Shown here: in pieces, positions 1-64,000 of the stretch | How the letters are laid out: each line of letters begins with the position of its first letter | How positions within the stretch are numbered: the stretch's first letter is position 1 | DNA from: an uncultured Bacteroidales bacterium | Lineage (GTDB): Bacteria > Bacteroidota > Bacteroidia > Bacteroidales > Bacteroidaceae | Direction of reading: 5' to 3' | Assembly: GCA_902768125.1 (NCBI GenBank) | Contig: CACXKA010000013.1 | Location: 91,720-155,719 of the forward strand | Length of the DNA: 64,000 nucleotides | Program-made: the position numbers and the translations under genes | Notes under the pieces: generated by a model | What the model saw: only the letters and a program-made list of their open reading frames with translations | Told to the model about the DNA's origin: nothing | Databases searched by the model: none

Positions 1-1
1 G

Positions 2-1282
2 AAGTCTGGCGTGTCGAAGAAGGTGGCAGACACTTTCTCTAAGGCGTTTTTTGACACCATTGTTGAGGCATTGGGTGCAGGAGAAGTCATTAAGATCAAG
101 GGCTTGGGTACATTCAAGTTGGTGGAGGTAGGTGACCGTGAGAGTGTGAATGTGACCACAGGTAAAAGGTTCGTCATCCCTGGATATAAGAAACTGGCTT
201 TCACTGCTGAGGATAGTGTGGTGGAGGTGTTGAGTGGACGAGTGGAATCTGTGCAAGAAATAAAGGAGGAGATTAGGGAGGAAGTGAAAGAAGAAGTGAA
301 AGAAGAAGTGAAAGTGGAAGTGGAAGAAGTGAAAGAGGTTGCAAAGGAAGAGGTGAAGGCAGAAAAGCCTGTCGAGATAGAGAAACTCATCCAAGTGCCA
401 GAGCCAGAACAGGTGGAACAACCCCCAGACAAATTTGCTGGTATTGACATGCTTATTTCCACACCTGAAAGTGTGGAAGATGTCCGTCAGCAGTATGAGG
501 AGGCAAAGGCAAGGATGGAGACAGCTGTGGAGGAAGCAAGGAAAGCCAATGCCGAAAAACTGAGGCTCGAGAAGTTGCTGGAAAGACTGGAGAAGAATGT
601 GGAGCCAGAGGCGGTAGCACCTGTTGTCATAGAAACCGAGGCTGAAACTCCTATTGAAAGTAATACTTCTAGCAAAATCTTGGAAAATAATGATTCTGAG
701 ATTGATAAGAATCTAGAAGAAGAAAAGCGTCAAGAGGCATTCAAGCGTGTGATGACGGAACAGCCCAAGACGCAAGAGCCCGAACCTCAGGAAGAGAAGA
801 CCGGCAAAAAGAGCTTCTGGGTGACGGCGGCAGTCATTCTATTGTTGGCTGTATTAGGTACCTTCGTCTATCTGATTCATCAGAACATTGAGGCTGTGGA
901 GAAAGTGCAAAAGACTGAGCAGACCCAGAAACCCGCCAAGCCTGAGAAACCCACAAAGGCAACTCAGCCTGCTAAGCCAGTCAAGCCTGCCACTCCAAAA
1001 GTGGACAAGGATTCATTGGCAAAGGCACAGAAGGCTGATAGCATCAAGGTGGCAAAAGAAGCCAAGGAGGCTAAGGATACAAAGGATGTCAAGGATACGA
1101 AGGTGAAGGAAGAACCTAAGCCAGAGCGTCCAACCATCCACAGGATGCAACGAGGTGAATCCCTCACCCGTGTCTCTCAGAAATACTATGGCACCAAAGA
1201 TTCCGTGAGAGCCATCCTCCGTGTCAACACTTTTGCTGACCCCGACAACATTCCTGTAGGGGCTGTGGTGAAACTCCCATAA
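2..1282 (+). CDS. HU domain-transmembrane-LysM protein, 5' end cut by window edge
   Basis: The reading frame is open to the window edge. The first visible residues (KSGVSKKVADTF, then FFDTIVEAL) fall inside an HU/IHF fold, so the true start lies upstream and the GTG at 11 is probably internal. Order: HU-like domain (about the first 75 residues, with the arm-like IKGLGTFKLVEV), a long Glu/Lys-rich coiled segment, one membrane helix (FWVTAAVILLLAVLGTFVYL), a Lys/Pro/Ala-rich linker and a C-terminal LysM domain beginning IHRMQRGESLTRVSQKYYG. LysM binds peptidoglycan. The predicted topology puts the HU part in the cytoplasm and LysM in the periplasm, which would tie DNA or an HU partner to the wall; this role is inferred. 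It is followed by a terminator, so it is separate from the Bat operon. Confidence 0.85.
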   Translation, partial: KSGVSKKVADTFSKAFFDTIVEALGAGEVIKIKGLGTFKLVEVGDRESVNVTTGKRFVIPGYKKLAFTAEDSVVEVLSGRVESVQEIKEEIREEVKEEVKEEVKVEVEEVKEVAKEEVKAEKPVEIEKLIQVPEPEQVEQPPDKFAGIDMLISTPESVEDVRQQYEEAKARMETAVEEARKANAEKLRLEKLLERLEKNVEPEAVAPVVIETEAETPIESNTSSKILENNDSEIDKNLEEEKRQEAFKRVMTEQPKTQEPEPQEEKTGKKSFWVTAAVILLLAVLGTFVYLIHQNIEAVEKVQKTEQTQKPAKPEKPTKATQPAKPVKPATPKVDKDSLAKAQKADSIKVAKEAKEAKDTKDVKDTKVKEEPKPERPTIHRMQRGESLTRVSQKYYGTKDSVRAILRVNTFADPDNIPVGAVVKLP

Positions 1283-1303
1283 TGTATATAACAACTGACA
1301 TTT

Positions 1304-1338
1304 AACCGCTTGTCTTGATGGGCAAGCGGTTTTGTTTT
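1304..1338 (+). terminator. Rho-independent terminator after the HU-LysM gene
   Basis: A 9-bp perfect stem (AACCGCTTG at 1304-1312 with CAAGCGGTT at 1323-1331) and a 10-nt loop is followed by TTTGTTTT. It lies 21 bases after the stop codon. Confidence 0.85.
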
Positions 1339-1424
1339 GCCCTAGAACTTTTAATGATTCTTAAAAACCGCGCAATGCAAGATTTTTTAAGATTTATTAG
1401 GGTGATGAAGTGGGGAGAATGGTG

Positions 1425-1432
1425 TATCTTTG
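1425..1432 (+). promoter_or_regulatory. Bacteroidetes -7 element for the Bat operon
   Basis: TATCTTTG matches the Bacteroidetes -7 consensus TAnnTTTG, 32 bases before the moxR ATG. No clear TTTG -33 element is seen. It lies downstream of the alternative ATG-like start at 1410, which argues that translation begins at 1464. Confidence 0.55.
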
Positions 1433-1463
1433 CATAAGAAAATGTAAACAAAACGTAGTAGAT

Positions 1464-2459
1464 ATGGCAGAAGCTATTGACATTCGAGAATTAAACGAGA
1501 AGATTGAACGCCACTCGGCGTTTGTGACCAACCTGATGACAGGCATGGATCAAGCCATCATCGGACAGAAACACTTGGTAGAGTCCCTTTTGTTGGGACT
1601 TCTTTCTGATGGGCATGTGTTGCTCGAAGGTGTGCCTGGTTTGGCAAAGACTAAGGCTATCAAGACGCTGGCATCACTGATTGATGCACAGTTCAGTCGC
1701 ATTCAGTTCACTCCTGACCTGTTGCCTGCCGATGTCATCGGTACGATGATTTATTCACAGAAGGATGGTGAGTTCAAGGCCAAGAAGGGTCCTATCTTCG
1801 CCAACTTCATCTTGGCAGATGAGATTAATCGTGCTCCAGCTAAAGTACAAAGTGCTTTGCTCGAGGCCATGCAGGAGCGTCAGGTGACTATCTCCACACA
1901 GACTTATGAATTGCCCAAGCCTTTCCTCGTACTGGCTACCCAGAACCCCATTGAGCAGGAAGGTACTTATCCGCTGCCTGAGGCACAGGTGGACCGTTTC
2001 ATGTTGAAGGTGGTGATTGACTATCCAAAACTAGAAGAGGAGAAGGCCATCATCCGCCAGAACATCAAGCAGGAGAAGCTGGACATTCGTCCTGTGATGG
2101 GAACAGGTGAAATAGAGGAGGCTCGCAAGATTGTCTGTGAGGTGTATCTCGACGAGAAGATTGAGCAGTACATTGCCGACATTGTGTTTGCCACTCGTTA
2201 TCCAGATAAGTACAATCTGAAGGAATTGAAGGGCTTGATTGGCTTTGGTGGTTCACCACGTGCTTCTATCAACTTGGCTCTGGCATCTCGCAGCTATGCC
2301 TTCATCAAGCATCGTGGATATGTGATTCCAGAGGATGTGCGTGCTGTGGCTCAAGATGTGCTTCGTCACCGTATCGGTCTCACTTATGAGGCGGAGGCAA
2401 GCAATGTGACCAGCGAGGAGATTATCAGCAAGATCTTGAATAAGGTGGAAGTGCCTTGA
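1464..2459 (+). CDS. moxR: MoxR-family AAA+ ATPase (Bat operon)
   Basis: 331-residue AAA+ ATPase of the MoxR family. The P-loop is GVPGLAKTK and the Walker B region is FILADEINRAPAKVQ; a conserved ATQNPIEQEGTYPLPEAQVDRF segment (sensor 1 and substrate region) follows. MoxR ATPases act as chaperones that assemble or activate complexes containing VWA proteins, and here four such or related proteins follow. A longer frame starts at 1410, but MAEAIDIREL at 1464 is the better start because the -7 promoter element sits between the two. First gene of moxR-DUF58-BatD-like-batA-batB-batC-batD-batE. Confidence 0.93.
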   Translation: MAEAIDIRELNEKIERHSAFVTNLMTGMDQAIIGQKHLVESLLLGLLSDGHVLLEGVPGLAKTKAIKTLASLIDAQFSRIQFTPDLLPADVIGTMIYSQKDGEFKAKKGPIFANFILADEINRAPAKVQSALLEAMQERQVTISTQTYELPKPFLVLATQNPIEQEGTYPLPEAQVDRFMLKVVIDYPKLEEEKAIIRQNIKQEKLDIRPVMGTGEIEEARKIVCEVYLDEKIEQYIADIVFATRYPDKYNLKELKGLIGFGGSPRASINLALASRSYAFIKHRGYVIPEDVRAVAQDVLRHRIGLTYEAEASNVTSEEIISKILNKVEVP

Positions 2460-2502
2460 TGTTTTGGAATTTAAGGCTTAGCGTATAGAGTTTAACGTAG
2501 GG

Positions 2503-3372
2503 ATGGAAACAGAAGAACTGTTACAGAAGGTCAGGAAAATCGAGATCAAGACCAAGGGACTCTCGAACAATATCTTTGCAGGCGAGTATCACTCCGCCTT
2601 CAAGGGTAGGGGTATGGCATTCAGCGAGGTCAGGGAATACCAATATGGTGATGATGTCCGTGACATTGACTGGAATGTGACTGCCCGTTTCGGAAAGCCT
2701 TTTGTGAAGGTCTTTGAGGAGGAACGTGAGTTGACGGTGATGCTGCTGGTGGATGTGTCTGGCTCTCTGGATTTCGGTACCCAGACACGTTCAAAACGCC
2801 AGTTGCTCACAGAGATTGCTGCTACATTGGCTTTCTCTGCTATTCAGAACAACGACAAGATTGGCGTCATCTTCTTTTCCGACAAGGTGGAGAAGTTCAT
2901 CCCTCCGAAGAAGGGTAGGAAGCACATTCTCTTCATCATCCGTGAACTGCTGACTTTCCAACCTGAGAGTAACAAGACCAATGTGGGACAAGCGGTGGAG
3001 TTCATGACCAATGCCATCAAAAAGCGTTGCACCGTTTTTCTGTTGAGTGACTTCTTTGACTCACAAGACTACACCAACCAGTTGACTATCGCCAATAGTC
3101 GCCATGATGTGGTGGCTTTGCAGATTTATGACCGTCGCATGGTGGAATTGCCTGATGTGGGTATCGTGAAGATGCTGGATGCAGAAACAGGAGGGGAAAT
3201 ATTCATCGACACTTCATCTAGTGCTGTTCGCCGTGCTCATCACGAATGGTGGGTGAGTCATCAGTCTTGGTTGAAAAATGCTTTCACGAAGTCCAACATC
3301 GACAACATCTCAGTGAGGACGGATGAGGATTATGTGAAGGCTTTGATGAATCTGTTTAGGAGAAGAGCGTGA
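2503..3372 (+). CDS. DUF58 (VWA-like) protein of the Bat operon
   Basis: 289 residues. The DUF58 signature is plain: GMAFSEVREYQYGDDVRDIDWN followed by a VWA-type metal site DVSGS in LLVDVSGSLDF. No signal peptide or membrane helix is seen, so it is probably cytoplasmic, at the inner face of the membrane complex. DUF58 proteins almost always follow a MoxR ATPase and are thought to be its VWA partner. It lies 43 bases after moxR and 42 before the next gene; both short gaps carry TTTAAC/TTTAGGG-like runs. Confidence 0.9.
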   Translation: METEELLQKVRKIEIKTKGLSNNIFAGEYHSAFKGRGMAFSEVREYQYGDDVRDIDWNVTARFGKPFVKVFEEERELTVMLLVDVSGSLDFGTQTRSKRQLLTEIAATLAFSAIQNNDKIGVIFFSDKVEKFIPPKKGRKHILFIIRELLTFQPESNKTNVGQAVEFMTNAIKKRCTVFLLSDFFDSQDYTNQLTIANSRHDVVALQIYDRRMVELPDVGIVKMLDAETGGEIFIDTSSSAVRRAHHEWWVSHQSWLKNAFTKSNIDNISVRTDEDYVKALMNLFRRRA

Positions 3373-3414
3373 GCGTTTGTGGTTAAGAGTTTAGGGATGA
3401 GAGTATAGAGCGAA

Positions 3415-4497
3415 ATGAATCTAATTAGAAATTATATCATATTGACAATCTGTTGCTTGATGTGTTTTGTAAAAGTAAACGCTCAAGTAACGGTTGATGC
3501 TAAACTGGACTCGGCAGGCATCTATATTGGTCAGCGAATTGGGTTGACTTTGGAGGTGAGTGCCGATGCCAAATCAAACGTTGAATTGCCTGAATGGGAC
3601 TCTTTGGAACAGGTGGTTCCTGGTATTGAGTTTGTTCGTGCAGAGAAAGCTGACACCAGTTTTCTGAATGATGGAAAGCGTATGATGCTTTCCCGTCGTT
3701 ACTATTTCACTTCGTTTGATTCAGCCCTCTATCTGATGCCTGTGATGGATGTGAAGGTGGACGGTAAGGACTACCAATCGAAGAAACTGGCATTGAAGGT
3801 GCTGACTTTTGAGATAGATACGATTCATGGTGACAGCATTTTCGGTATCAAAGAGGAATTGGCTCCTCCGTTTGACTGGGCTGAATGGCAAGAAGTCATT
3901 TGGTTCTTCGTTTTGGCTTTGTTGATAGGTGGTTTATTGGGCTATGTGATTTATCGTTTGAAGACTAATAAGCCGATTATCCGTCGTATCCGTAACAAGC
4001 GTCGTCAACCTCCTCACAAGGTGGCGATGGAGAAGATTGCCCAGATCAAGGAAGAGAAGATTTGGCAGAGTGAGGACTCGAAGGAGTACTACACGCAATT
4101 GACAGACACCCTGCGTAATTACATCAAGGAGCGTTATGGCTTCAATGCGATGGAGATGACTTCCTACGAGATCATCCAGAAGTTGCAAGAGGTGAATGAC
4201 GAAGAGGCCATCAACGAATTGCGTGAACTCTTCCAGACGGCTGACCTTGTGAAGTTTGCGAAGTATAGCACCCTCATCAATGAGAATGACCGCAATCTGG
4301 TTAGTGCTATTGAATATATCAATCAGACCAAGTTGGAAGAGCCTGAACAGAAACCGCAACCCGAGGTGATTGTAGTGGAGGAGAAGCGTTCGAAGATTGC
4401 CAAGTGGACGCTGATTGGCTCTATTGTGGTGGCAAGTCTGGTATTGCTGGGTGTGTTGATATTTGTTGGATATAGAATTTATATGTTGACGTTATAA
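3415..4497 (+). CDS. BatD-like membrane protein of the Bat operon
   Basis: 360 residues: an N-terminal signal peptide (ending about KVNAQ), a periplasmic beta-rich domain, a membrane helix (IWFFVLALLIGGLLGYVIY), a cytoplasmic helical part with KEYYTQLTDTLRNYIKERYG, and a C-terminal membrane helix. The helical motif closely resembles the cytoplasmic tail of the BatD protein encoded further down, so I read it as a short BatD paralogue or DUF4381-like protein. Homologues usually sit in this place between the DUF58 gene and batA in Bacteroidales. Function in the complex is unknown; only one base separates it from batA. Confidence 0.7.
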   Translation: MNLIRNYIILTICCLMCFVKVNAQVTVDAKLDSAGIYIGQRIGLTLEVSADAKSNVELPEWDSLEQVVPGIEFVRAEKADTSFLNDGKRMMLSRRYYFTSFDSALYLMPVMDVKVDGKDYQSKKLALKVLTFEIDTIHGDSIFGIKEELAPPFDWAEWQEVIWFFVLALLIGGLLGYVIYRLKTNKPIIRRIRNKRRQPPHKVAMEKIAQIKEEKIWQSEDSKEYYTQLTDTLRNYIKERYGFNAMEMTSYEIIQKLQEVNDEEAINELRELFQTADLVKFAKYSTLINENDRNLVSAIEYINQTKLEEPEQKPQPEVIVVEEKRSKIAKWTLIGSIVVASLVLLGVLIFVGYRIYMLTL

Positions 4498-4498
4498 G

Positions 4499-5488
4499 AT
4501 GGAATTTAAGAATCCTTTATTCTTCCTGTTGCTGCTGGTGCTCTTGCCCTACATCGTGTGGTATGTGATGCGGTTTAAGCAGAGCCTGCCATCGCTGAAG
4601 GTGCCTGATACGACCAAGTATGTGAAGGCGCCTAAGACATTCCGTCTATACCTAATGCACTTGCCCTTCCTGTTGCGCATCATCTTGATTTCCTTGGTGG
4701 TGTGCATCTTGGCACGTCCGCAAAGCAAGCACTCATGGAGCGACACCGATGTGGAGGGTATTGATATCATGCTGGCTGTCGATGTATCCACGTCCATGCT
4801 GGCACAAGACTTCAAGCCCAATCGTGTGGAAGCCTTGAAGGAGATTGCACAGAAGTTTATTGAGAAGCGTCCGAATGACAATATGGGTCTGACGATGTTT
4901 GCAGGAGAAGCATACACGCAATGCCCGTTGACTACTGACCATACGGTGTTGATGAATCTGTATAACAGCGTGGACTGCAATATGGCAGCGCGTGGTATTA
5001 TTGATGATGGAACAGCCATTGGTGATGGTATCATGAATGCCATCCTCCGACTGAAGGAGAGTCAGGCAAAGTCGAAGGTGATTATCCTCTTGACGGACGG
5101 TGTGAACAACTCTGGTAACATCTCTCCGCAGACAGCAGCTGAGATCGCCAAGAAGTATGGCATCCGTATTTATACGATTGGTATTGGTCGCAATGGTATG
5201 GCTCCTTATCCGCTGCCAACAGGTGGAACAGCCATGCTTCCAGTTGAGATTGATGAACAGACGATGACCAAGATATCCACAGAGACGGGAGGACAGTACT
5301 TCCGTGCCCAGAAGAACGCTGAACTGGATGCCATCTATCAGGACATCGACAAGATGGAACGTACCAAGTTCAATGTCAAGCAGTTCAGCCGTCGTGGAGA
5401 ATTGTATCAGCCTTTCGCTCTTGCAGCCTTGGTTATCTTGTTGTTGGAGATTTTCTTGAGAACTGTGGTGTTGAAGAGATTGCCCTAA
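4499..5488 (+). CDS. batA: BatA, VWA-domain membrane protein
   Basis: 329 residues with two N-terminal membrane helices (about 7-24 and 56-72), a von Willebrand A domain and a C-terminal helix (FALAALVILLLEIFL). The MIDAS motif DVSTS is at about residues 95-99. BatA and BatB form membrane complexes in Bacteroides and Leptospira Bat operons, linked to aerotolerance in B. fragilis, though the mechanism is unclear. It starts one base after the preceding stop, which implies translational coupling. Confidence 0.92.
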   Translation: MEFKNPLFFLLLLVLLPYIVWYVMRFKQSLPSLKVPDTTKYVKAPKTFRLYLMHLPFLLRIILISLVVCILARPQSKHSWSDTDVEGIDIMLAVDVSTSMLAQDFKPNRVEALKEIAQKFIEKRPNDNMGLTMFAGEAYTQCPLTTDHTVLMNLYNSVDCNMAARGIIDDGTAIGDGIMNAILRLKESQAKSKVIILLTDGVNNSGNISPQTAAEIAKKYGIRIYTIGIGRNGMAPYPLPTGGTAMLPVEIDEQTMTKISTETGGQYFRAQKNAELDAIYQDIDKMERTKFNVKQFSRRGELYQPFALAALVILLLEIFLRTVVLKRLP

Positions 5489-5500
5489 ATTGAGAAGCTT

Positions 5501-6523
5501 ATGTTTAGATTTGCAAGTCCAATATACTTATACCTGTTGATTCTCATTCCTGTCTTTACCGCCGTGTATGTGTTGGTGCAGTACAGGATGAAGAAGCAAA
5601 TCAAGGTGTTTGGTGATCCAGAACTGATGCGTAGCCTCATGCCCGATGTGTCACCCCTTCGCCGTCATGTCAAGTTTGCCTTGATGATGCTGGCGGTGGG
5701 ATTGCTGGCTGTGGTGTTGGCTCGTCCTCAGTATGGCACAAGAAACGAAGAGGTGAAGCGTTCTGGTATAGAAGTGGCGATTGCTGTCGATGTGTCTAAC
5801 TCGATGCTGTGTCAGGATGTGAGTCCCAGCCGATTGGACAAGTCGAAGATGATTGTCAGTAAGCTCATTGAACAGTTCGACGAAGACAAGGTGGGTTTGG
5901 TGGCATTTGCAGGAAGTGCCATCACGCTGCTGCCTATGACCAGCGACTATGTTTCTGCCAAGATGTTCCTCGACCAGTTGAATCCTGCCACCATTTCTAT
6001 TCAAGGTACCAATGTGGCTGAGGCAATCACTCGTGCCACAGCAGGTTTCTCCAAAAAGGAAAATGTGAATGTGGGACGTGCACTCATTCTGATCACTGAT
6101 GCAGAAGACAATGAGGAGGGTGCCATCGAAGCTGCTAAGGAGGCAAGAAAAGAGGGAATCCAAATCTTTGTCCTATCGGTGGGAACAGAGCAGGGTGGTC
6201 CGATTCCTATGGAGGATGGGACATATAAGCGAGATCTTTCTGGCAATGTGGTGACGACCAAACTGAATGAACAGATAGGTAAAAACATCGCACAGGCTGG
6301 TGGCGGCATGTATGTGCATGTGGATCAGACCAACCTGGCGCAGTCGCTTCTGGAGAAGGAGATAGAGAAGATGCAGAAGGAAGATATCTCGCAGTCGATG
6401 TACTCCGAATATGACGAGCAGTTTGTGGCTGTGGCATTACTGCTGTTCTTTGTCCTGTTGGCAGAACTCTGCATCATGGAGCGCAAGAACCATTGGCTCC
6501 AGAAGTTCAAACTCTTTAGTTAA
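5501..6523 (+). CDS. batB: BatB, VWA-domain membrane protein
   Basis: 340 residues, with the same plan as BatA: two N-terminal helices (about 8-26 and 58-75), a VWA domain with MIDAS DVSNS at about 97-101, and a C-terminal membrane helix (FVAVALLLFFVLLAEL). It is an evident paralogue of BatA in a tandem pair, 12 bases apart. The expected role is a membrane VWA scaffold working with MoxR and BatC. Confidence 0.92.
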   Translation: MFRFASPIYLYLLILIPVFTAVYVLVQYRMKKQIKVFGDPELMRSLMPDVSPLRRHVKFALMMLAVGLLAVVLARPQYGTRNEEVKRSGIEVAIAVDVSNSMLCQDVSPSRLDKSKMIVSKLIEQFDEDKVGLVAFAGSAITLLPMTSDYVSAKMFLDQLNPATISIQGTNVAEAITRATAGFSKKENVNVGRALILITDAEDNEEGAIEAAKEARKEGIQIFVLSVGTEQGGPIPMEDGTYKRDLSGNVVTTKLNEQIGKNIAQAGGGMYVHVDQTNLAQSLLEKEIEKMQKEDISQSMYSEYDEQFVAVALLLFFVLLAELCIMERKNHWLQKFKLFS

Positions 6524-6544
6524 CATGAAAGCGTACAAGGGAAG

Positions 6545-7306
6545 ATGAGAAGATATATCTTTAGCATGTTATTGATGATGGTTGTCTTGCCGATGATGGC
6601 TCAGAGTGCCCGTGACTTTATCCGTATGGGCAACAAGGCTTATCGTGAGAAGCAATACGACAAGGCTGAGACGATGTATTTGAAGTCAATTGCCAAAGGT
6701 CCTTCGTTTGAGGCCTACTACAACTTGGGCAATGCCTATGTGATGCAGATGAAGGACTCAACAGCATTTGAGAACTACAAGAAGGCGGATTCCATAGGCA
6801 CCAACGACCCAATGCGCAAGGCACGCAATTTCCACAATATGGGCAATATCTGGTATGCACAAGGTATGGCTGCCTCACGTCAGCAGGGAGGCAATGCTGT
6901 GGCTGCTTTCCAGAATGCCATTAACTACTACAAGAGTTCCTTGCGTTGCAATCCTGAGGATGATGAAACCCGTTACAATCTGGCGATGGCGCAACACCAG
7001 TTGAAGAAGAATCAAGACCAACAGCAGAATGGTGGTGGTGGCAATGATGACAAGAACAAGGACAAGCAAGACCAAGACAAGCAGCAACAGCAGAAGCAGG
7101 ATCAGCAAAAGCAAGACCAGCAGAAGAAGGATGAGGAGAAGCAGCAACAACAGCAACAACCTCAGCCTGCACAAAAGAAAGATGATATGAGTGACCAGGT
7201 TGCCGAGCAATTGCTCAACTCTGCCCAGCAGGATGAGAAGGGTGTGCAACAGAAGGTCAACAAGAATCAGAATAATAAACGTCGTAGTTTAGAGAAAGAT
7301 TGGTAA
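6545..7306 (+). CDS. batC: BatC, secreted TPR protein with Gln/Lys-rich tail
   Basis: 253 residues. A signal peptide (MRRYIFSMLLMMVVLPMMAQ) is followed by TPR repeats (about 25-155; AYREKQYDKAETMYLKS, FEAYYNLGNAYVM). From about 160 to 215 the protein is almost entirely Gln, Lys and Asp, then a short conserved end. The low-complexity tail comes from near-repeated CAG/AAG codons and is likely to vary in length. BatC-type TPR proteins act as partners of BatA/BatB. Confidence 0.9.
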   Translation: MRRYIFSMLLMMVVLPMMAQSARDFIRMGNKAYREKQYDKAETMYLKSIAKGPSFEAYYNLGNAYVMQMKDSTAFENYKKADSIGTNDPMRKARNFHNMGNIWYAQGMAASRQQGGNAVAAFQNAINYYKSSLRCNPEDDETRYNLAMAQHQLKKNQDQQQNGGGGNDDKNKDKQDQDKQQQQKQDQQKQDQQKKDEEKQQQQQQPQPAQKKDDMSDQVAEQLLNSAQQDEKGVQQKVNKNQNNKRRSLEKDW

Positions 7307-7308
7307 AG

Positions 7309-9168
7309 ATGAAACGGCTATTACATCTATTGATATGTGTGTGCATCTCCGTCAGCGTTTTGGCTGATGAAGTATCTTTTCGTGTGTCTGCCCCCTCATC
7401 GGTGGAAGCAGGAGGAAAGTTCAGGGTGCAGTTCACGGTCAACACGCAGAATGTGTCAGGTTTCAGCGCACCTGACTTCAGAGGCTTTGAGGTCATCTAT
7501 GGTCCTGCGACCTCATCGCAGAGCAGTTTCCAGATGATCAATGGACGCACCTCGCAGAGCAGCAGCATTATCTATACCTATGTTCTTCTGGCTGAGAATC
7601 CAGGTACCTTCACCATCGGAAGTGCCAGTGTGCATGTGGATGGGAAAGTGGTCAAGTCTAAGCCTGTGCAGGTGAGAGTGTTGGCTGGAGGTGCTGGTGG
7701 TGCTGCCAATGGTGGTGCATCCTATGGTGGAGGGCAGGGTAACAGTTCTTCTGCCAATGGACGTCCATCCGCTGCTCCTTCCGCATCGCCTTCTGCTAAT
7801 ATTTCAGGCAAAGACCTCTTTATGACAGCAACAGCTTCTCGCACCAATGTGCATGAACAGGAGGCTATTTTGCTGACCTATAAGATTTACACGTTGGTGG
7901 ACTTGACACAGTTGGATGGTAAACTTCCCACATTGGATGGTTTCCAGATTCAGGAGATACCTCTTCCTCGCACCAAGGAGTTCTCGATTGAGCAATATAA
8001 TGGTAAGAACTATCGGAGTGTGGTATGGAGTCAGTATCTGTTGTTCCCTCAGAAGTCGGGTAAGTTGACCATTCCTGCCATTACCTACGAAGGTGTGGTC
8101 ATCACCCGTAATCGCAACCTTGATCCCATCGAGGCTTTCTTCAACGGACAAAGTGGCTATACAGAGGTGAAACGTAAAATCACCACGCCAACCCTAACCA
8201 TCAATGTGTCTCCATTGCCCAACAAACCAGAAGGTTTCTCAGGAGCTGTGGGCAAATTCTCCCTTGCTTCCAGCATCAGCACGAAGGAGGTGGATGCCAA
8301 CGAAGCTGTGACCTTGAAGATTAGCGTGAAGGGTAGTGGTAACATGAAGTTGATTGCCACGCCAGAGGTGCCGTTCCCCAAGGACTTCGAGACCTATGAT
8401 GCCAAGGTGAACGATAATTTCCAACTGACTCGTTCAGGCTTGGTCGGCACCAAGGACTTTGAGTATTTGTTTGTTCCCCGTCATGCAGGCACCTATGAGA
8501 TTCCTGCTGCGAACTTCATTTATTTCGATACAGAATCTCGTTCCTACAAGACCCTCAAGACGGAAGCCTATACCTTGAAAGTGAACAAGGGCAAGGGTGG
8601 GGCAGGTCAGAGTGTGTCCAACTATAGCGGTCAGCAGCAGGATGTGCAACAGCTGAATCAAGATATCCGTTTCATCAAGAAAGGGGATGTGGAGTTGCAT
8701 CAGCCAGACGACACCTTCTTTGGCACGTGGAAATATTGGATGGCATACGGCTTGCCTTTGGTGCTGTTTGTCTTGTTGCTGGTATTGGGACGCAAGCAGA
8801 TGAAAGCCAATGCCAACGTGGCTCAGTCTCGTGGTAAGAAGGCCAACAAGGTGGCACTCCGACGAATGAAGACCGCCAAGAAGTTGTTGGATAATCACGA
8901 TACAGGCAAGTTCTACGACGAGGTGCTTCGTGCCCTCTGGGGTTATGTGGGTGACAAGTTCAATATGTCGCAAGAGTCGTTGAATAAGGAGAACATCGAA
9001 CAGTCGTTGACTTCTCGTCAAGTGCCTGAAGAGCAGATACAGCAATTCATGAAGGTGCTGAACGATTGTGAGTTTGCCCGCTATGCACCAGGCGATGTGA
9101 ACGAGAACATGGGAAACGTGTATAATAGCGCTATCAGTGCTATCAGTAAAATGGAGGACAACCTATGA
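7309..9168 (+). CDS. batD: BatD, periplasmic/membrane oxygen-tolerance protein
   Basis: 619 residues from the ATG at 7309; an upstream in-frame TTG at 7300 overlaps batC and is not needed. Signal peptide (LLHLLICVCISVSVLA), a large periplasmic beta-sandwich region of the BatD family interrupted by a Gly/Ser-rich linker (about 130-165), one membrane helix near 485-505 (WMAYGLPLVLFVLLLVLG), and a cytoplasmic helical tail (ALRRMKTAKKLLDNHDTGKFYDEVLRALWGYVG). It is two bases after batC and overlaps batE by an ATGA. Confidence 0.9.
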   Translation: MKRLLHLLICVCISVSVLADEVSFRVSAPSSVEAGGKFRVQFTVNTQNVSGFSAPDFRGFEVIYGPATSSQSSFQMINGRTSQSSSIIYTYVLLAENPGTFTIGSASVHVDGKVVKSKPVQVRVLAGGAGGAANGGASYGGGQGNSSSANGRPSAAPSASPSANISGKDLFMTATASRTNVHEQEAILLTYKIYTLVDLTQLDGKLPTLDGFQIQEIPLPRTKEFSIEQYNGKNYRSVVWSQYLLFPQKSGKLTIPAITYEGVVITRNRNLDPIEAFFNGQSGYTEVKRKITTPTLTINVSPLPNKPEGFSGAVGKFSLASSISTKEVDANEAVTLKISVKGSGNMKLIATPEVPFPKDFETYDAKVNDNFQLTRSGLVGTKDFEYLFVPRHAGTYEIPAANFIYFDTESRSYKTLKTEAYTLKVNKGKGGAGQSVSNYSGQQQDVQQLNQDIRFIKKGDVELHQPDDTFFGTWKYWMAYGLPLVLFVLLLVLGRKQMKANANVAQSRGKKANKVALRRMKTAKKLLDNHDTGKFYDEVLRALWGYVGDKFNMSQESLNKENIEQSLTSRQVPEEQIQQFMKVLNDCEFARYAPGDVNENMGNVYNSAISAISKMEDNL

Positions 9169-9917
9169 GAAAGATACTGTCATTATCATTGATCCTTTTT
9201 CATTTATCATTGAGCATGGCGTTTGCTGTGACCAAAGCTGATGCTGATGCCCTTTACGAGAAGGAGCAGTATCGCGATGCGGCGGAGGCTTACGAGACGT
9301 TGATGAAGCAGGGTGGTGTGGCATCCGAAGTCTATTACAACCTCGGCAACTGCTACTACAAGTTAGACGAGATTCCTTTGGCGGTCCTTAACTACGAACG
9401 TGCTTTCCTGTTGGATCCAGGCGATGCCGACATCCGTGCCAACCTTGCTTTGGCACGTGGAAAGACCATTGACAAGGTGGTGCCTCCTTCTGAGATGTTT
9501 TTCGTCACTTGGTGGCGCGACTTGACCAACTGTATGAGCATCAATGCTTGGACGATTCTTGGTGTTTCGGCATTTATCCTGATGCTTTTAGGTGTGTTGG
9601 TGTATATCTTCATGTCTCAGTTGACAGTGCGCAAGATAGGAGTGTATGGGGCAATGGTCATGCTGATGATTGTGATTATTGCGAACTTGGCAGCTGTTTC
9701 CCAATATGCCGATTTGTCCCATCGCAATACAGCCATCATCATGGCTCCAGCCGTGACGGTGAAGAGTTCACCCAGTGAAACCAGCACCGACCTGTTCCTC
9801 ATCCATGAAGGTTCCAAGGTGGAGATTCTGGATGCTTCGATGCAGGATTGGATGGAAGTGAAATTTGAGGAGGGCAAACAAGGTTGGGTGCCAGTCAATA
9901 CCCTCGAAGTGATTTAA
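9165..9917 (+). CDS. batE: BatE, TPR and SH3-like membrane protein
   Basis: 250 residues: signal peptide, TPR repeats (YEKEQYRDAAEAYETLMK; YYNLGNCYYKLDEIPLAVLNYERAF), two membrane helices (about 125-150 and 158-178), and a C-terminal bacterial SH3-like domain (VKSSPSETSTDLFLIHEGSKVEI, then WMEVKFEEGKQGWVP). Such SH3 domains often bind cell-wall material, so BatE may anchor the complex to the wall; that is inference. ATGA overlap with batD; last member of the core operon. Confidence 0.9.
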   Translation: MRKILSLSLILFHLSLSMAFAVTKADADALYEKEQYRDAAEAYETLMKQGGVASEVYYNLGNCYYKLDEIPLAVLNYERAFLLDPGDADIRANLALARGKTIDKVVPPSEMFFVTWWRDLTNCMSINAWTILGVSAFILMLLGVLVYIFMSQLTVRKIGVYGAMVMLMIVIIANLAAVSQYADLSHRNTAIIMAPAVTVKSSPSETSTDLFLIHEGSKVEILDASMQDWMEVKFEEGKQGWVPVNTLEVI

Positions 9918-9954
9918 CTCAGTCTTTAGACTTTAGTCCTCAGACCTCAACGAT

Positions 9955-10644
9955 ATGAACGAAATCAACGAACTTGATCATCAACTCACGCTTGCCATCA
10001 ATGGCAGCGACAGCCTCTTCTGGGACAACGTGATGTACACCGTCACCAATACGTTCTCATGGACCTTGGTGATCATTGCGTTGCTCATCATCATTTTCAA
10101 GAACAACACTTGGAAAGAGGCGGTGATGGTCTATGTCACCATTGCTTTGCTCATCTTTGTGGCAGACCGCATCTGCTCAGGATGGGTCAAGCCGATGGTG
10201 GAACGTTGGCGACCCACCCAAGACCCTCAGCTGATGTATTTGGTGGATGTGGTGCGCAACTATCGTGGAGGACGTTTTGGCTTCTTCTCAGGTCATGCCT
10301 GCAATACGATGTGTGTGGCGATGTTCCTTTCCTGGTTGTTCCGTAGCACCAAGGTCACCATCACCCTTTTCTTTTGGTCGCTCACCACCACCTTCACACG
10401 CCTCTATTTGGGAGTGCATTATCTGGGTGATGTCTGTGTGGGCTTCCTCATTGGTGCCATTCTTGGCTTCTTGTTCTATTGGCTGATGGAGCGTTTTGTG
10501 CATCCGTACGTTGGCAAGAAGAGGTATATTTCTGAGCAGTTCACTTCTTCGGGCTATCTGCAGAACGACATGGACACCTTCATGACCATCATCTTCTTCA
10601 ATTACATTGGTGTCGTTATCTTTGCCCTGACTTTAGGTATTTGA
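9955..10644 (+). CDS. PAP2-family membrane phosphatase
   Basis: 229 residues and about five membrane helices. The three-part lipid phosphatase signature is visible: KPMVERWRP, then the FSGHACN motif, then YLGVHYLGDVCVGF. Members dephosphorylate phosphatidic acid, undecaprenyl pyrophosphate or lipid A phosphates; the substrate cannot be told from sequence. It lies 37 bases after batE on the same strand and is probably co-transcribed. Confidence 0.88.
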   Translation: MNEINELDHQLTLAINGSDSLFWDNVMYTVTNTFSWTLVIIALLIIIFKNNTWKEAVMVYVTIALLIFVADRICSGWVKPMVERWRPTQDPQLMYLVDVVRNYRGGRFGFFSGHACNTMCVAMFLSWLFRSTKVTITLFFWSLTTTFTRLYLGVHYLGDVCVGFLIGAILGFLFYWLMERFVHPYVGKKRYISEQFTSSGYLQNDMDTFMTIIFFNYIGVVIFALTLGI

Positions 10645-10700
10645 TGGCAATCCCTCTTTGTTCCATACAATAATTGCCCCTTGTTTTCGTTTTATGTAGT

Positions 10701-12794
10701 ATGGAACGGAAGATTCTCCACACATTGGTCTATATACTGGCTTTGGTGTTGGTGGCGTGTAGCAACGAAGGCGTAGCGTTCAAGAAAGCAGAGCAGAGCT
10801 ATGCGATAGGTGAATACTATGCTGCAAGCATCAACTACAAGAAGTCGTACTCTCGCTGTGCGCCGAAGGAAAAGGCGAAGCGGGCAGTGCGTGCTTTCAT
10901 GATGGGAGAATGTTACCGTCATATTGGTTACACGCAAAAGGCGATGGCGGCTTACACGAATGCCATCCGATATAATGTTGAAGACAGCACGGTGTACCTG
11001 CATCTGGCACGTCAGCAGTTGAAGGCTGGTCAGTATAAGCAGGCAGCGCAGAACTTCCATCAATATCTGGAATTTGACCCAGGGAACGAACTGGCACGTA
11101 GCGGTTTGTTGTCGTGTGAACTGGGACCGCAATGGAAGGCAAAGCCCAATCAGTATAAGGTGAAGAAAGAGACGGTATTCAATTCACGCCGTTCCGATTA
11201 CAGTCCTTTGCTGGTGGGCGACGATGCCGACCAATTGGTGCTTTCCTCCACTCGTAAAGAGGCACAAGGCGATGACATTTCAGGTGTGACGGGTTTGAAG
11301 TTCGGCGACCTTTTCTTCTCTCGCAAGAACGAACAAGGCAAATGGCAACCTGTGAATGTGATTGAGGGTGAGGTGAACACGGAGTATGATGAAGGTGCGC
11401 CTTGTCTCAGTCCTGATGGCAAGACGATGTACTTCACCCGTTGTTCCAGCGACCCCGACTATCCTCGCTATGCAGAGATTTGGCAGTCACAACGTAGCGA
11501 TGCCTCATGGAGCAAACCTTCTAAGTGCCAGATTTCTCGCGACACCCTTTCTTCTTTTGCCCATCCTGCGGTGAGTCCCGATGGACAGTGGCTCTATTTC
11601 GTCAGCGATGCAGAGGGTGGTGAAGGAGGTCTTGACATCTGGCGTACACGCATTCTCACCAGTGGCTTTGGTGGAATGGAGAATGTGGGTCGCCCCATCA
11701 ATACGGCGGGTGATGAGATGTTCCCTTCATTCCGACCGAATGGTGACCTTTACTTCTCTTCCGATGGACATCCTGGTATGGGTGGCTTGGACATCTTCAT
11801 TGCCCACGAAGATTCCATTCGTGGCACCATCGTGGAGAATCAGCAATATCCGCTCAACTCTTCTGCTGACGACTTCGGAATGACCTTCGAGGGAGTGCAC
11901 AATCGTGGTTTCTATTCTTCCTCTCGCAACGACGGCAAGGGTTGGGAACACATCTTCTCTTTCGAATGTCCTGAAATCCTGCAGACGGTGACGGGTTGGG
12001 TGTATGAGAAGGATGGTTACGAACTGCCTGAGGCGTTGGTCTATATGGTGGGCAATGATGGCACCAACCTCAAACTCTCCGTGAAGGGTGACGGTTCCTT
12101 CACCCAAGTGCTGAAGCCAGGTGTGGATTATGTGCTGCTGGGCACTTGCAAGGGCTATTTGAACGTGAAGAATGAGGTTCGTGTGGAGCCAGAGGATGAG
12201 GAAGAGAGCCACGAATACACGCTCCAGTTCCCTTTGCCACCTATCAATGTGCCTGTCTTGATTGACAATATCTTCTATGAGTTTGACCGTGCCGACCTGA
12301 CACCCGAATCCACAGAAGCCCTTGATCAATTGGTGGGGATGATGAACGAGAATCCCAACATCACCATCGAATTGTCTGCCCATTGCGACTATCGAGGCAA
12401 CGACGACTATAACCAACGGCTCTCCCAGCGACGTGCTGAGTCCGTCGTGCGTTATCTCATTCAGCACGGCATTGCCAAAGACCGTCTCACCGCTGTAGGT
12501 TATGGTGAGTCGCGTCCGAAGATTGTTTCCAAGAAATTGGCGGAAACCCTTTTGGCTGGTGACCCGAAGGTGGAGGTGCAGGTGAATGACACCCTGACTG
12601 AGAACTATATCCTTCGTGTCAAGGACGAAGATAAACAAGAGGTGCTGAATGCCCTCAATCGCCGCACGGAGTTCCGTGTGCTTCGTACCACTTATGGCAC
12701 GACGCTCAATGAGTACAAGCCAGAAGAAGAGGAAGGGAAGGCGGCAACCAAGCGAAAAGAAGAAGCCACCCAAGAGGATGACTTCATATTCTAA
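10701..12794 (+). CDS. OmpA-family outer-membrane lipoprotein with PD40 and TPR repeats
   Basis: 697 residues from ATG 10701; an upstream TTG at 10674 would spoil the signal peptide. A lipobox (LALVLVAC) precedes a TPR region (about 30-150) and a PD40/WD40-like beta-propeller (about 165-430; APCLSPDGKTMYFTR, HPAVSPDGQWLYFVSD, FPSFRPNGDLYFSSDG). A carboxypeptidase-regulatory-like domain and a C-terminal OmpA domain follow (FYEFDRADLTPESTEALDQL, then SQRRAESVVRYLI and VGYGESRP), which binds peptidoglycan. The layout matches PorE-like/Pal-type proteins of Bacteroidetes that bind the outer membrane to the wall. Ends convergent with the next gene. Confidence 0.9.
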   Translation: MERKILHTLVYILALVLVACSNEGVAFKKAEQSYAIGEYYAASINYKKSYSRCAPKEKAKRAVRAFMMGECYRHIGYTQKAMAAYTNAIRYNVEDSTVYLHLARQQLKAGQYKQAAQNFHQYLEFDPGNELARSGLLSCELGPQWKAKPNQYKVKKETVFNSRRSDYSPLLVGDDADQLVLSSTRKEAQGDDISGVTGLKFGDLFFSRKNEQGKWQPVNVIEGEVNTEYDEGAPCLSPDGKTMYFTRCSSDPDYPRYAEIWQSQRSDASWSKPSKCQISRDTLSSFAHPAVSPDGQWLYFVSDAEGGEGGLDIWRTRILTSGFGGMENVGRPINTAGDEMFPSFRPNGDLYFSSDGHPGMGGLDIFIAHEDSIRGTIVENQQYPLNSSADDFGMTFEGVHNRGFYSSSRNDGKGWEHIFSFECPEILQTVTGWVYEKDGYELPEALVYMVGNDGTNLKLSVKGDGSFTQVLKPGVDYVLLGTCKGYLNVKNEVRVEPEDEEESHEYTLQFPLPPINVPVLIDNIFYEFDRADLTPESTEALDQLVGMMNENPNITIELSAHCDYRGNDDYNQRLSQRRAESVVRYLIQHGIAKDRLTAVGYGESRPKIVSKKLAETLLAGDPKVEVQVNDTLTENYILRVKDEDKQEVLNALNRRTEFRVLRTTYGTTLNEYKPEEEEGKAATKRKEEATQEDDFIF

Positions 12795-12814
12795 ATGTTC
12801 CGATTCTACCAGTT

Positions 12815-13387
12815 CTAAGCTTCCGCTTCGAACTCTTCTCCCATAAACTGGTATTCAAACTTGTCGCTCTTGGCTGATGGGAACTGAGAGCGCTGGTCGA
12901 TTTCCCGACGGCTCTTCAGATGGTCAATGATGCGGTTGTAGGCATCCATGGCACTCACAGCTCTGAGGCGCACACGGAAAGGTGTGTCCACATACTTGCA
13001 CTTGCCTGTTTCAGGAATCGTGAGCACACGCTTGAAGGTCAGTCCTGCTTCCCACCAACCGATTTTCTCTTCGTTGAGGGCGTCGAGGATGCTCTTCTTG
13101 CGTTCTGCCATCGAGGAAACGCGTTCCAGTTTCTGTTCCTTCCGCATGGCTTCCTCCTCCTTGAACTGCTCCAGCGTCTCCGCTTCAGTCTTCAGGAAGA
13201 GCACATAGTTAGAATAGCTCACCTTCAGACGGAAAGGGTAGAGGTTAGATGAGTTGAGGAACGTGGTGATGCGACTGGCAGCATTGCTTTCCACTTTGAT
13301 TTCTTGTATTGACTGTAGGAAGCCGAGGGCGTCTTCCACAGATTTTGCAAGGTATTCGTGGTCGAAATATCTAACGTATAAGTTCAT
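12815..13387 (-). CDS. Conserved protein of unknown function
   Basis: 190 residues, no signal peptide and no membrane helix. It is acidic and helical in the middle (KTEAETLEQFKEEEAMRKEQKLERV) and ends with a short Phe/Glu-rich tail. I do not recognise a named domain. Its start MNLYVRYFDHEYLAKSVEDALGF sits 28 bases after a -7 element, which supports it as a real gene. It is convergent with the OmpA lipoprotein gene. Confidence 0.7.
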   Translation of the reverse strand: MNLYVRYFDHEYLAKSVEDALGFLQSIQEIKVESNAASRITTFLNSSNLYPFRLKVSYSNYVLFLKTEAETLEQFKEEEAMRKEQKLERVSSMAERKKSILDALNEEKIGWWEAGLTFKRVLTIPETGKCKYVDTPFRVRLRAVSAMDAYNRIIDHLKSRREIDQRSQFPSAKSDKFEYQFMGEEFEAEA

Positions 13388-13415
13388 TTGTGTTGTAAGC
13401 TTGGTTTTCCGACTG

Positions 13416-13423
13416 CAAAGGTA
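13416..13423 (-). promoter_or_regulatory. Bacteroidetes -7 element
   Basis: TACCTTTG on the minus strand (TAnnTTTG consensus), just upstream of the 190-residue protein. The -33 element is not clear. Confidence 0.5.
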
Positions 13424-13474
13424 AGAAAAAATGAGGAAACGAAGAAACGTGAATACGAAAAACCTTTCATTTTT

Positions 13475-14977
13475 TTATTTTTTCCTGATTCTCCATTCAT
13501 CAGGATATAAGTTGTTGGCGCGGTTCCCGATGTTCTTCACAAAGCCGAGGGGATGACCTTGATACGTGATGAGCACATAGCCGCGTGGGGTGTCGGCAGG
13601 CAGTTGCAGGGCTTCTGTCCTCAGATAGGCGAGGGCTTGCTGCTCATCCACCTCTGCTGTTGGAAACGCCTCTTTGTTGAGGTGGTTGCTCATCGCAAGA
13701 CTTTGAGAGGGTTTGAGGTTTCTTGGCAAGCCAAGCGTGCTAAAGATACGATAAGAGGTTTGAGATTTGAGGTTTGGATTTCGCCCAGCGCGTGGGCTGG
13801 GGCTGGTGGCGAGTTCGATGCCGGCATGCAGCACCTTGAGGGTTTGCTGGGCTTGTTGATAGAGATCCAGATGCAGGGTGGGGAAGGCACGGAACGTGTC
13901 ATTCTCCTCCAAGATGGTGAAGTTCTCACCGTCAGTCAGCCATTCCCTCAATTCTTTGGGAATCTTGGCGTTCAGTTTCCGACCTTTGACCTTCGACCTT
14001 CGTCCTTCGTCCTCCGATGTCTTTTGCAACACACTGAGAAAGAAGCCCTCACCCTTCGTCCGATGCGGATAGAAATGTGTGTTCTTCTCGCTCAGTCCCC
14101 ATGCAGGATTGGGTCGGCACGACAGCACCTCTGCCCCCAGCGTCTTGGCAATCCACGCCACGTTTTCCTCGTCCTCCAAAGGGTTGTAGGTGCAAGTGCT
14201 GTAGATGAAGATGCCACCCTCCTTCAGTGTGTGCCAGATGTCCCTCACGATGTCACGCTGCCGTTTCCAACAAGTCTCCACATTTGCCAAACTCCATTCC
14301 CCGATGCTGTCAGGGTCTTTGCGGAACATCCCTTCGCCTGAGCAAGGAGCGTCGCAGATGATTAGGTCGAACGTGTCGCCAAACGCCTGAAAATCCTCCG
14401 CGTAGTTGTTCGTCACGATGCAGTTCGGATTGCCCCACTTGATGATATTCTCCGCCAAGATGTTGGCACGCTGCCTCACCACCTCGTTAGCAATCAGCAT
14501 GGAACCCTCAGGCAACTCCGACAACGCCAGCGTCGATTTCCCTCCAGGGGCAGCACATAAATCCAACGCCACCACAGGCTCCTTCACATATTCCCTCAAC
14601 ACATGCGACAAGAACATCGACGATGCCTCCTGCACATAGTAGCAACCAGCATGAAACAGCGGGTCAAGCGTGAAGGACGGGCGTTCGGAAAGATAAAAAC
14701 CTTCCTCACACCAGGGGACTGGTGAGGTTTGAGGTTTGAGGTTTGAGGTTTCTTGGCAAGCCAAGCGTGCTAAAGATACGATAAGAGGTTTGAGGTTTGA
14801 GGTTTGAGGTTTGAGGTTTGGGGAGAGGGTCTTCTTTTTATTTCTCCTGATGCTGGTCGGCGCATCCTCTGCCAATGCCTCAGCAAGGAGGTCATATTCC
14901 TCCTTTCCCAGCACCTCCGTCATCATCCGTTGGAAGTCCTCAGGCAATTCCTTTGCCAACTTCGTGTCTGTCGTCAT
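13475..14977 (-). CDS. rRNA cytosine-C5 methyltransferase (NOL1/NOP2/Sun, RsmF-like) with translated repeats
   Basis: 500 residues from ATG 14977 (a longer frame starts at 15028, but a TAACTTCG -7-like element at about 15000 favours the later start). The SAM site is VALDLCAAPGGKST, and the two catalytic Cys motifs are CDAPCSGEGMF and YSTCTYNPLEDEE. A C-terminal PUA-like RNA-binding part ends with GYVLITYQGHPLGFVKNIGNRANNLYP. Three foreign-looking inserts are translated: near residue 55-85 (NLKPQTSNLKPLIVSLARL), in the middle (KTSEDEGRRSKVKGRK) and near 400-440 (SPSPRAGRNPNLKSQTSYRI). They correspond to DNA repeats described separately. The core motifs are intact, so the enzyme probably works. 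Confidence 0.88.
   Translation of the reverse strand: MTTDTKLAKELPEDFQRMMTEVLGKEEYDLLAEALAEDAPTSIRRNKKKTLSPNLKPQTSNLKPLIVSLARLACQETSNLKPQTSPVPWCEEGFYLSERPSFTLDPLFHAGCYYVQEASSMFLSHVLREYVKEPVVALDLCAAPGGKSTLALSELPEGSMLIANEVVRQRANILAENIIKWGNPNCIVTNNYAEDFQAFGDTFDLIICDAPCSGEGMFRKDPDSIGEWSLANVETCWKRQRDIVRDIWHTLKEGGIFIYSTCTYNPLEDEENVAWIAKTLGAEVLSCRPNPAWGLSEKNTHFYPHRTKGEGFFLSVLQKTSEDEGRRSKVKGRKLNAKIPKELREWLTDGENFTILEENDTFRAFPTLHLDLYQQAQQTLKVLHAGIELATSPSPRAGRNPNLKSQTSYRIFSTLGLPRNLKPSQSLAMSNHLNKEAFPTAEVDEQQALAYLRTEALQLPADTPRGYVLITYQGHPLGFVKNIGNRANNLYPDEWRIRKK
13711..13764 (-). repeat. 54-bp direct repeat, copy A, inside the methyltransferase gene
   Basis: These 54 bases are identical to 14741-14794 and in the same orientation. 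The core holds a palindrome, CTTGGCAAGCCAAG, and both ends run into TTTGAGG units. Copy A is 1030 bases from copy B, so the two are translated in different frames. Confidence 0.9.
14709..14724. repeat. Short palindrome in the methyltransferase gene
   Basis: CACCAG-GGGA-CTGGTG, a perfect 6-bp stem immediately upstream (plus-strand order) of the GGTTTGA tandem array; translated as part of SPVPWCEEG. Confidence 0.5.
14722..14832 (-). repeat. 54-bp repeat copy B flanked by GGTTTGA heptamers
   Basis: Copy B (14741-14794) is bracketed by tandem GGTTTGA units, about three before and five after. The array ends in TGGGGAGAGGGTC, a tail shared with uvrA at 59776-59790. The whole array is translated as repeated NLKPQTS. 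Confidence 0.85.
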
Positions 14978-15035
14978 GTCGCTATTGTTTTCTGCTGCGA
15001 AGTTATCAATTTCTGCACACTTATCCAATTTTTTC

Positions 15036-15067
15036 TTTGTTTTTCTCAGTTATTTTTCGTATCTTTG
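15036..15067 (+). promoter_or_regulatory. Orphan consensus promoter pointing into the gap
   Basis: TTTG (15036-15039), 20 bp, TATCTTTG (15060-15067): a full match to the Bacteroidetes vegetative consensus on the plus strand. No plus-strand gene follows before the minus-strand exporter cluster. Confidence 0.6.
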
Positions 15068-15150
15068 CAAAAGAATTCACGTTAAAACGACATCTCCTTG
15101 AAAAGGGGTAAGAAAACAAATCAAGGTTTTTGCCGACCGCACCCACATAT

Positions 15151-15188
15151 AAGGGCGGACGCTCGTAGATATGCGGGCGCCCGCCCTT
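15151..15188. repeat. 12-bp inverted repeat, GC-rich hairpin
   Basis: AAGGGCGGACGC (15151-15162) pairs with GCGCCCGCCCTT (15177-15188) with one mismatch over a 14-nt loop. No T-run follows on either strand, so it looks more like an interspersed palindromic repeat than a terminator. Confidence 0.7.
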
Positions 15189-15242
15189 ATTCATGCGACC
15201 GACCGGCCAAATCTGGTTACACCTAGCATCTCTCCCTGTTAC

Positions 15243-15359
15243 CTAGGGGGCTTTCCCCTGTTCGCCCCCGTCTCTTCCCCGTCTCTTCCCCGTCTCTTCC
15301 CCTTCTTCTTGCCCTATTGCCATCATAGCCAGCACGAAAGTAAAAAATGTTCTTTTCAT
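15243..15359 (-). pseudogene. Remnant of a secreted-protein gene (38 codons)
   Basis: Starting at ATG 15359, the frame gives a convincing signal-peptide start (MKRTFFTFVLAMMAIG). It then runs straight into an 11-bp tandem repeat translated as Glu/Gly/Arg-rich filler and stops at 15243. A TAACTTTG -7 element lies 25 bases upstream. It looks like the front of a secreted-protein gene whose body was lost or replaced by repeat DNA; a genuine microprotein is less likely. Confidence 0.4.
15266..15298. repeat. Tandem 11-bp repeat, three units
   Basis: CCCCGTCTCTT occurs three times in a row with a partial fourth unit. Because 11 is not a multiple of 3, each added unit shifts the small minus-strand frame. 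Confidence 0.85.
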
Positions 15360-15383
15360 TGTTTGTTTCTTTGTTTTCGATTG

Positions 15384-15391
15384 CAAAGTTA
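15384..15391 (-). promoter_or_regulatory. Bacteroidetes -7 element of the remnant gene
   Basis: TAACTTTG on the minus strand, 25 bases before the ATG at 15359. Confidence 0.45.
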
Positions 15392-15435
15392 AACATTTTC
15401 ATTCATTTCTTGATTGGTTAGAGCTGAATATTTGG

Positions 15436-16755
15436 TTATTCTTCCCTTAATGCTTCCACAGGTTTGGTTCTACAGATGTTCCATGCAGGGATGGTGATGC
15501 CGATGCTCACCACGATGAGGATGATGAGATAGACGATGCCTGAAATGATGAGGAAGTGCAGCGGCTTGTTTGCCACCCAAGTCGGGTCGGGTTGGGGGCT
15601 GTAGGAGATGCACAGCTCACCCAATCCTGTCTTCACATAGTTGAGGTAGAGCACGCAGGTGATGAACATGCTCACTGTGGTGAGGATGAAACCTTCTGCT
15701 AGGAACATTCCCATGATGCGTCCTCTTGTCGCTCCGAATGCTCGCATGATGCCCGACTCTTCCGTGCGTCTCTTGGTCTGCATCCAGAAGGTGCCGATGA
15801 CACCCAAGCAGAGGTTGATAAGGAAGAACAGGGCTTTGGCGACAGAAAGATTGAAATCGTATGAGAGCATGGGCGAAGCAAACTGATTCTTAGAGGTCGC
15901 TATGTCTTCGTAGGGGGTGAAGGAGACGATGGCAAGACCCTCGGAAGTGAACTGCTGAAGACGAAAGTTCTGTTCCTCGACAAATCTCCGCACGTCCACA
16001 TCTGGCTTCAGGCGGATGACGAGCTGGCTATGGACATAAACCAGGGGGCAATCAGGGGTGCCCCAATAGACGCGCCAAGTGTCGAAGGAAGTATCTGACA
16101 CGTGAACATCCTCCACCACTCCTTGGATGTAGCTGCTTGACACCCAATCATCAATCTTATCATAAGTCAAGATTACTCTATGATCAATCTCTTTACCGAT
16201 GGCGGCTTTGGCAGACCCATAGAGACGCTCGGCAAGGGAGCGGCTGATGACCACACCTTCATCTGATTTCGAGAGTTCTTCTGCTGTCGGACTTCCCTCT
16301 GCAGCGTGAATGCCGTAGGTTTCAAAGAAGTGCTCGTTCTTCATGTGGCCGGTTTCATACACACGAACGGAATCGTCTCCATAAATATATTGTGCACCCA
16401 CATTATCGACACTGTGAGAGAATATGTTACGAGGAGCCAGTAAGCCTTGGATGGGGTAAAGGATACATACTTGTTCCACCTCGTCTATTGCCTGCAACTT
16501 CCTTTTGAGGACATTGATCTTCTGACGGAATACTCTATCCACATTGTCACTTTCATACCACCGAGTATCAGTGGGGGCGGTATGTGCAACCACCAGTCGT
16601 TCGCAGTCAATGCCCTTTGGCAAACTCCTATAGTACATCCTCACGGCAATAGGGTCGAGTTGTTTCCAAGCCACAAAGCACACGAGGACAAGTTCGGCCA
16701 GTAGCCATACGTTCTGAGCCCGTTGGCTCCAAAGATTATTGATGATCTGTTTCAT
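15436..16755 (-). CDS. ABC exporter permease, type B (FtsX/MacB-like), third pair
   Basis: 439 residues. A MacB-type plan: one N-terminal helix (VWLLAELVLVCFVAW), a large extracytoplasmic domain (about 45-290), and three C-terminal helices with the FtsX-type coupling segment RRTEESGIMRAFGATRGRIMGMFLAEG. It starts MKQIINNLWSQRAQNVW and is clearly paralogous to the permease at 21416-22768; the DNA is nearly identical over the C-terminal coupling region, implying recent duplication. It overlaps the upstream permease by four bases (ATGA). Last gene of the exporter operon. Confidence 0.88.
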   Translation of the reverse strand: MKQIINNLWSQRAQNVWLLAELVLVCFVAWKQLDPIAVRMYYRSLPKGIDCERLVVAHTAPTDTRWYESDNVDRVFRQKINVLKRKLQAIDEVEQVCILYPIQGLLAPRNIFSHSVDNVGAQYIYGDDSVRVYETGHMKNEHFFETYGIHAAEGSPTAEELSKSDEGVVISRSLAERLYGSAKAAIGKEIDHRVILTYDKIDDWVSSSYIQGVVEDVHVSDTSFDTWRVYWGTPDCPLVYVHSQLVIRLKPDVDVRRFVEEQNFRLQQFTSEGLAIVSFTPYEDIATSKNQFASPMLSYDFNLSVAKALFFLINLCLGVIGTFWMQTKRRTEESGIMRAFGATRGRIMGMFLAEGFILTTVSMFITCVLYLNYVKTGLGELCISYSPQPDPTWVANKPLHFLIISGIVYLIILIVVSIGITIPAWNICRTKPVEALREE

Positions 16756-18014
16756 TTCTTCTGATTCATGGATTCAACAATCGGGTTGCGAAGGCTGAGC
16801 CACGCTGGAATGGCTGCTGACATCAAATTGACGATGAGGCATACTGCGAGGGCGATGAGGAAAATGAGGGGTGAGAAAAGCATTTCGCCCTCAATGGTTG
16901 GTTCGGGCATCGTGGTGGCGTGGTTGCTGACGGCAAAGAACACCCACGAACGGAACACGTAGAGCAACAGCCAAGTGATGACCAAACCGACGATGCCGCC
17001 CCAAAGGGTGAGCACCAGATTCTCCGTGATGACTTGATGGAGCAGTTCTCTCCGTTTGGCTCCGAAAGCCTTGCGCACCCCCATCTCAGGCAGTCGGCGT
17101 TTCATCCGTGCAGCCACCAATCCGCTCAGGTTGAGGGCAGGCACAAGCAGCAGCACGAACACTTGTGGAAAGAGGGCAAGGAGGATGTCCTTCCATGAAG
17201 AAAGTTCCCTGCCCCCCGATAATTGCAGTTGGGCATGGGGCCATATTCTGTTTTCGAAAGAATAATCCAGATTCTTGCTGCTGACACTCCGCTTGTGGGC
17301 AATTTCCTCCAGTTCCTTCTCCAAATCAGCCACGCTGCATCCTTCTTTCAGAACAATGGTCATCATATTGGCACCATCGGATTGAGGTATGAAAAGTTGG
17401 CCGAAACTCTGCTCCGCAATGGACGAGGTCGGTTCTATTACCCCCACCACACGGAGGTCAGTGGTGGCAGTAAGCACCTTGCCGACAGGATTAACTTCCT
17501 TGCCAAACAGTTGTTCAGAAATGTCTCGGCTGATGATGCAGATGGGCGAAAGACTGTCCGCTGGTGCGAAAGGCCGTCCATAAACGAAGTGGAAGTGATA
17601 GACCTTGAAGAAGTTGGCATCCACCAATCGCTCCACCACAGGAACAGGCTTGCTGTCCTTGTACCATGCGTATGCTTTGTCTCTGAAAAAATCAGATATT
17701 TTAATGCTGGCGCTGATCACCTCCGCACTCTTCATCGGATAGAACCATTCCTTCATCTCGTTTAAGCTGTAAAAATTTGTCGGTTCCTTGAGCTCGTATC
17801 CGTTTTTGGGAATCTCCAACATCGGCAGTACATACACCGTCCGACTCCTGTTCACCTCTGGTTCGATGTCCGCCAACTTGGCGTAATACACCACAGCAAT
17901 CACCATCGTGAAGGCAATCGCCAAGGCTGTTCCTGCGATGTAGATGCCAGAGAACAGCCGCTCCTCCTTCATCATGTGGAGAGCTTGACGTACATATAAT
18001 AATAGTTTATTCAT
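16752..18014 (-). CDS. ABC exporter permease, type A, third pair
   Basis: 420 residues, four membrane helices in the MacB arrangement. The start MNKLLLYVRQALHMMKEERLFS is typical of the type A permeases here. The C-terminal half has VAARMKRRLPEMGVRKAFGAKRREL, the coupling helix that touches the ATPase. Very close to the permease at 22770-24134 from about residue 10 onward. It lies 33 bases after the previous permease gene. Confidence 0.88.
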   Translation of the reverse strand: MNKLLLYVRQALHMMKEERLFSGIYIAGTALAIAFTMVIAVVYYAKLADIEPEVNRSRTVYVLPMLEIPKNGYELKEPTNFYSLNEMKEWFYPMKSAEVISASIKISDFFRDKAYAWYKDSKPVPVVERLVDANFFKVYHFHFVYGRPFAPADSLSPICIISRDISEQLFGKEVNPVGKVLTATTDLRVVGVIEPTSSIAEQSFGQLFIPQSDGANMMTIVLKEGCSVADLEKELEEIAHKRSVSSKNLDYSFENRIWPHAQLQLSGGRELSSWKDILLALFPQVFVLLLVPALNLSGLVAARMKRRLPEMGVRKAFGAKRRELLHQVITENLVLTLWGGIVGLVITWLLLYVFRSWVFFAVSNHATTMPEPTIEGEMLFSPLIFLIALAVCLIVNLMSAAIPAWLSLRNPIVESMNQKK

Positions 18015-18047
18015 TATGTTCTATTCGAATCTTTATGTCATCACTTT

Positions 18048-19379
18048 TTATTCGTCCCGTAGCGCTGTGACAATCTTCTTTCGGCAGATGTTCCAGGCGG
18101 GGAGGGCAATGCCAAGGCTCACGATGATGAGGAGGAGCAGGAATATGATGAGGGAGATGATGAGGAAGTGAGGCCAGAACTGGTTGATCCAGTCATTCTC
18201 CATGCCTGACGTGCCCCTGATGTTGCCATCGGAAAGGATGTCCCAGGAGGCAGCGAACTGCAACCAGATGAAGTCGCCCAGAAGGGAGGCAAGGAGGGTA
18301 AGGATGGCTCCTTCAGCAAGGAAGGTCCAGAAGATGCGAAGCTTCGAGGCTCCAAAAGCACGCATGATGCCGATGTCCTCCTTCCGTTTGCGGATTTGCA
18401 GCCAGTAGGTGCCAATCGTACCGAGGACGACGATGATGGCGAAGAGTGTGAGGGGCACGGTGACAAGTTGGTTGCTGAGGGTGTCCCCATTCATCTCCTT
18501 TTGTCGTTCAAAGTGCTGGTTGTAGGTTTCTAATGTGGACAACACGTAGGAGCCGGCACGGAAATCATGCGTGAGCGTAGGCTGATGTTTCTTCACAAAC
18601 GCCTCGGCATCCACATCAGGCTTGAGGCGCAGGAGCAATTTAGTTCTGGCACCTGCCCAGTTGGTGGGCAAGAATGCCATGTAAGGGTATCGCTCGTAGG
18701 GTGATCCTTTCACATCCTCCACCACGCCGGCAATGGTGTGATAGCCTGCCACCTGATAGTAATTTCCGTCATGTGAGTACATATTGTTCACCATGGCCAA
18801 CCGTTTACCCACCACTTGGTCGGTGCCGAAGAGCTGCTCTGCCAGGCTGCGGGTGATGATGATGGCATCTTGTGGTAGTTCTCTCGACAGCACTTCCGCA
18901 GCAGGACTCCCTTCGATGCTACGCAGACCCTGCGTCTCGAAAAACTGTTCATTGGGGTAGTAGGACTTGCACGAAGCACTGGTAATCTTCAGCGTGTCGT
19001 CGGCAGGAGCAAAGGGTCTCCAATCGTACAAGCGGAGGTCTTCACCTATATATTGAAAAGTTAAACACACCGACTGCACCTCAGGCAGGTTCTGCAATTG
19101 AGTCTTCAGCACTTGATAACGCTCCATGTCTTCTTCGTATGGGATTCCTCCCCTCTCCTGCAGTTCCTGTTCCAGTTCCCCTCGGAGTTCTCCGAACTGC
19201 CCCACACACAGGTGATCCTTCTCAAAATCTCCTGTAGGGTTGCAGAAGAATTTGCCATAGTTGCTCACCACCAGATAGTCCACCATGAACCAGCTCAGCA
19301 CCGTGATGATGGCAATCTCGGCAAAAATCCAACCGTTCTGTTTGCGGTGCGCCCATAAGTTTTTAAGTATAAGTCTCAT
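18048..19379 (-). CDS. ABC exporter permease, type B, second pair
   Basis: 443 residues, MacB-like. N-terminal helix (WIFAEIAIITVLSWFMVDYL), large periplasmic domain, and three C-terminal helices with KRKEDIGIMRAFGASKLRIFWTFLAEG. It is more diverged from the other two type B permeases than they are from each other. It shares one base with the stop codon of the gene upstream, so translation is probably coupled. Confidence 0.87.
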   Translation of the reverse strand: MRLILKNLWAHRKQNGWIFAEIAIITVLSWFMVDYLVVSNYGKFFCNPTGDFEKDHLCVGQFGELRGELEQELQERGGIPYEEDMERYQVLKTQLQNLPEVQSVCLTFQYIGEDLRLYDWRPFAPADDTLKITSASCKSYYPNEQFFETQGLRSIEGSPAAEVLSRELPQDAIIITRSLAEQLFGTDQVVGKRLAMVNNMYSHDGNYYQVAGYHTIAGVVEDVKGSPYERYPYMAFLPTNWAGARTKLLLRLKPDVDAEAFVKKHQPTLTHDFRAGSYVLSTLETYNQHFERQKEMNGDTLSNQLVTVPLTLFAIIVVLGTIGTYWLQIRKRKEDIGIMRAFGASKLRIFWTFLAEGAILTLLASLLGDFIWLQFAASWDILSDGNIRGTSGMENDWINQFWPHFLIISLIIFLLLLIIVSLGIALPAWNICRKKIVTALRDE

Positions 19380-20716
19380 TACTTCTTCTGATTTAGCGAT
19401 TCAACAATGGGTTTCTTGAGGGCTGTCCATGCTGGGATGAGGGCTGCCATGAGGTTGAGCACCGCACAGCAGACGAAGGCGATGAGGAAGAGCGTGGGGG
19501 TGAAGAACATATCCAACTGCAGCGACACACTATTCACAGGGTCATACTCTCGCCCGAATATCGACAGGAACAAGGTGCTGTTGCGCACGGCGGCGATGAA
19601 CAGCCACGAGAGCAGATAGCCCACCACGCCGCCTAAGAGGGTAAGCACGAGGTTCTCCTGTATCACTTCGTTCAGTAGCACCCGTTTCTTGGCGCCAAAC
19701 GCCTTGCGGATGCCCATCTCTGCCACGCGTGCCTCCATTTGGTTTGATACCATACCGCTCAGGTTGATGGCTGGCAAGAGGAGGAGCAGCAGCATGAACA
19801 GGGCAGGTATTGATAGGTTTGCCAGCAGATCGCTCGTCGAGGCGTCGTTCACCTCTTCTCCGAAGAAGTTCAGTGTCTTCCGCCAGTGCGGCCTCACCTG
19901 GATGTACCAATTCCAATCCTCTCCTGTCGTGCTCTTCAGCATGGAGAGGTACTTGGCTTGGTAAGACTCCAGTTCGTCCATCAGCATCTCTCGGGTATAT
20001 CCTTTCTTCAACAGCACACGCACCTCCAAGCCTCCAGCCCAAGTAACATTATCATCTTTCCAATGTGCTCGTGAGTCGCTGACGGTGTAGGGCAGGTAGA
20101 TGTCGGCAGAGGTTTCCTTCAGCAGCGGGCTCACCTCCTTCACGATGCCCACCACCCGATAGGGGAGGTAGTTGAGCTGGATGGTTTGTCCTACCACTCC
20201 TTCTGTCTTCTCAAAAAGTTTCTTTGCCAATGCATCGGTGATGACGATGCATCTGTCAGCATGCTTCAGGTTCTCCTCGTTGTAGGGCTTTCCTTCCAGA
20301 AACTTGAACTCGTAGAGGCGGAAGAAGTTGGGGTCGGTGAACTTGATACCGACTGGCACCTCCTGCTTGCCTATCTCCTTGCAGGCGGTGAAGCGGTAGA
20401 TATATTCGTTGCTCATCGCTGCACTCACCACTTCGGCACATTCCAACTTGTTGAACATCTCCTCCACCGCTTGAGGCGAGTATCCTGAATAGCCTACCCA
20501 TCCTCCATCAGAGCGGGTGAAGTTGCTGCCCACATAGATGGTTCTGTCCCTGTTCACCTCGGGGTAGATATTGCCCATGCGGATGTGCAGCACCAGCGCC
20601 ACAATCATCGCCGAGGCTATGGCGACCGCCGTACCAGCGATGTAGATGGCGGAGAACTGCTTGTCCTCACGAATCAGCGCCAAAGCTTGGCGTACATATA
20701 ATAATAGTTTACTCAT
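19379..20716 (-). CDS. ABC exporter permease, type A, second pair
   Basis: 445 residues, start MSKLLLYVRQALALIREDKQFSAIYIAGTAVAIA. Periplasmic domain followed by three helices and the coupling segment MEARVAEMGIRKAFGAKKRVLLNEVIQENL. It overlaps the ATPase gene by four bases (ATGA) directly downstream of it, so this pair is the most tightly linked to the ATPase. Confidence 0.88.
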   Translation of the reverse strand: MSKLLLYVRQALALIREDKQFSAIYIAGTAVAIASAMIVALVLHIRMGNIYPEVNRDRTIYVGSNFTRSDGGWVGYSGYSPQAVEEMFNKLECAEVVSAAMSNEYIYRFTACKEIGKQEVPVGIKFTDPNFFRLYEFKFLEGKPYNEENLKHADRCIVITDALAKKLFEKTEGVVGQTIQLNYLPYRVVGIVKEVSPLLKETSADIYLPYTVSDSRAHWKDDNVTWAGGLEVRVLLKKGYTREMLMDELESYQAKYLSMLKSTTGEDWNWYIQVRPHWRKTLNFFGEEVNDASTSDLLANLSIPALFMLLLLLLPAINLSGMVSNQMEARVAEMGIRKAFGAKKRVLLNEVIQENLVLTLLGGVVGYLLSWLFIAAVRNSTLFLSIFGREYDPVNSVSLQLDMFFTPTLFLIAFVCCAVLNLMAALIPAWTALKKPIVESLNQKK

Positions 20717-21390
20717 TGTATTTGTCTTCCGTCCAAGAACTTGATGATGCGTTTTGTCTGCTGAGCCTGCTGCTCGTTGTGGGTCACCATCACGATAGTG
20801 CGACCGTCCTCCTCGTTCAGTTGCTTGAGGAGTCCGAGGATGTCGGCACCCATCTTCGAGTCGAGGTTACCCGTCGGTTCATCGGCGAGGATGATTTCGG
20901 GGTTGCCGATGATGGCACGGGCAATGGCGACACGCTGGCACTGACCGCCTGAGAGCTGCACGGGTGTGTGCTTCATGCGATGGGAGAGTCCAACCCTTTC
21001 GATGACCTCTTTGGCTCTGCGGATGCGTTCGCTATAGCCGATGCCACGATAGAGGAGGGGCAGTTGCACGTTGTCGAGCACGTTGAGCGAACTGATGAGG
21101 TGGAAGGACTGGAACACGAAGCCGAGGGTTCTGTTGCGGAAGTCAGCCAACTGATTGTCGGAGAGGTTGTGGCTGATGGTGGTGCCACAGAGCTCCACGG
21201 TTCCGCTGGTAGGCTCGTCGAGAAGTCCCATGATGTTGAGCAGCGTGGATTTTCCACAACCTGAAGGTCCCATCACGCTGAGGAACTCTCCCTTCCCTAC
21301 TTCGATGTTTACGTTCTCCAATGCCTGAGTCTCAATTTCCTCAGTGCGATACACCTTGTTGATGTCTGTCAATTTGATGATTGTTTCCAT
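20713..21390 (-). CDS. ABC exporter ATPase (LolD/MacB-type)
   Basis: 225 residues, full ABC ATPase: Walker A GPSGCGKST, Q-loop FVFQSFHLIS, signature LSGGQCQRVAIARA, Walker B IILADEPTGNLDS, and the switch His in VMVTHNEQQA. It belongs to the LolD/MacB/FtsE subfamily that drives mechanotransmission permeases. It is the only ATPase among six permeases, so it presumably serves three permease pairs. It is 25 bases after the first pair and overlaps the second. Confidence 0.93.
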   Translation of the reverse strand: METIIKLTDINKVYRTEEIETQALENVNIEVGKGEFLSVMGPSGCGKSTLLNIMGLLDEPTSGTVELCGTTISHNLSDNQLADFRNRTLGFVFQSFHLISSLNVLDNVQLPLLYRGIGYSERIRRAKEVIERVGLSHRMKHTPVQLSGGQCQRVAIARAIIGNPEIILADEPTGNLDSKMGADILGLLKQLNEEDGRTIVMVTHNEQQAQQTKRIIKFLDGRQIQ

Positions 21391-21415
21391 TGTTTATAAT
21401 TTTGTTTTTGAAATT

Positions 21416-22768
21416 TTATTCTTCTCTTAAAGCGTCCACTACTTTTGTCCTGCAGATATTCCATGCAGGAATGGCGATGCCGATGGACACGACGATCAAT
21501 ATAATAAGATATACGAGTCCTGCGATCACGCAGAAGTGGAGGGGTTTGTCTGCCACCCATGTGGGGTCGGGCTCATATTGTGGGGCTTGGAGAGGGATGC
21601 AAAGTTCACCTAATCCAGTCTTCACATAGTTGAGATAAAGGACGCAGGTGATGAGCATGCTGAGGGTTGTGAGCACGAAGCCTTCTGCGAGGAACATCCC
21701 CATGATGCGTCGCTTGGTGGCTCCAAAGGCTCGCATGATGCCCGACTCTTCCGTTCTTCGCTTGGTCTGCATCCAGAAGGTGCCAATGACACCCAAGCAG
21801 AGGTTGATGAGGAAGAAGATGGCGGTGGCGACGGAAAGGTTGAAGTCGTAGTCGCTTTGTGCATTGAAGTCCGCACTATGAACGCTATCTATGTTCTTGG
21901 CTGCATCGACGTATGGAAAGAACTCGCAAATGACGTAGTGTTCCGATGCCAGTTCTCCCGTACGGTAGGTCTGCTCCTCCACAAAACGCTGCATATTAAC
22001 CTCTGGCTTCAGTCGGATGACGAGCCGAGCCATCTGTTGGTTATTAGAGAACCAGCCATTGGGGGAGAACGCCATCCAAGTGCTGTATTCGTCAGTTCGT
22101 GCGCCAACATCCTCAACCACACCCTGAATGGTATAAATGATAGAGTTTTTATTTCCCTCCACATCTACATATGTCCAACCCGAGTCTAAATTCTTGCCTA
22201 TTGCCGCCTCTGCCGACCCATAAATCCGTTCAGCCAGCGAACGGGTGAGGATGAGACTCTGCCCGCCCCCTGTATTCATGGAGAGGTCATGTTGTGAGGG
22301 ACTTCCAGGCAAGGGCTGAATGCCAAATGTCTCGAAGAAATCCTGTCCGATGTCGAAATAGCACCAAGGCACAATAATCGTGTCGTTGGGAAGCGGAATG
22401 TGCGTGTAGTACCTATTCAAGCGAGGATAACCCTCTATGCCATCAAGGAAACTCACGTAGGCCACCTCATCCAGTTCCAAGAGGTGCTGCTTCAGCTGCT
22501 TCATCTCCTGAGTGAACCGTTCTTCCATCTGATCATAGGTTTCTCTCTCTGTACGATCACCGGTATTCTGTTCCATCGTTTTGTAAAGTCGCGCATCAGC
22601 CACCACCAGTCGGTCGATGTCGAAGCCTGCGGGCTGATTCTGGTAGAAGAGCCTCACGACAATGGGGTCAATCTGCGTCCAAGCCACAAAGCATACGACC
22701 ACCAGTTCTGCAAAGAGCCACACGTTCTGAGCACGTTGGCTCCAAAGGTTCTTGAGTATCTGTTTCAT
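21416..22768 (-). CDS. ABC exporter permease, type B, first pair
   Basis: 450 residues, start MKQILKNLWSQRAQNVWLFAELVVVCFVAW. Large periplasmic domain, then three helices with the coupling segment RRTEESGIMRAFGATKRRIMGMFLAEG. Near-duplicate of the last permease of the operon (15436-16755). It begins one base after the stop codon of the upstream permease. Confidence 0.88.
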   Translation of the reverse strand: MKQILKNLWSQRAQNVWLFAELVVVCFVAWTQIDPIVVRLFYQNQPAGFDIDRLVVADARLYKTMEQNTGDRTERETYDQMEERFTQEMKQLKQHLLELDEVAYVSFLDGIEGYPRLNRYYTHIPLPNDTIIVPWCYFDIGQDFFETFGIQPLPGSPSQHDLSMNTGGGQSLILTRSLAERIYGSAEAAIGKNLDSGWTYVDVEGNKNSIIYTIQGVVEDVGARTDEYSTWMAFSPNGWFSNNQQMARLVIRLKPEVNMQRFVEEQTYRTGELASEHYVICEFFPYVDAAKNIDSVHSADFNAQSDYDFNLSVATAIFFLINLCLGVIGTFWMQTKRRTEESGIMRAFGATKRRIMGMFLAEGFVLTTLSMLITCVLYLNYVKTGLGELCIPLQAPQYEPDPTWVADKPLHFCVIAGLVYLIILIVVSIGIAIPAWNICRTKVVDALREE

Positions 22769-22769
22769 A

Positions 22770-24134
22770 TCACTTCTTCAGATTCATGGATTCAACAATC
22801 GGGTTACGCAAACTCAGCCAAGCAGGGATGAGCGTCGCCATCAGGTTCACCACCGCACAAACCAAGAAGGCGATGAGGAAGATAAGAGGCGAGAAGAGCA
22901 TTTCGCCCTGCACCAATGGTTCAACCGTCTGATTGGGTATATTGCCCAAAGCGAAGAATGCCCACGAACGGAAAACATAGAGCAGGAGCCAAGTGATGAC
23001 GAGTCCAACCAGACCACCACACAAGGTGAGCACAAGGTTTTCGCTGATGACCTGATGCATCAGTTCACACTTCTTGGCTCCAAACGCCTTCCTTACACCC
23101 ATCTCGGGTAAACGCCGTTTCATGCGAGCCGCCACCAGTCCGCTCAGGTTGAGAGCAGGCACAAGCAAGAGGACAAACACTTTGGGTAAGAGCGCAAGGA
23201 AGATGTCCTTCCAAGAGGAGAGATCCAGTCCTCTCGACATCATGAGCTGGGCATGAGAGCAGACCTGAAGGTCGTATTCCCATTTCTTGTCGCTCATGTT
23301 CAGTCGATGCACTTTTTCCTTCAAAAAGTCCCGCACATCATCGATGGTGTAACCCTTCTTCAGCACCACCACCATCCTTCTGGAATCACCATATTCGCAA
23401 GGGAAAAATAGCTGCCCATAGCTTTCAGAGGCGATGGACGAGGTGGGCTCAATCACGCCCACAATCCGAAGGCAGGCGCTGTCATAATAGTTCAGTATTT
23501 TGCCCACTGGATTCACACCCTTGCCGAAAAGTTTCTCTGCCACATCTAAACTGATTATAGCGATGCTGACATCTGGAGCGGCATTCTCTCCAGTCAGCAA
23601 ACCCTCAGCATCAGTAAAGGGACGGCCATACACGAACTTGTGATGATAAATCTTGAAGAAATTGGCATCCACACTCCTCATCGCCACAGGCAGAATCTTC
23701 TTGCCGTCCTCCATCCGCAGATATAACTTCCGAGCACCCATGTCCTCCATACGGGTCAGACAACCCGCTATCTCAGCACACGGCATCTTGTAGAACCACT
23801 CACGAATCAGGGTGTCCGGAAAGGCATAATGCTTATAATTTCCACCTTCTTCAACTGTATGCTCAACGCCTTCCCGCATGTAGGCATTCATTGTCACATA
23901 CACCGTCCTGCTTCTGTTCACTTCTGGCTCGATGTCCGCCAGTTTCGCGTAATACACCACAGCAATCACCATCGTGAAGGCAATCGCCAACGCTGTGCCC
24001 GCAATATAAATGGCGGAGAACAGCCGCTCCTCCTTCATCATGTGGAGGGCTTGACGGAAATAAAGAGACCCTCCCCTCACCCTCCCTGCGAGGGAGGGAG
24101 TAGAATGTTTCAACTCAAATATATTTTTCATCAT
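22770..24134 (-). CDS. ABC exporter permease, type A, first pair, N-terminus rewritten by a repeat
   Basis: 454 residues, MacB-like with coupling segment VAARMKRRLPEMGVRKAFGAKKCEL. From YFRQALHMMKEERLFSAIYI onward it matches the other type A permeases. The first 27 or so residues (MMKNIFELKHSTPSLAGRVR, then GGSLYF) differ completely and are encoded by a palindromic repeat (24067-24101) plus its flank. First gene after the sigma-54 promoter at 24231-24246; the start codon lies between two arms of a perfect inverted repeat. An internal later start is possible. Confidence 0.82.
   Translation of the reverse strand: MMKNIFELKHSTPSLAGRVRGGSLYFRQALHMMKEERLFSAIYIAGTALAIAFTMVIAVVYYAKLADIEPEVNRSRTVYVTMNAYMREGVEHTVEEGGNYKHYAFPDTLIREWFYKMPCAEIAGCLTRMEDMGARKLYLRMEDGKKILPVAMRSVDANFFKIYHHKFVYGRPFTDAEGLLTGENAAPDVSIAIISLDVAEKLFGKGVNPVGKILNYYDSACLRIVGVIEPTSSIASESYGQLFFPCEYGDSRRMVVVLKKGYTIDDVRDFLKEKVHRLNMSDKKWEYDLQVCSHAQLMMSRGLDLSSWKDIFLALLPKVFVLLLVPALNLSGLVAARMKRRLPEMGVRKAFGAKKCELMHQVISENLVLTLCGGLVGLVITWLLLYVFRSWAFFALGNIPNQTVEPLVQGEMLFSPLIFLIAFLVCAVVNLMATLIPAWLSLRNPIVESMNLKK
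24067..24101. repeat. 35-bp inverted repeat, arm 1 (inside the permease frame)
   Basis: The 35 bases are the exact reverse complement of 24181-24215. Each arm itself contains a palindrome (CTCCCTCGCAGGGAG) with a GGTGAGGGGAGGGTC tail. Spacer 79 bases. Confidence 0.95.
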
Positions 24135-24180
24135 AAATACAGATATAGGAGCATGTCACTCCGTTGTTTTATAAGTAACC

Positions 24181-24215
24181 ACTCCCTCCCTCGCAGGGAG
24201 GGTGAGGGGAGGGTC
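24181..24215. repeat. 35-bp inverted repeat, arm 2 (5' leader of the permease mRNA)
   Basis: Exact reverse complement of arm 1. It lies directly downstream of the -12 element, so the transcript should begin with or just before this arm. Confidence 0.95.
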
Positions 24216-24230
24216 TTCTCCTCAATACAA

Positions 24231-24246
24231 TACAAAGAACGTGCCA
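24231..24246 (-). promoter_or_regulatory. Sigma-54 promoter of the permease operon
   Basis: On the minus strand TGGCACGTTCTTTGTA matches the RpoN consensus TGGCACG-N4-TTGCW at all but one base. It lies 97 bases from the permease start. Confidence 0.8.
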
Positions 24247-24288
24247 GAAGGTTAAGTCACTGATAATCAGTAGTAGCTAAAAAAACAA

Positions 24289-24327
24289 GTGTCCATTTCT
24301 GGACACTCTACTGTTCGGAAATGGACA
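24289..24327. promoter_or_regulatory. Tandem enhancer palindromes upstream of the permease operon
   Basis: Perfect palindrome GTGTCCATTTCTGGACAC (24289-24306) and an imperfect second one, TGTTCGGAAATGGACA (24312-24327), with centres 22 bp apart. The proximal one lies 43 bp from the start of the -24 element. Confidence 0.85.
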
Positions 24328-24351
24328 TTCTTGTTATGGGATCGAAGGAAT

Positions 24352-25587
24352 TTATGGGAACACGATGGTGAAACGTGTTAAGCCATCCTCCGGGCTGGTC
24401 AGCAGGGTGAAGGTGCAGCCGTGCTTGGTGAGGATGTCGCGAATCAGAAGCAATCCAAGCCCTTGTCCTTGGGGTTTGGTGGAATAGAAAGGCGTGAAGA
24501 GATGAGGCGCCACTTCGGGCGAGATGCCACGTCCATTGTCGGTTATAATGAGGGTCTTGGGTTGGGTCTCTATGCGGATTTCACCCTCACCACTGATGCT
24601 TTCGATGGCGTTCTTCACAATGTTTACAAGCACCTGTTGGAACAATGTGGTGTCCAGATGGACAGGTGTGGCTTCATCAGTGAGGTTGAGGGTCAGATGG
24701 ATGTGGTGGGTTTGGCAGAGCCCTTCGAGGAAGGAGTGGCAAGTCTCCACCTCTTCGCTCAGGTCGCAAAGGGTGAGTTGAGGCTCTGGCACTTTCACCA
24801 CATTGGCAAAGCGAGTGACGAACTCCGCCATCTTCTGGGTACGTTCGCGACTGGCATCAAGCGCTTCTTGTGCCGTGTTGCCTTGAAGTTCCGTTTGGAT
24901 AAGGTCTAACGTACTCACAATGCCTGCCACATTATTATTGACTTCATGCGCAATCATACGAATCACCTTTTCGTAGGCTGCTTTTTCTGCCTTCATCACC
25001 TCGGAAGTGAGCGACTCAATCAGGAAGAAGGGGTGCTGATAGCCGCGGTCGAGGAAGGAAAGATGAGAGAGGTGGTAGATTTGGGAGTTGCTCAGTCGGA
25101 GCGTTGTTTCTTCCCCTAAGGGTAAGGATTTCATGGCTTCCGTGAGTGCGGGCGTGAGCATCTGCTTAGCCGCAGGATTCATCGTCTTGATATTGCCTGA
25201 AAGGTCGCACAAGACAACGCCCATCGGAGAAGCTTCGATGAGCAGGTTGAGGAAGGTATTTTGTTCGTCGAGCTTTAAGTGTTCATCACGTAGTCGTGTG
25301 ATGAGCGCATTGAAGGTCTTGACGATTTCGTCTGTCTCCCGCTGTCCAGAGGGGGAAAGCGTGGTGCTCATGTCTTGGTCGCGCAGCAGTTCCATGCCGC
25401 TGGTCAGCGTATCAATAGGACGGATGACCTTGCGGTAGAAGAAAATCAGATAGCAGATCACCACTACCAACACTCCCTCCGCCACGTAGAAAATGACGGG
25501 GCGGATGCTGAATGTCAACCACATCAAAGCGGCTAACACACCCACAATGATGAGGGTAAGCAGGAAGAAGTAATACGTTATCTTCAT
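24352..25587 (-). CDS. Membrane sensor histidine kinase (NtrB-like)
   Basis: 411 residues: two N-terminal helices (about 5-28 and 30-51) with almost no periplasmic loop, so it probably senses a signal in or across the membrane. A HAMP linker follows (about 52-105), then a PAS domain (LLIEASPMGVVLCDLSGNIK), a phosphoacceptor helix with MIAHEVNNNVAG (His about 214) and an HATPase domain (NIVKNAIESI, DNGRGISPEV, GQGLGLLLIRDI). It is encoded 39 bases after the response regulator, its evident partner, and next to the permease promoter. Confidence 0.92.
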   Translation of the reverse strand: MKITYYFFLLTLIIVGVLAALMWLTFSIRPVIFYVAEGVLVVVICYLIFFYRKVIRPIDTLTSGMELLRDQDMSTTLSPSGQRETDEIVKTFNALITRLRDEHLKLDEQNTFLNLLIEASPMGVVLCDLSGNIKTMNPAAKQMLTPALTEAMKSLPLGEETTLRLSNSQIYHLSHLSFLDRGYQHPFFLIESLTSEVMKAEKAAYEKVIRMIAHEVNNNVAGIVSTLDLIQTELQGNTAQEALDASRERTQKMAEFVTRFANVVKVPEPQLTLCDLSEEVETCHSFLEGLCQTHHIHLTLNLTDEATPVHLDTTLFQQVLVNIVKNAIESISGEGEIRIETQPKTLIITDNGRGISPEVAPHLFTPFYSTKPQGQGLGLLLIRDILTKHGCTFTLLTSPEDGLTRFTIVFP

Positions 25588-25626
25588 TTCTTCAATTATT
25601 CAATCGCATCTTTCAATTTTCAACTT

Positions 25627-27039
25627 TCAAAGTCCATGTTTTTCTATCTTACGATAGAGTGCTCCACGACTGATGCCCAGTTCCTTGGCCACCAGCGAGA
25701 GATTACCGTTATGTTTCGCAATGGCAGCAGCGATGGAGGCACGTTCTATTTCTTCAAGCGTAGCCCTCTGCCCCCCAAAGGGAATGGGCTGTCGCGATGT
25801 TTCGTGTTCTGAAGGTTGATAGGCAGCCTTGAAATCATTGGCTGCTAACACCTTTTCTTCCCCTTGGGGAGCTGGGGAACTCATCAGCATTGTCCTTTCC
25901 ACCAAGTTCTTCAACTCTCTGATATTCCCAAGGAAGGGTAAAGTCTGGAGATACTGAATAGCTTCGTTGGATGCCGAAGCGGGTGGAAATCCGTTGGCAG
26001 CACAGGTTTGACGGATAAAGTGCTCAACCAACAGGGGAATATCCTCTTTCCGTTCACGCAAGGGTGCTAGTTGCAGGTGGATGATGTTGATGCGATAGAA
26101 GAGGTCTTCGCGGAAGGTCTTGTCGTTGACCATCTGACGGAGGTCGGCATTGGTGGCACATACCACACGCACATCAGCCCGTCGTGTCACGCTGTCGCCC
26201 AACACCTCGTAGGTCTGGTCTTGCAGCACACGCAACAGTTTCACCTGACTCGCCAGTTCCAACTCACCAATCTCATCGAGGAAAATAGTACCTCCCTTTG
26301 CCAGTTCGAAACGCCCCGTTCGGTCGTTTTTGGCATCGGTGAAGCTTCCCTTCTTATGTCCAAACATCTCGCTTTCAAACAGGGAAGTCGAAATGCCACC
26401 GAGGTTCACCTTCACAAAGGGTTTCCCATTCCTTCGGCTCTGCTCGTGGATGAACTGAGCAACGAGTTCCTTACCCGTACCCGACTCACCCGTGATGAGC
26501 ACCGGTGCATTGGTTTGTGCCACATGTTGGGCTGTGGCGAGGACGGAAAGGAAAGAAGAGGAGCGGCCAATGAGCCCCCCAGCCCCCGAAGGGGGAGGGC
26601 ATCCGCCGTGTTGGTCATTACTCCCATTAGGTACATCGCGATAGCCCTCCCCCTTCGGGGGCTGGGGGGCACTCAATGCGATTGCCGTTTCTATTCTATC
26701 CATCAGCACCCCATTGTCCCAGGGCTTCGTGATGAAATCGAAAGCTCCGTTGCGCATTCCTTGCACTGCCAAGTCGATGGTGCCCCATGCAGTCATGAGG
26801 ATGACGGGTACATCGGGTCGGAACACCTTTACTTGTTTCAGCAGGGTGAGTCCCTCTTCGCCATCGGTGGCAAGGGTATAGTTCATGTCCATCAGCACCA
26901 GTTCCAAGTTGGGATGGTTGCGTACCACCTCCATTGCTTCTGCTGGATTTTCAGCACGCATCACTTCGTGGTTGTTGCGTTCCAGCAGCAGGGTCAGTGC
27001 CACACGGATGGCTCTATCGTCGTCAACAATCAGAATCAT
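25627..27039 (-). CDS. Sigma-54-dependent response regulator (NtrC family) with translated repeat insert
   Basis: 470 residues. Receiver domain (about 1-120, phosphoacceptor Asp51 in LVLMDMNY); a foreign linker (about 124-156, SAPQPPKGEGYRDVPNG through PPPSGAGG) made by a 97-bp inverted repeat; an AAA+ domain (Walker A GESGTGKE, Walker B GTIFLDEIGEL); and a C-terminal Fis-type helix-turn-helix (LSLVAKELGISRGALYRKI). The sigma-54 contact loop reads GSFTDA rather than GAFTGA, a form usual for Bacteroidetes. Two more repeat-like stretches (SSPAPQGEEK and RQPIPFGGQR) sit in the linker before the helix-turn-helix. It probably activates the two sigma-54 promoters at 24231 and 29859. Confidence 0.93.
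   Translation of the reverse strand: MILIVDDDRAIRVALTLLLERNNHEVMRAENPAEAMEVVRNHPNLELVLMDMNYTLATDGEEGLTLLKQVKVFRPDVPVILMTAWGTIDLAVQGMRNGAFDFITKPWDNGVLMDRIETAIALSAPQPPKGEGYRDVPNGSNDQHGGCPPPSGAGGLIGRSSSFLSVLATAQHVAQTNAPVLITGESGTGKELVAQFIHEQSRRNGKPFVKVNLGGISTSLFESEMFGHKKGSFTDAKNDRTGRFELAKGGTIFLDEIGELELASQVKLLRVLQDQTYEVLGDSVTRRADVRVVCATNADLRQMVNDKTFREDLFYRINIIHLQLAPLRERKEDIPLLVEHFIRQTCAANGFPPASASNEAIQYLQTLPFLGNIRELKNLVERTMLMSSPAPQGEEKVLAANDFKAAYQPSEHETSRQPIPFGGQRATLEEIERASIAAAIAKHNGNLSLVAKELGISRGALYRKIEKHGL
26574..26600. repeat. 27-bp inverted repeat, arm 1, in the regulator gene
   Basis: Exact reverse complement of 26644-26670, 43-bp spacer. Core palindrome CCCCCGAAGGGGG. Translated in frame between the receiver and AAA+ domains. 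Confidence 0.95.
26644..26670. repeat. 27-bp inverted repeat, arm 2, in the regulator gene
   Basis: Pairs perfectly with arm 1. Its GGGGGCTGGGGGGC tail resembles the repeat in uvrA at 58662-58685. Confidence 0.95.
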
Positions 27040-27055
27040 ATTTGTATATTTTTTG

Positions 27056-27063
27056 CAAAGGTA
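27056..27063 (-). promoter_or_regulatory. Bacteroidetes -7 element for the regulator-kinase genes
   Basis: TACCTTTG on the minus strand, 17 bases before the response regulator ATG. The -33 element is weak. It suggests the two-component genes have their own vegetative promoter. Confidence 0.5.
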
Positions 27064-27080
27064 TGAAAAAGTTGGGAGTT

Positions 27081-28352
27081 TTATTCATTCATCCTTATCT
27101 TTTCTTTTCCTTTGAACTTTTGCATGTCACTAATCACCACGCTGTCACCTTCTTCCAATCCGTTGATCACTTCCACATAGTCGTAGTTGCATTCGCCCAA
27201 ACGGACGGTACGAGGCACGAGGGTGTTGGCGTCTTTAAGGATAAACAATGTGTAGTCGCCTGCACCTGTATAGTAAGAGCCGTTGCGGATGCGCAGCACT
27301 TCTTCCTTGATGCTGGTGATGACAAAGACTTCCACTTTCAAACCTGAGCGTAGTTTGGGATGGCTGGGGTTGTCCATTGTGACGGTGAAGGTGATGACAC
27401 CATTTTGGCTGAGAGGTGTGACGGTGCTGATGATGCCAAAGAGACGTTCCTTGCCTACCTTGACGAGCACCCTGCCACCTGCCACCACACGGTCGGAATA
27501 GGTGTCGGAGATTTCACAATCCACCTTGAAGTGGGTGAGGTCGCTGATGACAGCCACTTTGCTGCCTTGTCCGACGATACTGCCGATCTCGGAACAAATG
27601 TAAGTGAGGGTTGCCTTGCGAGGCGAACGAATATTGGCACCATCGAGGGTGCGACGGGTTTCGGAGAGTCCCTTGTCGGCAATGCCGTCCTGAAGCTGCT
27701 TCATACGGAGGTCTGCTTGGCGCACACGCACTTCGTTTTGGTATTGCTGTTTGAGTTGACGAAGTTGCATCTGTGCCGTGCGCAGGGTGATTTCTGCTTG
27801 ACGCACACGGTCTTTGGTGCCTGAACCGAGGCTATCCAGATACTGCTCATTGCGCAGTTGTGCCTCCAGCTGCCCCAGTTTCATCTCCTCTACTTCTATC
27901 TGCATGCGTCGGTCGCTGAGTTGGGTTGCAGTGTTGGTGGTGAGCTGTACGAGTTGCTGCTGACGAATCTCCCGTTCGTCCAGGGCTTTCGAGTAGTTGT
28001 CCTGAGCCGATTGGAGGTCAAGCCGCAGGAGAGGCGTACCCACATCCACTGTATCACCACTGTGGGCATAGACCTCAAGTATCTGTGCACTGATGGGCGA
28101 AATGATGACTTCCTCGAAGGCTGGCACCACCTTGCCTGTGGCTGTGATGCTCACATCAATCGTGCCCCGATCCACTTCCGATACAATGAGGCTTTTCTTA
28201 TCCACCGAGGTCATCATCAGTATGCCCAGCCAAGTGGCTATTCCCAGGATGACTGCGACAATGAGGACATATTTCCCGATTCTCACCATTCTTCTTTTGC
28301 GTTGCACGCTGACAGGAATGGCTCTGTCCATCGTTTGATTATCTGTTTTCAT
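27081..28352 (-). CDS. Membrane fusion protein (HlyD/MacA family)
   Basis: 423 residues: one N-terminal membrane helix (YVLIVAVILGIATWLGILM), a lipoyl-like half (VDVSITATGKVVP), a long coiled-coil hairpin (about 115-235), the second lipoyl half (GANIRSPRKATLTYICSEIGSIV) and beta-barrel and membrane-proximal domains. Members bridge an inner-membrane exporter to a TolC channel. It overlaps the TolC-like gene by four bases (ATGA), so the pair is one operon. Partner permeases are likely the six encoded downstream. Confidence 0.9.
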   Translation of the reverse strand: MKTDNQTMDRAIPVSVQRKRRMVRIGKYVLIVAVILGIATWLGILMMTSVDKKSLIVSEVDRGTIDVSITATGKVVPAFEEVIISPISAQILEVYAHSGDTVDVGTPLLRLDLQSAQDNYSKALDEREIRQQQLVQLTTNTATQLSDRRMQIEVEEMKLGQLEAQLRNEQYLDSLGSGTKDRVRQAEITLRTAQMQLRQLKQQYQNEVRVRQADLRMKQLQDGIADKGLSETRRTLDGANIRSPRKATLTYICSEIGSIVGQGSKVAVISDLTHFKVDCEISDTYSDRVVAGGRVLVKVGKERLFGIISTVTPLSQNGVITFTVTMDNPSHPKLRSGLKVEVFVITSIKEEVLRIRNGSYYTGAGDYTLFILKDANTLVPRTVRLGECNYDYVEVINGLEEGDSVVISDMQKFKGKEKIRMNE

Positions 28353-29827
28353 TTGATCAGTTTTTCAAAATCCACGTCAATGTTTCGGTTGTTCTCGAAG
28401 TCCCATAAGGTGATGGAACGTATCTGATAATAATAATACCAGTAATTGAAGAGTTGCGAGATTCGGTTCTGCCGCGCCACATCCTTGGCGGTTTGGGCAT
28501 CGGAGAGTTCGAGGGTGGAGATGGTGCCAATCTTGAAGGTCTCCACGTTGGTGTGGTAACGGCTTCGGGCAATGGTGTCCGCCTCTTCAGCGATGCGCAG
28601 CTGCTGGCGCTGGTGGTTGAACTGTTCGGTCAGTACGAAGAGGTCCTGACGAAATTCCTGTGACTGCTGACGGATCTGGTTGCGCACGATTTCGCGGTTA
28701 CTCTCTGCCACCTTCACCTGTCCACGCCGTTTACCCCAATCGAGCAAGGGCAACGACACACCCACCTGCACCACTTCCTTACTGAGCAGGTCGCGGTAGG
28801 CGTCGTTCATCCGGGAGGCAGTGCCCGTGTAACCCACTTGTGCATAGAGGGTCACACTCCGTAGGTTGCCCTTAGCGAATGCCACCGACTCGTCTGCCTG
28901 CAGTTGACGACGTCGCATGGTGGTGGCGAAGGCGTTATTCTCCAAAGCGTGGTTGAGCACATTGTCATATATCAGTGTCACTTCGGGGATGTTGTCGGGC
29001 ACGATGGGCACAATGTCCTCCTCCACATCGAGAAAGGATTTCAGTTCAAACATCCTTGCCTTCCGATGGCTCTCTACATTGGTGAGTGCCGACTGTGCGT
29101 TCAGCATTTGCAGGCGCATTTGCAGGACATCATTCTGGCTGATGCTGCCCATCTCGCGCTTTGCTTTCGCCACCTCGTAGAGCTTCTCGGCATTCTGTAG
29201 GTTCTGCTCGGCAATATTCACGTTCTCATTTGCCAACAGGAGGTCGAAGAAGAGGTTGATGGCGCGCATTGCCACCTGTTCTGTTGCCGTGAGGAACGAA
29301 GCCTTCGCCTCCCGATAGCGCAGGGGTTCAATGCGTTTGTCCCACTTCACCGTGTTCACCCCAAACAGGGGTTGGCTTAGTGTCAAGGCAATGGGCATGC
29401 TCATGAACTGATTCTTGCTGCCTGAAGTAACGCCGCTCATCTGGCGCAGCCAATCCAGCGAAGACTCCATCGACAGCGTACCGCCCGTAAGTCCAATCTT
29501 CTGGCTTATATGCAGCGAACCATCCAGTTCCATGTAGTCGTTTCTCACATACGAGTGGGTGCCATCCTCGCGCTGATAAGTGCTGTACCGCTTGTTGTAG
29601 GTCGGCACACTCGCCGACAGCGACACCTCGGGCAACAGATCTGCCTTGTAACTGCGCCATGCCCAATAGGCAGATTTCAGTTCGCCCAGCGCCACCGTTG
29701 CCTCCACACTCCGCTGTCGCGCCATCAGGATGCAGTCGTCGAGGTTCAGTCGGAGAGTGTCCCCTTCGGCATGTCCCATTTGTGTCAGGAGGCACACCAT
29801 CATTAAAATCACTGTTCTTTTCTTCAT
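28349..29827 (-). CDS. TolC-like outer-membrane efflux protein
   Basis: 492 residues from MKKRTVILMMVCLLTQMGHA, a clean signal peptide; the longer frame from 29863 adds a non-signal leader that begins within the promoter. Two outer-membrane-efflux (OEP) repeats with long coiled-coil helices (QNLQNAEKLYEVAKAKREMGS; RQDLFVLTEQFNHQRQQL) and a conserved LPLLDWGKRRGQVKVA segment. First gene of the fusion-protein operon, driven by a sigma-54 promoter 32-47 bases upstream. Confidence 0.9.
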   Translation of the reverse strand: MKKRTVILMMVCLLTQMGHAEGDTLRLNLDDCILMARQRSVEATVALGELKSAYWAWRSYKADLLPEVSLSASVPTYNKRYSTYQREDGTHSYVRNDYMELDGSLHISQKIGLTGGTLSMESSLDWLRQMSGVTSGSKNQFMSMPIALTLSQPLFGVNTVKWDKRIEPLRYREAKASFLTATEQVAMRAINLFFDLLLANENVNIAEQNLQNAEKLYEVAKAKREMGSISQNDVLQMRLQMLNAQSALTNVESHRKARMFELKSFLDVEEDIVPIVPDNIPEVTLIYDNVLNHALENNAFATTMRRRQLQADESVAFAKGNLRSVTLYAQVGYTGTASRMNDAYRDLLSKEVVQVGVSLPLLDWGKRRGQVKVAESNREIVRNQIRQQSQEFRQDLFVLTEQFNHQRQQLRIAEEADTIARSRYHTNVETFKIGTISTLELSDAQTAKDVARQNRISQLFNYWYYYYQIRSITLWDFENNRNIDVDFEKLIK

Positions 29828-29858
29828 ATTTTTTATGATTAATGATGCTCTCCTTTGG

Positions 29859-29874
29859 AACAAAACACATGCCT
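29859..29874 (-). promoter_or_regulatory. Sigma-54 promoter of the TolC-fusion protein operon
   Basis: On the minus strand AGGCATGTGTTTTGTT keeps the GGCA and TTG cores with the canonical spacing (consensus TGGCACG-N4-TTGCW). Confidence 0.72.
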
Positions 29875-29916
29875 GAATTCTAACTTGTTGGTTCCCAATG
29901 GCTCAAATCAAAAAGA

Positions 29917-29954
29917 GTGTCCATTTCTGGACACTCACTGTCCAAAAATGGACA
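29917..29954. promoter_or_regulatory. Tandem enhancer palindromes upstream of the TolC operon
   Basis: GTGTCCATTTCTGGACAC (29917-29934, identical to the 18-mer at 24289) and TGTCCAAAAATGGACA (29939-29954), both perfect palindromes with centres 21 bp apart. The proximal one starts 43 bp from the -24 element, as at the other operon. Confidence 0.87.
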
Positions 29955-29978
29955 CTATCAAGTTGTCAGGAACTTTGC

Positions 29979-30066
29979 TTTCCGATAAGGCACGTTTATT
30001 TTTTTATAAGGCAGGGTTATTTTCCAATAAGGGATCCTTATTGATTAATAAGGCAGGGTTATTGGA
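29979..30066. repeat. Phased AATAAGG...TTATT repeat array
   Basis: Four imperfect copies of a TAAGGCAGGGTTATT-like unit, spaced about 20-21 bp apart, between the exporter operon and folA. The last copy supplies the stop codon of folA (TTATTGGAGGA). A related array sits at 36600-36680. Confidence 0.65.
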
Positions 30067-30559
30067 GGACGCCCTTTTTCCGTTCCAGATTCACGAATGC
30101 ATATCGATAGGCGTGCTTCTCGTCTGCCTCGTGCTCTTCGCGGAAGGTTTCTGTCCATTCTTCTGCATTGATTTCGGGGAAGAAGGTGTCGGCCTTCTCG
30201 GGGGTGTCGTAGATGTAGGTGAGGCAGAGGCGGTCTGCCTTGGGCAATGCCTCTTTGTACACCGATGCCCCGCCAATGATATAGACCTCTCCTTCGCAGG
30301 CAGCGAGGGCGGCGTTGAGGGTGGGGAAGAGTTCGGCACCTGGGAAGTCCTCTGCCTTTCCCCTGCGGGAAAGCACGATGTTGCGGCGGTTGGGTAGGGC
30401 GCCTTTGGGAAGACTCTCGAAGGTGCGTCTGCCCATGATGATGGTGTTGCCTGTGGTGAGTGCCTTGAAGCGCTTCAGGTCGTTGGGCAACCAATAGATT
30501 AGTTTGTTCTCAAAACCAATCGCCCTGTTCTCTGCTATTGCTACAATGATGGATAACAT
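30059..30559 (-). CDS. folA: Dihydrofolate reductase
   Basis: 166 residues from MLSIIVAIAENRAIGF; the longer frame (to 30661) would run into thyA and lacks family similarity there. DHFR motifs: WLPNDLKRFKALTTGNTIIMGRRTFESLP and EVYIIGGASVYKEALPKADRL. It reduces dihydrofolate with NADPH, refilling the pool used by the thymidylate synthase encoded just upstream (37-base gap), the usual metabolic pair. The final residues and stop codon lie inside a repeat array, so the native C-terminus may have been altered slightly. Confidence 0.95.
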   Translation of the reverse strand: MLSIIVAIAENRAIGFENKLIYWLPNDLKRFKALTTGNTIIMGRRTFESLPKGALPNRRNIVLSRRGKAEDFPGAELFPTLNAALAACEGEVYIIGGASVYKEALPKADRLCLTYIYDTPEKADTFFPEINAEEWTETFREEHEADEKHAYRYAFVNLERKKGVLQ

Positions 30560-30596
30560 CTTAGAAGTGAAAAGTGAAAGTTGAAAGAATGATAAG

Positions 30597-31391
30597 TTAT
30601 ACTGACACGGTTGCTTTAATGTGTGGGTGTGGGTCGTAATCGGTGAGTTCGAAGTCCTCATACTGGAAGTCGAAGATGCTCTTCACGTTGGGGTTGATGT
30701 GCATCTTGGGCAACTTGCGAGGCTCGCGGGTGAGCTGCAACTTGGCTTGTTCCAGATGGTCGAGATACAGGTGGGTGTCGCCTGTGGTATAGACGAAATC
30801 GCCTGGCTGGAGGTCGCACACCTGAGCCACCATCATGGTCAGCAATGCATAGGATGCGATGTTGAATGGCACGCCCAAGAAGGTGTCTGCACTGCGTTGG
30901 TAGAGCTGGCAACTCAGTTTCCCGTCTGCCACATAGAACTGGAAGAGGATGTGGCAGGGTGGCAGGTTCATGTTGTCGATGTCTGCCACGTTCCAGGCTG
31001 AGACAATCAGGCGGCGCGAATTGGGGTTGTTCTTGATCTGGTCAATCACCTCGCTGATCTGGTCGATGTGTCCACCGTTGTAGTCGGGCCAGCTGCGCCA
31101 TTGATAGCCGTAGATGTGTCCGAGGTTGCCGTCTTCGTCTGCCCATTCGTTCCAGATGCGCACACCTCTGTCCTGCAACCACTTCGCATTCGTGTTGCCC
31201 TGCAGGAACCACAGGAGTTCGTAGATGATGGACTTCAGGTGCAGCTTCTTCGTGGTCAGCATGGGAAACCCTTCCTGCAGGTTGAATCTCATCTGGTTGC
31301 CAAACACCGACAAGGTGCCAGTGCCTGTGCGGTCGCCCTTCTGCACTCCTTCCTTCAGGATGCGGTCGAGCAAGTCAAGATATGGTTTCAT
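30597..31391 (-). CDS. thyA: Thymidylate synthase
   Basis: 264 residues from [15 protein letters not shown], the same length as E. coli ThyA. Signature segments: [18 protein letters not shown], the catalytic Cys in [33 protein letters not shown], and the C-terminal HIKATVSV. It converts dUMP to dTMP with methylene-tetrahydrofolate. The frame extends to 31457 but the extra residues cross the promoter. Operon with folA. Confidence 0.97.
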
Positions 31392-31415
31392 CCTTTTGTC
31401 TTTTGAATTGTTTTG

Positions 31416-31446
31416 CAAAGTTACGATTAAGCGGGCACAATACAAA
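31416..31446 (-). promoter_or_regulatory. Consensus promoter of thyA-folA
   Basis: On the minus strand: TTTG (31443-31446), 19 bp, TAACTTTG (31416-31423). It lies 25 bases before the thyA ATG. Confidence 0.8.
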
Positions 31447-31465
31447 AGGAAAAACAATGTTTTTA

Positions 31466-31500
31466 CAAAAAATCCCGCTCTTTATGGCAAAGAACGGGAT
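31466..31500 (-). terminator. Rho-independent terminator for the remnant oxidoreductase gene
   Basis: On the minus strand ATCCCGTTCTTT pairs with AAAGAGCGGGAT (one mismatch, 5-nt loop) and is followed by six Ts. It sits 33 bases after the stop of the DUF1111 remnant. Confidence 0.85.
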
Positions 31501-31532
31501 GTATTTGGTGGATTGACCAACTCACACCTGCA

Positions 31533-31841
31533 TCAGATGGATTCTGTAAACTTGATGACGGCCTTACGGTCTTCTTTCGAAAGATGATAGAACTTCTCTG
31601 TGGCTCTGTAGGCATCTGACTGCTTCGAATACCCGTGCCACATGATTGCCTCCAGCACCGTACGGGCACGACAGTCGTGCAGACGGTCATCAGCACCCGT
31701 CAGCTGCATGGAGAGTCCACGTCCCCATAGAGGCGTCGTGCGACACCAACCTGTGCGGATGTCGTTCTTCATGAAGAGGCGATGCTGCACCATATCGGTA
31801 TATGGCCAGATGGTCTGATTGGGATACTTGGGCAGAGGAGG
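31533..31841 (-). pseudogene. 3' remnant of a di-heme oxidoreductase (DUF1111) gene
   Basis: The final 100 or so residues of a DUF1111/di-heme cytochrome peroxidase-like protein: PPLPKYPNQTIWPYTDM, then WCRTTPLWGRGL, then DRLHDCRARTVLEAIMWHG, then LSKEDRKAVIKF. The family is usually about 400-500 residues with two CxxCH haem sites; both are absent here. Upstream the frame meets a TGA and the DNA changes to opposite-strand hemerythrin-like coding sequence. The gene kept its stop and terminator but lost its front. Confidence 0.6.
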
Positions 31842-31956
31842 ATGAGCGCATCAGCGTGCCCACCCTTCTCCACTACCTGAAGGCGAGCCACACCTACTAC
31901 CTCGACTTCCAACTGCCCTTCATCCGTCGCGAATTGCAGGAGAGCATCACAGAAGG
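31842..31956 (+). pseudogene. Fragment of a hemerythrin-domain gene
   Basis: Translation gives DERISVPTLLHYLKASHTYY, then LDFQLPFIRRELQESI, like the first metal-binding helix of Bacteroidetes hemerythrin (HHE) proteins. Only about 40 residues remain: no start upstream and no later His helices. It abuts the DUF1111 remnant on one side and a different reading frame on the other. Confidence 0.4.
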
Positions 31957-32535
31957 CGATGCTGTGGGCAGGGGCGTGAGTGGGTGGAACGCATCCGCCT
32001 GGAGACGATGATGAACGACGACAAGGTGATGGCCCGCCAATGCTTCCGTGTGTGTGTGACGGCACAGCGCATGACCTGCTGTCTGATGCTCTGCAAGGTG
32101 GCAGAACAGCTGATTCAGAAGCATGGGCTGAATGGTGCCGAGACGCACTTGAAACAGCATCCCAATCTTTGGAAGGAACAGCTGCTGAAGGTGCAGACAC
32201 CGCAGATGTTGGAGGTGTATGACGTGATTGCTGACTCGCTGCTGGAGAACGCCCTGCACTTCTTCCGCGACCGCATCGAGAACGCTTTCAGAAGCCGTGA
32301 CTATGCAGGGTGCAATGATCGTCAGCGTCCGGGCAAGAATGATTCCATCTTCGAACGTCTGGACTTCGAGTTCACTTTCGAGCAAGCTATGCAGAATTCG
32401 GTCGCCATGAAAGGGGCAGGAGTTTCGCGCAACCAAGTACATCAGATGCTGAAGAACTGGAAGAAACAGGGACTCATCGTGCAAATGGAGTCGGGGAGGT
32501 ATCGGAAAGTGGAACATATAGAGTGTGGCGTTTAG
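31957..32535 (+). pseudogene. C-terminal fragment of a DUF3987-type (VirE-associated) protein
   Basis: About 190 residues without their N-terminal part. Visible are RLETMMNDDKVMARQCFRVC, a helical region, and a C-terminal winged-helix-like end (VSRNQVHQMLKNWKKQGLIV, then GRYRKVEHI). This resembles the end of DUF3987 primase/helicase-like proteins found with VirE and smalltalk modules in Bacteroidetes accessory regions. The usual P-loop domain is missing. A GTG at 31984 could start a short product, but I read it as a remnant. Confidence 0.45.
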
Positions 32536-32592
32536 GTTGTCATTGTCATGATTGTCAATTGTCATTAAGGATTTTGAAAAATTGCTATCGCT

Positions 32593-33006
32593 ATGATTGA
32601 TATTCAAAACACTCAAGAATGCTTTGTGCAGCTCTGGCTTCGGCTGGAGCGCACGAGGCGTCTCCTCGGAGGTCAGTACAAACGCTTCTGCATCCGCCGC
32701 ATCCTGCAATCGTGGTTCGGCACGAAAGCCACCGATGATTTCATCTGGGAGGTGTGCAGCAAGACCGTCATTGATGAAGAGCAAGTGTGTGGCTGGGATA
32801 TACTGCCACCGCCTAAACTCTTTCCGCGCAAGCATCGGGAACTGCTTAGGGCTATCGTGTCAGTAACGTTGGGCATCGGTATGCGCAAGGTGAGCCTCAA
32901 GGAGCTTGACAAGGCATACAAGATGGCATTTCCGGGGAGTACGGGGATCAATGTGAATAAAAAGAAAGTTGAAAGTTATGATACCAAGAGGAATAAGAAA
33001 TTGTAA
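32593..33006 (+). CDS. Accessory protein of unknown function
   Basis: 137 residues, basic, no signal peptide. The middle holds FWEVC/DEEQVCGWDILPPP-like and KHRELLRAIVSVTLGIGMRK segments; no domain recognised. It overlaps the next gene by 29 bases in another frame and follows the DUF3987 remnant, so it is probably part of the same mobile accessory cluster. Confidence 0.5.
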   Translation: MIDIQNTQECFVQLWLRLERTRRLLGGQYKRFCIRRILQSWFGTKATDDFIWEVCSKTVIDEEQVCGWDILPPPKLFPRKHRELLRAIVSVTLGIGMRKVSLKELDKAYKMAFPGSTGINVNKKKVESYDTKRNKKL

Positions 33007-33364
33007 TCCGCTGAATATCCGTAGAAGCAGGGATCAGTGGAAGGGTCTGCTGAAAGTGCAGAACGACAAGAGTTTGCTGAGGACGTATAGAGTGAAGTAC
33101 CAAAGATACTCCGTGCGCACCATCATTGAGCGGTGGGCACCTCCGAGCGAGAACCAGACACGGGCATACATCGGCTTTGTGTGCGAGGAGATGGGGGTGC
33201 CACCCAATTTCATCCTGAACGTGGGCAGCCTCGATGATGGCGACACCTATTGGGCTTGCGAACTCGTTCGAGCAATGGCGCTGGTGGAGAACGGCAACAA
33301 GTGTGCTGACCTCATCAGGAAGGAGGAAATAAAGAAAGGGTATCAGTTGGCGTTTGAGAGTTGA
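32978..33364 (+). CDS. Structural-protein-P5-like (phage-type lysozyme relative)
   Basis: 128 residues from MIPRGIRNCNPLNIRRSRDQW. The PRGIRNxNPLNIRRS start, IIERWAPPSENQTRAYIGFV and the ALVENG segment are typical of Bacteroidetes proteins annotated as structural protein P5, a lysozyme-like family of phages and integrated elements. An AAAGAAAG purine run lies 10 bases before the ATG. It is somewhat short and may be a cut-down copy. Confidence 0.65.
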   Translation: MIPRGIRNCNPLNIRRSRDQWKGLLKVQNDKSLLRTYRVKYQRYSVRTIIERWAPPSENQTRAYIGFVCEEMGVPPNFILNVGSLDDGDTYWACELVRAMALVENGNKCADLIRKEEIKKGYQLAFES

Positions 33365-33525
33365 CATTGAAAGTCTTCCGTGTTCTGGTGAATGCGGGAG
33401 ATTTCTTTGTTTGAGATGAAACCAACGGACAGAACTTCGCCTAAGTGGATAGCATTTTGTTTTTCAAAATAATGATGATCGATAGTTGCATTTTTCAGGG
33501 AGTTTTTCATTTTTTGTCGTTTTAT

Positions 33526-33556
33526 TTTGTTTTTCTCTTACATAATCGTACCTTTG
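33526..33556 (+). promoter_or_regulatory. Consensus promoter of the flavoprotein gene
   Basis: TTTG (33526-33529), 19 bp, TACCTTTG (33549-33556), 20 bases before the ORF start. Confidence 0.82.
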
Positions 33557-33575
33557 CAAAAACAATGATAAACTA

Positions 33576-35792
33576 ATGGGATTTATGAAGAAAATTTTTT
33601 CGATGTTGGTCTTGGCGGCGCTACTGTTGTGCGGCTGCAAACAAGATGTTCCGCTGACGTTTCAGGCGGGCACGTATGAGGTGACAACACAGGGTCATAA
33701 TGGCGATATCCGCCTGAGTATGACGTTCAGTGACTCGACAATCCTGGACATCCAGGTGCTGGAGCAGCATGAGACACCTCATATCGGTGACATCGTGTTC
33801 GACCAGATGATTCCACAGATCATCAAGGCTAATGGTGTCGGCGTGGATGCGATGACGGGTGCCACCATATCGTGCAATGCGCTGAAGACAGCTGTGGTGG
33901 AGGCTGCCAGCATGGCTAACGTGTCGGATGTTGAGCAATTCAGTACGACCGGTCTTCCGAAGGAGGAAAAGCAGCCCGTGGAGGGTACATGGGATGTCGT
34001 GATTGTGGGTGCCGGTGGTGCTGGTATGGCTGCGGCTGCCGAGGCTGCGCAACAGGGCAACACGGTGTTGGTGATAGAGAAGAATGCGGAGATAGGCGGC
34101 AACACCTTGGTGTCGGGTGGTATCTTCCAGAGCGTGATGCCATACTTGGTGTGGGATCCTGCCCATCCGGATGCCAAGACGGGTGTGGGCTACGATGGTC
34201 AGACCTACGACAAGGCGAAGTCGGGTCCTGGCTGTATCAAGGATCTTGAGACCATTCTTGGTTGGGACGAGAAGGCGTTTGATGCCGCTTACTATAAAAC
34301 ACACGCCTTTGAGCCGGGCAACATCGTGGAGTTGGCGCCTCATGGCGTACACAGCGAATATCTGCCTGTGCTTCAGGAGTTGAAGAAAGAGATTGCTGCC
34401 TATCTGGCGTGGGCTCAGCCGAAACTTGCGAGTGGTGTGCCTGAGACGGACCTGACGCTGTTCTCGACCAAGAACCTGCACATCTTCCAGACCTACTATG
34501 GTGGTTTGCGTCAGAGCGACGACAAGCAGGAGTGGGTGTATAGCGATGTGCGTATGGTGAGCCAGATGGTGGAGCAAGGACAGGATTTGAAGCCTTGGCT
34601 GGCCAATATGGGTGTCACGTTCCTCGAGCGGCAGATCATTATCGTGGGTGCCTTGTGGTTCCGCGGCAATAAGATGCTGGGTGCCGACATTGACACGGAT
34701 GGTGACGGAACGGCCGAGCACTACGACGGCAACTGGGGTGCCTACATCATGGCGCCTTACAACATCTTTGCCAAGGCAAACAAGGAAAACCGCATCCTGA
34801 AATCGACTACGGCTCGTGAACTCATCGAGGAGGGAGGTCGAGTGAAGGGTGTGAAGGCTGTGATGGACGATGGTACACCTGTGACGGCACATGCGCGTAA
34901 GGGTGTCATCGTTGCCACAGGTGGCTATGCTGCCAATATTCGCAAGGTGATTGACTCGAACCGCTATTGGAACAAGAAATACCTCACTACTCACATGGCT
35001 TCGACCAACCGCAGTTCGCTGCAGGGCGAAGGACTCGATATGGCAGAGAAGGTGGGAGCTTCATTGACGGGGATGGGCTGGACACAGCTGATGCCGCTGT
35101 CGTATATTGACTATGGTAATCTCGCCTTCGGCAGCGTGTCGGATGCCGTGTTCATCAGCGCTAAGACCGGTAAACGCTTTGTGGACGAATCGCTGGAGCG
35201 TGACGTCCTTTCGGCAAAGGCGTTCGAGAACGGCATCAACCTCTACGGCAAGCAGGGTGCCTACCTCTATATCGGAGGTGAGGAGACCACAGAACCGAAC
35301 GAGAAGCGTGGTGTGGATGTGCCTGGCAAGCAGTATGCACGTACACCGGCACAGCTGCCTGAGTTGTTGAAGACGCTGAAGATCAACGTCAGTGCTGACG
35401 CTATTCTGGAGACAATCCGCGACTACGATATGGCTGTGATGGACGGTCAGCAGCCTGCTGATGTCAGCAAGCGCTATGCCACCAACACCATCGGTAGGGT
35501 GGAGCGCCGCCCAGATGGCACTTATGACAAATCGACCTATTCGCTCGATTCGGCTATGCTCACCATCCGTCCGTTGGCACCAGCCACTCACCATACGATG
35601 GGCGGTCTCGTGGTGGATGAAAAGCGCCATGTGCTCGATGCCAGCGGCAAACCTATTCCTGGTCTCTATGCAGCAGGTGAGGTGACGGGTGGCATCCACG
35701 GTGGTAACCGACTGGGTGGTAATGCCCTCACTGAGATTCTGGTGTCTGGCCGCATCGCTGCCTCCAGCATCACGGAGGATGCAAAGAAATAA
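33576..35792 (+). CDS. FMN/FAD fumarate-reductase-type flavoprotein, lipoprotein
   Basis: 738 residues; a start three codons later (MKKIFSML, 33585) is equally possible. A lipobox (LAALLLCGC) is followed by an FMN-binding domain (about 30-115) with the flavinylation-type motif DAMTGATIS (91-99). A FAD_binding_2 domain then runs to the end (VIVGAGGAGMAAAAEAAQQG at about 140; AAGEVTGGIHGGNRLGGNAL near the C-terminus). This plan is that of periplasmic fumarate, urocanate or cinnamate reductases with a covalently bound FMN. As a lipoprotein it should act outside the inner membrane and take electrons from a quinol or flavin carrier. The substrate cannot be inferred; it stands alone with its own promoter. 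Confidence 0.88.
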   Translation: MGFMKKIFSMLVLAALLLCGCKQDVPLTFQAGTYEVTTQGHNGDIRLSMTFSDSTILDIQVLEQHETPHIGDIVFDQMIPQIIKANGVGVDAMTGATISCNALKTAVVEAASMANVSDVEQFSTTGLPKEEKQPVEGTWDVVIVGAGGAGMAAAAEAAQQGNTVLVIEKNAEIGGNTLVSGGIFQSVMPYLVWDPAHPDAKTGVGYDGQTYDKAKSGPGCIKDLETILGWDEKAFDAAYYKTHAFEPGNIVELAPHGVHSEYLPVLQELKKEIAAYLAWAQPKLASGVPETDLTLFSTKNLHIFQTYYGGLRQSDDKQEWVYSDVRMVSQMVEQGQDLKPWLANMGVTFLERQIIIVGALWFRGNKMLGADIDTDGDGTAEHYDGNWGAYIMAPYNIFAKANKENRILKSTTARELIEEGGRVKGVKAVMDDGTPVTAHARKGVIVATGGYAANIRKVIDSNRYWNKKYLTTHMASTNRSSLQGEGLDMAEKVGASLTGMGWTQLMPLSYIDYGNLAFGSVSDAVFISAKTGKRFVDESLERDVLSAKAFENGINLYGKQGAYLYIGGEETTEPNEKRGVDVPGKQYARTPAQLPELLKTLKINVSADAILETIRDYDMAVMDGQQPADVSKRYATNTIGRVERRPDGTYDKSTYSLDSAMLTIRPLAPATHHTMGGLVVDEKRHVLDASGKPIPGLYAAGEVTGGIHGGNRLGGNALTEILVSGRIAASSITEDAKK

Positions 35793-36190
35793 CCGAAAAG
35801 GAACAGGATGCAGCCCTGCTTGGAATGCAGTCATTTCTGTGTTGAACATGAAGGGGTCGAGCACCATTTCGAAGGAGTCGCCCAAATCACGCTTGCGCAA
35901 GTTTACTTTGAAATTCAGCATAAGCTTCTCTGGCTTGTTTCAACAAACGTTGTTCTTCTTCATCTGAGTGCCAACGGATGAATGACCGAACACCCCTGCC
36001 CACCACAGAGATGGGCGAACTTACTCTATTCAATGTCTTTTCTATCTTGTCTGCTTTTCTTTTCTATATTAACGATTGCAAATTACGTGAAAATCCACCA
36101 AACCACCAAACTTTCCTTAACTTTTTCATAAAGGCACAAAAAAGGCACAACATCATAGGAACTTTGCAAACTGGTGAAAAATACTCGTTA

Positions 36191-36240
36191 GATAACTCAA
36201 ATCATCCATCGAGTTATCTCGATCGATCCATCGAGATAAC
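36191..36240. repeat. Nested palindromes
   Basis: A perfect 11-bp inverted repeat (GTTATCTCGAT at 36213-36223, ATCGAGATAAC at 36230-36240, 6-nt loop) overlaps a second one (GATAACTC at 36191-36198 with GAGTTATC at 36211-36218). The three arms can therefore pair in alternative ways. Confidence 0.8.
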
Positions 36241-36310
36241 ACAAGTTTTTCAACCCCGTTCAAAAGACCCGATGTTTCGAGGGCAAAGAGGTGGCGGCAA
36301 AGCATCAAAG

Positions 36311-36370
36311 AGCCGACGGCAATCCAATGCTTTGCCGACGGCAAAAGGCAAGAGAGACGTCGGCTTTTTT
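36311..36370 (+). terminator. Terminator-like stem with T-run
   Basis: AGCCGACG (36311-36318) pairs with CGTCGGCT (36358-36365) and is followed by TTTTTT. The loop is long (39 nt) and contains GCCGACGGCAA, a second partial match. No gene of known function lies directly upstream. Confidence 0.4.
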
Positions 36371-36468
36371 GAAAAGGGGTTGTGGCTGTGACAATTGTGA
36401 CAGATTGGAGAAAAAGAATCTCCAGAGCCGATTTCTTTAAAAACAGCTATATGCCTTTCTATGCCCGA

Positions 36469-36530
36469 TTAGTGGGGTGTTGTGTGCAAACTTAGTGGGG
36501 CATTGTCCTTGCTATCACTGGGGCATTGTC
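36469..36530. repeat. Three direct repeats of TTAGTGGGGCATTGTC
   Basis: Copies at 36469-36484 (two changes), 36492-36507 and 36517-36530 (shortened), about 23-25 bp apart. Confidence 0.7.
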
Positions 36531-36591
36531 AGCACGATACCGTTTCGGGGCAAAATATAGCTGTAAAAATGAGGTGAGAAGATATCTCAAG

Positions 36592-36677
36592 TTTTTTAAC
36601 CCGTTCAATAACGCAAGGTTATTTCTCAGCAAAGGTGGGTTATTTGGCGATAATGGCAGGTTATTGGAGGAATAGTT
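36592..36677. repeat. Phased TTATT array related to 29979-30066
   Basis: Units AACGCAAGGTTATT, AAAGGTGGGTTATT and AATGGCAGGTTATTGGAGGA spaced about 20-24 bp. The last shares GGCAGG(G)TTATTGGAGGA with the array beside folA. Confidence 0.6.
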
Positions 36678-36717
36678 CTCACGACAGTCTCAAATCTCAG
36701 TCTCAATTAGAAAACTG

Positions 36718-38517
36718 TTAGTCGGTATTGTGATCGAGAGTTTGGGCGAGTTTGTCTATGTTGAGACTGCGTGCAGAGGCGTCGACAATGTCTTTATAGA
36801 CGCCGCCTTTCTGGTAGAGCTCGTCAGGGTTTCCAGATTGTTCCACACGTCCGTCCTTGAGGGCATAGACCATGTCGGAGTCGATGATTTGGCTGATGCT
36901 GTGGCTGATGATAATGACGGTACGGTCGCGCTTGATGGCGTCGATGGATGCTTTGATTTGTTCTGTGGCGACAGCATCGAGACTGGCGGTGGGTTCGTCG
37001 AGGAAGATGATGGGGGGATTCTTGAGGAACATGCGAGCGATGGCGATGCGCTGTTGCTGACCACCAGAGAGGGCTGTGGCTTGGCTCTGCATCCCCTTGG
37101 GCAACTTCATCACCTGATCGTAGATGTAGGCTTTCTTGGCTGCTTCAATCACTTCATCTTCAGTAGCTTCAGTTTTGCCATAACGGATGTTCTCTTCGAT
37201 GGTTCCCTCGAAGATGTGGTTCTTCTGAAGGACGAGTCCGATGTGGTCGCGCAGGAACTGGGTGTCGTAGTCACGCAGGTCAACGCCATCCAGCAGGATG
37301 CTGCCGCAGTCGGGTTCGTAGAACTTGTCCAAGAGGTTGACGATGGTGGATTTGCCGGCACCTGAGAGTCCGACAAGGGCGGTGATTTCGCCGCTCTTGA
37401 TGGTCATGTTGATGTCGTGGAGTGCCTTGGTGCCGTTCGGGTAGGTGAAATCGACGCCACGCATCTCAAACTCGCCTTTCACCTGCTCGGGACGATAAGC
37501 GCCCGTTGGCTCTTTCTCGTCTTTGGCATCGAGGATGTCGAAGAAGCCTTCAGCATAGATGAGGGCATCGTTGAGGGAGTCGAAGATGAACTGCAACTGG
37601 GTGATGGGGGCTGTGACGTTGGCGAAGAGCATGACGTGGTACATGATCTTACCGATGCTCATGCCTGGATATTCGATGAGGACGAGGTAGGCGGTGAGGA
37701 TGATGATGAGCACGGTGCCGACTTGCTGCACGAGGCTCTTCATGCCGTCGAATCGGAAGGAGGTCTTGCGGACGAGCATCTGATTGTCGGTGAACTGCGT
37801 CTGGATGTCCCATTGTTTCTGACTCTCGATGTTCTCGCGGTTGAAGGACTTGATGACGTTCATGCTCTCGATGATGCTCACCAATCCTGAACTCTTCGAC
37901 TCGCGGAAATGCCGCATGTTGGAACGCCAACCCTTCAGACGACGTGCCTGGGCGAGGGCGAGCCAGATGTAGATGGGCACGATGAGCAGGGCAGTGAGTC
38001 CCACATAGACATTGGCGGAGAACATGAGGATGAGTGCCAAGAGGGCACTGGTGAGCATGGGCAGCAAGTTGATGAAGACGTTCTGCACAGTGGCAGAGAG
38101 GGAACTGACGCCCTGGTCGATGCGGGTTTGCAAACGCCCTGTCTCATTGCCCGAACGGGAGAAGAACGCCATGCGGTAGCTGAGAATCCTATCCACGACG
38201 GCTTGGGAGAGGTCTTTGCTCACGAAGATGCGCATTCGTTCGCCGAAGTAGTTCTGGGCATAGCGGATGATGGCTGCCAGCACTTCCTTGCCCAGCAGGA
38301 CGATGCTGATGATGGTGAGGATGTTGGCTGCCTTGCTCCACTCGAAGCCTTCAGGCACGACGAGGGCGTTGATGGCATCGACGGTGCGGTCGAGCACGAT
38401 GGCGTTCACCTGTGCGATGAGTGAACCGATGAGGGTGAGCAACAGGGTGGCGACCACCAGCCACTTGTAGGGACGAACGTAGGGCGCAAGCTTGCGCATG
38501 AGTTGGATGAGATTCAT
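36718..38517 (-). CDS. ABC transporter, fused membrane and ATPase domains (MdlB/MsbA-like exporter)
   Basis: 599 residues from MNLIQLMRKLAPYVRPYKWL; the frame to 38565 crosses the promoter. Six-helix exporter domain (about 1-320) followed by an ATPase domain (Walker A GLSGAGKST, signature LSGGQQQRIAIAR, Walker B IIFLDEPTASLD, switch IIISHS). It is a type IV half-transporter working as a homodimer or heterodimer; MsbA-like lipid flippases and multidrug exporters share this plan. Single-gene unit with its own promoter. Confidence 0.92.
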   Translation of the reverse strand: MNLIQLMRKLAPYVRPYKWLVVATLLLTLIGSLIAQVNAIVLDRTVDAINALVVPEGFEWSKAANILTIISIVLLGKEVLAAIIRYAQNYFGERMRIFVSKDLSQAVVDRILSYRMAFFSRSGNETGRLQTRIDQGVSSLSATVQNVFINLLPMLTSALLALILMFSANVYVGLTALLIVPIYIWLALAQARRLKGWRSNMRHFRESKSSGLVSIIESMNVIKSFNRENIESQKQWDIQTQFTDNQMLVRKTSFRFDGMKSLVQQVGTVLIIILTAYLVLIEYPGMSIGKIMYHVMLFANVTAPITQLQFIFDSLNDALIYAEGFFDILDAKDEKEPTGAYRPEQVKGEFEMRGVDFTYPNGTKALHDINMTIKSGEITALVGLSGAGKSTIVNLLDKFYEPDCGSILLDGVDLRDYDTQFLRDHIGLVLQKNHIFEGTIEENIRYGKTEATEDEVIEAAKKAYIYDQVMKLPKGMQSQATALSGGQQQRIAIARMFLKNPPIIFLDEPTASLDAVATEQIKASIDAIKRDRTVIIISHSISQIIDSDMVYALKDGRVEQSGNPDELYQKGGVYKDIVDASARSLNIDKLAQTLDHNTD

Positions 38518-38554
38518 CGACGTGTATTTTGTGAGCGGGTTATATATCTGTGTG

Positions 38555-38562
38555 CAAATATA
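38555..38562 (-). promoter_or_regulatory. Bacteroidetes -7 element for the ABC exporter
   Basis: TATATTTG on the minus strand, 37 bases before the ATG at 38517. Confidence 0.55.
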
Positions 38563-38563
38563 C

Positions 38564-38603
38564 AAAAAAAGAGCGACTCACGGGGTGTGGGTCGCTCTTT
38601 TTA
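38564..38603 (-). terminator. Rho-independent terminator of the exb operon
   Basis: On the minus strand AAAGAGCGAC pairs with GTCGCTCTTT around a short GC-rich loop and is followed by a run of seven Ts. Confidence 0.9.
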
Positions 38604-38618
38604 TGATGATTTGTTGGA

Positions 38619-39086
38619 TTAATTCTGCTGTTTGTTAGCCGAGTACATCATCTTGAGGGCGTATGCCTTACGCAGCACCTGCTTCACATCGGTGATGATA
38701 CCCATTGGAGTGTTGTGGTCTGCCTTGACTGAAACAGTGTAGAACGGCTTGTCTGCTTCTGCCAATTCACCACGCTCTTCCATCACGAAGTCGTAAACCT
38801 GATTAGCCTCGCAAATTCTGTCGTTCAGCTGGATACGATGTGACGTACCATACTGACCTTTCAGCTGCTCAGTGGGCTGACCAATGTAGATGAAAGATGT
38901 ACTGGACTTACGAGCCAATTTCTCAAGCTGAGTACCGACTGGCTTCTCGAACCTCACCTGGAGTGTCACCTCACGCATGGTGGTAACCATCATGAAGAAG
39001 AACAGGATGGTGAAGATCAAGTCAGGAAGAGATGAGGTGTTCATCTCAGGCATTTCTCTGCCTCCGCCTTTGTTAAATCTGCTCAT
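38619..39086 (-). CDS. exbD: ExbD-type proton-channel subunit (second copy)
   Basis: 155 residues with one membrane helix near 18-40 (MNTSSLPDLIFTILFFFMMV; the Asp of LPDL is the proton-site residue) and a periplasmic ExbD domain. It is the second of two adjacent, diverged ExbD genes; the start is two bases after the first. With ExbB it forms the proton-driven motor that energises TonB. Confidence 0.92.
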   Translation of the reverse strand: MSRFNKGGGREMPEMNTSSLPDLIFTILFFFMMVTTMREVTLQVRFEKPVGTQLEKLARKSSTSFIYIGQPTEQLKGQYGTSHRIQLNDRICEANQVYDFVMEERGELAEADKPFYTVSVKADHNTPMGIITDVKQVLRKAYALKMMYSANKQQN

Positions 39087-39088
39087 AA

Positions 39089-39679
39089 TTATTGTCCTCC
39101 ATATTTCTTAGGTTCAGCCTCAGATATCTTCTGTGGATACACCTCGCGGATGGCTTTCTGCTGGTCAGCGGTCAGGAACTCGTACTTATAGCCAAACTCT
39201 TCTTTGGCCAACTCGTCACGAAGTTCGTTGTAAGCCGATACCAATGCATCCTGCACAGCGAAATAAACTCCATAGGAAGTACCGCGGTCTGTCTGAACTG
39301 AGATGACGTGGTTTTCTGTCACCATCATCGTCTTGTTGCCAAGTCCCTTGATTTTCTTAGGCTTGAGCTCAGGCAGATTAGGCTTGTTATCCGCATTCTT
39401 GATAAACTCTTTAGCTCTCTCCTTCACATCCGCAAGCGAAGCGTAGTCATCGCCTATGAGGAGGTAGTTGTCCTTGTTGATACGAATGTTCAAGATGTTA
39501 CGTTCTTTCACCTTGATTTCGTTGTTCAGCTGGTCATCCTCAGGTGGCTTTGGTAGTGTACGTGCCAGACCCTGGTCGGTGTCCATTGATGTTGTCACAA
39601 GGAAGAAGATGAGCAACATGAATGAGATGTCGGCTGTAGAACTGGTGTTCAGTCCTGGCATTTTTCTTTTCTTTCCCAT
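39089..39679 (-). CDS. exbD: ExbD-type proton-channel subunit (first copy)
   Basis: 196 residues; membrane helix with the key Asp in LNTSSTADISFMLLIFFLV, then a longer periplasmic domain than its neighbour. Two different ExbD genes per operon are common in Bacteroidetes and may form a heterodimer in the ExbB pore. Confidence 0.92.
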   Translation of the reverse strand: MGKKRKMPGLNTSSTADISFMLLIFFLVTTSMDTDQGLARTLPKPPEDDQLNNEIKVKERNILNIRINKDNYLLIGDDYASLADVKERAKEFIKNADNKPNLPELKPKKIKGLGNKTMMVTENHVISVQTDRGTSYGVYFAVQDALVSAYNELRDELAKEEFGYKYEFLTADQQKAIREVYPQKISEAEPKKYGGQ

Positions 39680-39704
39680 GTTATTTGCTCTGAGTTAAAG
39701 GGTT

Positions 39705-40217
39705 TTACTTCTTACTGGTAATCATACTATAGGCAGTAACAATGATTGTCACAATCGTCAGAACGAGAATGGCAATGATTGATGTGTCTGTCAAAATGAT
39801 GTCGGAAGGAATGTTCCAGTCCTTACCATTGATGAGGAGCACCTCGTCCTTGTTGGCGAAACCAACGATGAGACCTGCTACCACACCAACGATGAGGGTG
39901 CCCCATCCAATGAGACCAGCCTTGCTTGCCATACCAACATCTTCGTGCTTAGACTTGTTGGAGCCGTTCACATAGCCATAAATCACAGCACCGATGGTGA
40001 TGATGATGGTGGCGAAGATGAGGATGTAAGTCCAGATAAGCAGGAGGTCTGTCATCTGTGGATTTACTTGTTTAGGATCTTCTTCGTAAGGTGTATCGTA
40101 ACCCACGAGCAGGAAGAGCGCCATGACCACGATTGAGATGCCGATAAGGCTCCACAACACAATCTTGGCGATTTTCTCCACCTTGTCCTGTGCGCTTATT
40201 ACTTGTACTTTATCCAT
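39705..40217 (-). CDS. Membrane protein of the exb operon, function unknown
   Basis: 170 residues with four likely membrane helices (IVLWSLIGISIVVMALFLLVG; LIWTYILIFATIIITIGAVIYGYV; GLIGWGTLIVGVVAGLIVGF; TSIIAILVLTIVTIIVTAYSMI). No named domain recognised. It lies between exbB and exbD, a place where Bacteroidales usually keep a small membrane protein, so it is probably an accessory subunit of the TonB motor. Confidence 0.75.
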   Translation of the reverse strand: MDKVQVISAQDKVEKIAKIVLWSLIGISIVVMALFLLVGYDTPYEEDPKQVNPQMTDLLLIWTYILIFATIIITIGAVIYGYVNGSNKSKHEDVGMASKAGLIGWGTLIVGVVAGLIVGFANKDEVLLINGKDWNIPSDIILTDTSIIAILVLTIVTIIVTAYSMITSKK

Positions 40218-40301
40218 TTTATTTCTCCTTAATTAAAATAGTTAATGACTAATTTGAAGAGATTAAGACATGTTTCGGATGTATAGTTCCGAAGTCCTTA
40301 A

Positions 40302-41123
40302 TTACTTCTTGTTGTTGTACTTGGCAACGATGTCAAGGAGAGAAATGGTAGAGTCTTCCATCTTAGCGGTAAGACCTTCAATTTCAGCAAGGATATAGTT
40401 GTAGAAAATCTGAAGAATAAGGGCAACGACGATACCGAAGATAGTAGTCAAAAGGGCCACCTTCATACCACCTGCAACGACTGTTGGAGAGATGTCACCT
40501 GCAGCCTGGATGTCGTCGAATGCCTTCACCATACCGATCACAGTTCCCAAGAATCCGAGAGATGGAGCCATACCGATGAAGAGGGTGATCCAAGAGCAAC
40601 CGCTTTCGAGCTTAGAAGCCTGAACTGCGCCGTAAGCAACAACTGACTTCTCCACTGCGTCTGCACCATCATCCATGCGAGTGAGACCCTGATAGAAGAT
40701 AGAAGCGATAGGACCACGAGTGTCGCGTGCGATAGCCTTTGCACCTTCGAGGTCATTCTTGTTAATCAGTGCATTCTCAACGTCCTCGATGAGTTTCACT
40801 GTGTTCACCTTAGAGAGTGCGAGGTAGATGATACGCTCGATACAGAAAGCAAGACCGATGATCAAAGCGATGGCTACGAGTGCCATGAAGCCTGCAGAAC
40901 CCTCGATGAACTTAGTCTTGATGTCCTTGTACATACCAGTCTCGACTGGCTCAGACTCGACTGGCTCTTCGTCCACAACGGGAGCGGCTGCTGTGTCAAC
41001 GGCAGCAGAATCTACCTGCTCAGTTGCTGCAGTGTCTGCACTTTCGTCCTGAGCTGAAGCGGTTTGTGTCATACCAAATGTAAACACACCCATCAATGCA
41101 ATGATTGCAAAAATTTTTTTCAT
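40302..41123 (-). CDS. exbB: ExbB/TolQ-family proton-channel protein
   Basis: 273 residues. Signal peptide (MKKIFAIIALMGVFTFGMTQTASA) and an acidic Glu/Ala/Val linker, then three helices of the MotA/TolQ/ExbB family (VAIALIIGLAFCIERIIYL; LFIGMAPSLGFLGTVIGMVKAF; VALLTTIFGIVVALILQIFYNYI). The extra N-terminal signal and acidic tail are typical of Bacteroidetes ExbB. First gene of the exbB-membrane protein-exbD-exbD operon. Confidence 0.94.
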   Translation of the reverse strand: MKKIFAIIALMGVFTFGMTQTASAQDESADTAATEQVDSAAVDTAAAPVVDEEPVESEPVETGMYKDIKTKFIEGSAGFMALVAIALIIGLAFCIERIIYLALSKVNTVKLIEDVENALINKNDLEGAKAIARDTRGPIASIFYQGLTRMDDGADAVEKSVVAYGAVQASKLESGCSWITLFIGMAPSLGFLGTVIGMVKAFDDIQAAGDISPTVVAGGMKVALLTTIFGIVVALILQIFYNYILAEIEGLTAKMEDSTISLLDIVAKYNNKK

Positions 41124-41192
41124 TGTCTTGAAATTTTAAGATTAATAACTTATTTAATTTTGTTTGTTTGTTTCTGGTAAAGTTGTATTGTG

Positions 41193-41280
41193 CGGAGAGA
41201 CGGGGATTCGAACCCCGGATACGCTTTTGACGTATACACGCTTTCCAGGCGTGCCTCTTCAGCCACTCGAGCATCTCTCC
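41193..41280 (-). tRNA. tRNA-Ser (anticodon GGA)
   Basis: 88 nt class II tRNA. Acceptor GGAGAGA/TCTCTCC with discriminator G; anticodon stem CACGC/GCGTG around loop CTGGAAA; a long variable arm (ATACG/CGTAT); T-arm CGGGGTTCGAATCCCCG. CCA is not encoded. It reads UCC and UCU codons. Confidence 0.97.
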
Positions 41281-41426
41281 TTCTTATCCTCCATTTTGGT
41301 GGCGTTGCAAGGTGATGAAACCTCGCTTTTTGGGTGTTTCTCCCGTCGAAACGGATGGGCAACCCATAATTCGGGACAAAAATAATGATTTTTTTTCTAT
41401 CAATAATTGTAATTGAGCGGAAACTT

Positions 41427-42215
41427 TTAATTTTTATCGAAAAAAGTTACTTTTTTGAATACTTTGAGCGCATTTTTGGTGGTTTGATGCACAATGTTGT
41501 CAAAATCGGTGTTGTAAATCTCTGCCAGTTTCTCTGCCACACTTCGGACGTACGCACTTTCGTTCCTTTTGCCCCGATTTGGCACTGGCGCCATGTAGGG
41601 AGAATCGGTTTCCAACACAATTCTGGATAGCGGAACAGCATTTTGCACTACCTCCCTCAAGGTGGATTTCTTGAAAGTGAGCACCCCACCGATGCCTAAC
41701 ATAAAGTTAGGGAAGGTGAGCAGGTCTCGTGCCTCCTCTTCCGTACCCGTGAAACAATGGAACACACCACTGAGGTTGCTGGCTCGATGCCGCTCCATCA
41801 CTTCCATCAGTTCTTGATGAGCACTTCGCGAGTGAATCATCAGAGGAAGCCCATACTTCTCTGCCCATTGTATCTGATGCTCAAAAACCTCCATCTGTTC
41901 TTGCTTGTAGGTGGCATCCCAGTAGAAGTCAAGTCCGACTTCCCCAACGGCGATCGTCGATTCATCGATCATCCGTTCCAGTTGGTCAAGGGCTTGGTGA
42001 TAGTCTTCGTCCATGATGTTCTCTGGATGAAGCCCAATCATGGGGTAGAGGTAGTTGGGATGGGCTTGACAGACATCGAACAGATGGGGCGTGTCTTTCA
42101 GGCAGATGCCTGGCACAAAGATTTTCTCCACACCTGCATCCTTTGCCCTTTGGATCACCGCCTCAAGGTCGTCGGCAAACTCTGGTCCGTCAATATGTGC
42201 GTGTGTGTCTATCAT
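41427..42215 (-). CDS. tatD: TatD-family metal-dependent deoxyribonuclease
   Basis: 262 residues. Metal-site motifs: IDTHAHID at the start, AVGEVGLDFYWD, LMIHSRSAHQE, GVFHCFTGTEEEA and VLETDSPYMAPVP. The family degrades DNA 3' ends and is linked to DNA repair and protein quality control. The start is one base from the end of the prenyl synthase gene, so they are co-transcribed. The last codons form an AAAAAAGTNNACTTTTTT-like palindrome that may help stop transcription. Confidence 0.93.
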   Translation of the reverse strand: MIDTHAHIDGPEFADDLEAVIQRAKDAGVEKIFVPGICLKDTPHLFDVCQAHPNYLYPMIGLHPENIMDEDYHQALDQLERMIDESTIAVGEVGLDFYWDATYKQEQMEVFEHQIQWAEKYGLPLMIHSRSAHQELMEVMERHRASNLSGVFHCFTGTEEEARDLLTFPNFMLGIGGVLTFKKSTLREVVQNAVPLSRIVLETDSPYMAPVPNRGKRNESAYVRSVAEKLAEIYNTDFDNIVHQTTKNALKVFKKVTFFDKN

Positions 42216-42216
42216 C

Positions 42217-43185
42217 TTAGTACTTCCTGCCCATCAGTTTATTGGCAAAGAGGCGAAGTTCTGCCTTCTTCTCTTCGGGCACCTTCACGCAGTCGAGGCT
42301 CTTGAGCGACTCGGCAAAGATTGCCTCAATCTTCTGCTGTGCCAGTTGGTCAATGCCTAATACATTATATATATGTGTAACGGCTGCGATTTTCTCCGCT
42401 GGGTCGAAGTCTTGTGCATTCACCCAACGGTCGAGTTCTGCCTTCTGGGCATCGTCGGCACGCAGGTAGGCATTGATGAGCATGAAGGTCTTCTTGTTCT
42501 CAACGATGTCGCCTCCGAGTTTCTTCTGGAACTTGGTGGGGTCGCCATACACGTCGAGCAGGTCGTCTTGGAGTTGGTAGGCAAGTCCCATCTTCTCTCC
42601 AAAAGCGTAGAGGTTTTCCACATCCTCTGTGTCGGCTCCTCCCAACAAGGCGCCGATTTTCAAGGCATAGCCCAGCAGCAAGGAGGTCTTCATCCGAATC
42701 ATCTCCATGTATTCTGCTTCCGTCACATCGTTGCGTGTCTCAAAGTCGATGTCGTATTGCTGTCCTTCACAAACACCGAGCGTTGCCTCGATGAAGGCGG
42801 TCCATGCTTCTTCGTTTTGGATACCTTTGTTGAAAAGCTGATAGGCGATGATAAGCATGGTGTCACCTGAGAGGATGGCGGTGTTCTCGTTCCACTTCTT
42901 GTGGACGGTCGGGTTGCCACGTCGCAGGTCGCTTTTATCCATCAGGTCATCGTGCAGCAAGGTGAAGTTGTGGTAAGTCTCCAAAGCCAGTGCATTGTTC
43001 AGGATGGTGTCCACATCGTCCTTGTAGAGGTTGTACCCCATCAGCATGAGCAAGGGACGGATGCGCTTGCCTCCGATGGAAAGGATATATCGGATGGGGT
43101 CGTAGAGGTTCTTGGGTTCCGTGTTATACTGGATGTTCTCTACGGCGGTGTTGATTTTCTGGGTGAGTTCTGTTATCGCGTACAT
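42217..43185 (-). CDS. Trans-prenyl diphosphate synthase
   Basis: 322 residues from MYAITELTQKINTAVENIQ. The first Asp-rich motif is LLHDDLMDKSDLRRG and the second LQDDLLDVYGDP. A Phe five residues before the first motif (FTLLHDD) suggests a product of about C20 or shorter rather than a long quinone side chain, but this is a weak inference. It condenses IPP with allylic diphosphates. Confidence 0.92.
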   Translation of the reverse strand: MYAITELTQKINTAVENIQYNTEPKNLYDPIRYILSIGGKRIRPLLMLMGYNLYKDDVDTILNNALALETYHNFTLLHDDLMDKSDLRRGNPTVHKKWNENTAILSGDTMLIIAYQLFNKGIQNEEAWTAFIEATLGVCEGQQYDIDFETRNDVTEAEYMEMIRMKTSLLLGYALKIGALLGGADTEDVENLYAFGEKMGLAYQLQDDLLDVYGDPTKFQKKLGGDIVENKKTFMLINAYLRADDAQKAELDRWVNAQDFDPAEKIAAVTHIYNVLGIDQLAQQKIEAIFAESLKSLDCVKVPEEKKAELRLFANKLMGRKY

Positions 43186-43221
43186 ATAATATATAGTAGT
43201 TGATGATGATGTGTGCGTGGT

Positions 43222-43254
43222 AAAAAAAAGCCGCACAGCGAATGTGTGTGCGGC
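43222..43254 (-). terminator. Rho-independent terminator of tonB
   Basis: On the minus strand GCCGCACA pairs with TGTGCGGC over a 9-nt loop, followed by TTTTTTTT. Confidence 0.93.
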
Positions 43255-43302
43255 ATGTTTGTTGTTGCTTCCTCGTCGACTGGCGATGAGGGGAATGTCA
43301 GA

Positions 43303-44016
43303 TTACTGCAGACGGAAGGTGACAGGGAGCGTGAAGCGTACACGCACAGCTTTACCACGCTGTCTTCCTGGAGTCCACTTCGGCATTGCCTGTACGACAC
43401 GCATAGCTTCTTTGTCGAGTGATGCATCCACGGCGCGAATCACCTTAGGATCCACGATGGAACCATCCTTGTTGACAACGAACTGCACCAATACACGACC
43501 TTGAATACCGTTCTCCTGTGCCACTGGTGGGTACTTCAGGTTCTTGTGAAGCCAATCCATGAGTGCCTTCTCACCGCCTGGGAAAGATGGGTTTGTCTCA
43601 ACGACTTCGAAGATTTCATTCTCGTCACCATCTTCCTGTACAGGACCTGTAACAGCTGCCACAGGACCAGTCACGTGAGCCACAGGACCAGACTGAGCCT
43701 CGTGAGTGTCCTCTGAGGTTTCAATCTTCTCCTCTTCGATATCCGTGTTGTTGTCCACGATGTCGAGGATTTCAGCCACAGCAGGAGTCTCTGCTGGTGG
43801 AGGTGGTGCAGCAGTGAAGATAGGCTGAGTGATAGGAATCACTTCCTCCTCAGACACGTATGCCACTGTTGAGTACACAACATCTGTTTCTGCATACGTG
43901 CGAGTGGTGAACTCAAAGCATGCAAACATGGCAGCAAGAGCTACGATGTAGCCAATGAGCAGTCCCGTACCTTTGGTACCCTCAAGATCTGCTTTTTTAG
44001 ATTTCTTTACTTCCAT
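43303..44016 (-). CDS. tonB: TonB energy-transducing protein
   Basis: 237 residues: a short basic cytoplasmic start, one membrane helix (LLIGYIVALAAMFACFEF), a Pro/Glu/Thr-rich periplasmic spacer and a C-terminal TonB domain (GGEKALMDWLHKNLKYPP, GRVLVQFVVNKDGSIVDPKV, MPKWTPGRQRGKAVRV). It transfers energy from ExbB/ExbD (encoded 2.2-5.9 kb away, same strand) to SusC-like and other outer-membrane receptors. Own promoter and terminator. Confidence 0.94.
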   Translation of the reverse strand: MEVKKSKKADLEGTKGTGLLIGYIVALAAMFACFEFTTRTYAETDVVYSTVAYVSEEEVIPITQPIFTAAPPPPAETPAVAEILDIVDNNTDIEEEKIETSEDTHEAQSGPVAHVTGPVAAVTGPVQEDGDENEIFEVVETNPSFPGGEKALMDWLHKNLKYPPVAQENGIQGRVLVQFVVNKDGSIVDPKVIRAVDASLDKEAMRVVQAMPKWTPGRQRGKAVRVRFTLPVTFRLQ

Positions 44017-44099
44017 AGATTATATTTATTTTTTAGATTTTATACGTTTTGGCACACTGATGAGCCGCCCTTCTGGCAGACCCTTGTTCAGTTTCGAGG

Positions 44100-44107
44100 C
44101 AAAAGTA
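44100..44107 (-). promoter_or_regulatory. Bacteroidetes -7 element for tonB
   Basis: TACTTTTG on the minus strand, 84 bases before the start. Confidence 0.45.
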
Positions 44108-44181
44108 ATACTTTTTTTTCGTTCAGTCGCTACAATTGACATTTTTTTTAACCATAGAGGGCTTTTTTTTATTTTTTAACG

Positions 44182-46698
44182 TCAGTTCTGCTCCGATTTG
44201 GTAATACTTCTGATATAAATGTCTTGTTGTGGGAACGGAATCTCGATGTTGTTTTCGTTGAGCACCTGATAGATTTTTTCTTTGGCCTGCGCTGTAAAAG
44301 CAATCTTCTGGTCAACGAGTACCCATGCCACCAGTAACAGGTCAACGCTGCTGGATCCGAAGTCGGAAAATGCAACGAGGATAGGGTGCATGGGGGTGAC
44401 GATGTCTCTGCCGTCAGGAGTCTTCTTGCAGATGGTCTTGATACCCTCAATAATCAAGTGTCTAACTTCTTCCACATTGGTTCCATAAGATACGCCGAAT
44501 GGGATGGTCAGACGCTCGTATTGGTGGTTGCGTGTCAGGTTCTTGAAATTCTTGCTGAACAGGTCGGAGTTGAGGATGGCGACCACACTTCCATCCAGTG
44601 TGGTGATCTGTGTACTCTGGTAGGTGATGCTTTCCACCTTACCTGTCATACCGTCACATTCGATATAGTCGCCCACACGTACGCGACCCGACATGAGCGA
44701 GATACCATAGAAGAAGTTTTCCAGCAGACTCTTGGATGCGAAACCCATACCTGTTGACAAACCACCAGTCACAATGGCGATACCTGTGCCTGGCACGCGA
44801 AGCATCAAGAACACGGCAATGATATAGATGCCCCATATCAGCAAGGCAATGATGTTGCGAGCCAGTGTGGCATTGAAGTCCTTGTTCTTGATTCTCCTGC
44901 GATAGCGGAACCAAGAGGAACGCGCAAGGTAATTGATGTATTTGAAGACGAAGAACAATGCCACCACAATGAACAGCTTGAGAGCTGATGCCGTGAACAG
45001 TCTGTCAACGTGAATTTCTTGCATCAACCAAGTGACGCACAGATGACGCAAGTCGAAGATTTTGGCAGCCATGTAGATGCAGTGCATGACAGAAAAGACA
45101 GCTGCTACTGGGATGAGGGCGCGATTGATGAAATCGTACACCCACGTCTGATCCACGAAGTCGCCACGTTTCATCCTGAAGCGAATCTCGTCTTCCTTGA
45201 CGCTGTCTCCGTACGCTTTCTTGATGCGTCGGCAAAGAGGACCGTCCTCATACATCTCCATCAAGTCGTAGCAACAGATGATGCTGGCGATGGCTGCCAA
45301 CTGGAACGTCCACCATACGATAATCTGCACAGCCATCAGCGTGAAGCCAATCCAAGACAACACGCAGGATACCAACATCGCAAAGAGCGAGACGGAACAA
45401 TAGATGGCATCGCTGGTAGGTATGGACTTCCAACTCTTTTTCAGCATGATGGATTGCCAGATGGTGAAGATGAGTAGGATGGGGGGAAAGATGATGTTGA
45501 CCAAGGTGTTAGGAATCAGGATGATTCGGAAACAGATGACCACCATCGACATGAGCATGAAAGGAGTGTAGGCTCTGACGCCTTCTTTGATTACATCTCC
45601 CTTCAAACGGATAATCAACGAGATCAAGATAGCAATCATCAACCATGCCATTTCAATCATCAGGCCTGTTGCCATCAACATCAAGTTGTGATGGAAGAAG
45701 GTGCGTACAATCATCACGGCAATGGCAAAAATCATCACGGCAAGCGTTATGATGAGGGTGCCACGCTTCTGCATGAACTTCTCTGTACGGAATCGCTTGG
45801 GTACCAACCAACGTAGAATCACATTACTCAAGATGATTCCTCCGAGGATATAGACCAACATGAAGATGCTGGCGAACATGACGATGCCACCTCTCCATTC
45901 TGATCGATATTCTCTGAACTGACCGTTGCGTCGTTCTTCCAGCGGCTTATATTTGGTGTTGAAGTCATCTTTCATCCGCTCCCACTGACGAGGGATGGCT
46001 GCCAGAATTTTGGGGTAACTGGTGCCCGGGTTGATGAAGATGCTTTGTTGCAAGTCCGTGTATTTCTTTTGGGCAAAGTTGTTTAGTCGTTCCACGCGAT
46101 TGAACAGGGCAGTGTAGTACTTGTCTTCTTTGTTCAGCTTGATCAAAATGACACGCATGTTTGCCCGCAGGGTCTCAGCATATTCGATACACATGGCTCT
46201 GTCTTGAATCCCTTGGGCATCGAGTTGGAAAGTGCTTTGTACTTCGTCAGGCATGGTTGCACCATTAGTCTCTTCTTCGTCGAGAATGACAGGCGGAATC
46301 TGCTTCAAGGAGTGAATCAGGCTATCGTAATTGGTGATTTCAAACTGGATATAATCCCTGATTTGGTCGAAAGGAATGGTGCTTTTCTTGAATTCAAGAT
46401 ACAAGGAGGTTGCCTCCTGACAAGCATATGCCATATCGAAGGTGAAATCCTGTCCCTGTGAATAGAGGATGAGGCTCGTGGTTTCACAGCGTTTGGTGAT
46501 GTCGACGAGTCTGGCGTGTTGTGTCTTTTGACGTTCTTCCATCTGCTTCATCTTCTCTTTCTGTCGTGTCCATTTATTGTAGAGTTCAAGACGAAGCACG
46601 TGCAGTGTATGTCCGAGGTCTTTTTCTTTGAGCACAGCATGACCTTGCTGGGGAACAAGGGGCATGAGCAGCAGGAGAATGAAAAGAATCTTTTTCAC
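44182..46698 (-). CDS. MscS-family mechanosensitive channel, large form
   Basis: 838 residues. Signal peptide (MKKILFILLLLMPLVPQQGHA), a coiled-coil-rich periplasmic domain (about 25-270), ten or so membrane helices (about 275-700) and an MscS domain near the end (GLSTGMGFASKSLLENFFYG is the pore-lining TM3 region; RVGDYIECDGMTGKVESI is the beta domain). The plan matches MscK/MscM-type channels that release solutes after osmotic downshock. Encoded upstream of tonB but with a gap of 165 bases. Confidence 0.9.
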   Translation of the reverse strand: MKKILFILLLLMPLVPQQGHAVLKEKDLGHTLHVLRLELYNKWTRQKEKMKQMEERQKTQHARLVDITKRCETTSLILYSQGQDFTFDMAYACQEATSLYLEFKKSTIPFDQIRDYIQFEITNYDSLIHSLKQIPPVILDEEETNGATMPDEVQSTFQLDAQGIQDRAMCIEYAETLRANMRVILIKLNKEDKYYTALFNRVERLNNFAQKKYTDLQQSIFINPGTSYPKILAAIPRQWERMKDDFNTKYKPLEERRNGQFREYRSEWRGGIVMFASIFMLVYILGGIILSNVILRWLVPKRFRTEKFMQKRGTLIITLAVMIFAIAVMIVRTFFHHNLMLMATGLMIEMAWLMIAILISLIIRLKGDVIKEGVRAYTPFMLMSMVVICFRIILIPNTLVNIIFPPILLIFTIWQSIMLKKSWKSIPTSDAIYCSVSLFAMLVSCVLSWIGFTLMAVQIIVWWTFQLAAIASIICCYDLMEMYEDGPLCRRIKKAYGDSVKEDEIRFRMKRGDFVDQTWVYDFINRALIPVAAVFSVMHCIYMAAKIFDLRHLCVTWLMQEIHVDRLFTASALKLFIVVALFFVFKYINYLARSSWFRYRRRIKNKDFNATLARNIIALLIWGIYIIAVFLMLRVPGTGIAIVTGGLSTGMGFASKSLLENFFYGISLMSGRVRVGDYIECDGMTGKVESITYQSTQITTLDGSVVAILNSDLFSKNFKNLTRNHQYERLTIPFGVSYGTNVEEVRHLIIEGIKTICKKTPDGRDIVTPMHPILVAFSDFGSSSVDLLLVAWVLVDQKIAFTAQAKEKIYQVLNENNIEIPFPQQDIYIRSITKSEQN

Positions 46699-46737
46699 GA
46701 TTTTGTGTTGTATTTATAGGTTTTGGTATTTCTGGTT

Positions 46738-47514
46738 TTATTCTACATCCATGAAATTCTTGGCACGCGTGATGAACGATTTTCCAATCTTCATGGACTT
46801 TCTGCCATCGTTGGCGCCTTCCTCCAATGCTTCTTCTATGATGTCGTCTTCCGTCACAGCATCGGGATCGGCTTCCTCTTGGTCTTCCTCCATAAACATT
46901 TCGATGTTCTTGCGTACATCACGCGTCGTACTCACCATCCAGCCCTTGACGCCTCCGTTCCGTCGGAAAGCTTCATAGCGGCGTCTCCTCCTGATGCGTG
47001 AAAGCTTCATGCCTCGCTTGCATCTCTTCAACCAAGCAACGAACGCTTTGGCACCTTTGACGATGAGTTGTCCTAACTTCTTGATGGTTGGGCGCAGGTG
47101 AATGATGCCTTGAATGGTCGCCTTGATGGCAATGACGATACCCTTGGCGGTGGCTTTCGTCGCCACTTTCATCCCGTGCCACGTGGCTTTTGCTCCAACA
47201 GCAATTCCATGAAGGGTTGCTTTGCCAGCGATGACGCACCAATGACCGAATGTTTGGGCAGCTCGCTTGAGCCACGCTTTGATTTTGGCGACTTTCTCTT
47301 GGGTGTTGTTGTCGTGCCACCATTCATTCAAGCGCTTGCATCCATCTTCTGCTGCCTGCATGCACCACAATAGTCCCTTCAAGATTTTCTTAAAGAGCCA
47401 GACCAGAAATCTCCATATCAGAACCAACATGAGCCGAATCAGTTCGCGCACCAGTTGTGATGCACTTCTCCCCGTATATTCCTCATGCTCATTGAATCTA
47501 TCTTCCTCAGTCAT
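46738..47514 (-). CDS. Unknown basic protein with KAT-repeat region
   Basis: 258 residues. A hydrophobic stretch near the N-terminus (LIRLMLVLIWRFLVWLFKKIL) may be a membrane or amphipathic helix. The middle holds several imperfect GKATLHGI/AKATWHGM/TKATAKGI/IKATIQGI repeats of about 10-11 residues, which would form an amphipathic helix. The C-terminal 60 residues are very acidic (MEEDQEEADPDAVTEDDIIEE). No domain recognised. It is upstream of the MscS gene by 39 bases and probably co-transcribed. Confidence 0.65.
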   Translation of the reverse strand: MTEEDRFNEHEEYTGRSASQLVRELIRLMLVLIWRFLVWLFKKILKGLLWCMQAAEDGCKRLNEWWHDNNTQEKVAKIKAWLKRAAQTFGHWCVIAGKATLHGIAVGAKATWHGMKVATKATAKGIVIAIKATIQGIIHLRPTIKKLGQLIVKGAKAFVAWLKRCKRGMKLSRIRRRRRYEAFRRNGGVKGWMVSTTRDVRKNIEMFMEEDQEEADPDAVTEDDIIEEALEEGANDGRKSMKIGKSFITRAKNFMDVE

Positions 47515-47624
47515 ATTGTGGTGTTTCAGATAATCTGTCGAATGATTTTAGTGCGAAGGTAGTACAAAAAAATCATTTATCGGCATTTTGTTCTATTAAA
47601 GTTGTTTAATTACACAAAGAATGT

Positions 47625-48329
47625 TTATTTCTCCATCATCAATAGAATGGCAATGAGGATGAAAAGTACACCTGTGATGCCATTGAGCCATTGTTGGAAG
47701 TGCTCAAACCCATGACTCAGTCTTGCGGCTCCATTCACCGCTTTGTGCATCAGCCATGCCATGATGACAACTGGGATGCTGGCTGCCAATCCAAAGACGA
47801 GCGGCACCATTGCCCCGACATTGCTGGAGATGCTCAAAGGAATCATCATGCCAAAATAGAAGATGGCACTTTCAGGACAAAAGGCGAGAGCAAGTGTCAT
47901 TCCTAACACCAATGAGCCGAGCGGACCATTCCGCTTGATGATTCTTCCGCTATTGTGACAATTGTCCCCATGATGGTGGTGGTGAAAGGCTCTAAAAATC
48001 AGATAGAGTCCAATGCCAATCAGCACATAAGGAACGATTCCCTCTGCCTGAGAGAGTACTTGTTGTAAGCCAGCGATGTTGCTGCCACCACCTATCAGAC
48101 ACATTGTAATCCATCCTAACAGGGTATAGGTGAGGGTTCTGCCGAATGCGTAGATGATACCGTCCATCAGTCTCTTCCCATTGCGGTATTCATAAGCCAA
48201 AGCCGAGATGCTGATGGCCAATTGGCAGGGGTTGAGAGCTACAAGTACACCCAGCACAAATGCAGCCAACAGGGGTAAATCTGCTGACTGCAAGAGAGTG
48301 TGAAGTATGTCGTCAATGTTTAACTGCAT
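47625..48329 (-). CDS. CcdA/DsbD-like or ArsG-type membrane permease with His-rich loop
   Basis: 234 residues, six membrane helices. Two Cys-containing motifs in matching helices, [10 protein letters not shown] and [10 protein letters not shown], follow the CcdA/DsbD and TauE-like plan. A loop between the halves is His-rich ([10 protein letters not shown]), suggesting metal binding. Bacteroidetes proteins of this type are often named ArsG-family arsenical or sulfite exporters; the substrate is unknown. It overlaps the AspT-like gene by 10 bases, so the two are one unit. Confidence 0.7.
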
Positions 48330-50029
48330 AAGAGTAAGATGATGACTTGTGCCGTGATGATGCGTAGGAACATAGAGAGCGGATACACCGTTGAATAGCC
48401 GACGGTGGGAATGCCGTTATTAGCATTGGAGGTACTGAATGCCAATGCTGGTGGATCTGTTGTTGCACCACTCATGATACCCATCAGCAAGAAGTAGTTC
48501 ATGCGCCACTTCACACGGGCAAAGATTCCCATGATGATCAAAGGAATGATGGTGATGAGGAAACCTGTCCAAACATAGTGAATACCACCGTTGATGACGG
48601 TGTCGACGAAGTTCCCACCAGCCTTGATGCCCACACTCGCAAGGAAGAGTACCAAACCAATGTCTCGAATCATCAACGAAGCGGAGTTGGTGGTATAGGC
48701 CACCAATTTGAGTTTATAGCCAAAGCGACCTAACAAGATGGCGATGATGAGAGGACCACCTGCCAGACCTAACTTGATAGGCATGGACATACCAGGAATG
48801 CTGATAGGCAGCATACCGAAGATGATGCCGACCAAAATACCCAAGAAAAGGGTGAGGAGGTTGGGCTTGTCCAGTTGCTGTTGCTTGTCACCAATTCTGT
48901 TGGCGAAACGATCCACAGCGTCTTCTGGGCCTACCACTGTGAGGATGTCGCCCACTTGCAGAATCAGACTCGGACTGGCAAACAATTCGATACCAGAACG
49001 GTAGAGTCTGGTGACATTCACGCCGTACATCGAACTTGGATGCAGGCTGCCCAGCGTCTTTCCGTTGATGTTGTCTTTGGTGACAGTGTGTTTTCTGGAA
49101 ACCATCGGTACGTCTTGCTCGTCCCATTCCACCTCAACCTCAGGTCCGATGAAAGCAACGATGGCGGCAGCATCTTCTTCAGCACAGACAATATAGAGTT
49201 TGTCGTCTACATTCAAGAGGGTTTCTTTGTTGGGCACCACCACATGACCATTGTGGAGCATACGGGAGCAAACGAAATCGCGTCCGATAAAGCCTCTTAC
49301 CTGCAAAATGCTCTTGTCCGCAATGGCAGGATTGAACACCTTCACCGTCATCAAATGAGGCTTGACCGCCTCCTTGTTGTTTCGTTTGTTAAAGTGTTCT
49401 TCCTCTTTCTGGAAATTCACCTTGAAGATGATACGAATGAGGATGATGCTGCAAATGATACCTACAACCGCAAAAGGATAAGCACACGCATAACCGTTGG
49501 CAATCACAGGAACTCCTCCCTCAAAAGGATGAATTTGGTTGATTTGTTCAAGGGCGGCATTGGCAGCACCAAGACCAGGCGTATTGGTGACAGCACCACA
49601 TAAAGTACCTACCATCATCGGCAGATTGTCGATGGCAGGGATGACATTGCGGAATCCGTAATAGATGGATAACATCACGACAATATTCAGCATCACAATG
49701 CCTGCAGCAATGCCATTCGCTTTCAAACCTCCTTGCTTTAGCGAAGTGAAGAAAGAAGGACCGACCTGCAAACCGATACTGAACACGAACAGGATGAGTC
49801 CGAAGTCTTGAATGAAATTGAGGACAGCCGTATTCTCTTGGATTCCTCCACGCATCAGCAGGTCACCCGCCAAGATGCCAATAAAAAGAATCCACGTCAC
49901 TCCTAAGGTCACGCCCTTGATCTTAATCTTGTTGCCAAGGAACACACCCACTGCAATCACTGCTGCATACAGTATCACCGTGTGTGCTACGCCACCTCCT
50001 ATTGTAAAGAGCTCAATTAACCAATCCAT
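48320..50029 (-). CDS. AspT/YidE-type transporter with two TrkA-C domains
   Basis: 569 residues, an inverted duplication: about five helices, two central RCK/TrkA-C domains (about 205-380; [20 protein letters not shown] and [20 protein letters not shown]), then about five or six helices. This is the aspartate:alanine antiporter (AspT/YidE/YbjL) fold. The transported molecule is not defined by sequence. Promoter TAACTTTG 24 bases upstream. Confidence 0.85.
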
Positions 50030-50052
50030 ATAGTGCTATTTTAATCGGGGTG

Positions 50053-50060
50053 CAAAGTTA
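50053..50060 (-). promoter_or_regulatory. Bacteroidetes -7 element for the AspT-like gene
   Basis: TAACTTTG on the minus strand; it overlaps the last codons of the polygalacturonase gene. Confidence 0.55.
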
Positions 50061-51422
50061 CTGCTTTTTTTCGGCTTTCACGTTCTTTACTGTGAAATTT
50101 TCCACATATTCTTGATGGAAATCTGCATTCTTGGCTGTGATGGTCAGATTTTCGAAAGTGAAGTTGCTAAGATGATACTGGTCTTCTTTCTGTTTCACGT
50201 TGAAAAAGACGTTGCAGTCGAAAGTGATGTTCCGCATCGTGATGTGGTTGCTGTACGACATCGGAACGCTTTCCCTTCCCTTCAGATCGTAGAATTGTGT
50301 CCAAGGAGCCACGAGCAGGAAGTTCTTCCCATTTCCCTCAATGTCTTCGACCGTCACGTATTCATATAATTGGGGTGTGTCAGGACGCATCTTGAGCCAC
50401 AACAGATTATTTGCCTCCGTCACTTTGATGCGTCGCAAGATGATGTTGTGGTCATACACGGATTCGCTGCCCAAGGTCAGGCAACCGTGACAAAAACCAT
50501 ATTCGCAATCTTCGATGAGGATGTTTTCATTGGCACCATCTCCAATCATTTCAGGGAATTGGTTGATGTCTATGCCTTCATATTTCGTACGCCAATAGTC
50601 GGCATAAGGTCCTTTGCCTCCCTTGATGGCGACAGCATCATCGTTCACACTCATGTAGCAATCCTTCACCAACACATTCTTCACCACATCTAAGTCGATG
50701 GCATCCGTACTGGGTGCTTTGACGGGTTGTGCGGGTGAATAGATGTGCAGACGCAGCAGCTTCACGAACTCACTATTGTAGATGTGTGTCGTCCAGAAAG
50801 CGGAGTTCTGCAAATGCACCCCCTCAATCTGCACGTTCTTGCAATTGCTCACATACACCAATCGGGGACGTTGTTCGTCCTTATTAGTGCATTGGGGATT
50901 CCAACTTCTTCTCTCCCAGAAATGTTTCCAAAACGTCAGTCCGTTGCCATCAATCGCGCCTTTTCCCGAGATGGAAAATCCATCCAGGCCGTCAGCATTG
51001 ATGAGGGCAGCGTAGTAGAGACAGGTTTCTCCTTCGATGCGGGTCTTGAGGATAGGGTAGTCGCTGGGGTCATTGCTGCCCATCAAAGTGGCGCCCTCAT
51101 ACAGATGTAGATGTACTCCCTGCTTGAAGAAGAGAGCCCCGGTCATATAGGTACCTTCAGGAACGACGATGACGCCACCTCCTTCACTCGCCACCTTGTC
51201 GATGAGCGCCTGCATCTCGGTCGTGTGCAGTTTGCCGTCATTCACCACACCATAGTCTGTCACACGATAGGCTCTGCCCAAGGTCTGAATGTCCACAGGC
51301 GTGGTTTCTCTGAACCATTCTCCGATTTCAGTACCGTCAGGCCATTGGTCAACCGTTTTTTTTGCGAAAGATGGCATACACAAAAGCGCGCATGCCATCC
51401 ACATAAGGAATGTTTGTTTCAT
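50058..51422 (-). CDS. Secreted polygalacturonase-type hydrolase (GH28)
   Basis: 454 residues from MKQTFLMWMACALLCMPSFA, a signal peptide. Right-handed beta-helix enzyme. GH28 signatures are present with variation: STDAIDLD (usual NTDGxD), SVNDDAVAIKGG (the Asp pair), CHGCLTLGSES (usual GHGxSxGS) and RRIKV. The first Gly of GHG is Cys here. It is expected to hydrolyse pectin galacturonan or a rhamnogalacturonan. It starts one base after the stop codon of the metalloprotease-like gene. Confidence 0.9.
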   Translation of the reverse strand: MKQTFLMWMACALLCMPSFAKKTVDQWPDGTEIGEWFRETTPVDIQTLGRAYRVTDYGVVNDGKLHTTEMQALIDKVASEGGGVIVVPEGTYMTGALFFKQGVHLHLYEGATLMGSNDPSDYPILKTRIEGETCLYYAALINADGLDGFSISGKGAIDGNGLTFWKHFWERRSWNPQCTNKDEQRPRLVYVSNCKNVQIEGVHLQNSAFWTTHIYNSEFVKLLRLHIYSPAQPVKAPSTDAIDLDVVKNVLVKDCYMSVNDDAVAIKGGKGPYADYWRTKYEGIDINQFPEMIGDGANENILIEDCEYGFCHGCLTLGSESVYDHNIILRRIKVTEANNLLWLKMRPDTPQLYEYVTVEDIEGNGKNFLLVAPWTQFYDLKGRESVPMSYSNHITMRNITFDCNVFFNVKQKEDQYHLSNFTFENLTITAKNADFHQEYVENFTVKNVKAEKKQ

Positions 51423-51423
51423 C

Positions 51424-53751
51424 TTATTCGACAAATATTTTCTTCACTTGCCCGTTGCTGTACTTGACGATGTTGACGCCTTTCTGCAGCGCCTTCAAAG
51501 AAATACCATCTATCGTGCAGATGCTGACAATCGTGCTGGCATCATTCTGGGCTTCGTTGGCGTTGACTTCACGGATATCTGTCTCAATGGCTTTCTGCTG
51601 ATACTCTGCCAACTCATCTTCGCTGAGAATAATCCATTGCTGGGTCGTAGCCTTGTCACTGAAGTCAAATGTGGCTTGCGAGATATTGCCATAACCTCTT
51701 CGCGTAGAAAGGTCAGTCGCACTCATGGACTTGAAATCACCATTGCCCCAAGTGAACCAATAGCCATGTGTCTTGTTCTTCTTGCCTTCGATGGTGATAC
51801 TTACATCCGTTCGGTCTGGCATCAGTTGGAACTTCTCCGCACTGGTTGGATTCGTCGTCAGTTTCTTCACTTCGAGATTTCCAGTAGTGGGGTGGGTGAG
51901 GAATTTCCCCGTAGAAGCATTCTTGAAAGAATACAGGCAGCTTTGTGGGTCAAACTCCAAGTACCACGCCGCAGAATCGCTGAGCACTTCTCCCGTCAAT
52001 GCGGGCTTCCAGGCAATATCCGTATTGGCACGTTGATAGAGTAATCCTTCACCCAATCCGTGTTCTTTATCCTTGTTCATCAAGTAATACTTCTTTGTAT
52101 CATCGAAATTGTACGTGTAACCAGCGATACCGTTTTGGTCAGTCGTGTACCAGTTGCTTGCAGTTGGAGGAAGACCATCAATGAACAGACCATGCAGAAT
52201 GCACATACCACCGATGTATTGGAGTTCGGCATGCTTGTCTTTGTCTGCACCATTCACCAACCAGTCGTAAGAGATAGTGGCGTTGGTGATGAAAGTGTTG
52301 GAACTGGTTCCCCATCCATGCACGGCATCACCCGTGAAGAACACCTCGTCCCCATAGTAGTTCTCCAAGAAGTGCAGCACATCATTCGCCTCTCTTCCCA
52401 GCCATTTGCCGTATTTTCCTTGATTCTCACGGGTGTCCTCGCATTCAGTCCATCTTACATGCTGTCCTACGCCCACACCATGTCCTGTCTCGTGCAGCAC
52501 CGTACCAATCGCTTGGTTTCCTGCATTCGGACCAATACGCATCCAACCTCCGTAAGAGCAATCGGCAGTTGGAGTGTCGGCTCCATAGTTGCCGCTCAGA
52601 TGGAAACCTTGTATGCCTGTCCACTCATTGAAGTAGTCGATGGTTTGCTGGATGGCTTCTCTGCATCGTTGGCTGGCAGCTGCATTAGGCGCTCCTTCGT
52701 TCCATGAACCCGTGCAAGTGCCCTTCGGATGGGTGACAATTTTCACTTCATCTCCGTATGCTACCGTATAGGTCTTATTCATCACGTATGGACGAATATA
52801 ATAGACGGTGGCAGGTTGCAGTCCCTTGATGTGGAAGATGTAGCCCTTGAGGTCAAAATACTTGGTGGTGCGTTCATCCAACACCGTTGGGTTATGTTCC
52901 GTGCTCCAGCATACACCACGCTCCAATACATTTGAACCCTTCATCGTGGCACGTACCAAAGCCTGTGTGGCTCCAGTTGCCACATAGTGGTTGGTGACAG
53001 TCACAGCAGGAGCGGTACCTGTGCCTGGAGTTGCATTTGCGAGGTTCTCCGCAAACTGTCCCTTCTCTATGGTCTGGCTCAAATCTTTCAAAGCCTGCTG
53101 AATGTCATTGTCTGCAGAAGTGTCCGTGATCAGGTTTCCTGCGTCAATGGCTGCCTGAAGAGCTGCTGCGATATTCGAGGGGATGATGTCCATTTGAATC
53201 TTCTCTGCTTCTGCCAACAGACGATGTACCTCATTCGTCAGCGTGGACTTATCCACTTCTCCCACCTTTGAAAGACGGAAATTATCGACGGCAATCCAGT
53301 TGCCAGTGGCACCATTGGCTACGAAACCAATCTCCACCTCGCCTAAGATGTTGGTGAAGGTGACAGAGTAATCTCCTGGTATATCGACATCAGTGGTCAA
53401 ACCGCCAGCATAGATGTAGGCACCAGAGCACTTCTGGCTGGAAGAACTTTGGTTCAGATTCTGGGCTGCAACGGTGAGTTTGTACACTCCAATGGGCAGT
53501 TGGGTGATGGTTTGATAGATGCTGCCGTTTCCCACATAATTGCCTGTGGAAACCCATTTCTCCATATAAATACTGCCCGATTTCTTGGTGAACGAGTTGT
53601 TGCTTTGTGATTGCAGGTTTTCGCACACCCACCCGTTGGTTCCATTCTCAAAGTTGGGATTGGTGATGTACGATGTCTGGTCTGTTCCAGTTTGTGCCGA
53701 TGCACAGAACGCCAGAAGCATCAAAAAGTTAGTTAGCAATATCTTTTTCAT
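51424..53751 (-). CDS. Secreted zinc-protease-like multidomain protein
   Basis: 775 residues from MKKILLTNFLMLLAFCASAQ (signal peptide). A carbohydrate-binding-like beta-sandwich (about 30-165) is followed by a helical linker (165-235), an FN3-like domain (245-345) and a metal site HETGHGVGVGQH (420-431: His420, Glu421, His424, His431). A lectin-like region (KFLTHPTTGNLEVKKL) and a short C-terminal tail (GVNIVKYSNGQVKKIFV) like type IX sorting signals follow. The third His is one residue later than in classical metzincins. Protease activity is inferred from the motif; the substrate is unknown. Adjacent to GH28, perhaps for plant-wall glycoprotein degradation. Confidence 0.72.
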   Translation of the reverse strand: MKKILLTNFLMLLAFCASAQTGTDQTSYITNPNFENGTNGWVCENLQSQSNNSFTKKSGSIYMEKWVSTGNYVGNGSIYQTITQLPIGVYKLTVAAQNLNQSSSSQKCSGAYIYAGGLTTDVDIPGDYSVTFTNILGEVEIGFVANGATGNWIAVDNFRLSKVGEVDKSTLTNEVHRLLAEAEKIQMDIIPSNIAAALQAAIDAGNLITDTSADNDIQQALKDLSQTIEKGQFAENLANATPGTGTAPAVTVTNHYVATGATQALVRATMKGSNVLERGVCWSTEHNPTVLDERTTKYFDLKGYIFHIKGLQPATVYYIRPYVMNKTYTVAYGDEVKIVTHPKGTCTGSWNEGAPNAAASQRCREAIQQTIDYFNEWTGIQGFHLSGNYGADTPTADCSYGGWMRIGPNAGNQAIGTVLHETGHGVGVGQHVRWTECEDTRENQGKYGKWLGREANDVLHFLENYYGDEVFFTGDAVHGWGTSSNTFITNATISYDWLVNGADKDKHAELQYIGGMCILHGLFIDGLPPTASNWYTTDQNGIAGYTYNFDDTKKYYLMNKDKEHGLGEGLLYQRANTDIAWKPALTGEVLSDSAAWYLEFDPQSCLYSFKNASTGKFLTHPTTGNLEVKKLTTNPTSAEKFQLMPDRTDVSITIEGKKNKTHGYWFTWGNGDFKSMSATDLSTRRGYGNISQATFDFSDKATTQQWIILSEDELAEYQQKAIETDIREVNANEAQNDASTIVSICTIDGISLKALQKGVNIVKYSNGQVKKIFVE

Positions 53752-53773
53752 GTTGATCAGAGTGTTGATTGTT

Positions 53774-54490
53774 TCATAATTCAATGGCGGTCTCTAAGGC
53801 CAGCTTCATCATTTCCGTGAAGGAGTTTTGGCGTTGCTCTGAAGTCAGTTCCACATGGCTGACGAATGAGTCGCTGATGGTCAGCAGACAGGCGGCTCGT
53901 TTGCCCAGCATGTTGGCATTGTGGAAGAGGGCGAAACTCTCCATTTCCACACAGTCACTTCCCGTCCGTTTGGCAATATCCTGCCAGGAACCCTGTGAGG
54001 GGTCGGCGTAGAAGACGTCGCTGGAATGCACGACGCTCATCTTTAATTCGATGTTCAATTCCTTTGCTTTCTGCTGGATGGCAGCATTCAGTTCTTCACT
54101 GGGTAGGATGCAAGCGTCAGTCACTCCACCTTGCACCTTGGCGAAAGTGGAATCGCTGACAGCACTTTCTGCCAGCGTCACATCCATCACGTTCAGCCAA
54201 TCACGGTAACTGCCTGCCGAACCGATGCGGATAATGTTCTCCACACCATAGAACTTGAACAGCTCGTAGGAGTAGATGCCGATGCTGGGCATACCCATTC
54301 CACTTGCCATCACCGATACAGGTTTCCCCTTGTAAGTGCCCGTGTATCCCAATACGTTTCTGACAGATGTAACCAACTGAGGGTCAGTTAAGAAAGTCTC
54401 TGCGATGAACTTTGCCCTCAGGGGGTCTCCAGGCATGAGAACGGTTTTGGCGAATGCGCCATCTGGAGCTGAAATATGTGGTGTTGCCAT
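53774..54490 (-). CDS. deoD: Purine nucleoside phosphorylase
   Basis: 238 residues, the usual length of hexameric DeoD. Motifs: MPGDPLRAKFIAE, RNVLGYTGTYKGK, IIRIGSAGSYR, VEMESFALFHNA and LLTISDSFVSHV. It cleaves purine (deoxy)nucleosides with phosphate. Co-oriented with the secreted hydrolases (9 bases after the GH128-like gene). Confidence 0.96.
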   Translation of the reverse strand: MATPHISAPDGAFAKTVLMPGDPLRAKFIAETFLTDPQLVTSVRNVLGYTGTYKGKPVSVMASGMGMPSIGIYSYELFKFYGVENIIRIGSAGSYRDWLNVMDVTLAESAVSDSTFAKVQGGVTDACILPSEELNAAIQQKAKELNIELKMSVVHSSDVFYADPSQGSWQDIAKRTGSDCVEMESFALFHNANMLGKRAACLLTISDSFVSHVELTSEQRQNSFTEMMKLALETAIEL

Positions 54491-54499
54491 ATAACTGAT

Positions 54500-57454
54500 T
54501 TATTTAACGAGTATTTTCACAGATTTACCATTTGCTCGGATTACATAAATGCCAGGCGCGAGTTTGCTGTCCGCTGCCATTGGCGTTCCTGCGATGTTGT
54601 AGATGCTGAATGAGTTCACACCGTCCACATAGACGTAACCGTCCACGACACGAGGTTGGAAGGAATCATTTGTGGGTGCGGCTGGAACATTCTGGATGGC
54701 AGTAGGTGCAGAACCACCTTCTTTGTAGAGAGCCAGTGCCACCCAACCCACTTTGTCTTTGTAGGCATCATTGGTGGTGCTCTTGGTGATGGTCTCATCG
54801 CCTACGGTCAGGTCACGGTCCAGGATACGCTTGATCTTGATGCCTGTCGTCCAAGTGACGTCATCTTCCTTCTTAGTTACGTTGGTGCGACGCAACATGC
54901 ACACAGCAGGGTAGTTGTTCGTTTGTAGAGCCGTCAGGATGGTTGGCTGGTAGAGGTTCAGCTGTTCCATCTTGGTGGTGCTGGTGGCTTCATCATACAC
55001 AGGCGCATACAATGAATTGGTTTGTGCAGCGACACCATAGATGTCCTCATCTGTACCCATACCGGCAGCGATGATGAGTTGGCTTTCTTCATCCATAAGA
55101 CCCATACCTGGGGTGATGGCAAAGTAGCAAACGGCTTGTGCACGACTAACCTTCACGTTGGCTGATTCCTCAGGATAGATGATGAACTTGAAGCCAGTGT
55201 TCGTCACATCAAACACTCTCGTGCAGAAAGCGGCATTCGTGGATTTAGGCTTGCGGATTTCCGTCAGGATGATAGGAGTCATACCAGCTGGGAAAGGTTG
55301 CTGGAAAGTTACTTCCGTCACTTCTGTCCAGTTGTTGTCCTGTGCGGGGTTGGAATCAACGATGCCCACTTCGCAGTCAAGGTCTCCATATTTGTAATTG
55401 CCCATCGGAAGTGCCAGGAACGGGAGTTCCTCGTTGCTCTCAATGGTGCCAGTGTTGTCTTTCCAAGGAAGGAGTTGGCAAGAGAAATAATTCTTGGAAT
55501 AGTTGGTGGCAATCACGTTTCCTGCGCGGAGAGATGCATTCTTGTTGGTCATAGACCCCGTGAACATACAGATGTTGGTGGCCTTCTCCACGTTGAGGCT
55601 GGTGGTGAACTCAATGTTCTTTTCGTCCATAGAAGAAATGGTTGAAACACCATATTGGTATTTCTCATTTCCCTTGGCTGGTGCCACATCAATGGTTACT
55701 TCGTTGGAGTTACGGGTGGTTCCATCGGTGTCAGAGTCGCTGATTCGGTAGGTGACCGCTCCTGCCACACCATCCACATCATCCGTGAAGGTGAGGGTGC
55801 CGTTTCCTTTCATACCGAGGTCTTCCACCGTCTCATATCTGCCCGTACCCACCTTGCGCTGCACGCGGATGCTGTTGGTCTGCTTGGAGTTGTTGTGTGT
55901 CCAAGTCAGCGTCACCTTCTTGGTGGTGGTGTTGTATTTCGACACAGCCAAGTTCTCTGGGGTCTTATATGTCCAAGGCATGAAATATTCGTTCGCGTCG
56001 TTGTAGGCAAAACCAGAATGATACTTGCCCAGTTCCTTACCTGCATCGGTGAGGGAACCGCCAGCTTCAATCTGACGCTTGTTCTCCACTGCGTTATATA
56101 CCGCCAGACGTTCCAGCCATTTGTTTTCGGATTTGTCAGCACGCACCAGCACATCCTTGAGCCAGATACCGTTCATCTTCTGGTCGTTACCGCTTCCCCA
56201 TGAATACCAACCCTCTGAGTCGGTGGTGAATCCACCTTCCGTTGTCCAGTTGGCACCATTGTTCCACTCCGTCACCCATACAGGGAGACCTGTGGCGTTG
56301 TAGAGTGCCCAGAGTCGGTCGATACAGCCCTGTGGACTTTGTCCGCCAATGTAGTAGTGCGTAGCCACGAAATCCACGCGGATATTGTTCTCACGGCACC
56401 AGTTCACATATTTGCTCACCCAATCCGTGTTGGGGTTGCAGCAAGCGAAGGTGCCAATACGTTTTCCGCTATACAGGAAATCCTTGGCGACATCCACCAA
56501 CGGATAATCGCCGTGGTTGGCACGTGCATCGTCAGGAATGCTGGTCACATAGGTGTAGACCTCATTGCCGCCACTTTGATTGTCTGGCTCATTCTGACCC
56601 AACACGTGGGTGCAAGTGTTGTCTGAGGCATTGATATTGGTCCATGATTCCCATGCACCCTTGTAGTCACCACTGTTGGCTTTTCCTGCCTCGTGGTGAC
56701 GCTGAGGCACATATTCGAAATCGGTCTTGCTCGTGGTGCCTGCTCCCCAGTCGTAGAACCAAGAAGCGTTGGTGCCCACCAGAATGTTCTCCGCACGGGC
56801 ATCGCTCATACCGAGCTTGGTCGGCCATTGCCATTGGAAGATGCGGAAGAAACCGAGTTTGCCAGCAAGATATTTGTTGAGGGTGATTTTGCGGTCAGCA
56901 CTGTTGGCAATGTAGCAATGGCTGTATCCTGTGCCGTCGGCTTCGTTGGCAACGGTACACATATAACCTCGCTTCAGGATGAAAGAACGGGCTGCGTCCT
57001 TCCACGCGCCAGAGGTGTAGCGACTGGTCTTGTTATAACCTTCAATGACTTTGGTGCAGTTGTCGTCGCTATACATCACCACAGGGTAGAAATCTGTGCC
57101 GTCAGCATTCTTGGTGTCGCTGTGGGCAAAGACGATGGCTCCGTGACGATAGACGCTCACACGGGCATTGGTGCCATTCACCAGTTTGACACCATTGGCA
57201 GTGATCTTGCTCAGATATTTCGAAATGACCACACTTGGGCGTACGTTCTCGAACACGACTGCCGCATCTGGATTCTGGATGTCCACACTACCTGCGGAGG
57301 CAAAAGGAGAGCTGGAACTGGTGATGGTGTAATCAACAGCGTCCGTCAGCGTGACGGCTTCAGCCACTTGCTCAACATTTTTGATGGAGTTTTGTGCATA
57401 GGCTGCAAGTCCAATGGCGAGGAGCCATGCAAAAGTGATTTTTCTTAGCTTCAT
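54500..57454 (-). CDS. Secreted GH128-like glycoside hydrolase with FN3 and sorting domain
   Basis: 984 residues. Signal peptide (MKLRKITFAWLLAIGLAAYA), an N-terminal beta domain (about 25-190), a GH128/Asl1-type TIM barrel (about 195-500) with the acid/base LGQNEPDN (Glu289) and nucleophile VWVTEWNNG (Glu396), an FN3 domain (about 505-590), a long unknown C-terminal region and a type IX-like sorting tail (FSIYNIAGTPMAADSKLAPG, then IYVIRA). GH128 enzymes cut beta-1,3-glucans. It has its own promoter at 57486. Confidence 0.82.
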   Translation of the reverse strand: MKLRKITFAWLLAIGLAAYAQNSIKNVEQVAEAVTLTDAVDYTITSSSSPFASAGSVDIQNPDAAVVFENVRPSVVISKYLSKITANGVKLVNGTNARVSVYRHGAIVFAHSDTKNADGTDFYPVVMYSDDNCTKVIEGYNKTSRYTSGAWKDAARSFILKRGYMCTVANEADGTGYSHCYIANSADRKITLNKYLAGKLGFFRIFQWQWPTKLGMSDARAENILVGTNASWFYDWGAGTTSKTDFEYVPQRHHEAGKANSGDYKGAWESWTNINASDNTCTHVLGQNEPDNQSGGNEVYTYVTSIPDDARANHGDYPLVDVAKDFLYSGKRIGTFACCNPNTDWVSKYVNWCRENNIRVDFVATHYYIGGQSPQGCIDRLWALYNATGLPVWVTEWNNGANWTTEGGFTTDSEGWYSWGSGNDQKMNGIWLKDVLVRADKSENKWLERLAVYNAVENKRQIEAGGSLTDAGKELGKYHSGFAYNDANEYFMPWTYKTPENLAVSKYNTTTKKVTLTWTHNNSKQTNSIRVQRKVGTGRYETVEDLGMKGNGTLTFTDDVDGVAGAVTYRISDSDTDGTTRNSNEVTIDVAPAKGNEKYQYGVSTISSMDEKNIEFTTSLNVEKATNICMFTGSMTNKNASLRAGNVIATNYSKNYFSCQLLPWKDNTGTIESNEELPFLALPMGNYKYGDLDCEVGIVDSNPAQDNNWTEVTEVTFQQPFPAGMTPIILTEIRKPKSTNAAFCTRVFDVTNTGFKFIIYPEESANVKVSRAQAVCYFAITPGMGLMDEESQLIIAAGMGTDEDIYGVAAQTNSLYAPVYDEATSTTKMEQLNLYQPTILTALQTNNYPAVCMLRRTNVTKKEDDVTWTTGIKIKRILDRDLTVGDETITKSTTNDAYKDKVGWVALALYKEGGSAPTAIQNVPAAPTNDSFQPRVVDGYVYVDGVNSFSIYNIAGTPMAADSKLAPGIYVIRANGKSVKILVK

Positions 57455-57485
57455 AGGTATAGTTGTTTTTGGTATTCTTTGGGGA

Positions 57486-57493
57486 CAAAGGTA
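57486..57493 (-). promoter_or_regulatory. Bacteroidetes -7 element for the GH128-like gene
   Basis: TACCTTTG on the minus strand, 32 bases before the start codon. Confidence 0.55.
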
Positions 57494-57572
57494 AGTAAAA
57501 AATCTTATCCGAAAGAATATCTTGCCAATTTTCTTTCAGATAAGACCTTTTTATGACATTTTTCATGAAAAC

Positions 57573-60386
57573 TTACTGCATTTTGTCTTGCAGGAATTGC
57601 CCCGTGTAGCTGTAGGCACACTTCGCCACCTCTTCGGGTGTGCCTGTCACCACCACATTGCCACCAGCTTGTCCTCCTTCGGGACCGAGGTCGATGATGT
57701 GGTCGGCACATTTGATGATGTCCATGTTGTGCTCGATGATGAGGATGGTGTGACCTCTCGTGATGAGGGCGTTGAAAGCGTCGAGCAGTTTCTGGATGTC
57801 GTGGAAGTGCAGACCTGTGGTGGGCTCGTCAAAGATGAAGAGGGTGGGGACGGCTCTCTCCTGACTCAGGTAATACGCCAGTTTGATGCGCTGGTTCTCT
57901 CCGCCCGACAACGTAGAGGAAGGTTGTCCCAGTTTGATGTAGCCCAATCCCACATCTTGCAGGGGTTTCATCTTCTCCACAATCCTTTTCTGATGATGCT
58001 TGGTGAAGAACTCTACCGCTTGGTTGATGGTCATCTCCATCATGTCGTAGGCATTCATCCCCTCGTATTTCACCTCTAAGATGTCGCTCTTGAAGCGTTT
58101 TCCGTGACAGACTTCACACTCCAGCGTCAGGTCATTCATGAACTGCATCTCCACCGTCACGGTTCCCTCACCCTTACACTCCTCGCATCGACCTCCTTCG
58201 GCGTTGAATGAGAAGTAGGCAGGTGTGTAGCCCATCTGCTTCGCCAGTTGTTGGTTGGACAAGAGCTTGCGAATTTCGTCCCATGCACCGATATAGGTCA
58301 CAGGATTCGAACGTGAGGAGGTGCCGATGGGGTTCTGGTTCACGAAGTCCACATGCTTGATCATATCCATATCGCCCTCCAACTTTGAGAACAATCCTGG
58401 CTTCTCCGCACTCTCGCCCAGATGACGCTTCAGGGCAAGATACAGTATGTCTCTCACCAACGAAGATTTACCGCTTCCCGACACACCCGTCACACAGGTC
58501 ATCACGTTCAATGGAAACTTCACATCAATCCCCTTCAGGTTGTTGGCACGGGCATTCTTCACCGTGATATAATTGTTCCAAGGTCTTCTGCTCTTTGGAA
58601 TGGTAATCTTTTCTATACCAGTTAAATAATCAATTGTGTGAGAGCGTTGCGTCAACTTTCTCACCTCGGGGGTTGGGGGGCATCCTGCATACATGATCTC
58701 CCCTCCCAATCGTCCTGCATCGGGACCAATATCGATGAGGTAGTCAGCGGCGCGCATGATTTCTTCATCGTGCTCCACCACCATCACTGTGTTGCCCAAT
58801 TGTTGCAATTGTCGCAGCACCTTGATGAGTCGTTGGGTGTCCCTCGAATGCAAACCGATGCTGGGTTCATCCAAGATATACATACTGCCCACCAACGAAG
58901 AACCGAGGCTTGTTGCCAGGTTGATGCGCTGACTTTCTCCACCCGAGAGTGAATTGCTCAGTCGCGACAGGGTCAGATAACTTAGTCCTACATCCATCAA
59001 GAACTGCAATCGGCTCTTGATTTCCACCAACAGACGTTTGGCAATCTTTGCCTCATGCTCCGTCACCTTCAGTGTGCGGAAGAACTCATGCAGGGCATCA
59101 ATCGACAGTTCGCAGAGGTCGCAGATGCTCTTGCCACCAATCTTCACGTATTCCGCCTCCTTCTTCAACCGCCTTCCGTGACAGGTCGGACACACCGTCT
59201 TGCCCCTGTATCGAGCCAGCATCACGCGATACTGTATCTTGTACTGATTCTCCTTCAGCATGCGGAAGAACTCGTCAATGCAGATGGAACGGTTGCCCCA
59301 TTCATTTTCTTCATACACTCCGTGCCACAGGACATCCTTCTGTCGTTGGGTCAGTTGGCTGTAAGGGGTGAACACAGGGAAGTTCTCATACTTCTCAGCC
59401 CGTCTCACAAACTCCTTCTTCCATTCGCCCATCTTCTCACCTTTCCAGCACACCACAGCCCCGTCATACACCGACAGTTCTGGGTCGGGTATCACCAGAC
59501 TCTCATCAATGCCGATGATTCTTCCATAGCCTTCACACTCTGGGCAGGCACCCACAGGCGAGTTGAAAGAAAACATCTGGTCACTCGGTTCCTCAAACTC
59601 CATCCCGTCCGCTTCAAACTTCAACGAGAACTCCTGTATCTCTCCGTCTTCAAACTTCAGGATGCACTTTCCATCTCCTTCATACATCGCCGTGTTTGCC
59701 GAGTCCACCAATCGGTTGATGGTTGCCTTCTCATCCATCACCTTCAGGCGGTCAATGATTAAATAGAGGGGAAGGGTTGGGGAGAGGGTCTCCGTGATTT
59801 TCTTTATTTCTCCATTCACCTCCACGCGTTGGTATCCCGTCTTGTAGCACACATCCAGTTGCTCCTCCAGCGTCCTGCCGTTTCTCACCACCAGCGGCGT
59901 CATCACCATCAACCTCGTTCCCTCCTCATGTGCCAGCATACATTGGATGATGTCATCCGTCGTGTGCTTCTTCACCTCCTTGCCACTTACAGGCGAGTAG
60001 GTGCGTCCAATCCTCGCATACAGCATGCGGAGGTAGTCGTAGATTTCCGTGCTGGTACCCACCGTCGAACGGGGGTTTCTGCTGCTCACCTTCTGCTCAA
60101 TGGCGATGGCGGGCGAAATGCCCTCGATGAAGTCACACTCAGGCTTCTTCAAGCGTCCCAGAAACTGCCTCGCATACGTGGACAGACTCTCCACATAGCG
60201 TCGCTGACCCTCTGCATACAGCGTGTCGAATGCCAGCGACGACTTGCCGCTGCCACTCACACCCGTGATAACCACAAACTTCCCGTGTGGAATCTTCACG
60301 TCGATATTCTTCAGGTTGTTCACCCTTGCGCCTCTCACACTGATGAAATCCTTCAGGTCAGCGCATTTCTGTTCTATTTTTTTCAT
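57573..60386 (-). CDS. uvrA: UvrA, excinuclease ABC subunit A, with two repeat-derived segments
   Basis: 937 residues, near the normal UvrA length. Two ABC ATPase modules: Walker A GVSGSGKSSLAF near the N-terminus and GVSGSGKSSLVRD in the second half, each with its signature LSGGE. Zinc-finger Cys pairs are seen at CPTCHGRRLKKE...CDLC and CEECKGEGTVTV...CEVC. UvrA finds bulky DNA damage with UvrB. Two short segments look foreign: TETLSPTLPLYL (near 205) and CPPTPEVRKLTQRS (near 575), both encoded by GC-rich repeats found elsewhere in the window. Core motifs are intact. Confidence 0.95.
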   Translation of the reverse strand: MKKIEQKCADLKDFISVRGARVNNLKNIDVKIPHGKFVVITGVSGSGKSSLAFDTLYAEGQRRYVESLSTYARQFLGRLKKPECDFIEGISPAIAIEQKVSSRNPRSTVGTSTEIYDYLRMLYARIGRTYSPVSGKEVKKHTTDDIIQCMLAHEEGTRLMVMTPLVVRNGRTLEEQLDVCYKTGYQRVEVNGEIKKITETLSPTLPLYLIIDRLKVMDEKATINRLVDSANTAMYEGDGKCILKFEDGEIQEFSLKFEADGMEFEEPSDQMFSFNSPVGACPECEGYGRIIGIDESLVIPDPELSVYDGAVVCWKGEKMGEWKKEFVRRAEKYENFPVFTPYSQLTQRQKDVLWHGVYEENEWGNRSICIDEFFRMLKENQYKIQYRVMLARYRGKTVCPTCHGRRLKKEAEYVKIGGKSICDLCELSIDALHEFFRTLKVTEHEAKIAKRLLVEIKSRLQFLMDVGLSYLTLSRLSNSLSGGESQRINLATSLGSSLVGSMYILDEPSIGLHSRDTQRLIKVLRQLQQLGNTVMVVEHDEEIMRAADYLIDIGPDAGRLGGEIMYAGCPPTPEVRKLTQRSHTIDYLTGIEKITIPKSRRPWNNYITVKNARANNLKGIDVKFPLNVMTCVTGVSGSGKSSLVRDILYLALKRHLGESAEKPGLFSKLEGDMDMIKHVDFVNQNPIGTSSRSNPVTYIGAWDEIRKLLSNQQLAKQMGYTPAYFSFNAEGGRCEECKGEGTVTVEMQFMNDLTLECEVCHGKRFKSDILEVKYEGMNAYDMMEMTINQAVEFFTKHHQKRIVEKMKPLQDVGLGYIKLGQPSSTLSGGENQRIKLAYYLSQERAVPTLFIFDEPTTGLHFHDIQKLLDAFNALITRGHTILIIEHNMDIIKCADHIIDLGPEGGQAGGNVVVTGTPEEVAKCAYSYTGQFLQDKMQ
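58662..58685. repeat. GC-rich palindromic-family repeat in uvrA
   Basis: TCACCTCGGGGGTTGGGGGGCA resembles the regulator-gene repeat (TTCGGGGGCTGGGGGGC at 26654-26670). Translated in frame as CPPTPEV. Confidence 0.6.
59768..59791. repeat. GC-rich repeat in uvrA
   Basis: GGGGAAGGGTTGGGGAGAGG followed by GTC shares TTGGGGAGAGGGTC with the methyltransferase gene array (to 14832). Translated as TLSPTLPLY. Confidence 0.6.
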
Positions 60387-61136
60387 TTAACTGCTAATCT
60401 TTAATCTCACCCATAGCCATCTTGGAATCAGTTTCCACACAGCGACCAAGATTCGGTATCGCCAGTCGATTGTGATGATGGGTTGGTTGCGTCGGATACC
60501 CTTCGCAATGGAGAGTGCCACTTGGTGAGGATCCAGCTGGACAGGGTAGTGATGCCCATCTGATAAGAGCGGCGTTCGCACAAAGCCCGGACGCACGTCG
60601 TGCAGATGGATGTGTCGGATGCCTCTGATTTTGCAGAGCTGCGTGAGGCATTCCATGTAGTGGTTGTTGTAGCGTTTGGTGGAAGAGTAGGAGGGGGCAG
60701 CACCCAGTCCTTTCGTACCCGCAATGCTGCTGATGACGGCAAGGTGTCCTTGATGTTCGGGATGCTCCACAAAGTAGTGAAACGCTGTGTCCACCATCCG
60801 TGTGAACCCCACCACGTTCGTGGCAACCGTTGCCATCTCCTTGTCAATGTCCAGTTCTGGGTTCTGATAACCGATGCCTGCGCTATGGAAATAGAGATCC
60901 ATGCCTCCCGTCTTGCCAATCAAGGTCAAGAGGCGTTGAGGCGCATCCTCCTTCGTGATGTCGATGCACTCCGTGGCAACCACATCCAGGTTCTTGCTCT
61001 GAATCTGCTGCAACCGCTCCTGCCGACGACCGGCAATGCCCACTTGCCAACCCTGAGCCGTGAGCACCTTCACCAGTTCCAGCCCGATGCCCGATGTGGC
61101 ACCCACTATCACCGCTTTCTTCTGTCCTTCACCCAT
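60387..61136 (-). CDS. Short-chain dehydrogenase/reductase
   Basis: 249 residues. NAD(P)-binding TSGIGLELVKVL near the N-terminus (with IVGA before it), Asn in HSAGIGYQ, catalytic Ser in ISSIAGTKG and Tyr-Lys in YSSTKRYN. The basic residue after the second strand (AGRRQERL) favours NADP. Substrate unknown. It ends one base before the uvrA start region and is probably transcribed with uvrA from the promoter at 61180. Confidence 0.92.
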   Translation of the reverse strand: MGEGQKKAVIVGATSGIGLELVKVLTAQGWQVGIAGRRQERLQQIQSKNLDVVATECIDITKEDAPQRLLTLIGKTGGMDLYFHSAGIGYQNPELDIDKEMATVATNVVGFTRMVDTAFHYFVEHPEHQGHLAVISSIAGTKGLGAAPSYSSTKRYNNHYMECLTQLCKIRGIRHIHLHDVRPGFVRTPLLSDGHHYPVQLDPHQVALSIAKGIRRNQPIITIDWRYRILVAVWKLIPRWLWVRLKISS

Positions 61137-61179
61137 AATTGTCTGTCTTCACATCTAACAATGTATCCAAACGGAAGTG

Positions 61180-61211
61180 CAAAGGTAATAAACATCATTA
61201 AAACCACCAAA
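61180..61211 (-). promoter_or_regulatory. Consensus promoter of the SDR-uvrA unit
   Basis: Minus strand: TTTG (61208-61211), 20 bp, TACCTTTG (61180-61187). Confidence 0.8.
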
Positions 61212-61243
61212 CTTTTCACAAAAAAAGGAAAGCGTGAACCAAG

Positions 61244-61276
61244 TCTCACACAGATTTCACAGATACCACAGATTTT
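61244..61276. repeat. CACAGAT repeat cluster, copy 1
   Basis: Three CACAGAT units about 9-10 bp apart beginning TCTCACACAGAT. A near copy lies at 63777-63810. Confidence 0.7.
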
Positions 61277-61324
61277 ATCGTTTTGCGTTCATCGGTTAGC
61301 GGTTAGCGAACACACCGCATGGTC

Positions 61325-61394
61325 TTTAACCCTTAACCCTTAACCCTTAACCCTTAACCCTTAACCTTTAACCTATAACCCTTAACCCTTAACC
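61325..61394. repeat. Telomere-like heptamer array (TTAACCC)n
   Basis: About ten TTAACCC units, the later ones slightly varied. The array reaches into the 3' end of the C10 protease gene and provides its last codons and stop (minus strand ATGGTTAAGGGTTAA). Confidence 0.95.
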
Positions 61395-63517
61395 ATCACC
61401 TTCTTCCCCTTATAAAGATACACTCCTGGCTGGGTGGGTTTTCCTATAAGTCGGCGTCCTTGCAAATCATACCACACATCTTCCATCATACTTCTTCCAT
61501 CTTCCATCGAAGTAATGCCTGTGGGGTCGTTGATTTCCACCACCCACTCATCCATGTAGCACTCTTCATCATATATATCTAATGCGTACATCTCGAAGTC
61601 GATGGTTCCATTCTGTTGAGGCACAAAGCAGAAAGTGACTTCGGCTTCTTCACCCACACGGAGAAGGGCACCAGCCCAGACTGGTTCACCTCTGGTGTAA
61701 GGGGTGTCATCGGTGATGTATTCCGCTTGGATATTGCCGTAGTAATAAGGATAGAGATAGAGTCGATTAATGTATTCCTCTTCCCCATCATTGCGGATGG
61801 TGAGAATCACGTTGGTAGTCTTCCCGACACGCCCCGATTCCGGGTTCAGTTCCACATCCACAATCTGCAGGTTCGGTTGCTTCTCCAAGGGTTTCACGCA
61901 TCCCATATAGAATTCCCCTTCCTCAGTTCTGCCAGCCTGAACAAAATAGGCTTTGGAACCGAACAAAAGCCAGTCCTTTTCTGGATCGTGACGGTATTTC
62001 ATCATGGGATAGAGCATCAACGACTCGCCTGGGTTGATGGCAGTTGGGTCTATGTCCACAGGCATCCAGTTTCTTCCAGCGTAAACGATGCTGTCGTTGG
62101 GATCACCGATAAAACGTGGGTTCAGTGTTCCGTCTGCTTCGATGGTGCCGAGTGCATAATCTATCGTAATAGGTGGATAGGTTGTTTCCCCATGATATAT
62201 GAACCGAAATTTAATGGCGTTGTCTTCCTCTTGGAAAATATCAAATAACTCATAATGACCCAGGGGGATGGGCTGCTCCGTCTCCTCCGAAGGTGGCTGT
62301 ATGCCGATGATGGCTTGCTGATCATAGGTGAAGCCTACACGACTGGCGAGACCTGTAGCAGTGTTCAAATAGGGATTGAGTACGTTCAGAGAGAAGTAGC
62401 CATCGGCATCACCTTCCCATCCCCAATTGAAGTGGAAGAGACCGTCGGCATCATAACCATCACAAATGAATTCATGTCCACTATCGTCAGAAAACCCTCC
62501 ATAAATCACTGGTCGTTTGGCGGCAAGCTCGTTGTAGATGAGGTCTTCCCACTCGTCAATGCCAAACACAGAAGGTCTAATAAAGCGAGTGGTGGAAGCG
62601 TAGCCAAAATAACAGATAAGAACCTTGGGACAGTCATTTGGGAAAGCACTGCTTCCCTCAGGCGTCATATTCGTTTTAAGGGATTGTGAACAATAGCGCA
62701 TCAGTGTAGCAACGGCATCCTGTTGTGCCTCCGTGCCGACCAATTCCCAATAGCCAGTTTCCTTGTTCTCGACGAGATAATGATCAATCATGTTCGCCCA
62801 ATCGAAGGTGACGGGTGGCAGTTCGTCGATGTGCCACGTCGTTGAATAGTCTCCTTCATCCCTTGGGGCATCATAGGCAGGAATGGCTGTGGTCTCAGCC
62901 TTTGGCCATTCGTGGTATTTCATGATTTGTGCCATCGCTGTGGCATTACAACCTGTAACGCATTTCTCCCCTTGCCATTCAGCAATGTCACCAGCATAGC
63001 GGGGCATCTTGTTCCAGTAGGGCGCAGTTTGGTCCCAATGCGTCTTGATCAGCGGTTCGATGGCAACCCTTGCAGCACGGCGGACAACTGGCTGCTGTTC
63101 TCCTTCCTCCGTCACAAAATTGCCGTCCACGAAGTCTGTTCGATTGCCCAGTGTGGCAATGGCATCGTCATATTGTTTCAGCCACGCCCGCATATTCTCG
63201 GGCAGATTCTCCCAGTCGATGCTTCCACTGTCGGAATAGCCCAGCACAGGCAAGGTGCGGCTGTCACCCGAAGCAATCACATAGCCACCACCTTCCACAT
63301 TGAAGGCATAAATCTTCTCCGCCTCCACCTTGGCAGCTTTGAGCACAGGTTGGCTGGGAGCTTCTCCCATCACCTTTGCACGCGACGCACCGCCACGCTC
63401 ACTGAGGAACTGCAAGGCGCGCTCTGCCGCCTCCTGTTCCGTTATGGTCTGTGCCCAAGTCCCCACACTCAGCAGGACGGACATCACCAACAAGATTGTT
63501 CTCTTTCCAAGTTTCAT
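61382..63517 (-). CDS. Secreted C10-family cysteine protease (streptopain-like)
   Basis: 711 residues. Signal peptide (MKLGKRTILLVMSVLLSVGTWA), an inhibitory prodomain (about 25-150), and a C10 catalytic domain (about 150-410) with the nucleophile in KCVTGCNATAMAQIM (Cys190) and His in SGHEFICDGY (His348), then the family's FHFNWGWEGDADGYF. Beta-rich domains and a short VWYDLQGRRL...GVYLYKGKKV tail follow, like Bacteroidetes sorting signals. The stop codon sits in a TTAACCC array. Related to SpeB, PrtT and interpain A; probably degrades host or feed proteins. Confidence 0.93.
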   Translation of the reverse strand: MKLGKRTILLVMSVLLSVGTWAQTITEQEAAERALQFLSERGGASRAKVMGEAPSQPVLKAAKVEAEKIYAFNVEGGGYVIASGDSRTLPVLGYSDSGSIDWENLPENMRAWLKQYDDAIATLGNRTDFVDGNFVTEEGEQQPVVRRAARVAIEPLIKTHWDQTAPYWNKMPRYAGDIAEWQGEKCVTGCNATAMAQIMKYHEWPKAETTAIPAYDAPRDEGDYSTTWHIDELPPVTFDWANMIDHYLVENKETGYWELVGTEAQQDAVATLMRYCSQSLKTNMTPEGSSAFPNDCPKVLICYFGYASTTRFIRPSVFGIDEWEDLIYNELAAKRPVIYGGFSDDSGHEFICDGYDADGLFHFNWGWEGDADGYFSLNVLNPYLNTATGLASRVGFTYDQQAIIGIQPPSEETEQPIPLGHYELFDIFQEEDNAIKFRFIYHGETTYPPITIDYALGTIEADGTLNPRFIGDPNDSIVYAGRNWMPVDIDPTAINPGESLMLYPMMKYRHDPEKDWLLFGSKAYFVQAGRTEEGEFYMGCVKPLEKQPNLQIVDVELNPESGRVGKTTNVILTIRNDGEEEYINRLYLYPYYYGNIQAEYITDDTPYTRGEPVWAGALLRVGEEAEVTFCFVPQQNGTIDFEMYALDIYDEECYMDEWVVEINDPTGITSMEDGRSMMEDVWYDLQGRRLIGKPTQPGVYLYKGKKVMVKG

Positions 63518-63539
63518 AGGCGCATATAGGTTTGGGTTG

Positions 63540-63571
63540 CAAAGATACGAGGATTATACGTAATCTCCAAA
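63540..63571 (-). promoter_or_regulatory. Consensus promoter of the C10 protease gene
   Basis: Minus strand: TTTG (63568-63571), 20 bp, TATCTTTG (63540-63547). Confidence 0.82.
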
Positions 63572-63579
63572 TTTTTTAC

Positions 63580-63620
63580 AAAAAAGGAGAGTCTCTCACT
63601 CAATCGAGTGGGAGTCTCTC
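63580..63620 (-). terminator. Terminator after the smalltalk-like gene
   Basis: Plus-strand GAGAGTCTCTCACTC and GAGTGGGAGTCTCTC form a long imperfect stem with loop AATC; on the minus strand it is followed by a run of six Ts. Confidence 0.8.
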
Positions 63621-63640
63621 ATTCTCTTACATATTACCTC

Positions 63641-63760
63641 TTACATCATGCATGCGTGCATGCAACTCGTTGTTCCGAGTGCTGTCAAAAACGCCGTGAG
63701 TGCAGCTACTACGATCTTCACCACAATCTCCAATGCTCTTTGCTTCTTTTCCATCATCAT
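63641..63760 (-). CDS. Smalltalk-like microprotein (39 residues)
   Basis: From the first of three in-frame ATGs (63760): MMMEKKQRALEIVVKIVVAA, then LTAFLTALGTTSC and a short tail. A basic start, one hydrophobic helix and a lipobox-like LGTTSC are the features of the Bacteroidetes smalltalk family, tiny proteins normally found between an HU-like gene and an N-acetylmuramoyl-L-alanine amidase in mobile or prophage-like modules. Here a terminator follows instead of the amidase. The true start may be the second or third ATG. Confidence 0.72.
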   Translation of the reverse strand: MMMEKKQRALEIVVKIVVAALTAFLTALGTTSCMHACMM

Positions 63761-63776
63761 TTGACTTTAATTTTAA

Positions 63777-63810
63777 TCTCACACAGATAACACAGATTTC
63801 ACAGATTTTT
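63777..63810. repeat. CACAGAT repeat cluster, copy 2
   Basis: TCTCACACAGATAACACAGA followed by TTTCACAGAT, the same unit as at 61244. Confidence 0.7.
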
Positions 63811-63824
63811 TATTCCGAAAACTT

Positions 63825-64000
63825 CTAAAAAGACGAAATAGACCAAAACCTTAAAAACCTCTTTCTCAGGTTGAGACAGCGTCTTGATGTTGTGTCTGCC
63901 CGCTTTTCCTTGTGAGCCAGCTCACAGATAAAAGCCTTCATACACCCCATCAGCTTCTCCGAAGCAACACCCCTCGAAAGTAAAACCAAGAAAATTAGGG
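63825..64000 (-). other. Right edge: open frame, not assigned
   Basis: A minus-strand frame of 58 codons is open to the edge (SRGVASEKLMGCMKAFICEL, then AHKEKRADTTSRRC). No family recognised and a second frame is also partly open, so coding is not claimed. Confidence 0.15.

Follow-up and report, generated by a model that had tools for sequence, protein, structure and literature searches.

Two neighbouring operons in the window, the whole 64,000-nucleotide stretch of Bacteroidales DNA analysed here, are predicted to form a regulon that depends on sigma-54 and a two-component system and has two full sites in the draft genome, a reading to which we assign a probability of roughly 0.87. The first-pass annotation had proposed that an NtrC-type regulator encoded at this locus activates an operon with a TolC-type gene and an operon with six permease genes together, and our sequence comparisons support this interpretation. 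The new point appears to be an IHF-consensus element at a fixed offset from the promoter; sigma-54 control of such permeases in Bacteroidia was already predicted (PMC12316311). The analysis offers a concrete, testable proposal for which regulator, sites, and promoters serve an exporter system of records titled Prevotella, Bacteroides, and Phocaeicola, in which exporter genes adjoin related regulators; for that group, in the literature found, sigma-54 control of such permeases has been a promoter-matrix prediction.

Gene content of the two operons

The first operon begins with a gene for a TolC-type outer-membrane channel (28349..29827, minus strand, as are all features below; Pfam OEP, 2e-40), whose open reading frame starts at an ATG at 29827; a longer TTG start (29863) falls within the promoter. 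It continues with a HlyD/MacA-type periplasmic adaptor (MFP; 27081..28352; Pfam HlyD_3 and NCBIfam RND_mfp over cut-off), the NtrC-type response regulator (25627..27039), and a sensor histidine kinase (24352..25587; Pfam HAMP, PAS, and HATPase). The regulator had been placed between the two operons; the gene is found at 25627-27039, but it actually occupies third place in the first operon (TolC–MFP–regulator–kinase). The second operon encodes MacB/FtsX-type permease 1 (22770..24134; Pfam MacB_PCD and FtsX), FtsX-type permease 2 (21416..22768; Pfam FtsX only), an ABC ATPase (20713..21390), whose best NCBIfam matches were DarD, LolD, and MacB, each under its cut-off, MacB/FtsX-type permeases 3 (19379..20716), 4 (18048..19379), and 5 (16752..18014), recognised by domain matches, and MacB/FtsX-type permease 6 (15436..16755; Pfam). 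Domain matches placed FtsX in all six permeases and the MacB core in five of the six. The gene set of a MacAB-TolC-type tripartite exporter (TolC, MFP, ABC ATPase, and MacB/FtsX permeases) is complete, and these genes are predicted to specify one MacB/TolC-type exporter, split over the two neighbouring operons.

The regulator has the NtrC-family domain set, i.e., receiver, AAA+ sigma-54 activator, and Fis-type HTH domains over the Pfam cut-offs, and it scored under the NCBIfam equivalog cut-offs for AtoC (365.6 bits vs 714) and NtrC (358.3 vs 558.6). Rather than GAFTGA, its L1 loop reads GSFTDA here and in close orthologues, and GAFTDA in more distant ones. According to an excerpt of PMC3162934, F and T are the most critical letters of the GAFTGA loop, and both are kept in GSFTDA; an excerpt of PMC4641369 lists GAFTDA as compatible with activity. 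The helix SRGALYRKIEKH is identical in the window regulator and five orthologues (L225-L229), and the Bacteroides-group relatives L269 and L274 have the helix SRAALYRRLEKY and TGTCCG-type sites. In the kinase, hydropathy points to two adjoining hydrophobic segments with a loop of few residues between them.

Upstream of the regulator ATG lies TACCTTTG (27056..27063), a conserved TAnnTTTG motif, which we take to be a housekeeping-type −7 element. Of 14 loci, 13 have its start 24–34 nt ahead of the ATG, and one has it 86 nt ahead. This conservation suggests that the regulator may have a separate housekeeping-type promoter inside the first operon.

Sigma-54-type promoters and paired palindromes

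Minus-strand sigma-54-type promoters, claimed at first pass, are present at the permease operon (TGGCACGTTCTTTGTA at 24246-24231; feature 24231..24246) and the TolC operon (AGGCATGTGTTTTGTT at 29874-29859; feature 29859..29874), as judged from the motif and orthologue comparison. Both have a GG-N10-GC/T −24/−12 element that is kept in orthologues; both read GG-N10-GT, not GG-N10-GC, and one −24 box starts AGG. The draft genome contains rpoN (one match to the C-terminal domain, Sigma54_DBD, over cut-off; 502-codon open frame).

The first-pass geometry of the enhancers was confirmed. The identical 18-mer GTGTCCATTTCTGGACAC forms the proximal palindrome at both promoters, with exact copies at 24289-24306 (24289..24306, permease operon) and 29917-29934 (29917..29934, TolC operon), both assigned by an 18-mer scan and orthologue comparison; allowing up to three mismatches, it gave three matches in the window vs 0.09 expected. 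At both promoters, 43 nt separate the proximal 16-mer core from the −24 box, and a second palindrome lies 21–22 bp upstream of the proximal one. This distal palindrome includes a perfect TGTCCAN4TGGACA (29939-29954) at the TolC operon (29938..29955) and has a degenerate half with two mismatches to TGTCCAN4TGGACA at the permease operon (24312..24327). On its own, relaxed TGTCCAN4TGGACA was no more frequent in the window than chance would give (31 matches at three mismatches vs 38 expected), and the loose −24/−12 pattern matched 336 times there at two mismatches; since the latter is common, the combination of palindrome and promoter carries the weight. Perfect GTGTCCAN4TGGACAC was confined to these sites in the whole 2.78-Mb draft genome. 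The genome scan recovered only two full sites: a palindrome followed after 40–48 nt by GGYAN6TTG gave two matches, and the reversed control gave none.

A palindrome with a T run might be a transcription terminator and not an enhancer, and a terminator scan indeed scored both sites, each with a stem and a T-rich tail, among 11 terminator-like sites vs 6.5 expected in the stretch. However, the palindromes of orthologues are paired and lie at a fixed distance from the −24 box, and the T run is missing at several of them (TolC promoters of L055, L058, and L059). Since the pairs and the fixed spacing are kept in orthologues and the T run is not, the terminator reading, which we judge extremely improbable, was rejected, and the palindromes are treated as candidate enhancers below.

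Conservation of the sites and co-occurrence with the regulator

Orthologous loci were expected to keep the palindromes and their spacing. In the first comparison, paired palindromes with 42–45 nt spacing were found in 12 of 13 regulator-bearing genomes, with a spacing of exactly 43 nt in 17 of 22 promoters. In the 13th genome (G025), the pair and spacing were found at a relocated ABC operon, and both were also present in two genomes examined later (G064 and G066). Across 45 genomes of the genus, the site pattern occurred in 14 of 15 genomes with a regulator orthologue vs 2 of 30 without (Fisher, 1e-8). Of these two, G023 has a contig end that cuts the locus inside the MFP gene, and the match in G027 lies inside a 498-codon open frame without the distal palindrome.

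Another regulator could bind the palindromes while the neighbouring one acts elsewhere, and the genome encodes a second full activator (C3:170469). However, an apparent counterpart of this activator (alike in match pattern, with about 42% identity across residues 155–388) also occurs in site-free genomes, e.g., G010, G022, and G034, and the window's regulator, unlike the second activator, tracks the sites. Binding by another regulator is therefore very unlikely, and we retain the neighbouring regulator as the predicted activator.

Outside the genus, the enhancer pattern was found in 3 of 392 other genomes of the order (L106-L108); therefore, enhancers this near the TGTCC form are local. No site patterns were found in 48 of 80 named relatives, including Bacteroides fragilis, and many such loci were short or without the operon start. 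One comparison of relatives left out three rows as misreadings (L225 and L245, reverse-strand; L229, shifted pair); in another, the distal partner was weak and 19–20 bp away in 7 of 18 long-spacer promoters. Automatic scoring of tandem palindromes reached significance at 8 of the 39 order-level promoters with the right offset and at 0 of the 21 with other offsets, faintly hinting that tandem palindromes may occur at order-level promoters in general.

IHF-like element at a fixed offset

Both window promoters have an element resembling WATCARNNNNTTR, which we take to be the IHF consensus. The element of the permease operon is perfect (TATCAGTGACTTA, 24253..24265), and that of the TolC operon has one mismatch to WATCARNNNNTTR (AACCAACAAGTTA, 29881..29893); each starts 20 nt before the GG. 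The switch appears to be the same at both gene sets, with a pair of matching activator sites, a site of the DNA-bending type, and a sigma-54 promoter, and relatives share much of this arrangement.

All 21 promoters compared have an element of this type that begins exactly 20 nt upstream of the −24 GG and agrees with the consensus, perfectly in 15 and with one mismatch in six. When promoters were collected with a pattern blind to the element, 29 of 30 matches had it at 20 nt with at most one mismatch. The mean mismatch to the IHF consensus was 0.26 at the 20-nt offset vs 4.1–7.1 at 25 other offsets. Taken singly, the six one-mismatch elements were unremarkable against shuffles (3.5–19% equally good); therefore, the fixed offset is what counts. 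The offset to the GG was also enriched across Bacteroidales. An off-register IHF pattern (N5TTTG; N4TTTG or N5TTG in register), used only as a control, gave 52 matches in 384 genomes, and a reversed-pattern control gave about 10 in each of two order-level scans. The reversed control thus understates chance, and the gap distribution was relied on. Near the loci but outside the element comparison were three further intergenic promoters: L106 has the element with one mismatch, and L045 and L048 have at least three mismatches at 20 and 21. The element is therefore common, not universal. The draft genome has eight HU/IHF-family matches, and the three of these eight proteins that were scanned all fell under the NCBIfam IHF cut-offs.

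Instead of an IHF/HU bend site, the element might be a place where RNA polymerase (alpha-CTD) or sigma-54 itself touches the DNA, which would explain the rigid distance. The offset to the GG is constant at 20 (20–21 at order level), length changes sit on the enhancer side, and the consensus reaches further 5′ (A.TGA..ATCAA....TTA). However, the conserved letters are presumably those of the IHF consensus, and the enhancer lies 12 nt closer in the relatives without the element here: spacers of 31 nt have no element at that place, and spacers of 42–45 nt have it. This is as expected for a bend, not for a polymerase contact, and we regard the contact as a serious but unlikely alternative to a bend site. 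Many Bacteroidales sigma-54 promoters could share an IHF-like third element locked 20–21 nt upstream of the −24 GG, combined with differing activators and palindromes; enhancer distance would covary with it (~43 nt with, 31 nt without), and lineages would switch one and the same exporter system between activation with a bend and activation without one. We put the odds of this broader view at about even. The link between element and enhancer distance would offer a natural experiment on DNA bending in sigma-54 activation outside Pseudomonadota.

Proposed mechanism

The kinase, which appears to be without a periplasmic domain, would phosphorylate the NtrC-type regulator, of which the putative housekeeping-type promoter inside the first operon would maintain a basal supply. 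The paired palindromes, with centres at about −77 and −98 relative to the assumed start site, would hold two regulator dimers side by side, and an IHF/HU-type protein would bend the DNA at the IHF-like element with its fixed 20-nt offset from the −24 box. The bend would bring RpoN-RNA polymerase within reach of the AAA+ ring, and both promoters would open together. The predicted products, i.e., outer-membrane channel, adaptor, ATPase, and six FtsX-type permeases, would make up one tripartite exporter, and expression of the first operon would also raise the amounts of regulator and kinase, a positive feedback loop.

Comparison with known systems

In Bacteroidia, sigma-54 control of FtsX/MacB-type ABC permeases (COG0577) was predicted from promoter matrices (PMC12316311), and the gene class and sigma factor are common to that report and the window. 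The available part of that report names neither enhancer sites nor a regulator for these permeases, and the term IHF is absent from its text. In Flavobacterium psychrophilum, which belongs to the same phylum, start-site mapping yielded a −24/−12 motif, and mutagenesis was used to test one promoter; in the available part of this source, the sigma-54 promoters serve another target class, and its text does not contain the term IHF (PMC9723704). The Desulfovibrio sigma-54 regulome concerns another phylum and, in the part available, shares with our analysis the comparative assignment of activators to sites, with a GAFTDA loop accepted; the terms IHF and tandem are absent from it (PMC4641369). Searches of the open-licence PMC literature brought up nothing that we recognised as a description of this enhancer, of the regulator, or of such an IHF-like element in Bacteroidales.

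In Bce-type modules of Bacillota, FtsX-family permeases are accompanied by a kinase whose extracytoplasmic loop is almost absent. The window likewise has an apparently near-loopless kinase adjoining FtsX-family permeases, but its regulator is of the sigma-54 type and its exporter is predicted to be tripartite. The E. coli pspA promoter consists of adjacent activator sites (for PspF), IHF, and a −24/−12 promoter, and this layout, here with an IHF-like element, is common to the window. Unlike in pspA, the predicted activator in the window is a two-component regulator, the targets are exporter genes, and the IHF-like site lies at one rigid offset across many promoters.

Two predicted operons with matching putative enhancers and promoters

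ORF analysis with Pfam and NCBIfam profiles placed two operons in the window, both on the minus strand; strand and spacing suggest that the genes within each are co-transcribed. The first operon encodes TolC (29827-28349), an HlyD/MacA-type periplasmic adaptor protein (MFP; 28352-27081), an NtrC-type regulator (27039-25627), and a kinase (25587-24352), in this order. The second (24134-15436) encodes two permeases, an ABC ATPase, and four further permeases, with the FtsX domain detected in all six permeases and the MacB core in five. An inverted repeat with 36-nt arms (100% complementary) surrounds the start of permease 1 (24066-24216), and another with 38-nt arms (87% complementary) lies in the linker-coding region of the regulator gene (26574-26670). 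The regulator differs in length among orthologues, as in-frame insertion of palindromic elements would produce. A long, by eye methyltransferase-like frame at 13475-15028 (minus strand) contains repeated NLKPQTS stretches resembling in-frame repeat insertions. Additionally, the window holds most of a 442-aa frame on the plus strand (1-~1279, start outside the window). This frame has an N-terminal HU/IHF-family domain; by eye, it also includes a hydrophobic segment and ends in a LysM-like stretch. It sits directly 3' of another HU/IHF-family gene.

Each operon is preceded by a -24/-12 element and two palindromes of the TGTCCA-N4-TGGACA type. As the first-pass annotation had claimed, the 18-mer proximal palindrome is the same at both promoters, and its core-to-box distance to the -24 element is 43 nt at both. 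A genome scan, also proposed there, found no copy of the perfect palindrome outside the two window sites; the draft assembly scanned spans 2.78 Mb in 41 contigs at 89.7% completeness. In it, the enhancer-spacer-promoter composite likewise gave two matches (reversed control, 0).

The regulator gene is preceded by a TAnnTTTG element, which we take to be the -7 box of Bacteroidales housekeeping promoters. In 13 of 14 loci (near copy L052 included), this element begins 24-34 nt upstream of the start codon; in the remaining locus, the distance is 86 nt. The regulator could thus be expressed at a basal level without the sigma-54 promoter. Pfam assigns the protein a receiver, an AAA+ activator domain, and a Fis-type HTH; it fell below every NCBIfam equivalog cut-off among the best 25 of 95 matches. 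Its L1 loop reads GSFTDA; more distant relatives have GAFTDA, a variant described in PMC4641369 as compatible with activity.

Conservation within the genus

Regulator orthologues (69-99% identity) were found in 15 of 45 genus genomes, the window's own counted. A locus scan covered 13 of these 15, window included, and the expectation that orthologous loci keep the layout held in 12, with paired palindromes whose centres are 21-22 bp apart, 42-45 nt from the -24 box. These 12 genomes have 22 promoters, 17 with a spacer of exactly 43 nt. In the thirteenth (G025), a site heads an ABC-TolC operon beyond the first stretch examined, and the site is also present in G064 and G066. The strict composite pattern gave 30 matches in 16 of the 45 genomes: 14 of the 15 with the regulator vs 2 of the 30 without it (Fisher, 1e-8). 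G035, the regulator-bearing genome missed, has degenerate sites. As to the two others, the contig of G023 stops inside the MFP gene, so a regulator could not be seen, and the G027 match lies inside a long open frame and lacks the distal palindrome. Sites were also found at relocated or extra permease operons (L054, L059, L061, and L062). In genomes G016 and G017, paired sites with a promoter precede genes for an outer-membrane beta-barrel protein (L182, ~5076) and a thioredoxin-like (redoxin) domain protein (L183, ~6416), suggesting that the regulon is larger in other species.

An IHF-like element at a fixed distance from the promoter

The first-pass annotation described the palindromes and promoter correctly but overlooked an element between them. 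WATCARNNNNTTR, presumably the IHF consensus, lies between enhancer and promoter in 21 of 21 promoters when the near copy L052 is excluded; 15 copies are perfect and 6 have a single mismatch. Despite a 3-nt variation in spacer length, its start is always 20 nt before the GG of the -24 box. Among 19 promoters (also omitting L057, a near copy of L056), mean mismatches were 0.26 at offset 20 vs 4.1-7.1 at 25 other offsets. The composite pattern was defined without any use of this element, and of its 30 genus matches only the one in coding sequence, from G027, lacks it at offset 20. In the other 29, it is perfect 20 times and has one mismatch 9 times. The pattern's three matches outside the genus carry it as well, with 0, 1, and 2 mismatches. 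A search for element and promoter, with no enhancer required, gave 28 genus matches (reversed control, 1), comprising 23 enhancer-bearing promoters and 5 others. In the own genome, it gave four matches with at most two mismatches (reversed control, 0), of which the window promoters ranked first and second.

Across 384 genomes of the order, we looked for -24/-12 boxes with the element upstream at a gap of 2-12 nt. Of 111 matches, 18 had a 7-nt gap and 22 an 8-nt gap (offsets 20 and 21), and 71 were spread across nine other gaps; this excess has a binomial probability of 6e-6 under even gaps, with near-duplicate genomes and one window promoter included in the counts. An off-register control pattern placed 5 of 52 matches at these two gaps. 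Intergenic location was seen for 32 of 39 matches at 7-8 nt (one duplicate dropped) vs 2 of 21 elsewhere, a subset of the 71 and not a random draw (Fisher, 5e-8). Two of the matches at 7-8 nt, from other families (L192 and L193), stand before TolC genes, with MFP and MacB/FtsX-type genes next in line; their palindromes differ in sequence (TGTAAA and TTTACA). The element is not universal, since no clear match was seen at two promoters beside paralogous activators in the genus (L045 and L048). These adjoin regulators of 41-42% identity and have their own tandem palindromes with GTGCG and CGCAC halves.

Two spacer classes among relatives

Scanning titled genomes yielded at least 582 stretches encoding some relative of the regulator, of which the best 80 (56-99% identical) were kept. 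TolC, regulator, and kinase genes are clustered in many of these best 80; sites with a promoter were found in 32 and were not found by these patterns in 48. When 75 of the 80 loci were scanned together, 29 promoters were obtained (reversed control, 0). Eighteen have a 42-45-nt spacer, and in every one of these the element lies at 20 or 21 nt, with no more than two mismatches; 7 of the 18 have a weak distal palindrome at a distance of 19-20 bp. A 31-nt spacer occurs in 13 loci titled Bacteroides or Mediterranea (11 within the 75-locus scan, plus L294 and L303). At 20 or 21 nt, the two places searched, the element is absent from all 13 (at least four mismatches). The sequences are related to one another, so these counts need not represent independent changes.

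Comparison with known systems

The regulator would bind the predicted sites, and DNA bending would assist activation there. IHF-assisted sigma-54 activation from upstream sites is textbook knowledge, as two reviews set out (PMC7175178, PMC7057263), and sigma-54 has already been predicted, in PMC12316311, to control FtsX-type ABC permeases in Bacteroidia. Our literature search did not find this enhancer sequence or the regulator assigned to it, nor the IHF-like element with its rigid position, nor the link between element and spacer length. The kinase N-terminus has two hydrophobic segments with almost no loop between them; such a near-loopless kinase beside FtsX-family permeases recalls Bce-type sensing and may work similarly.
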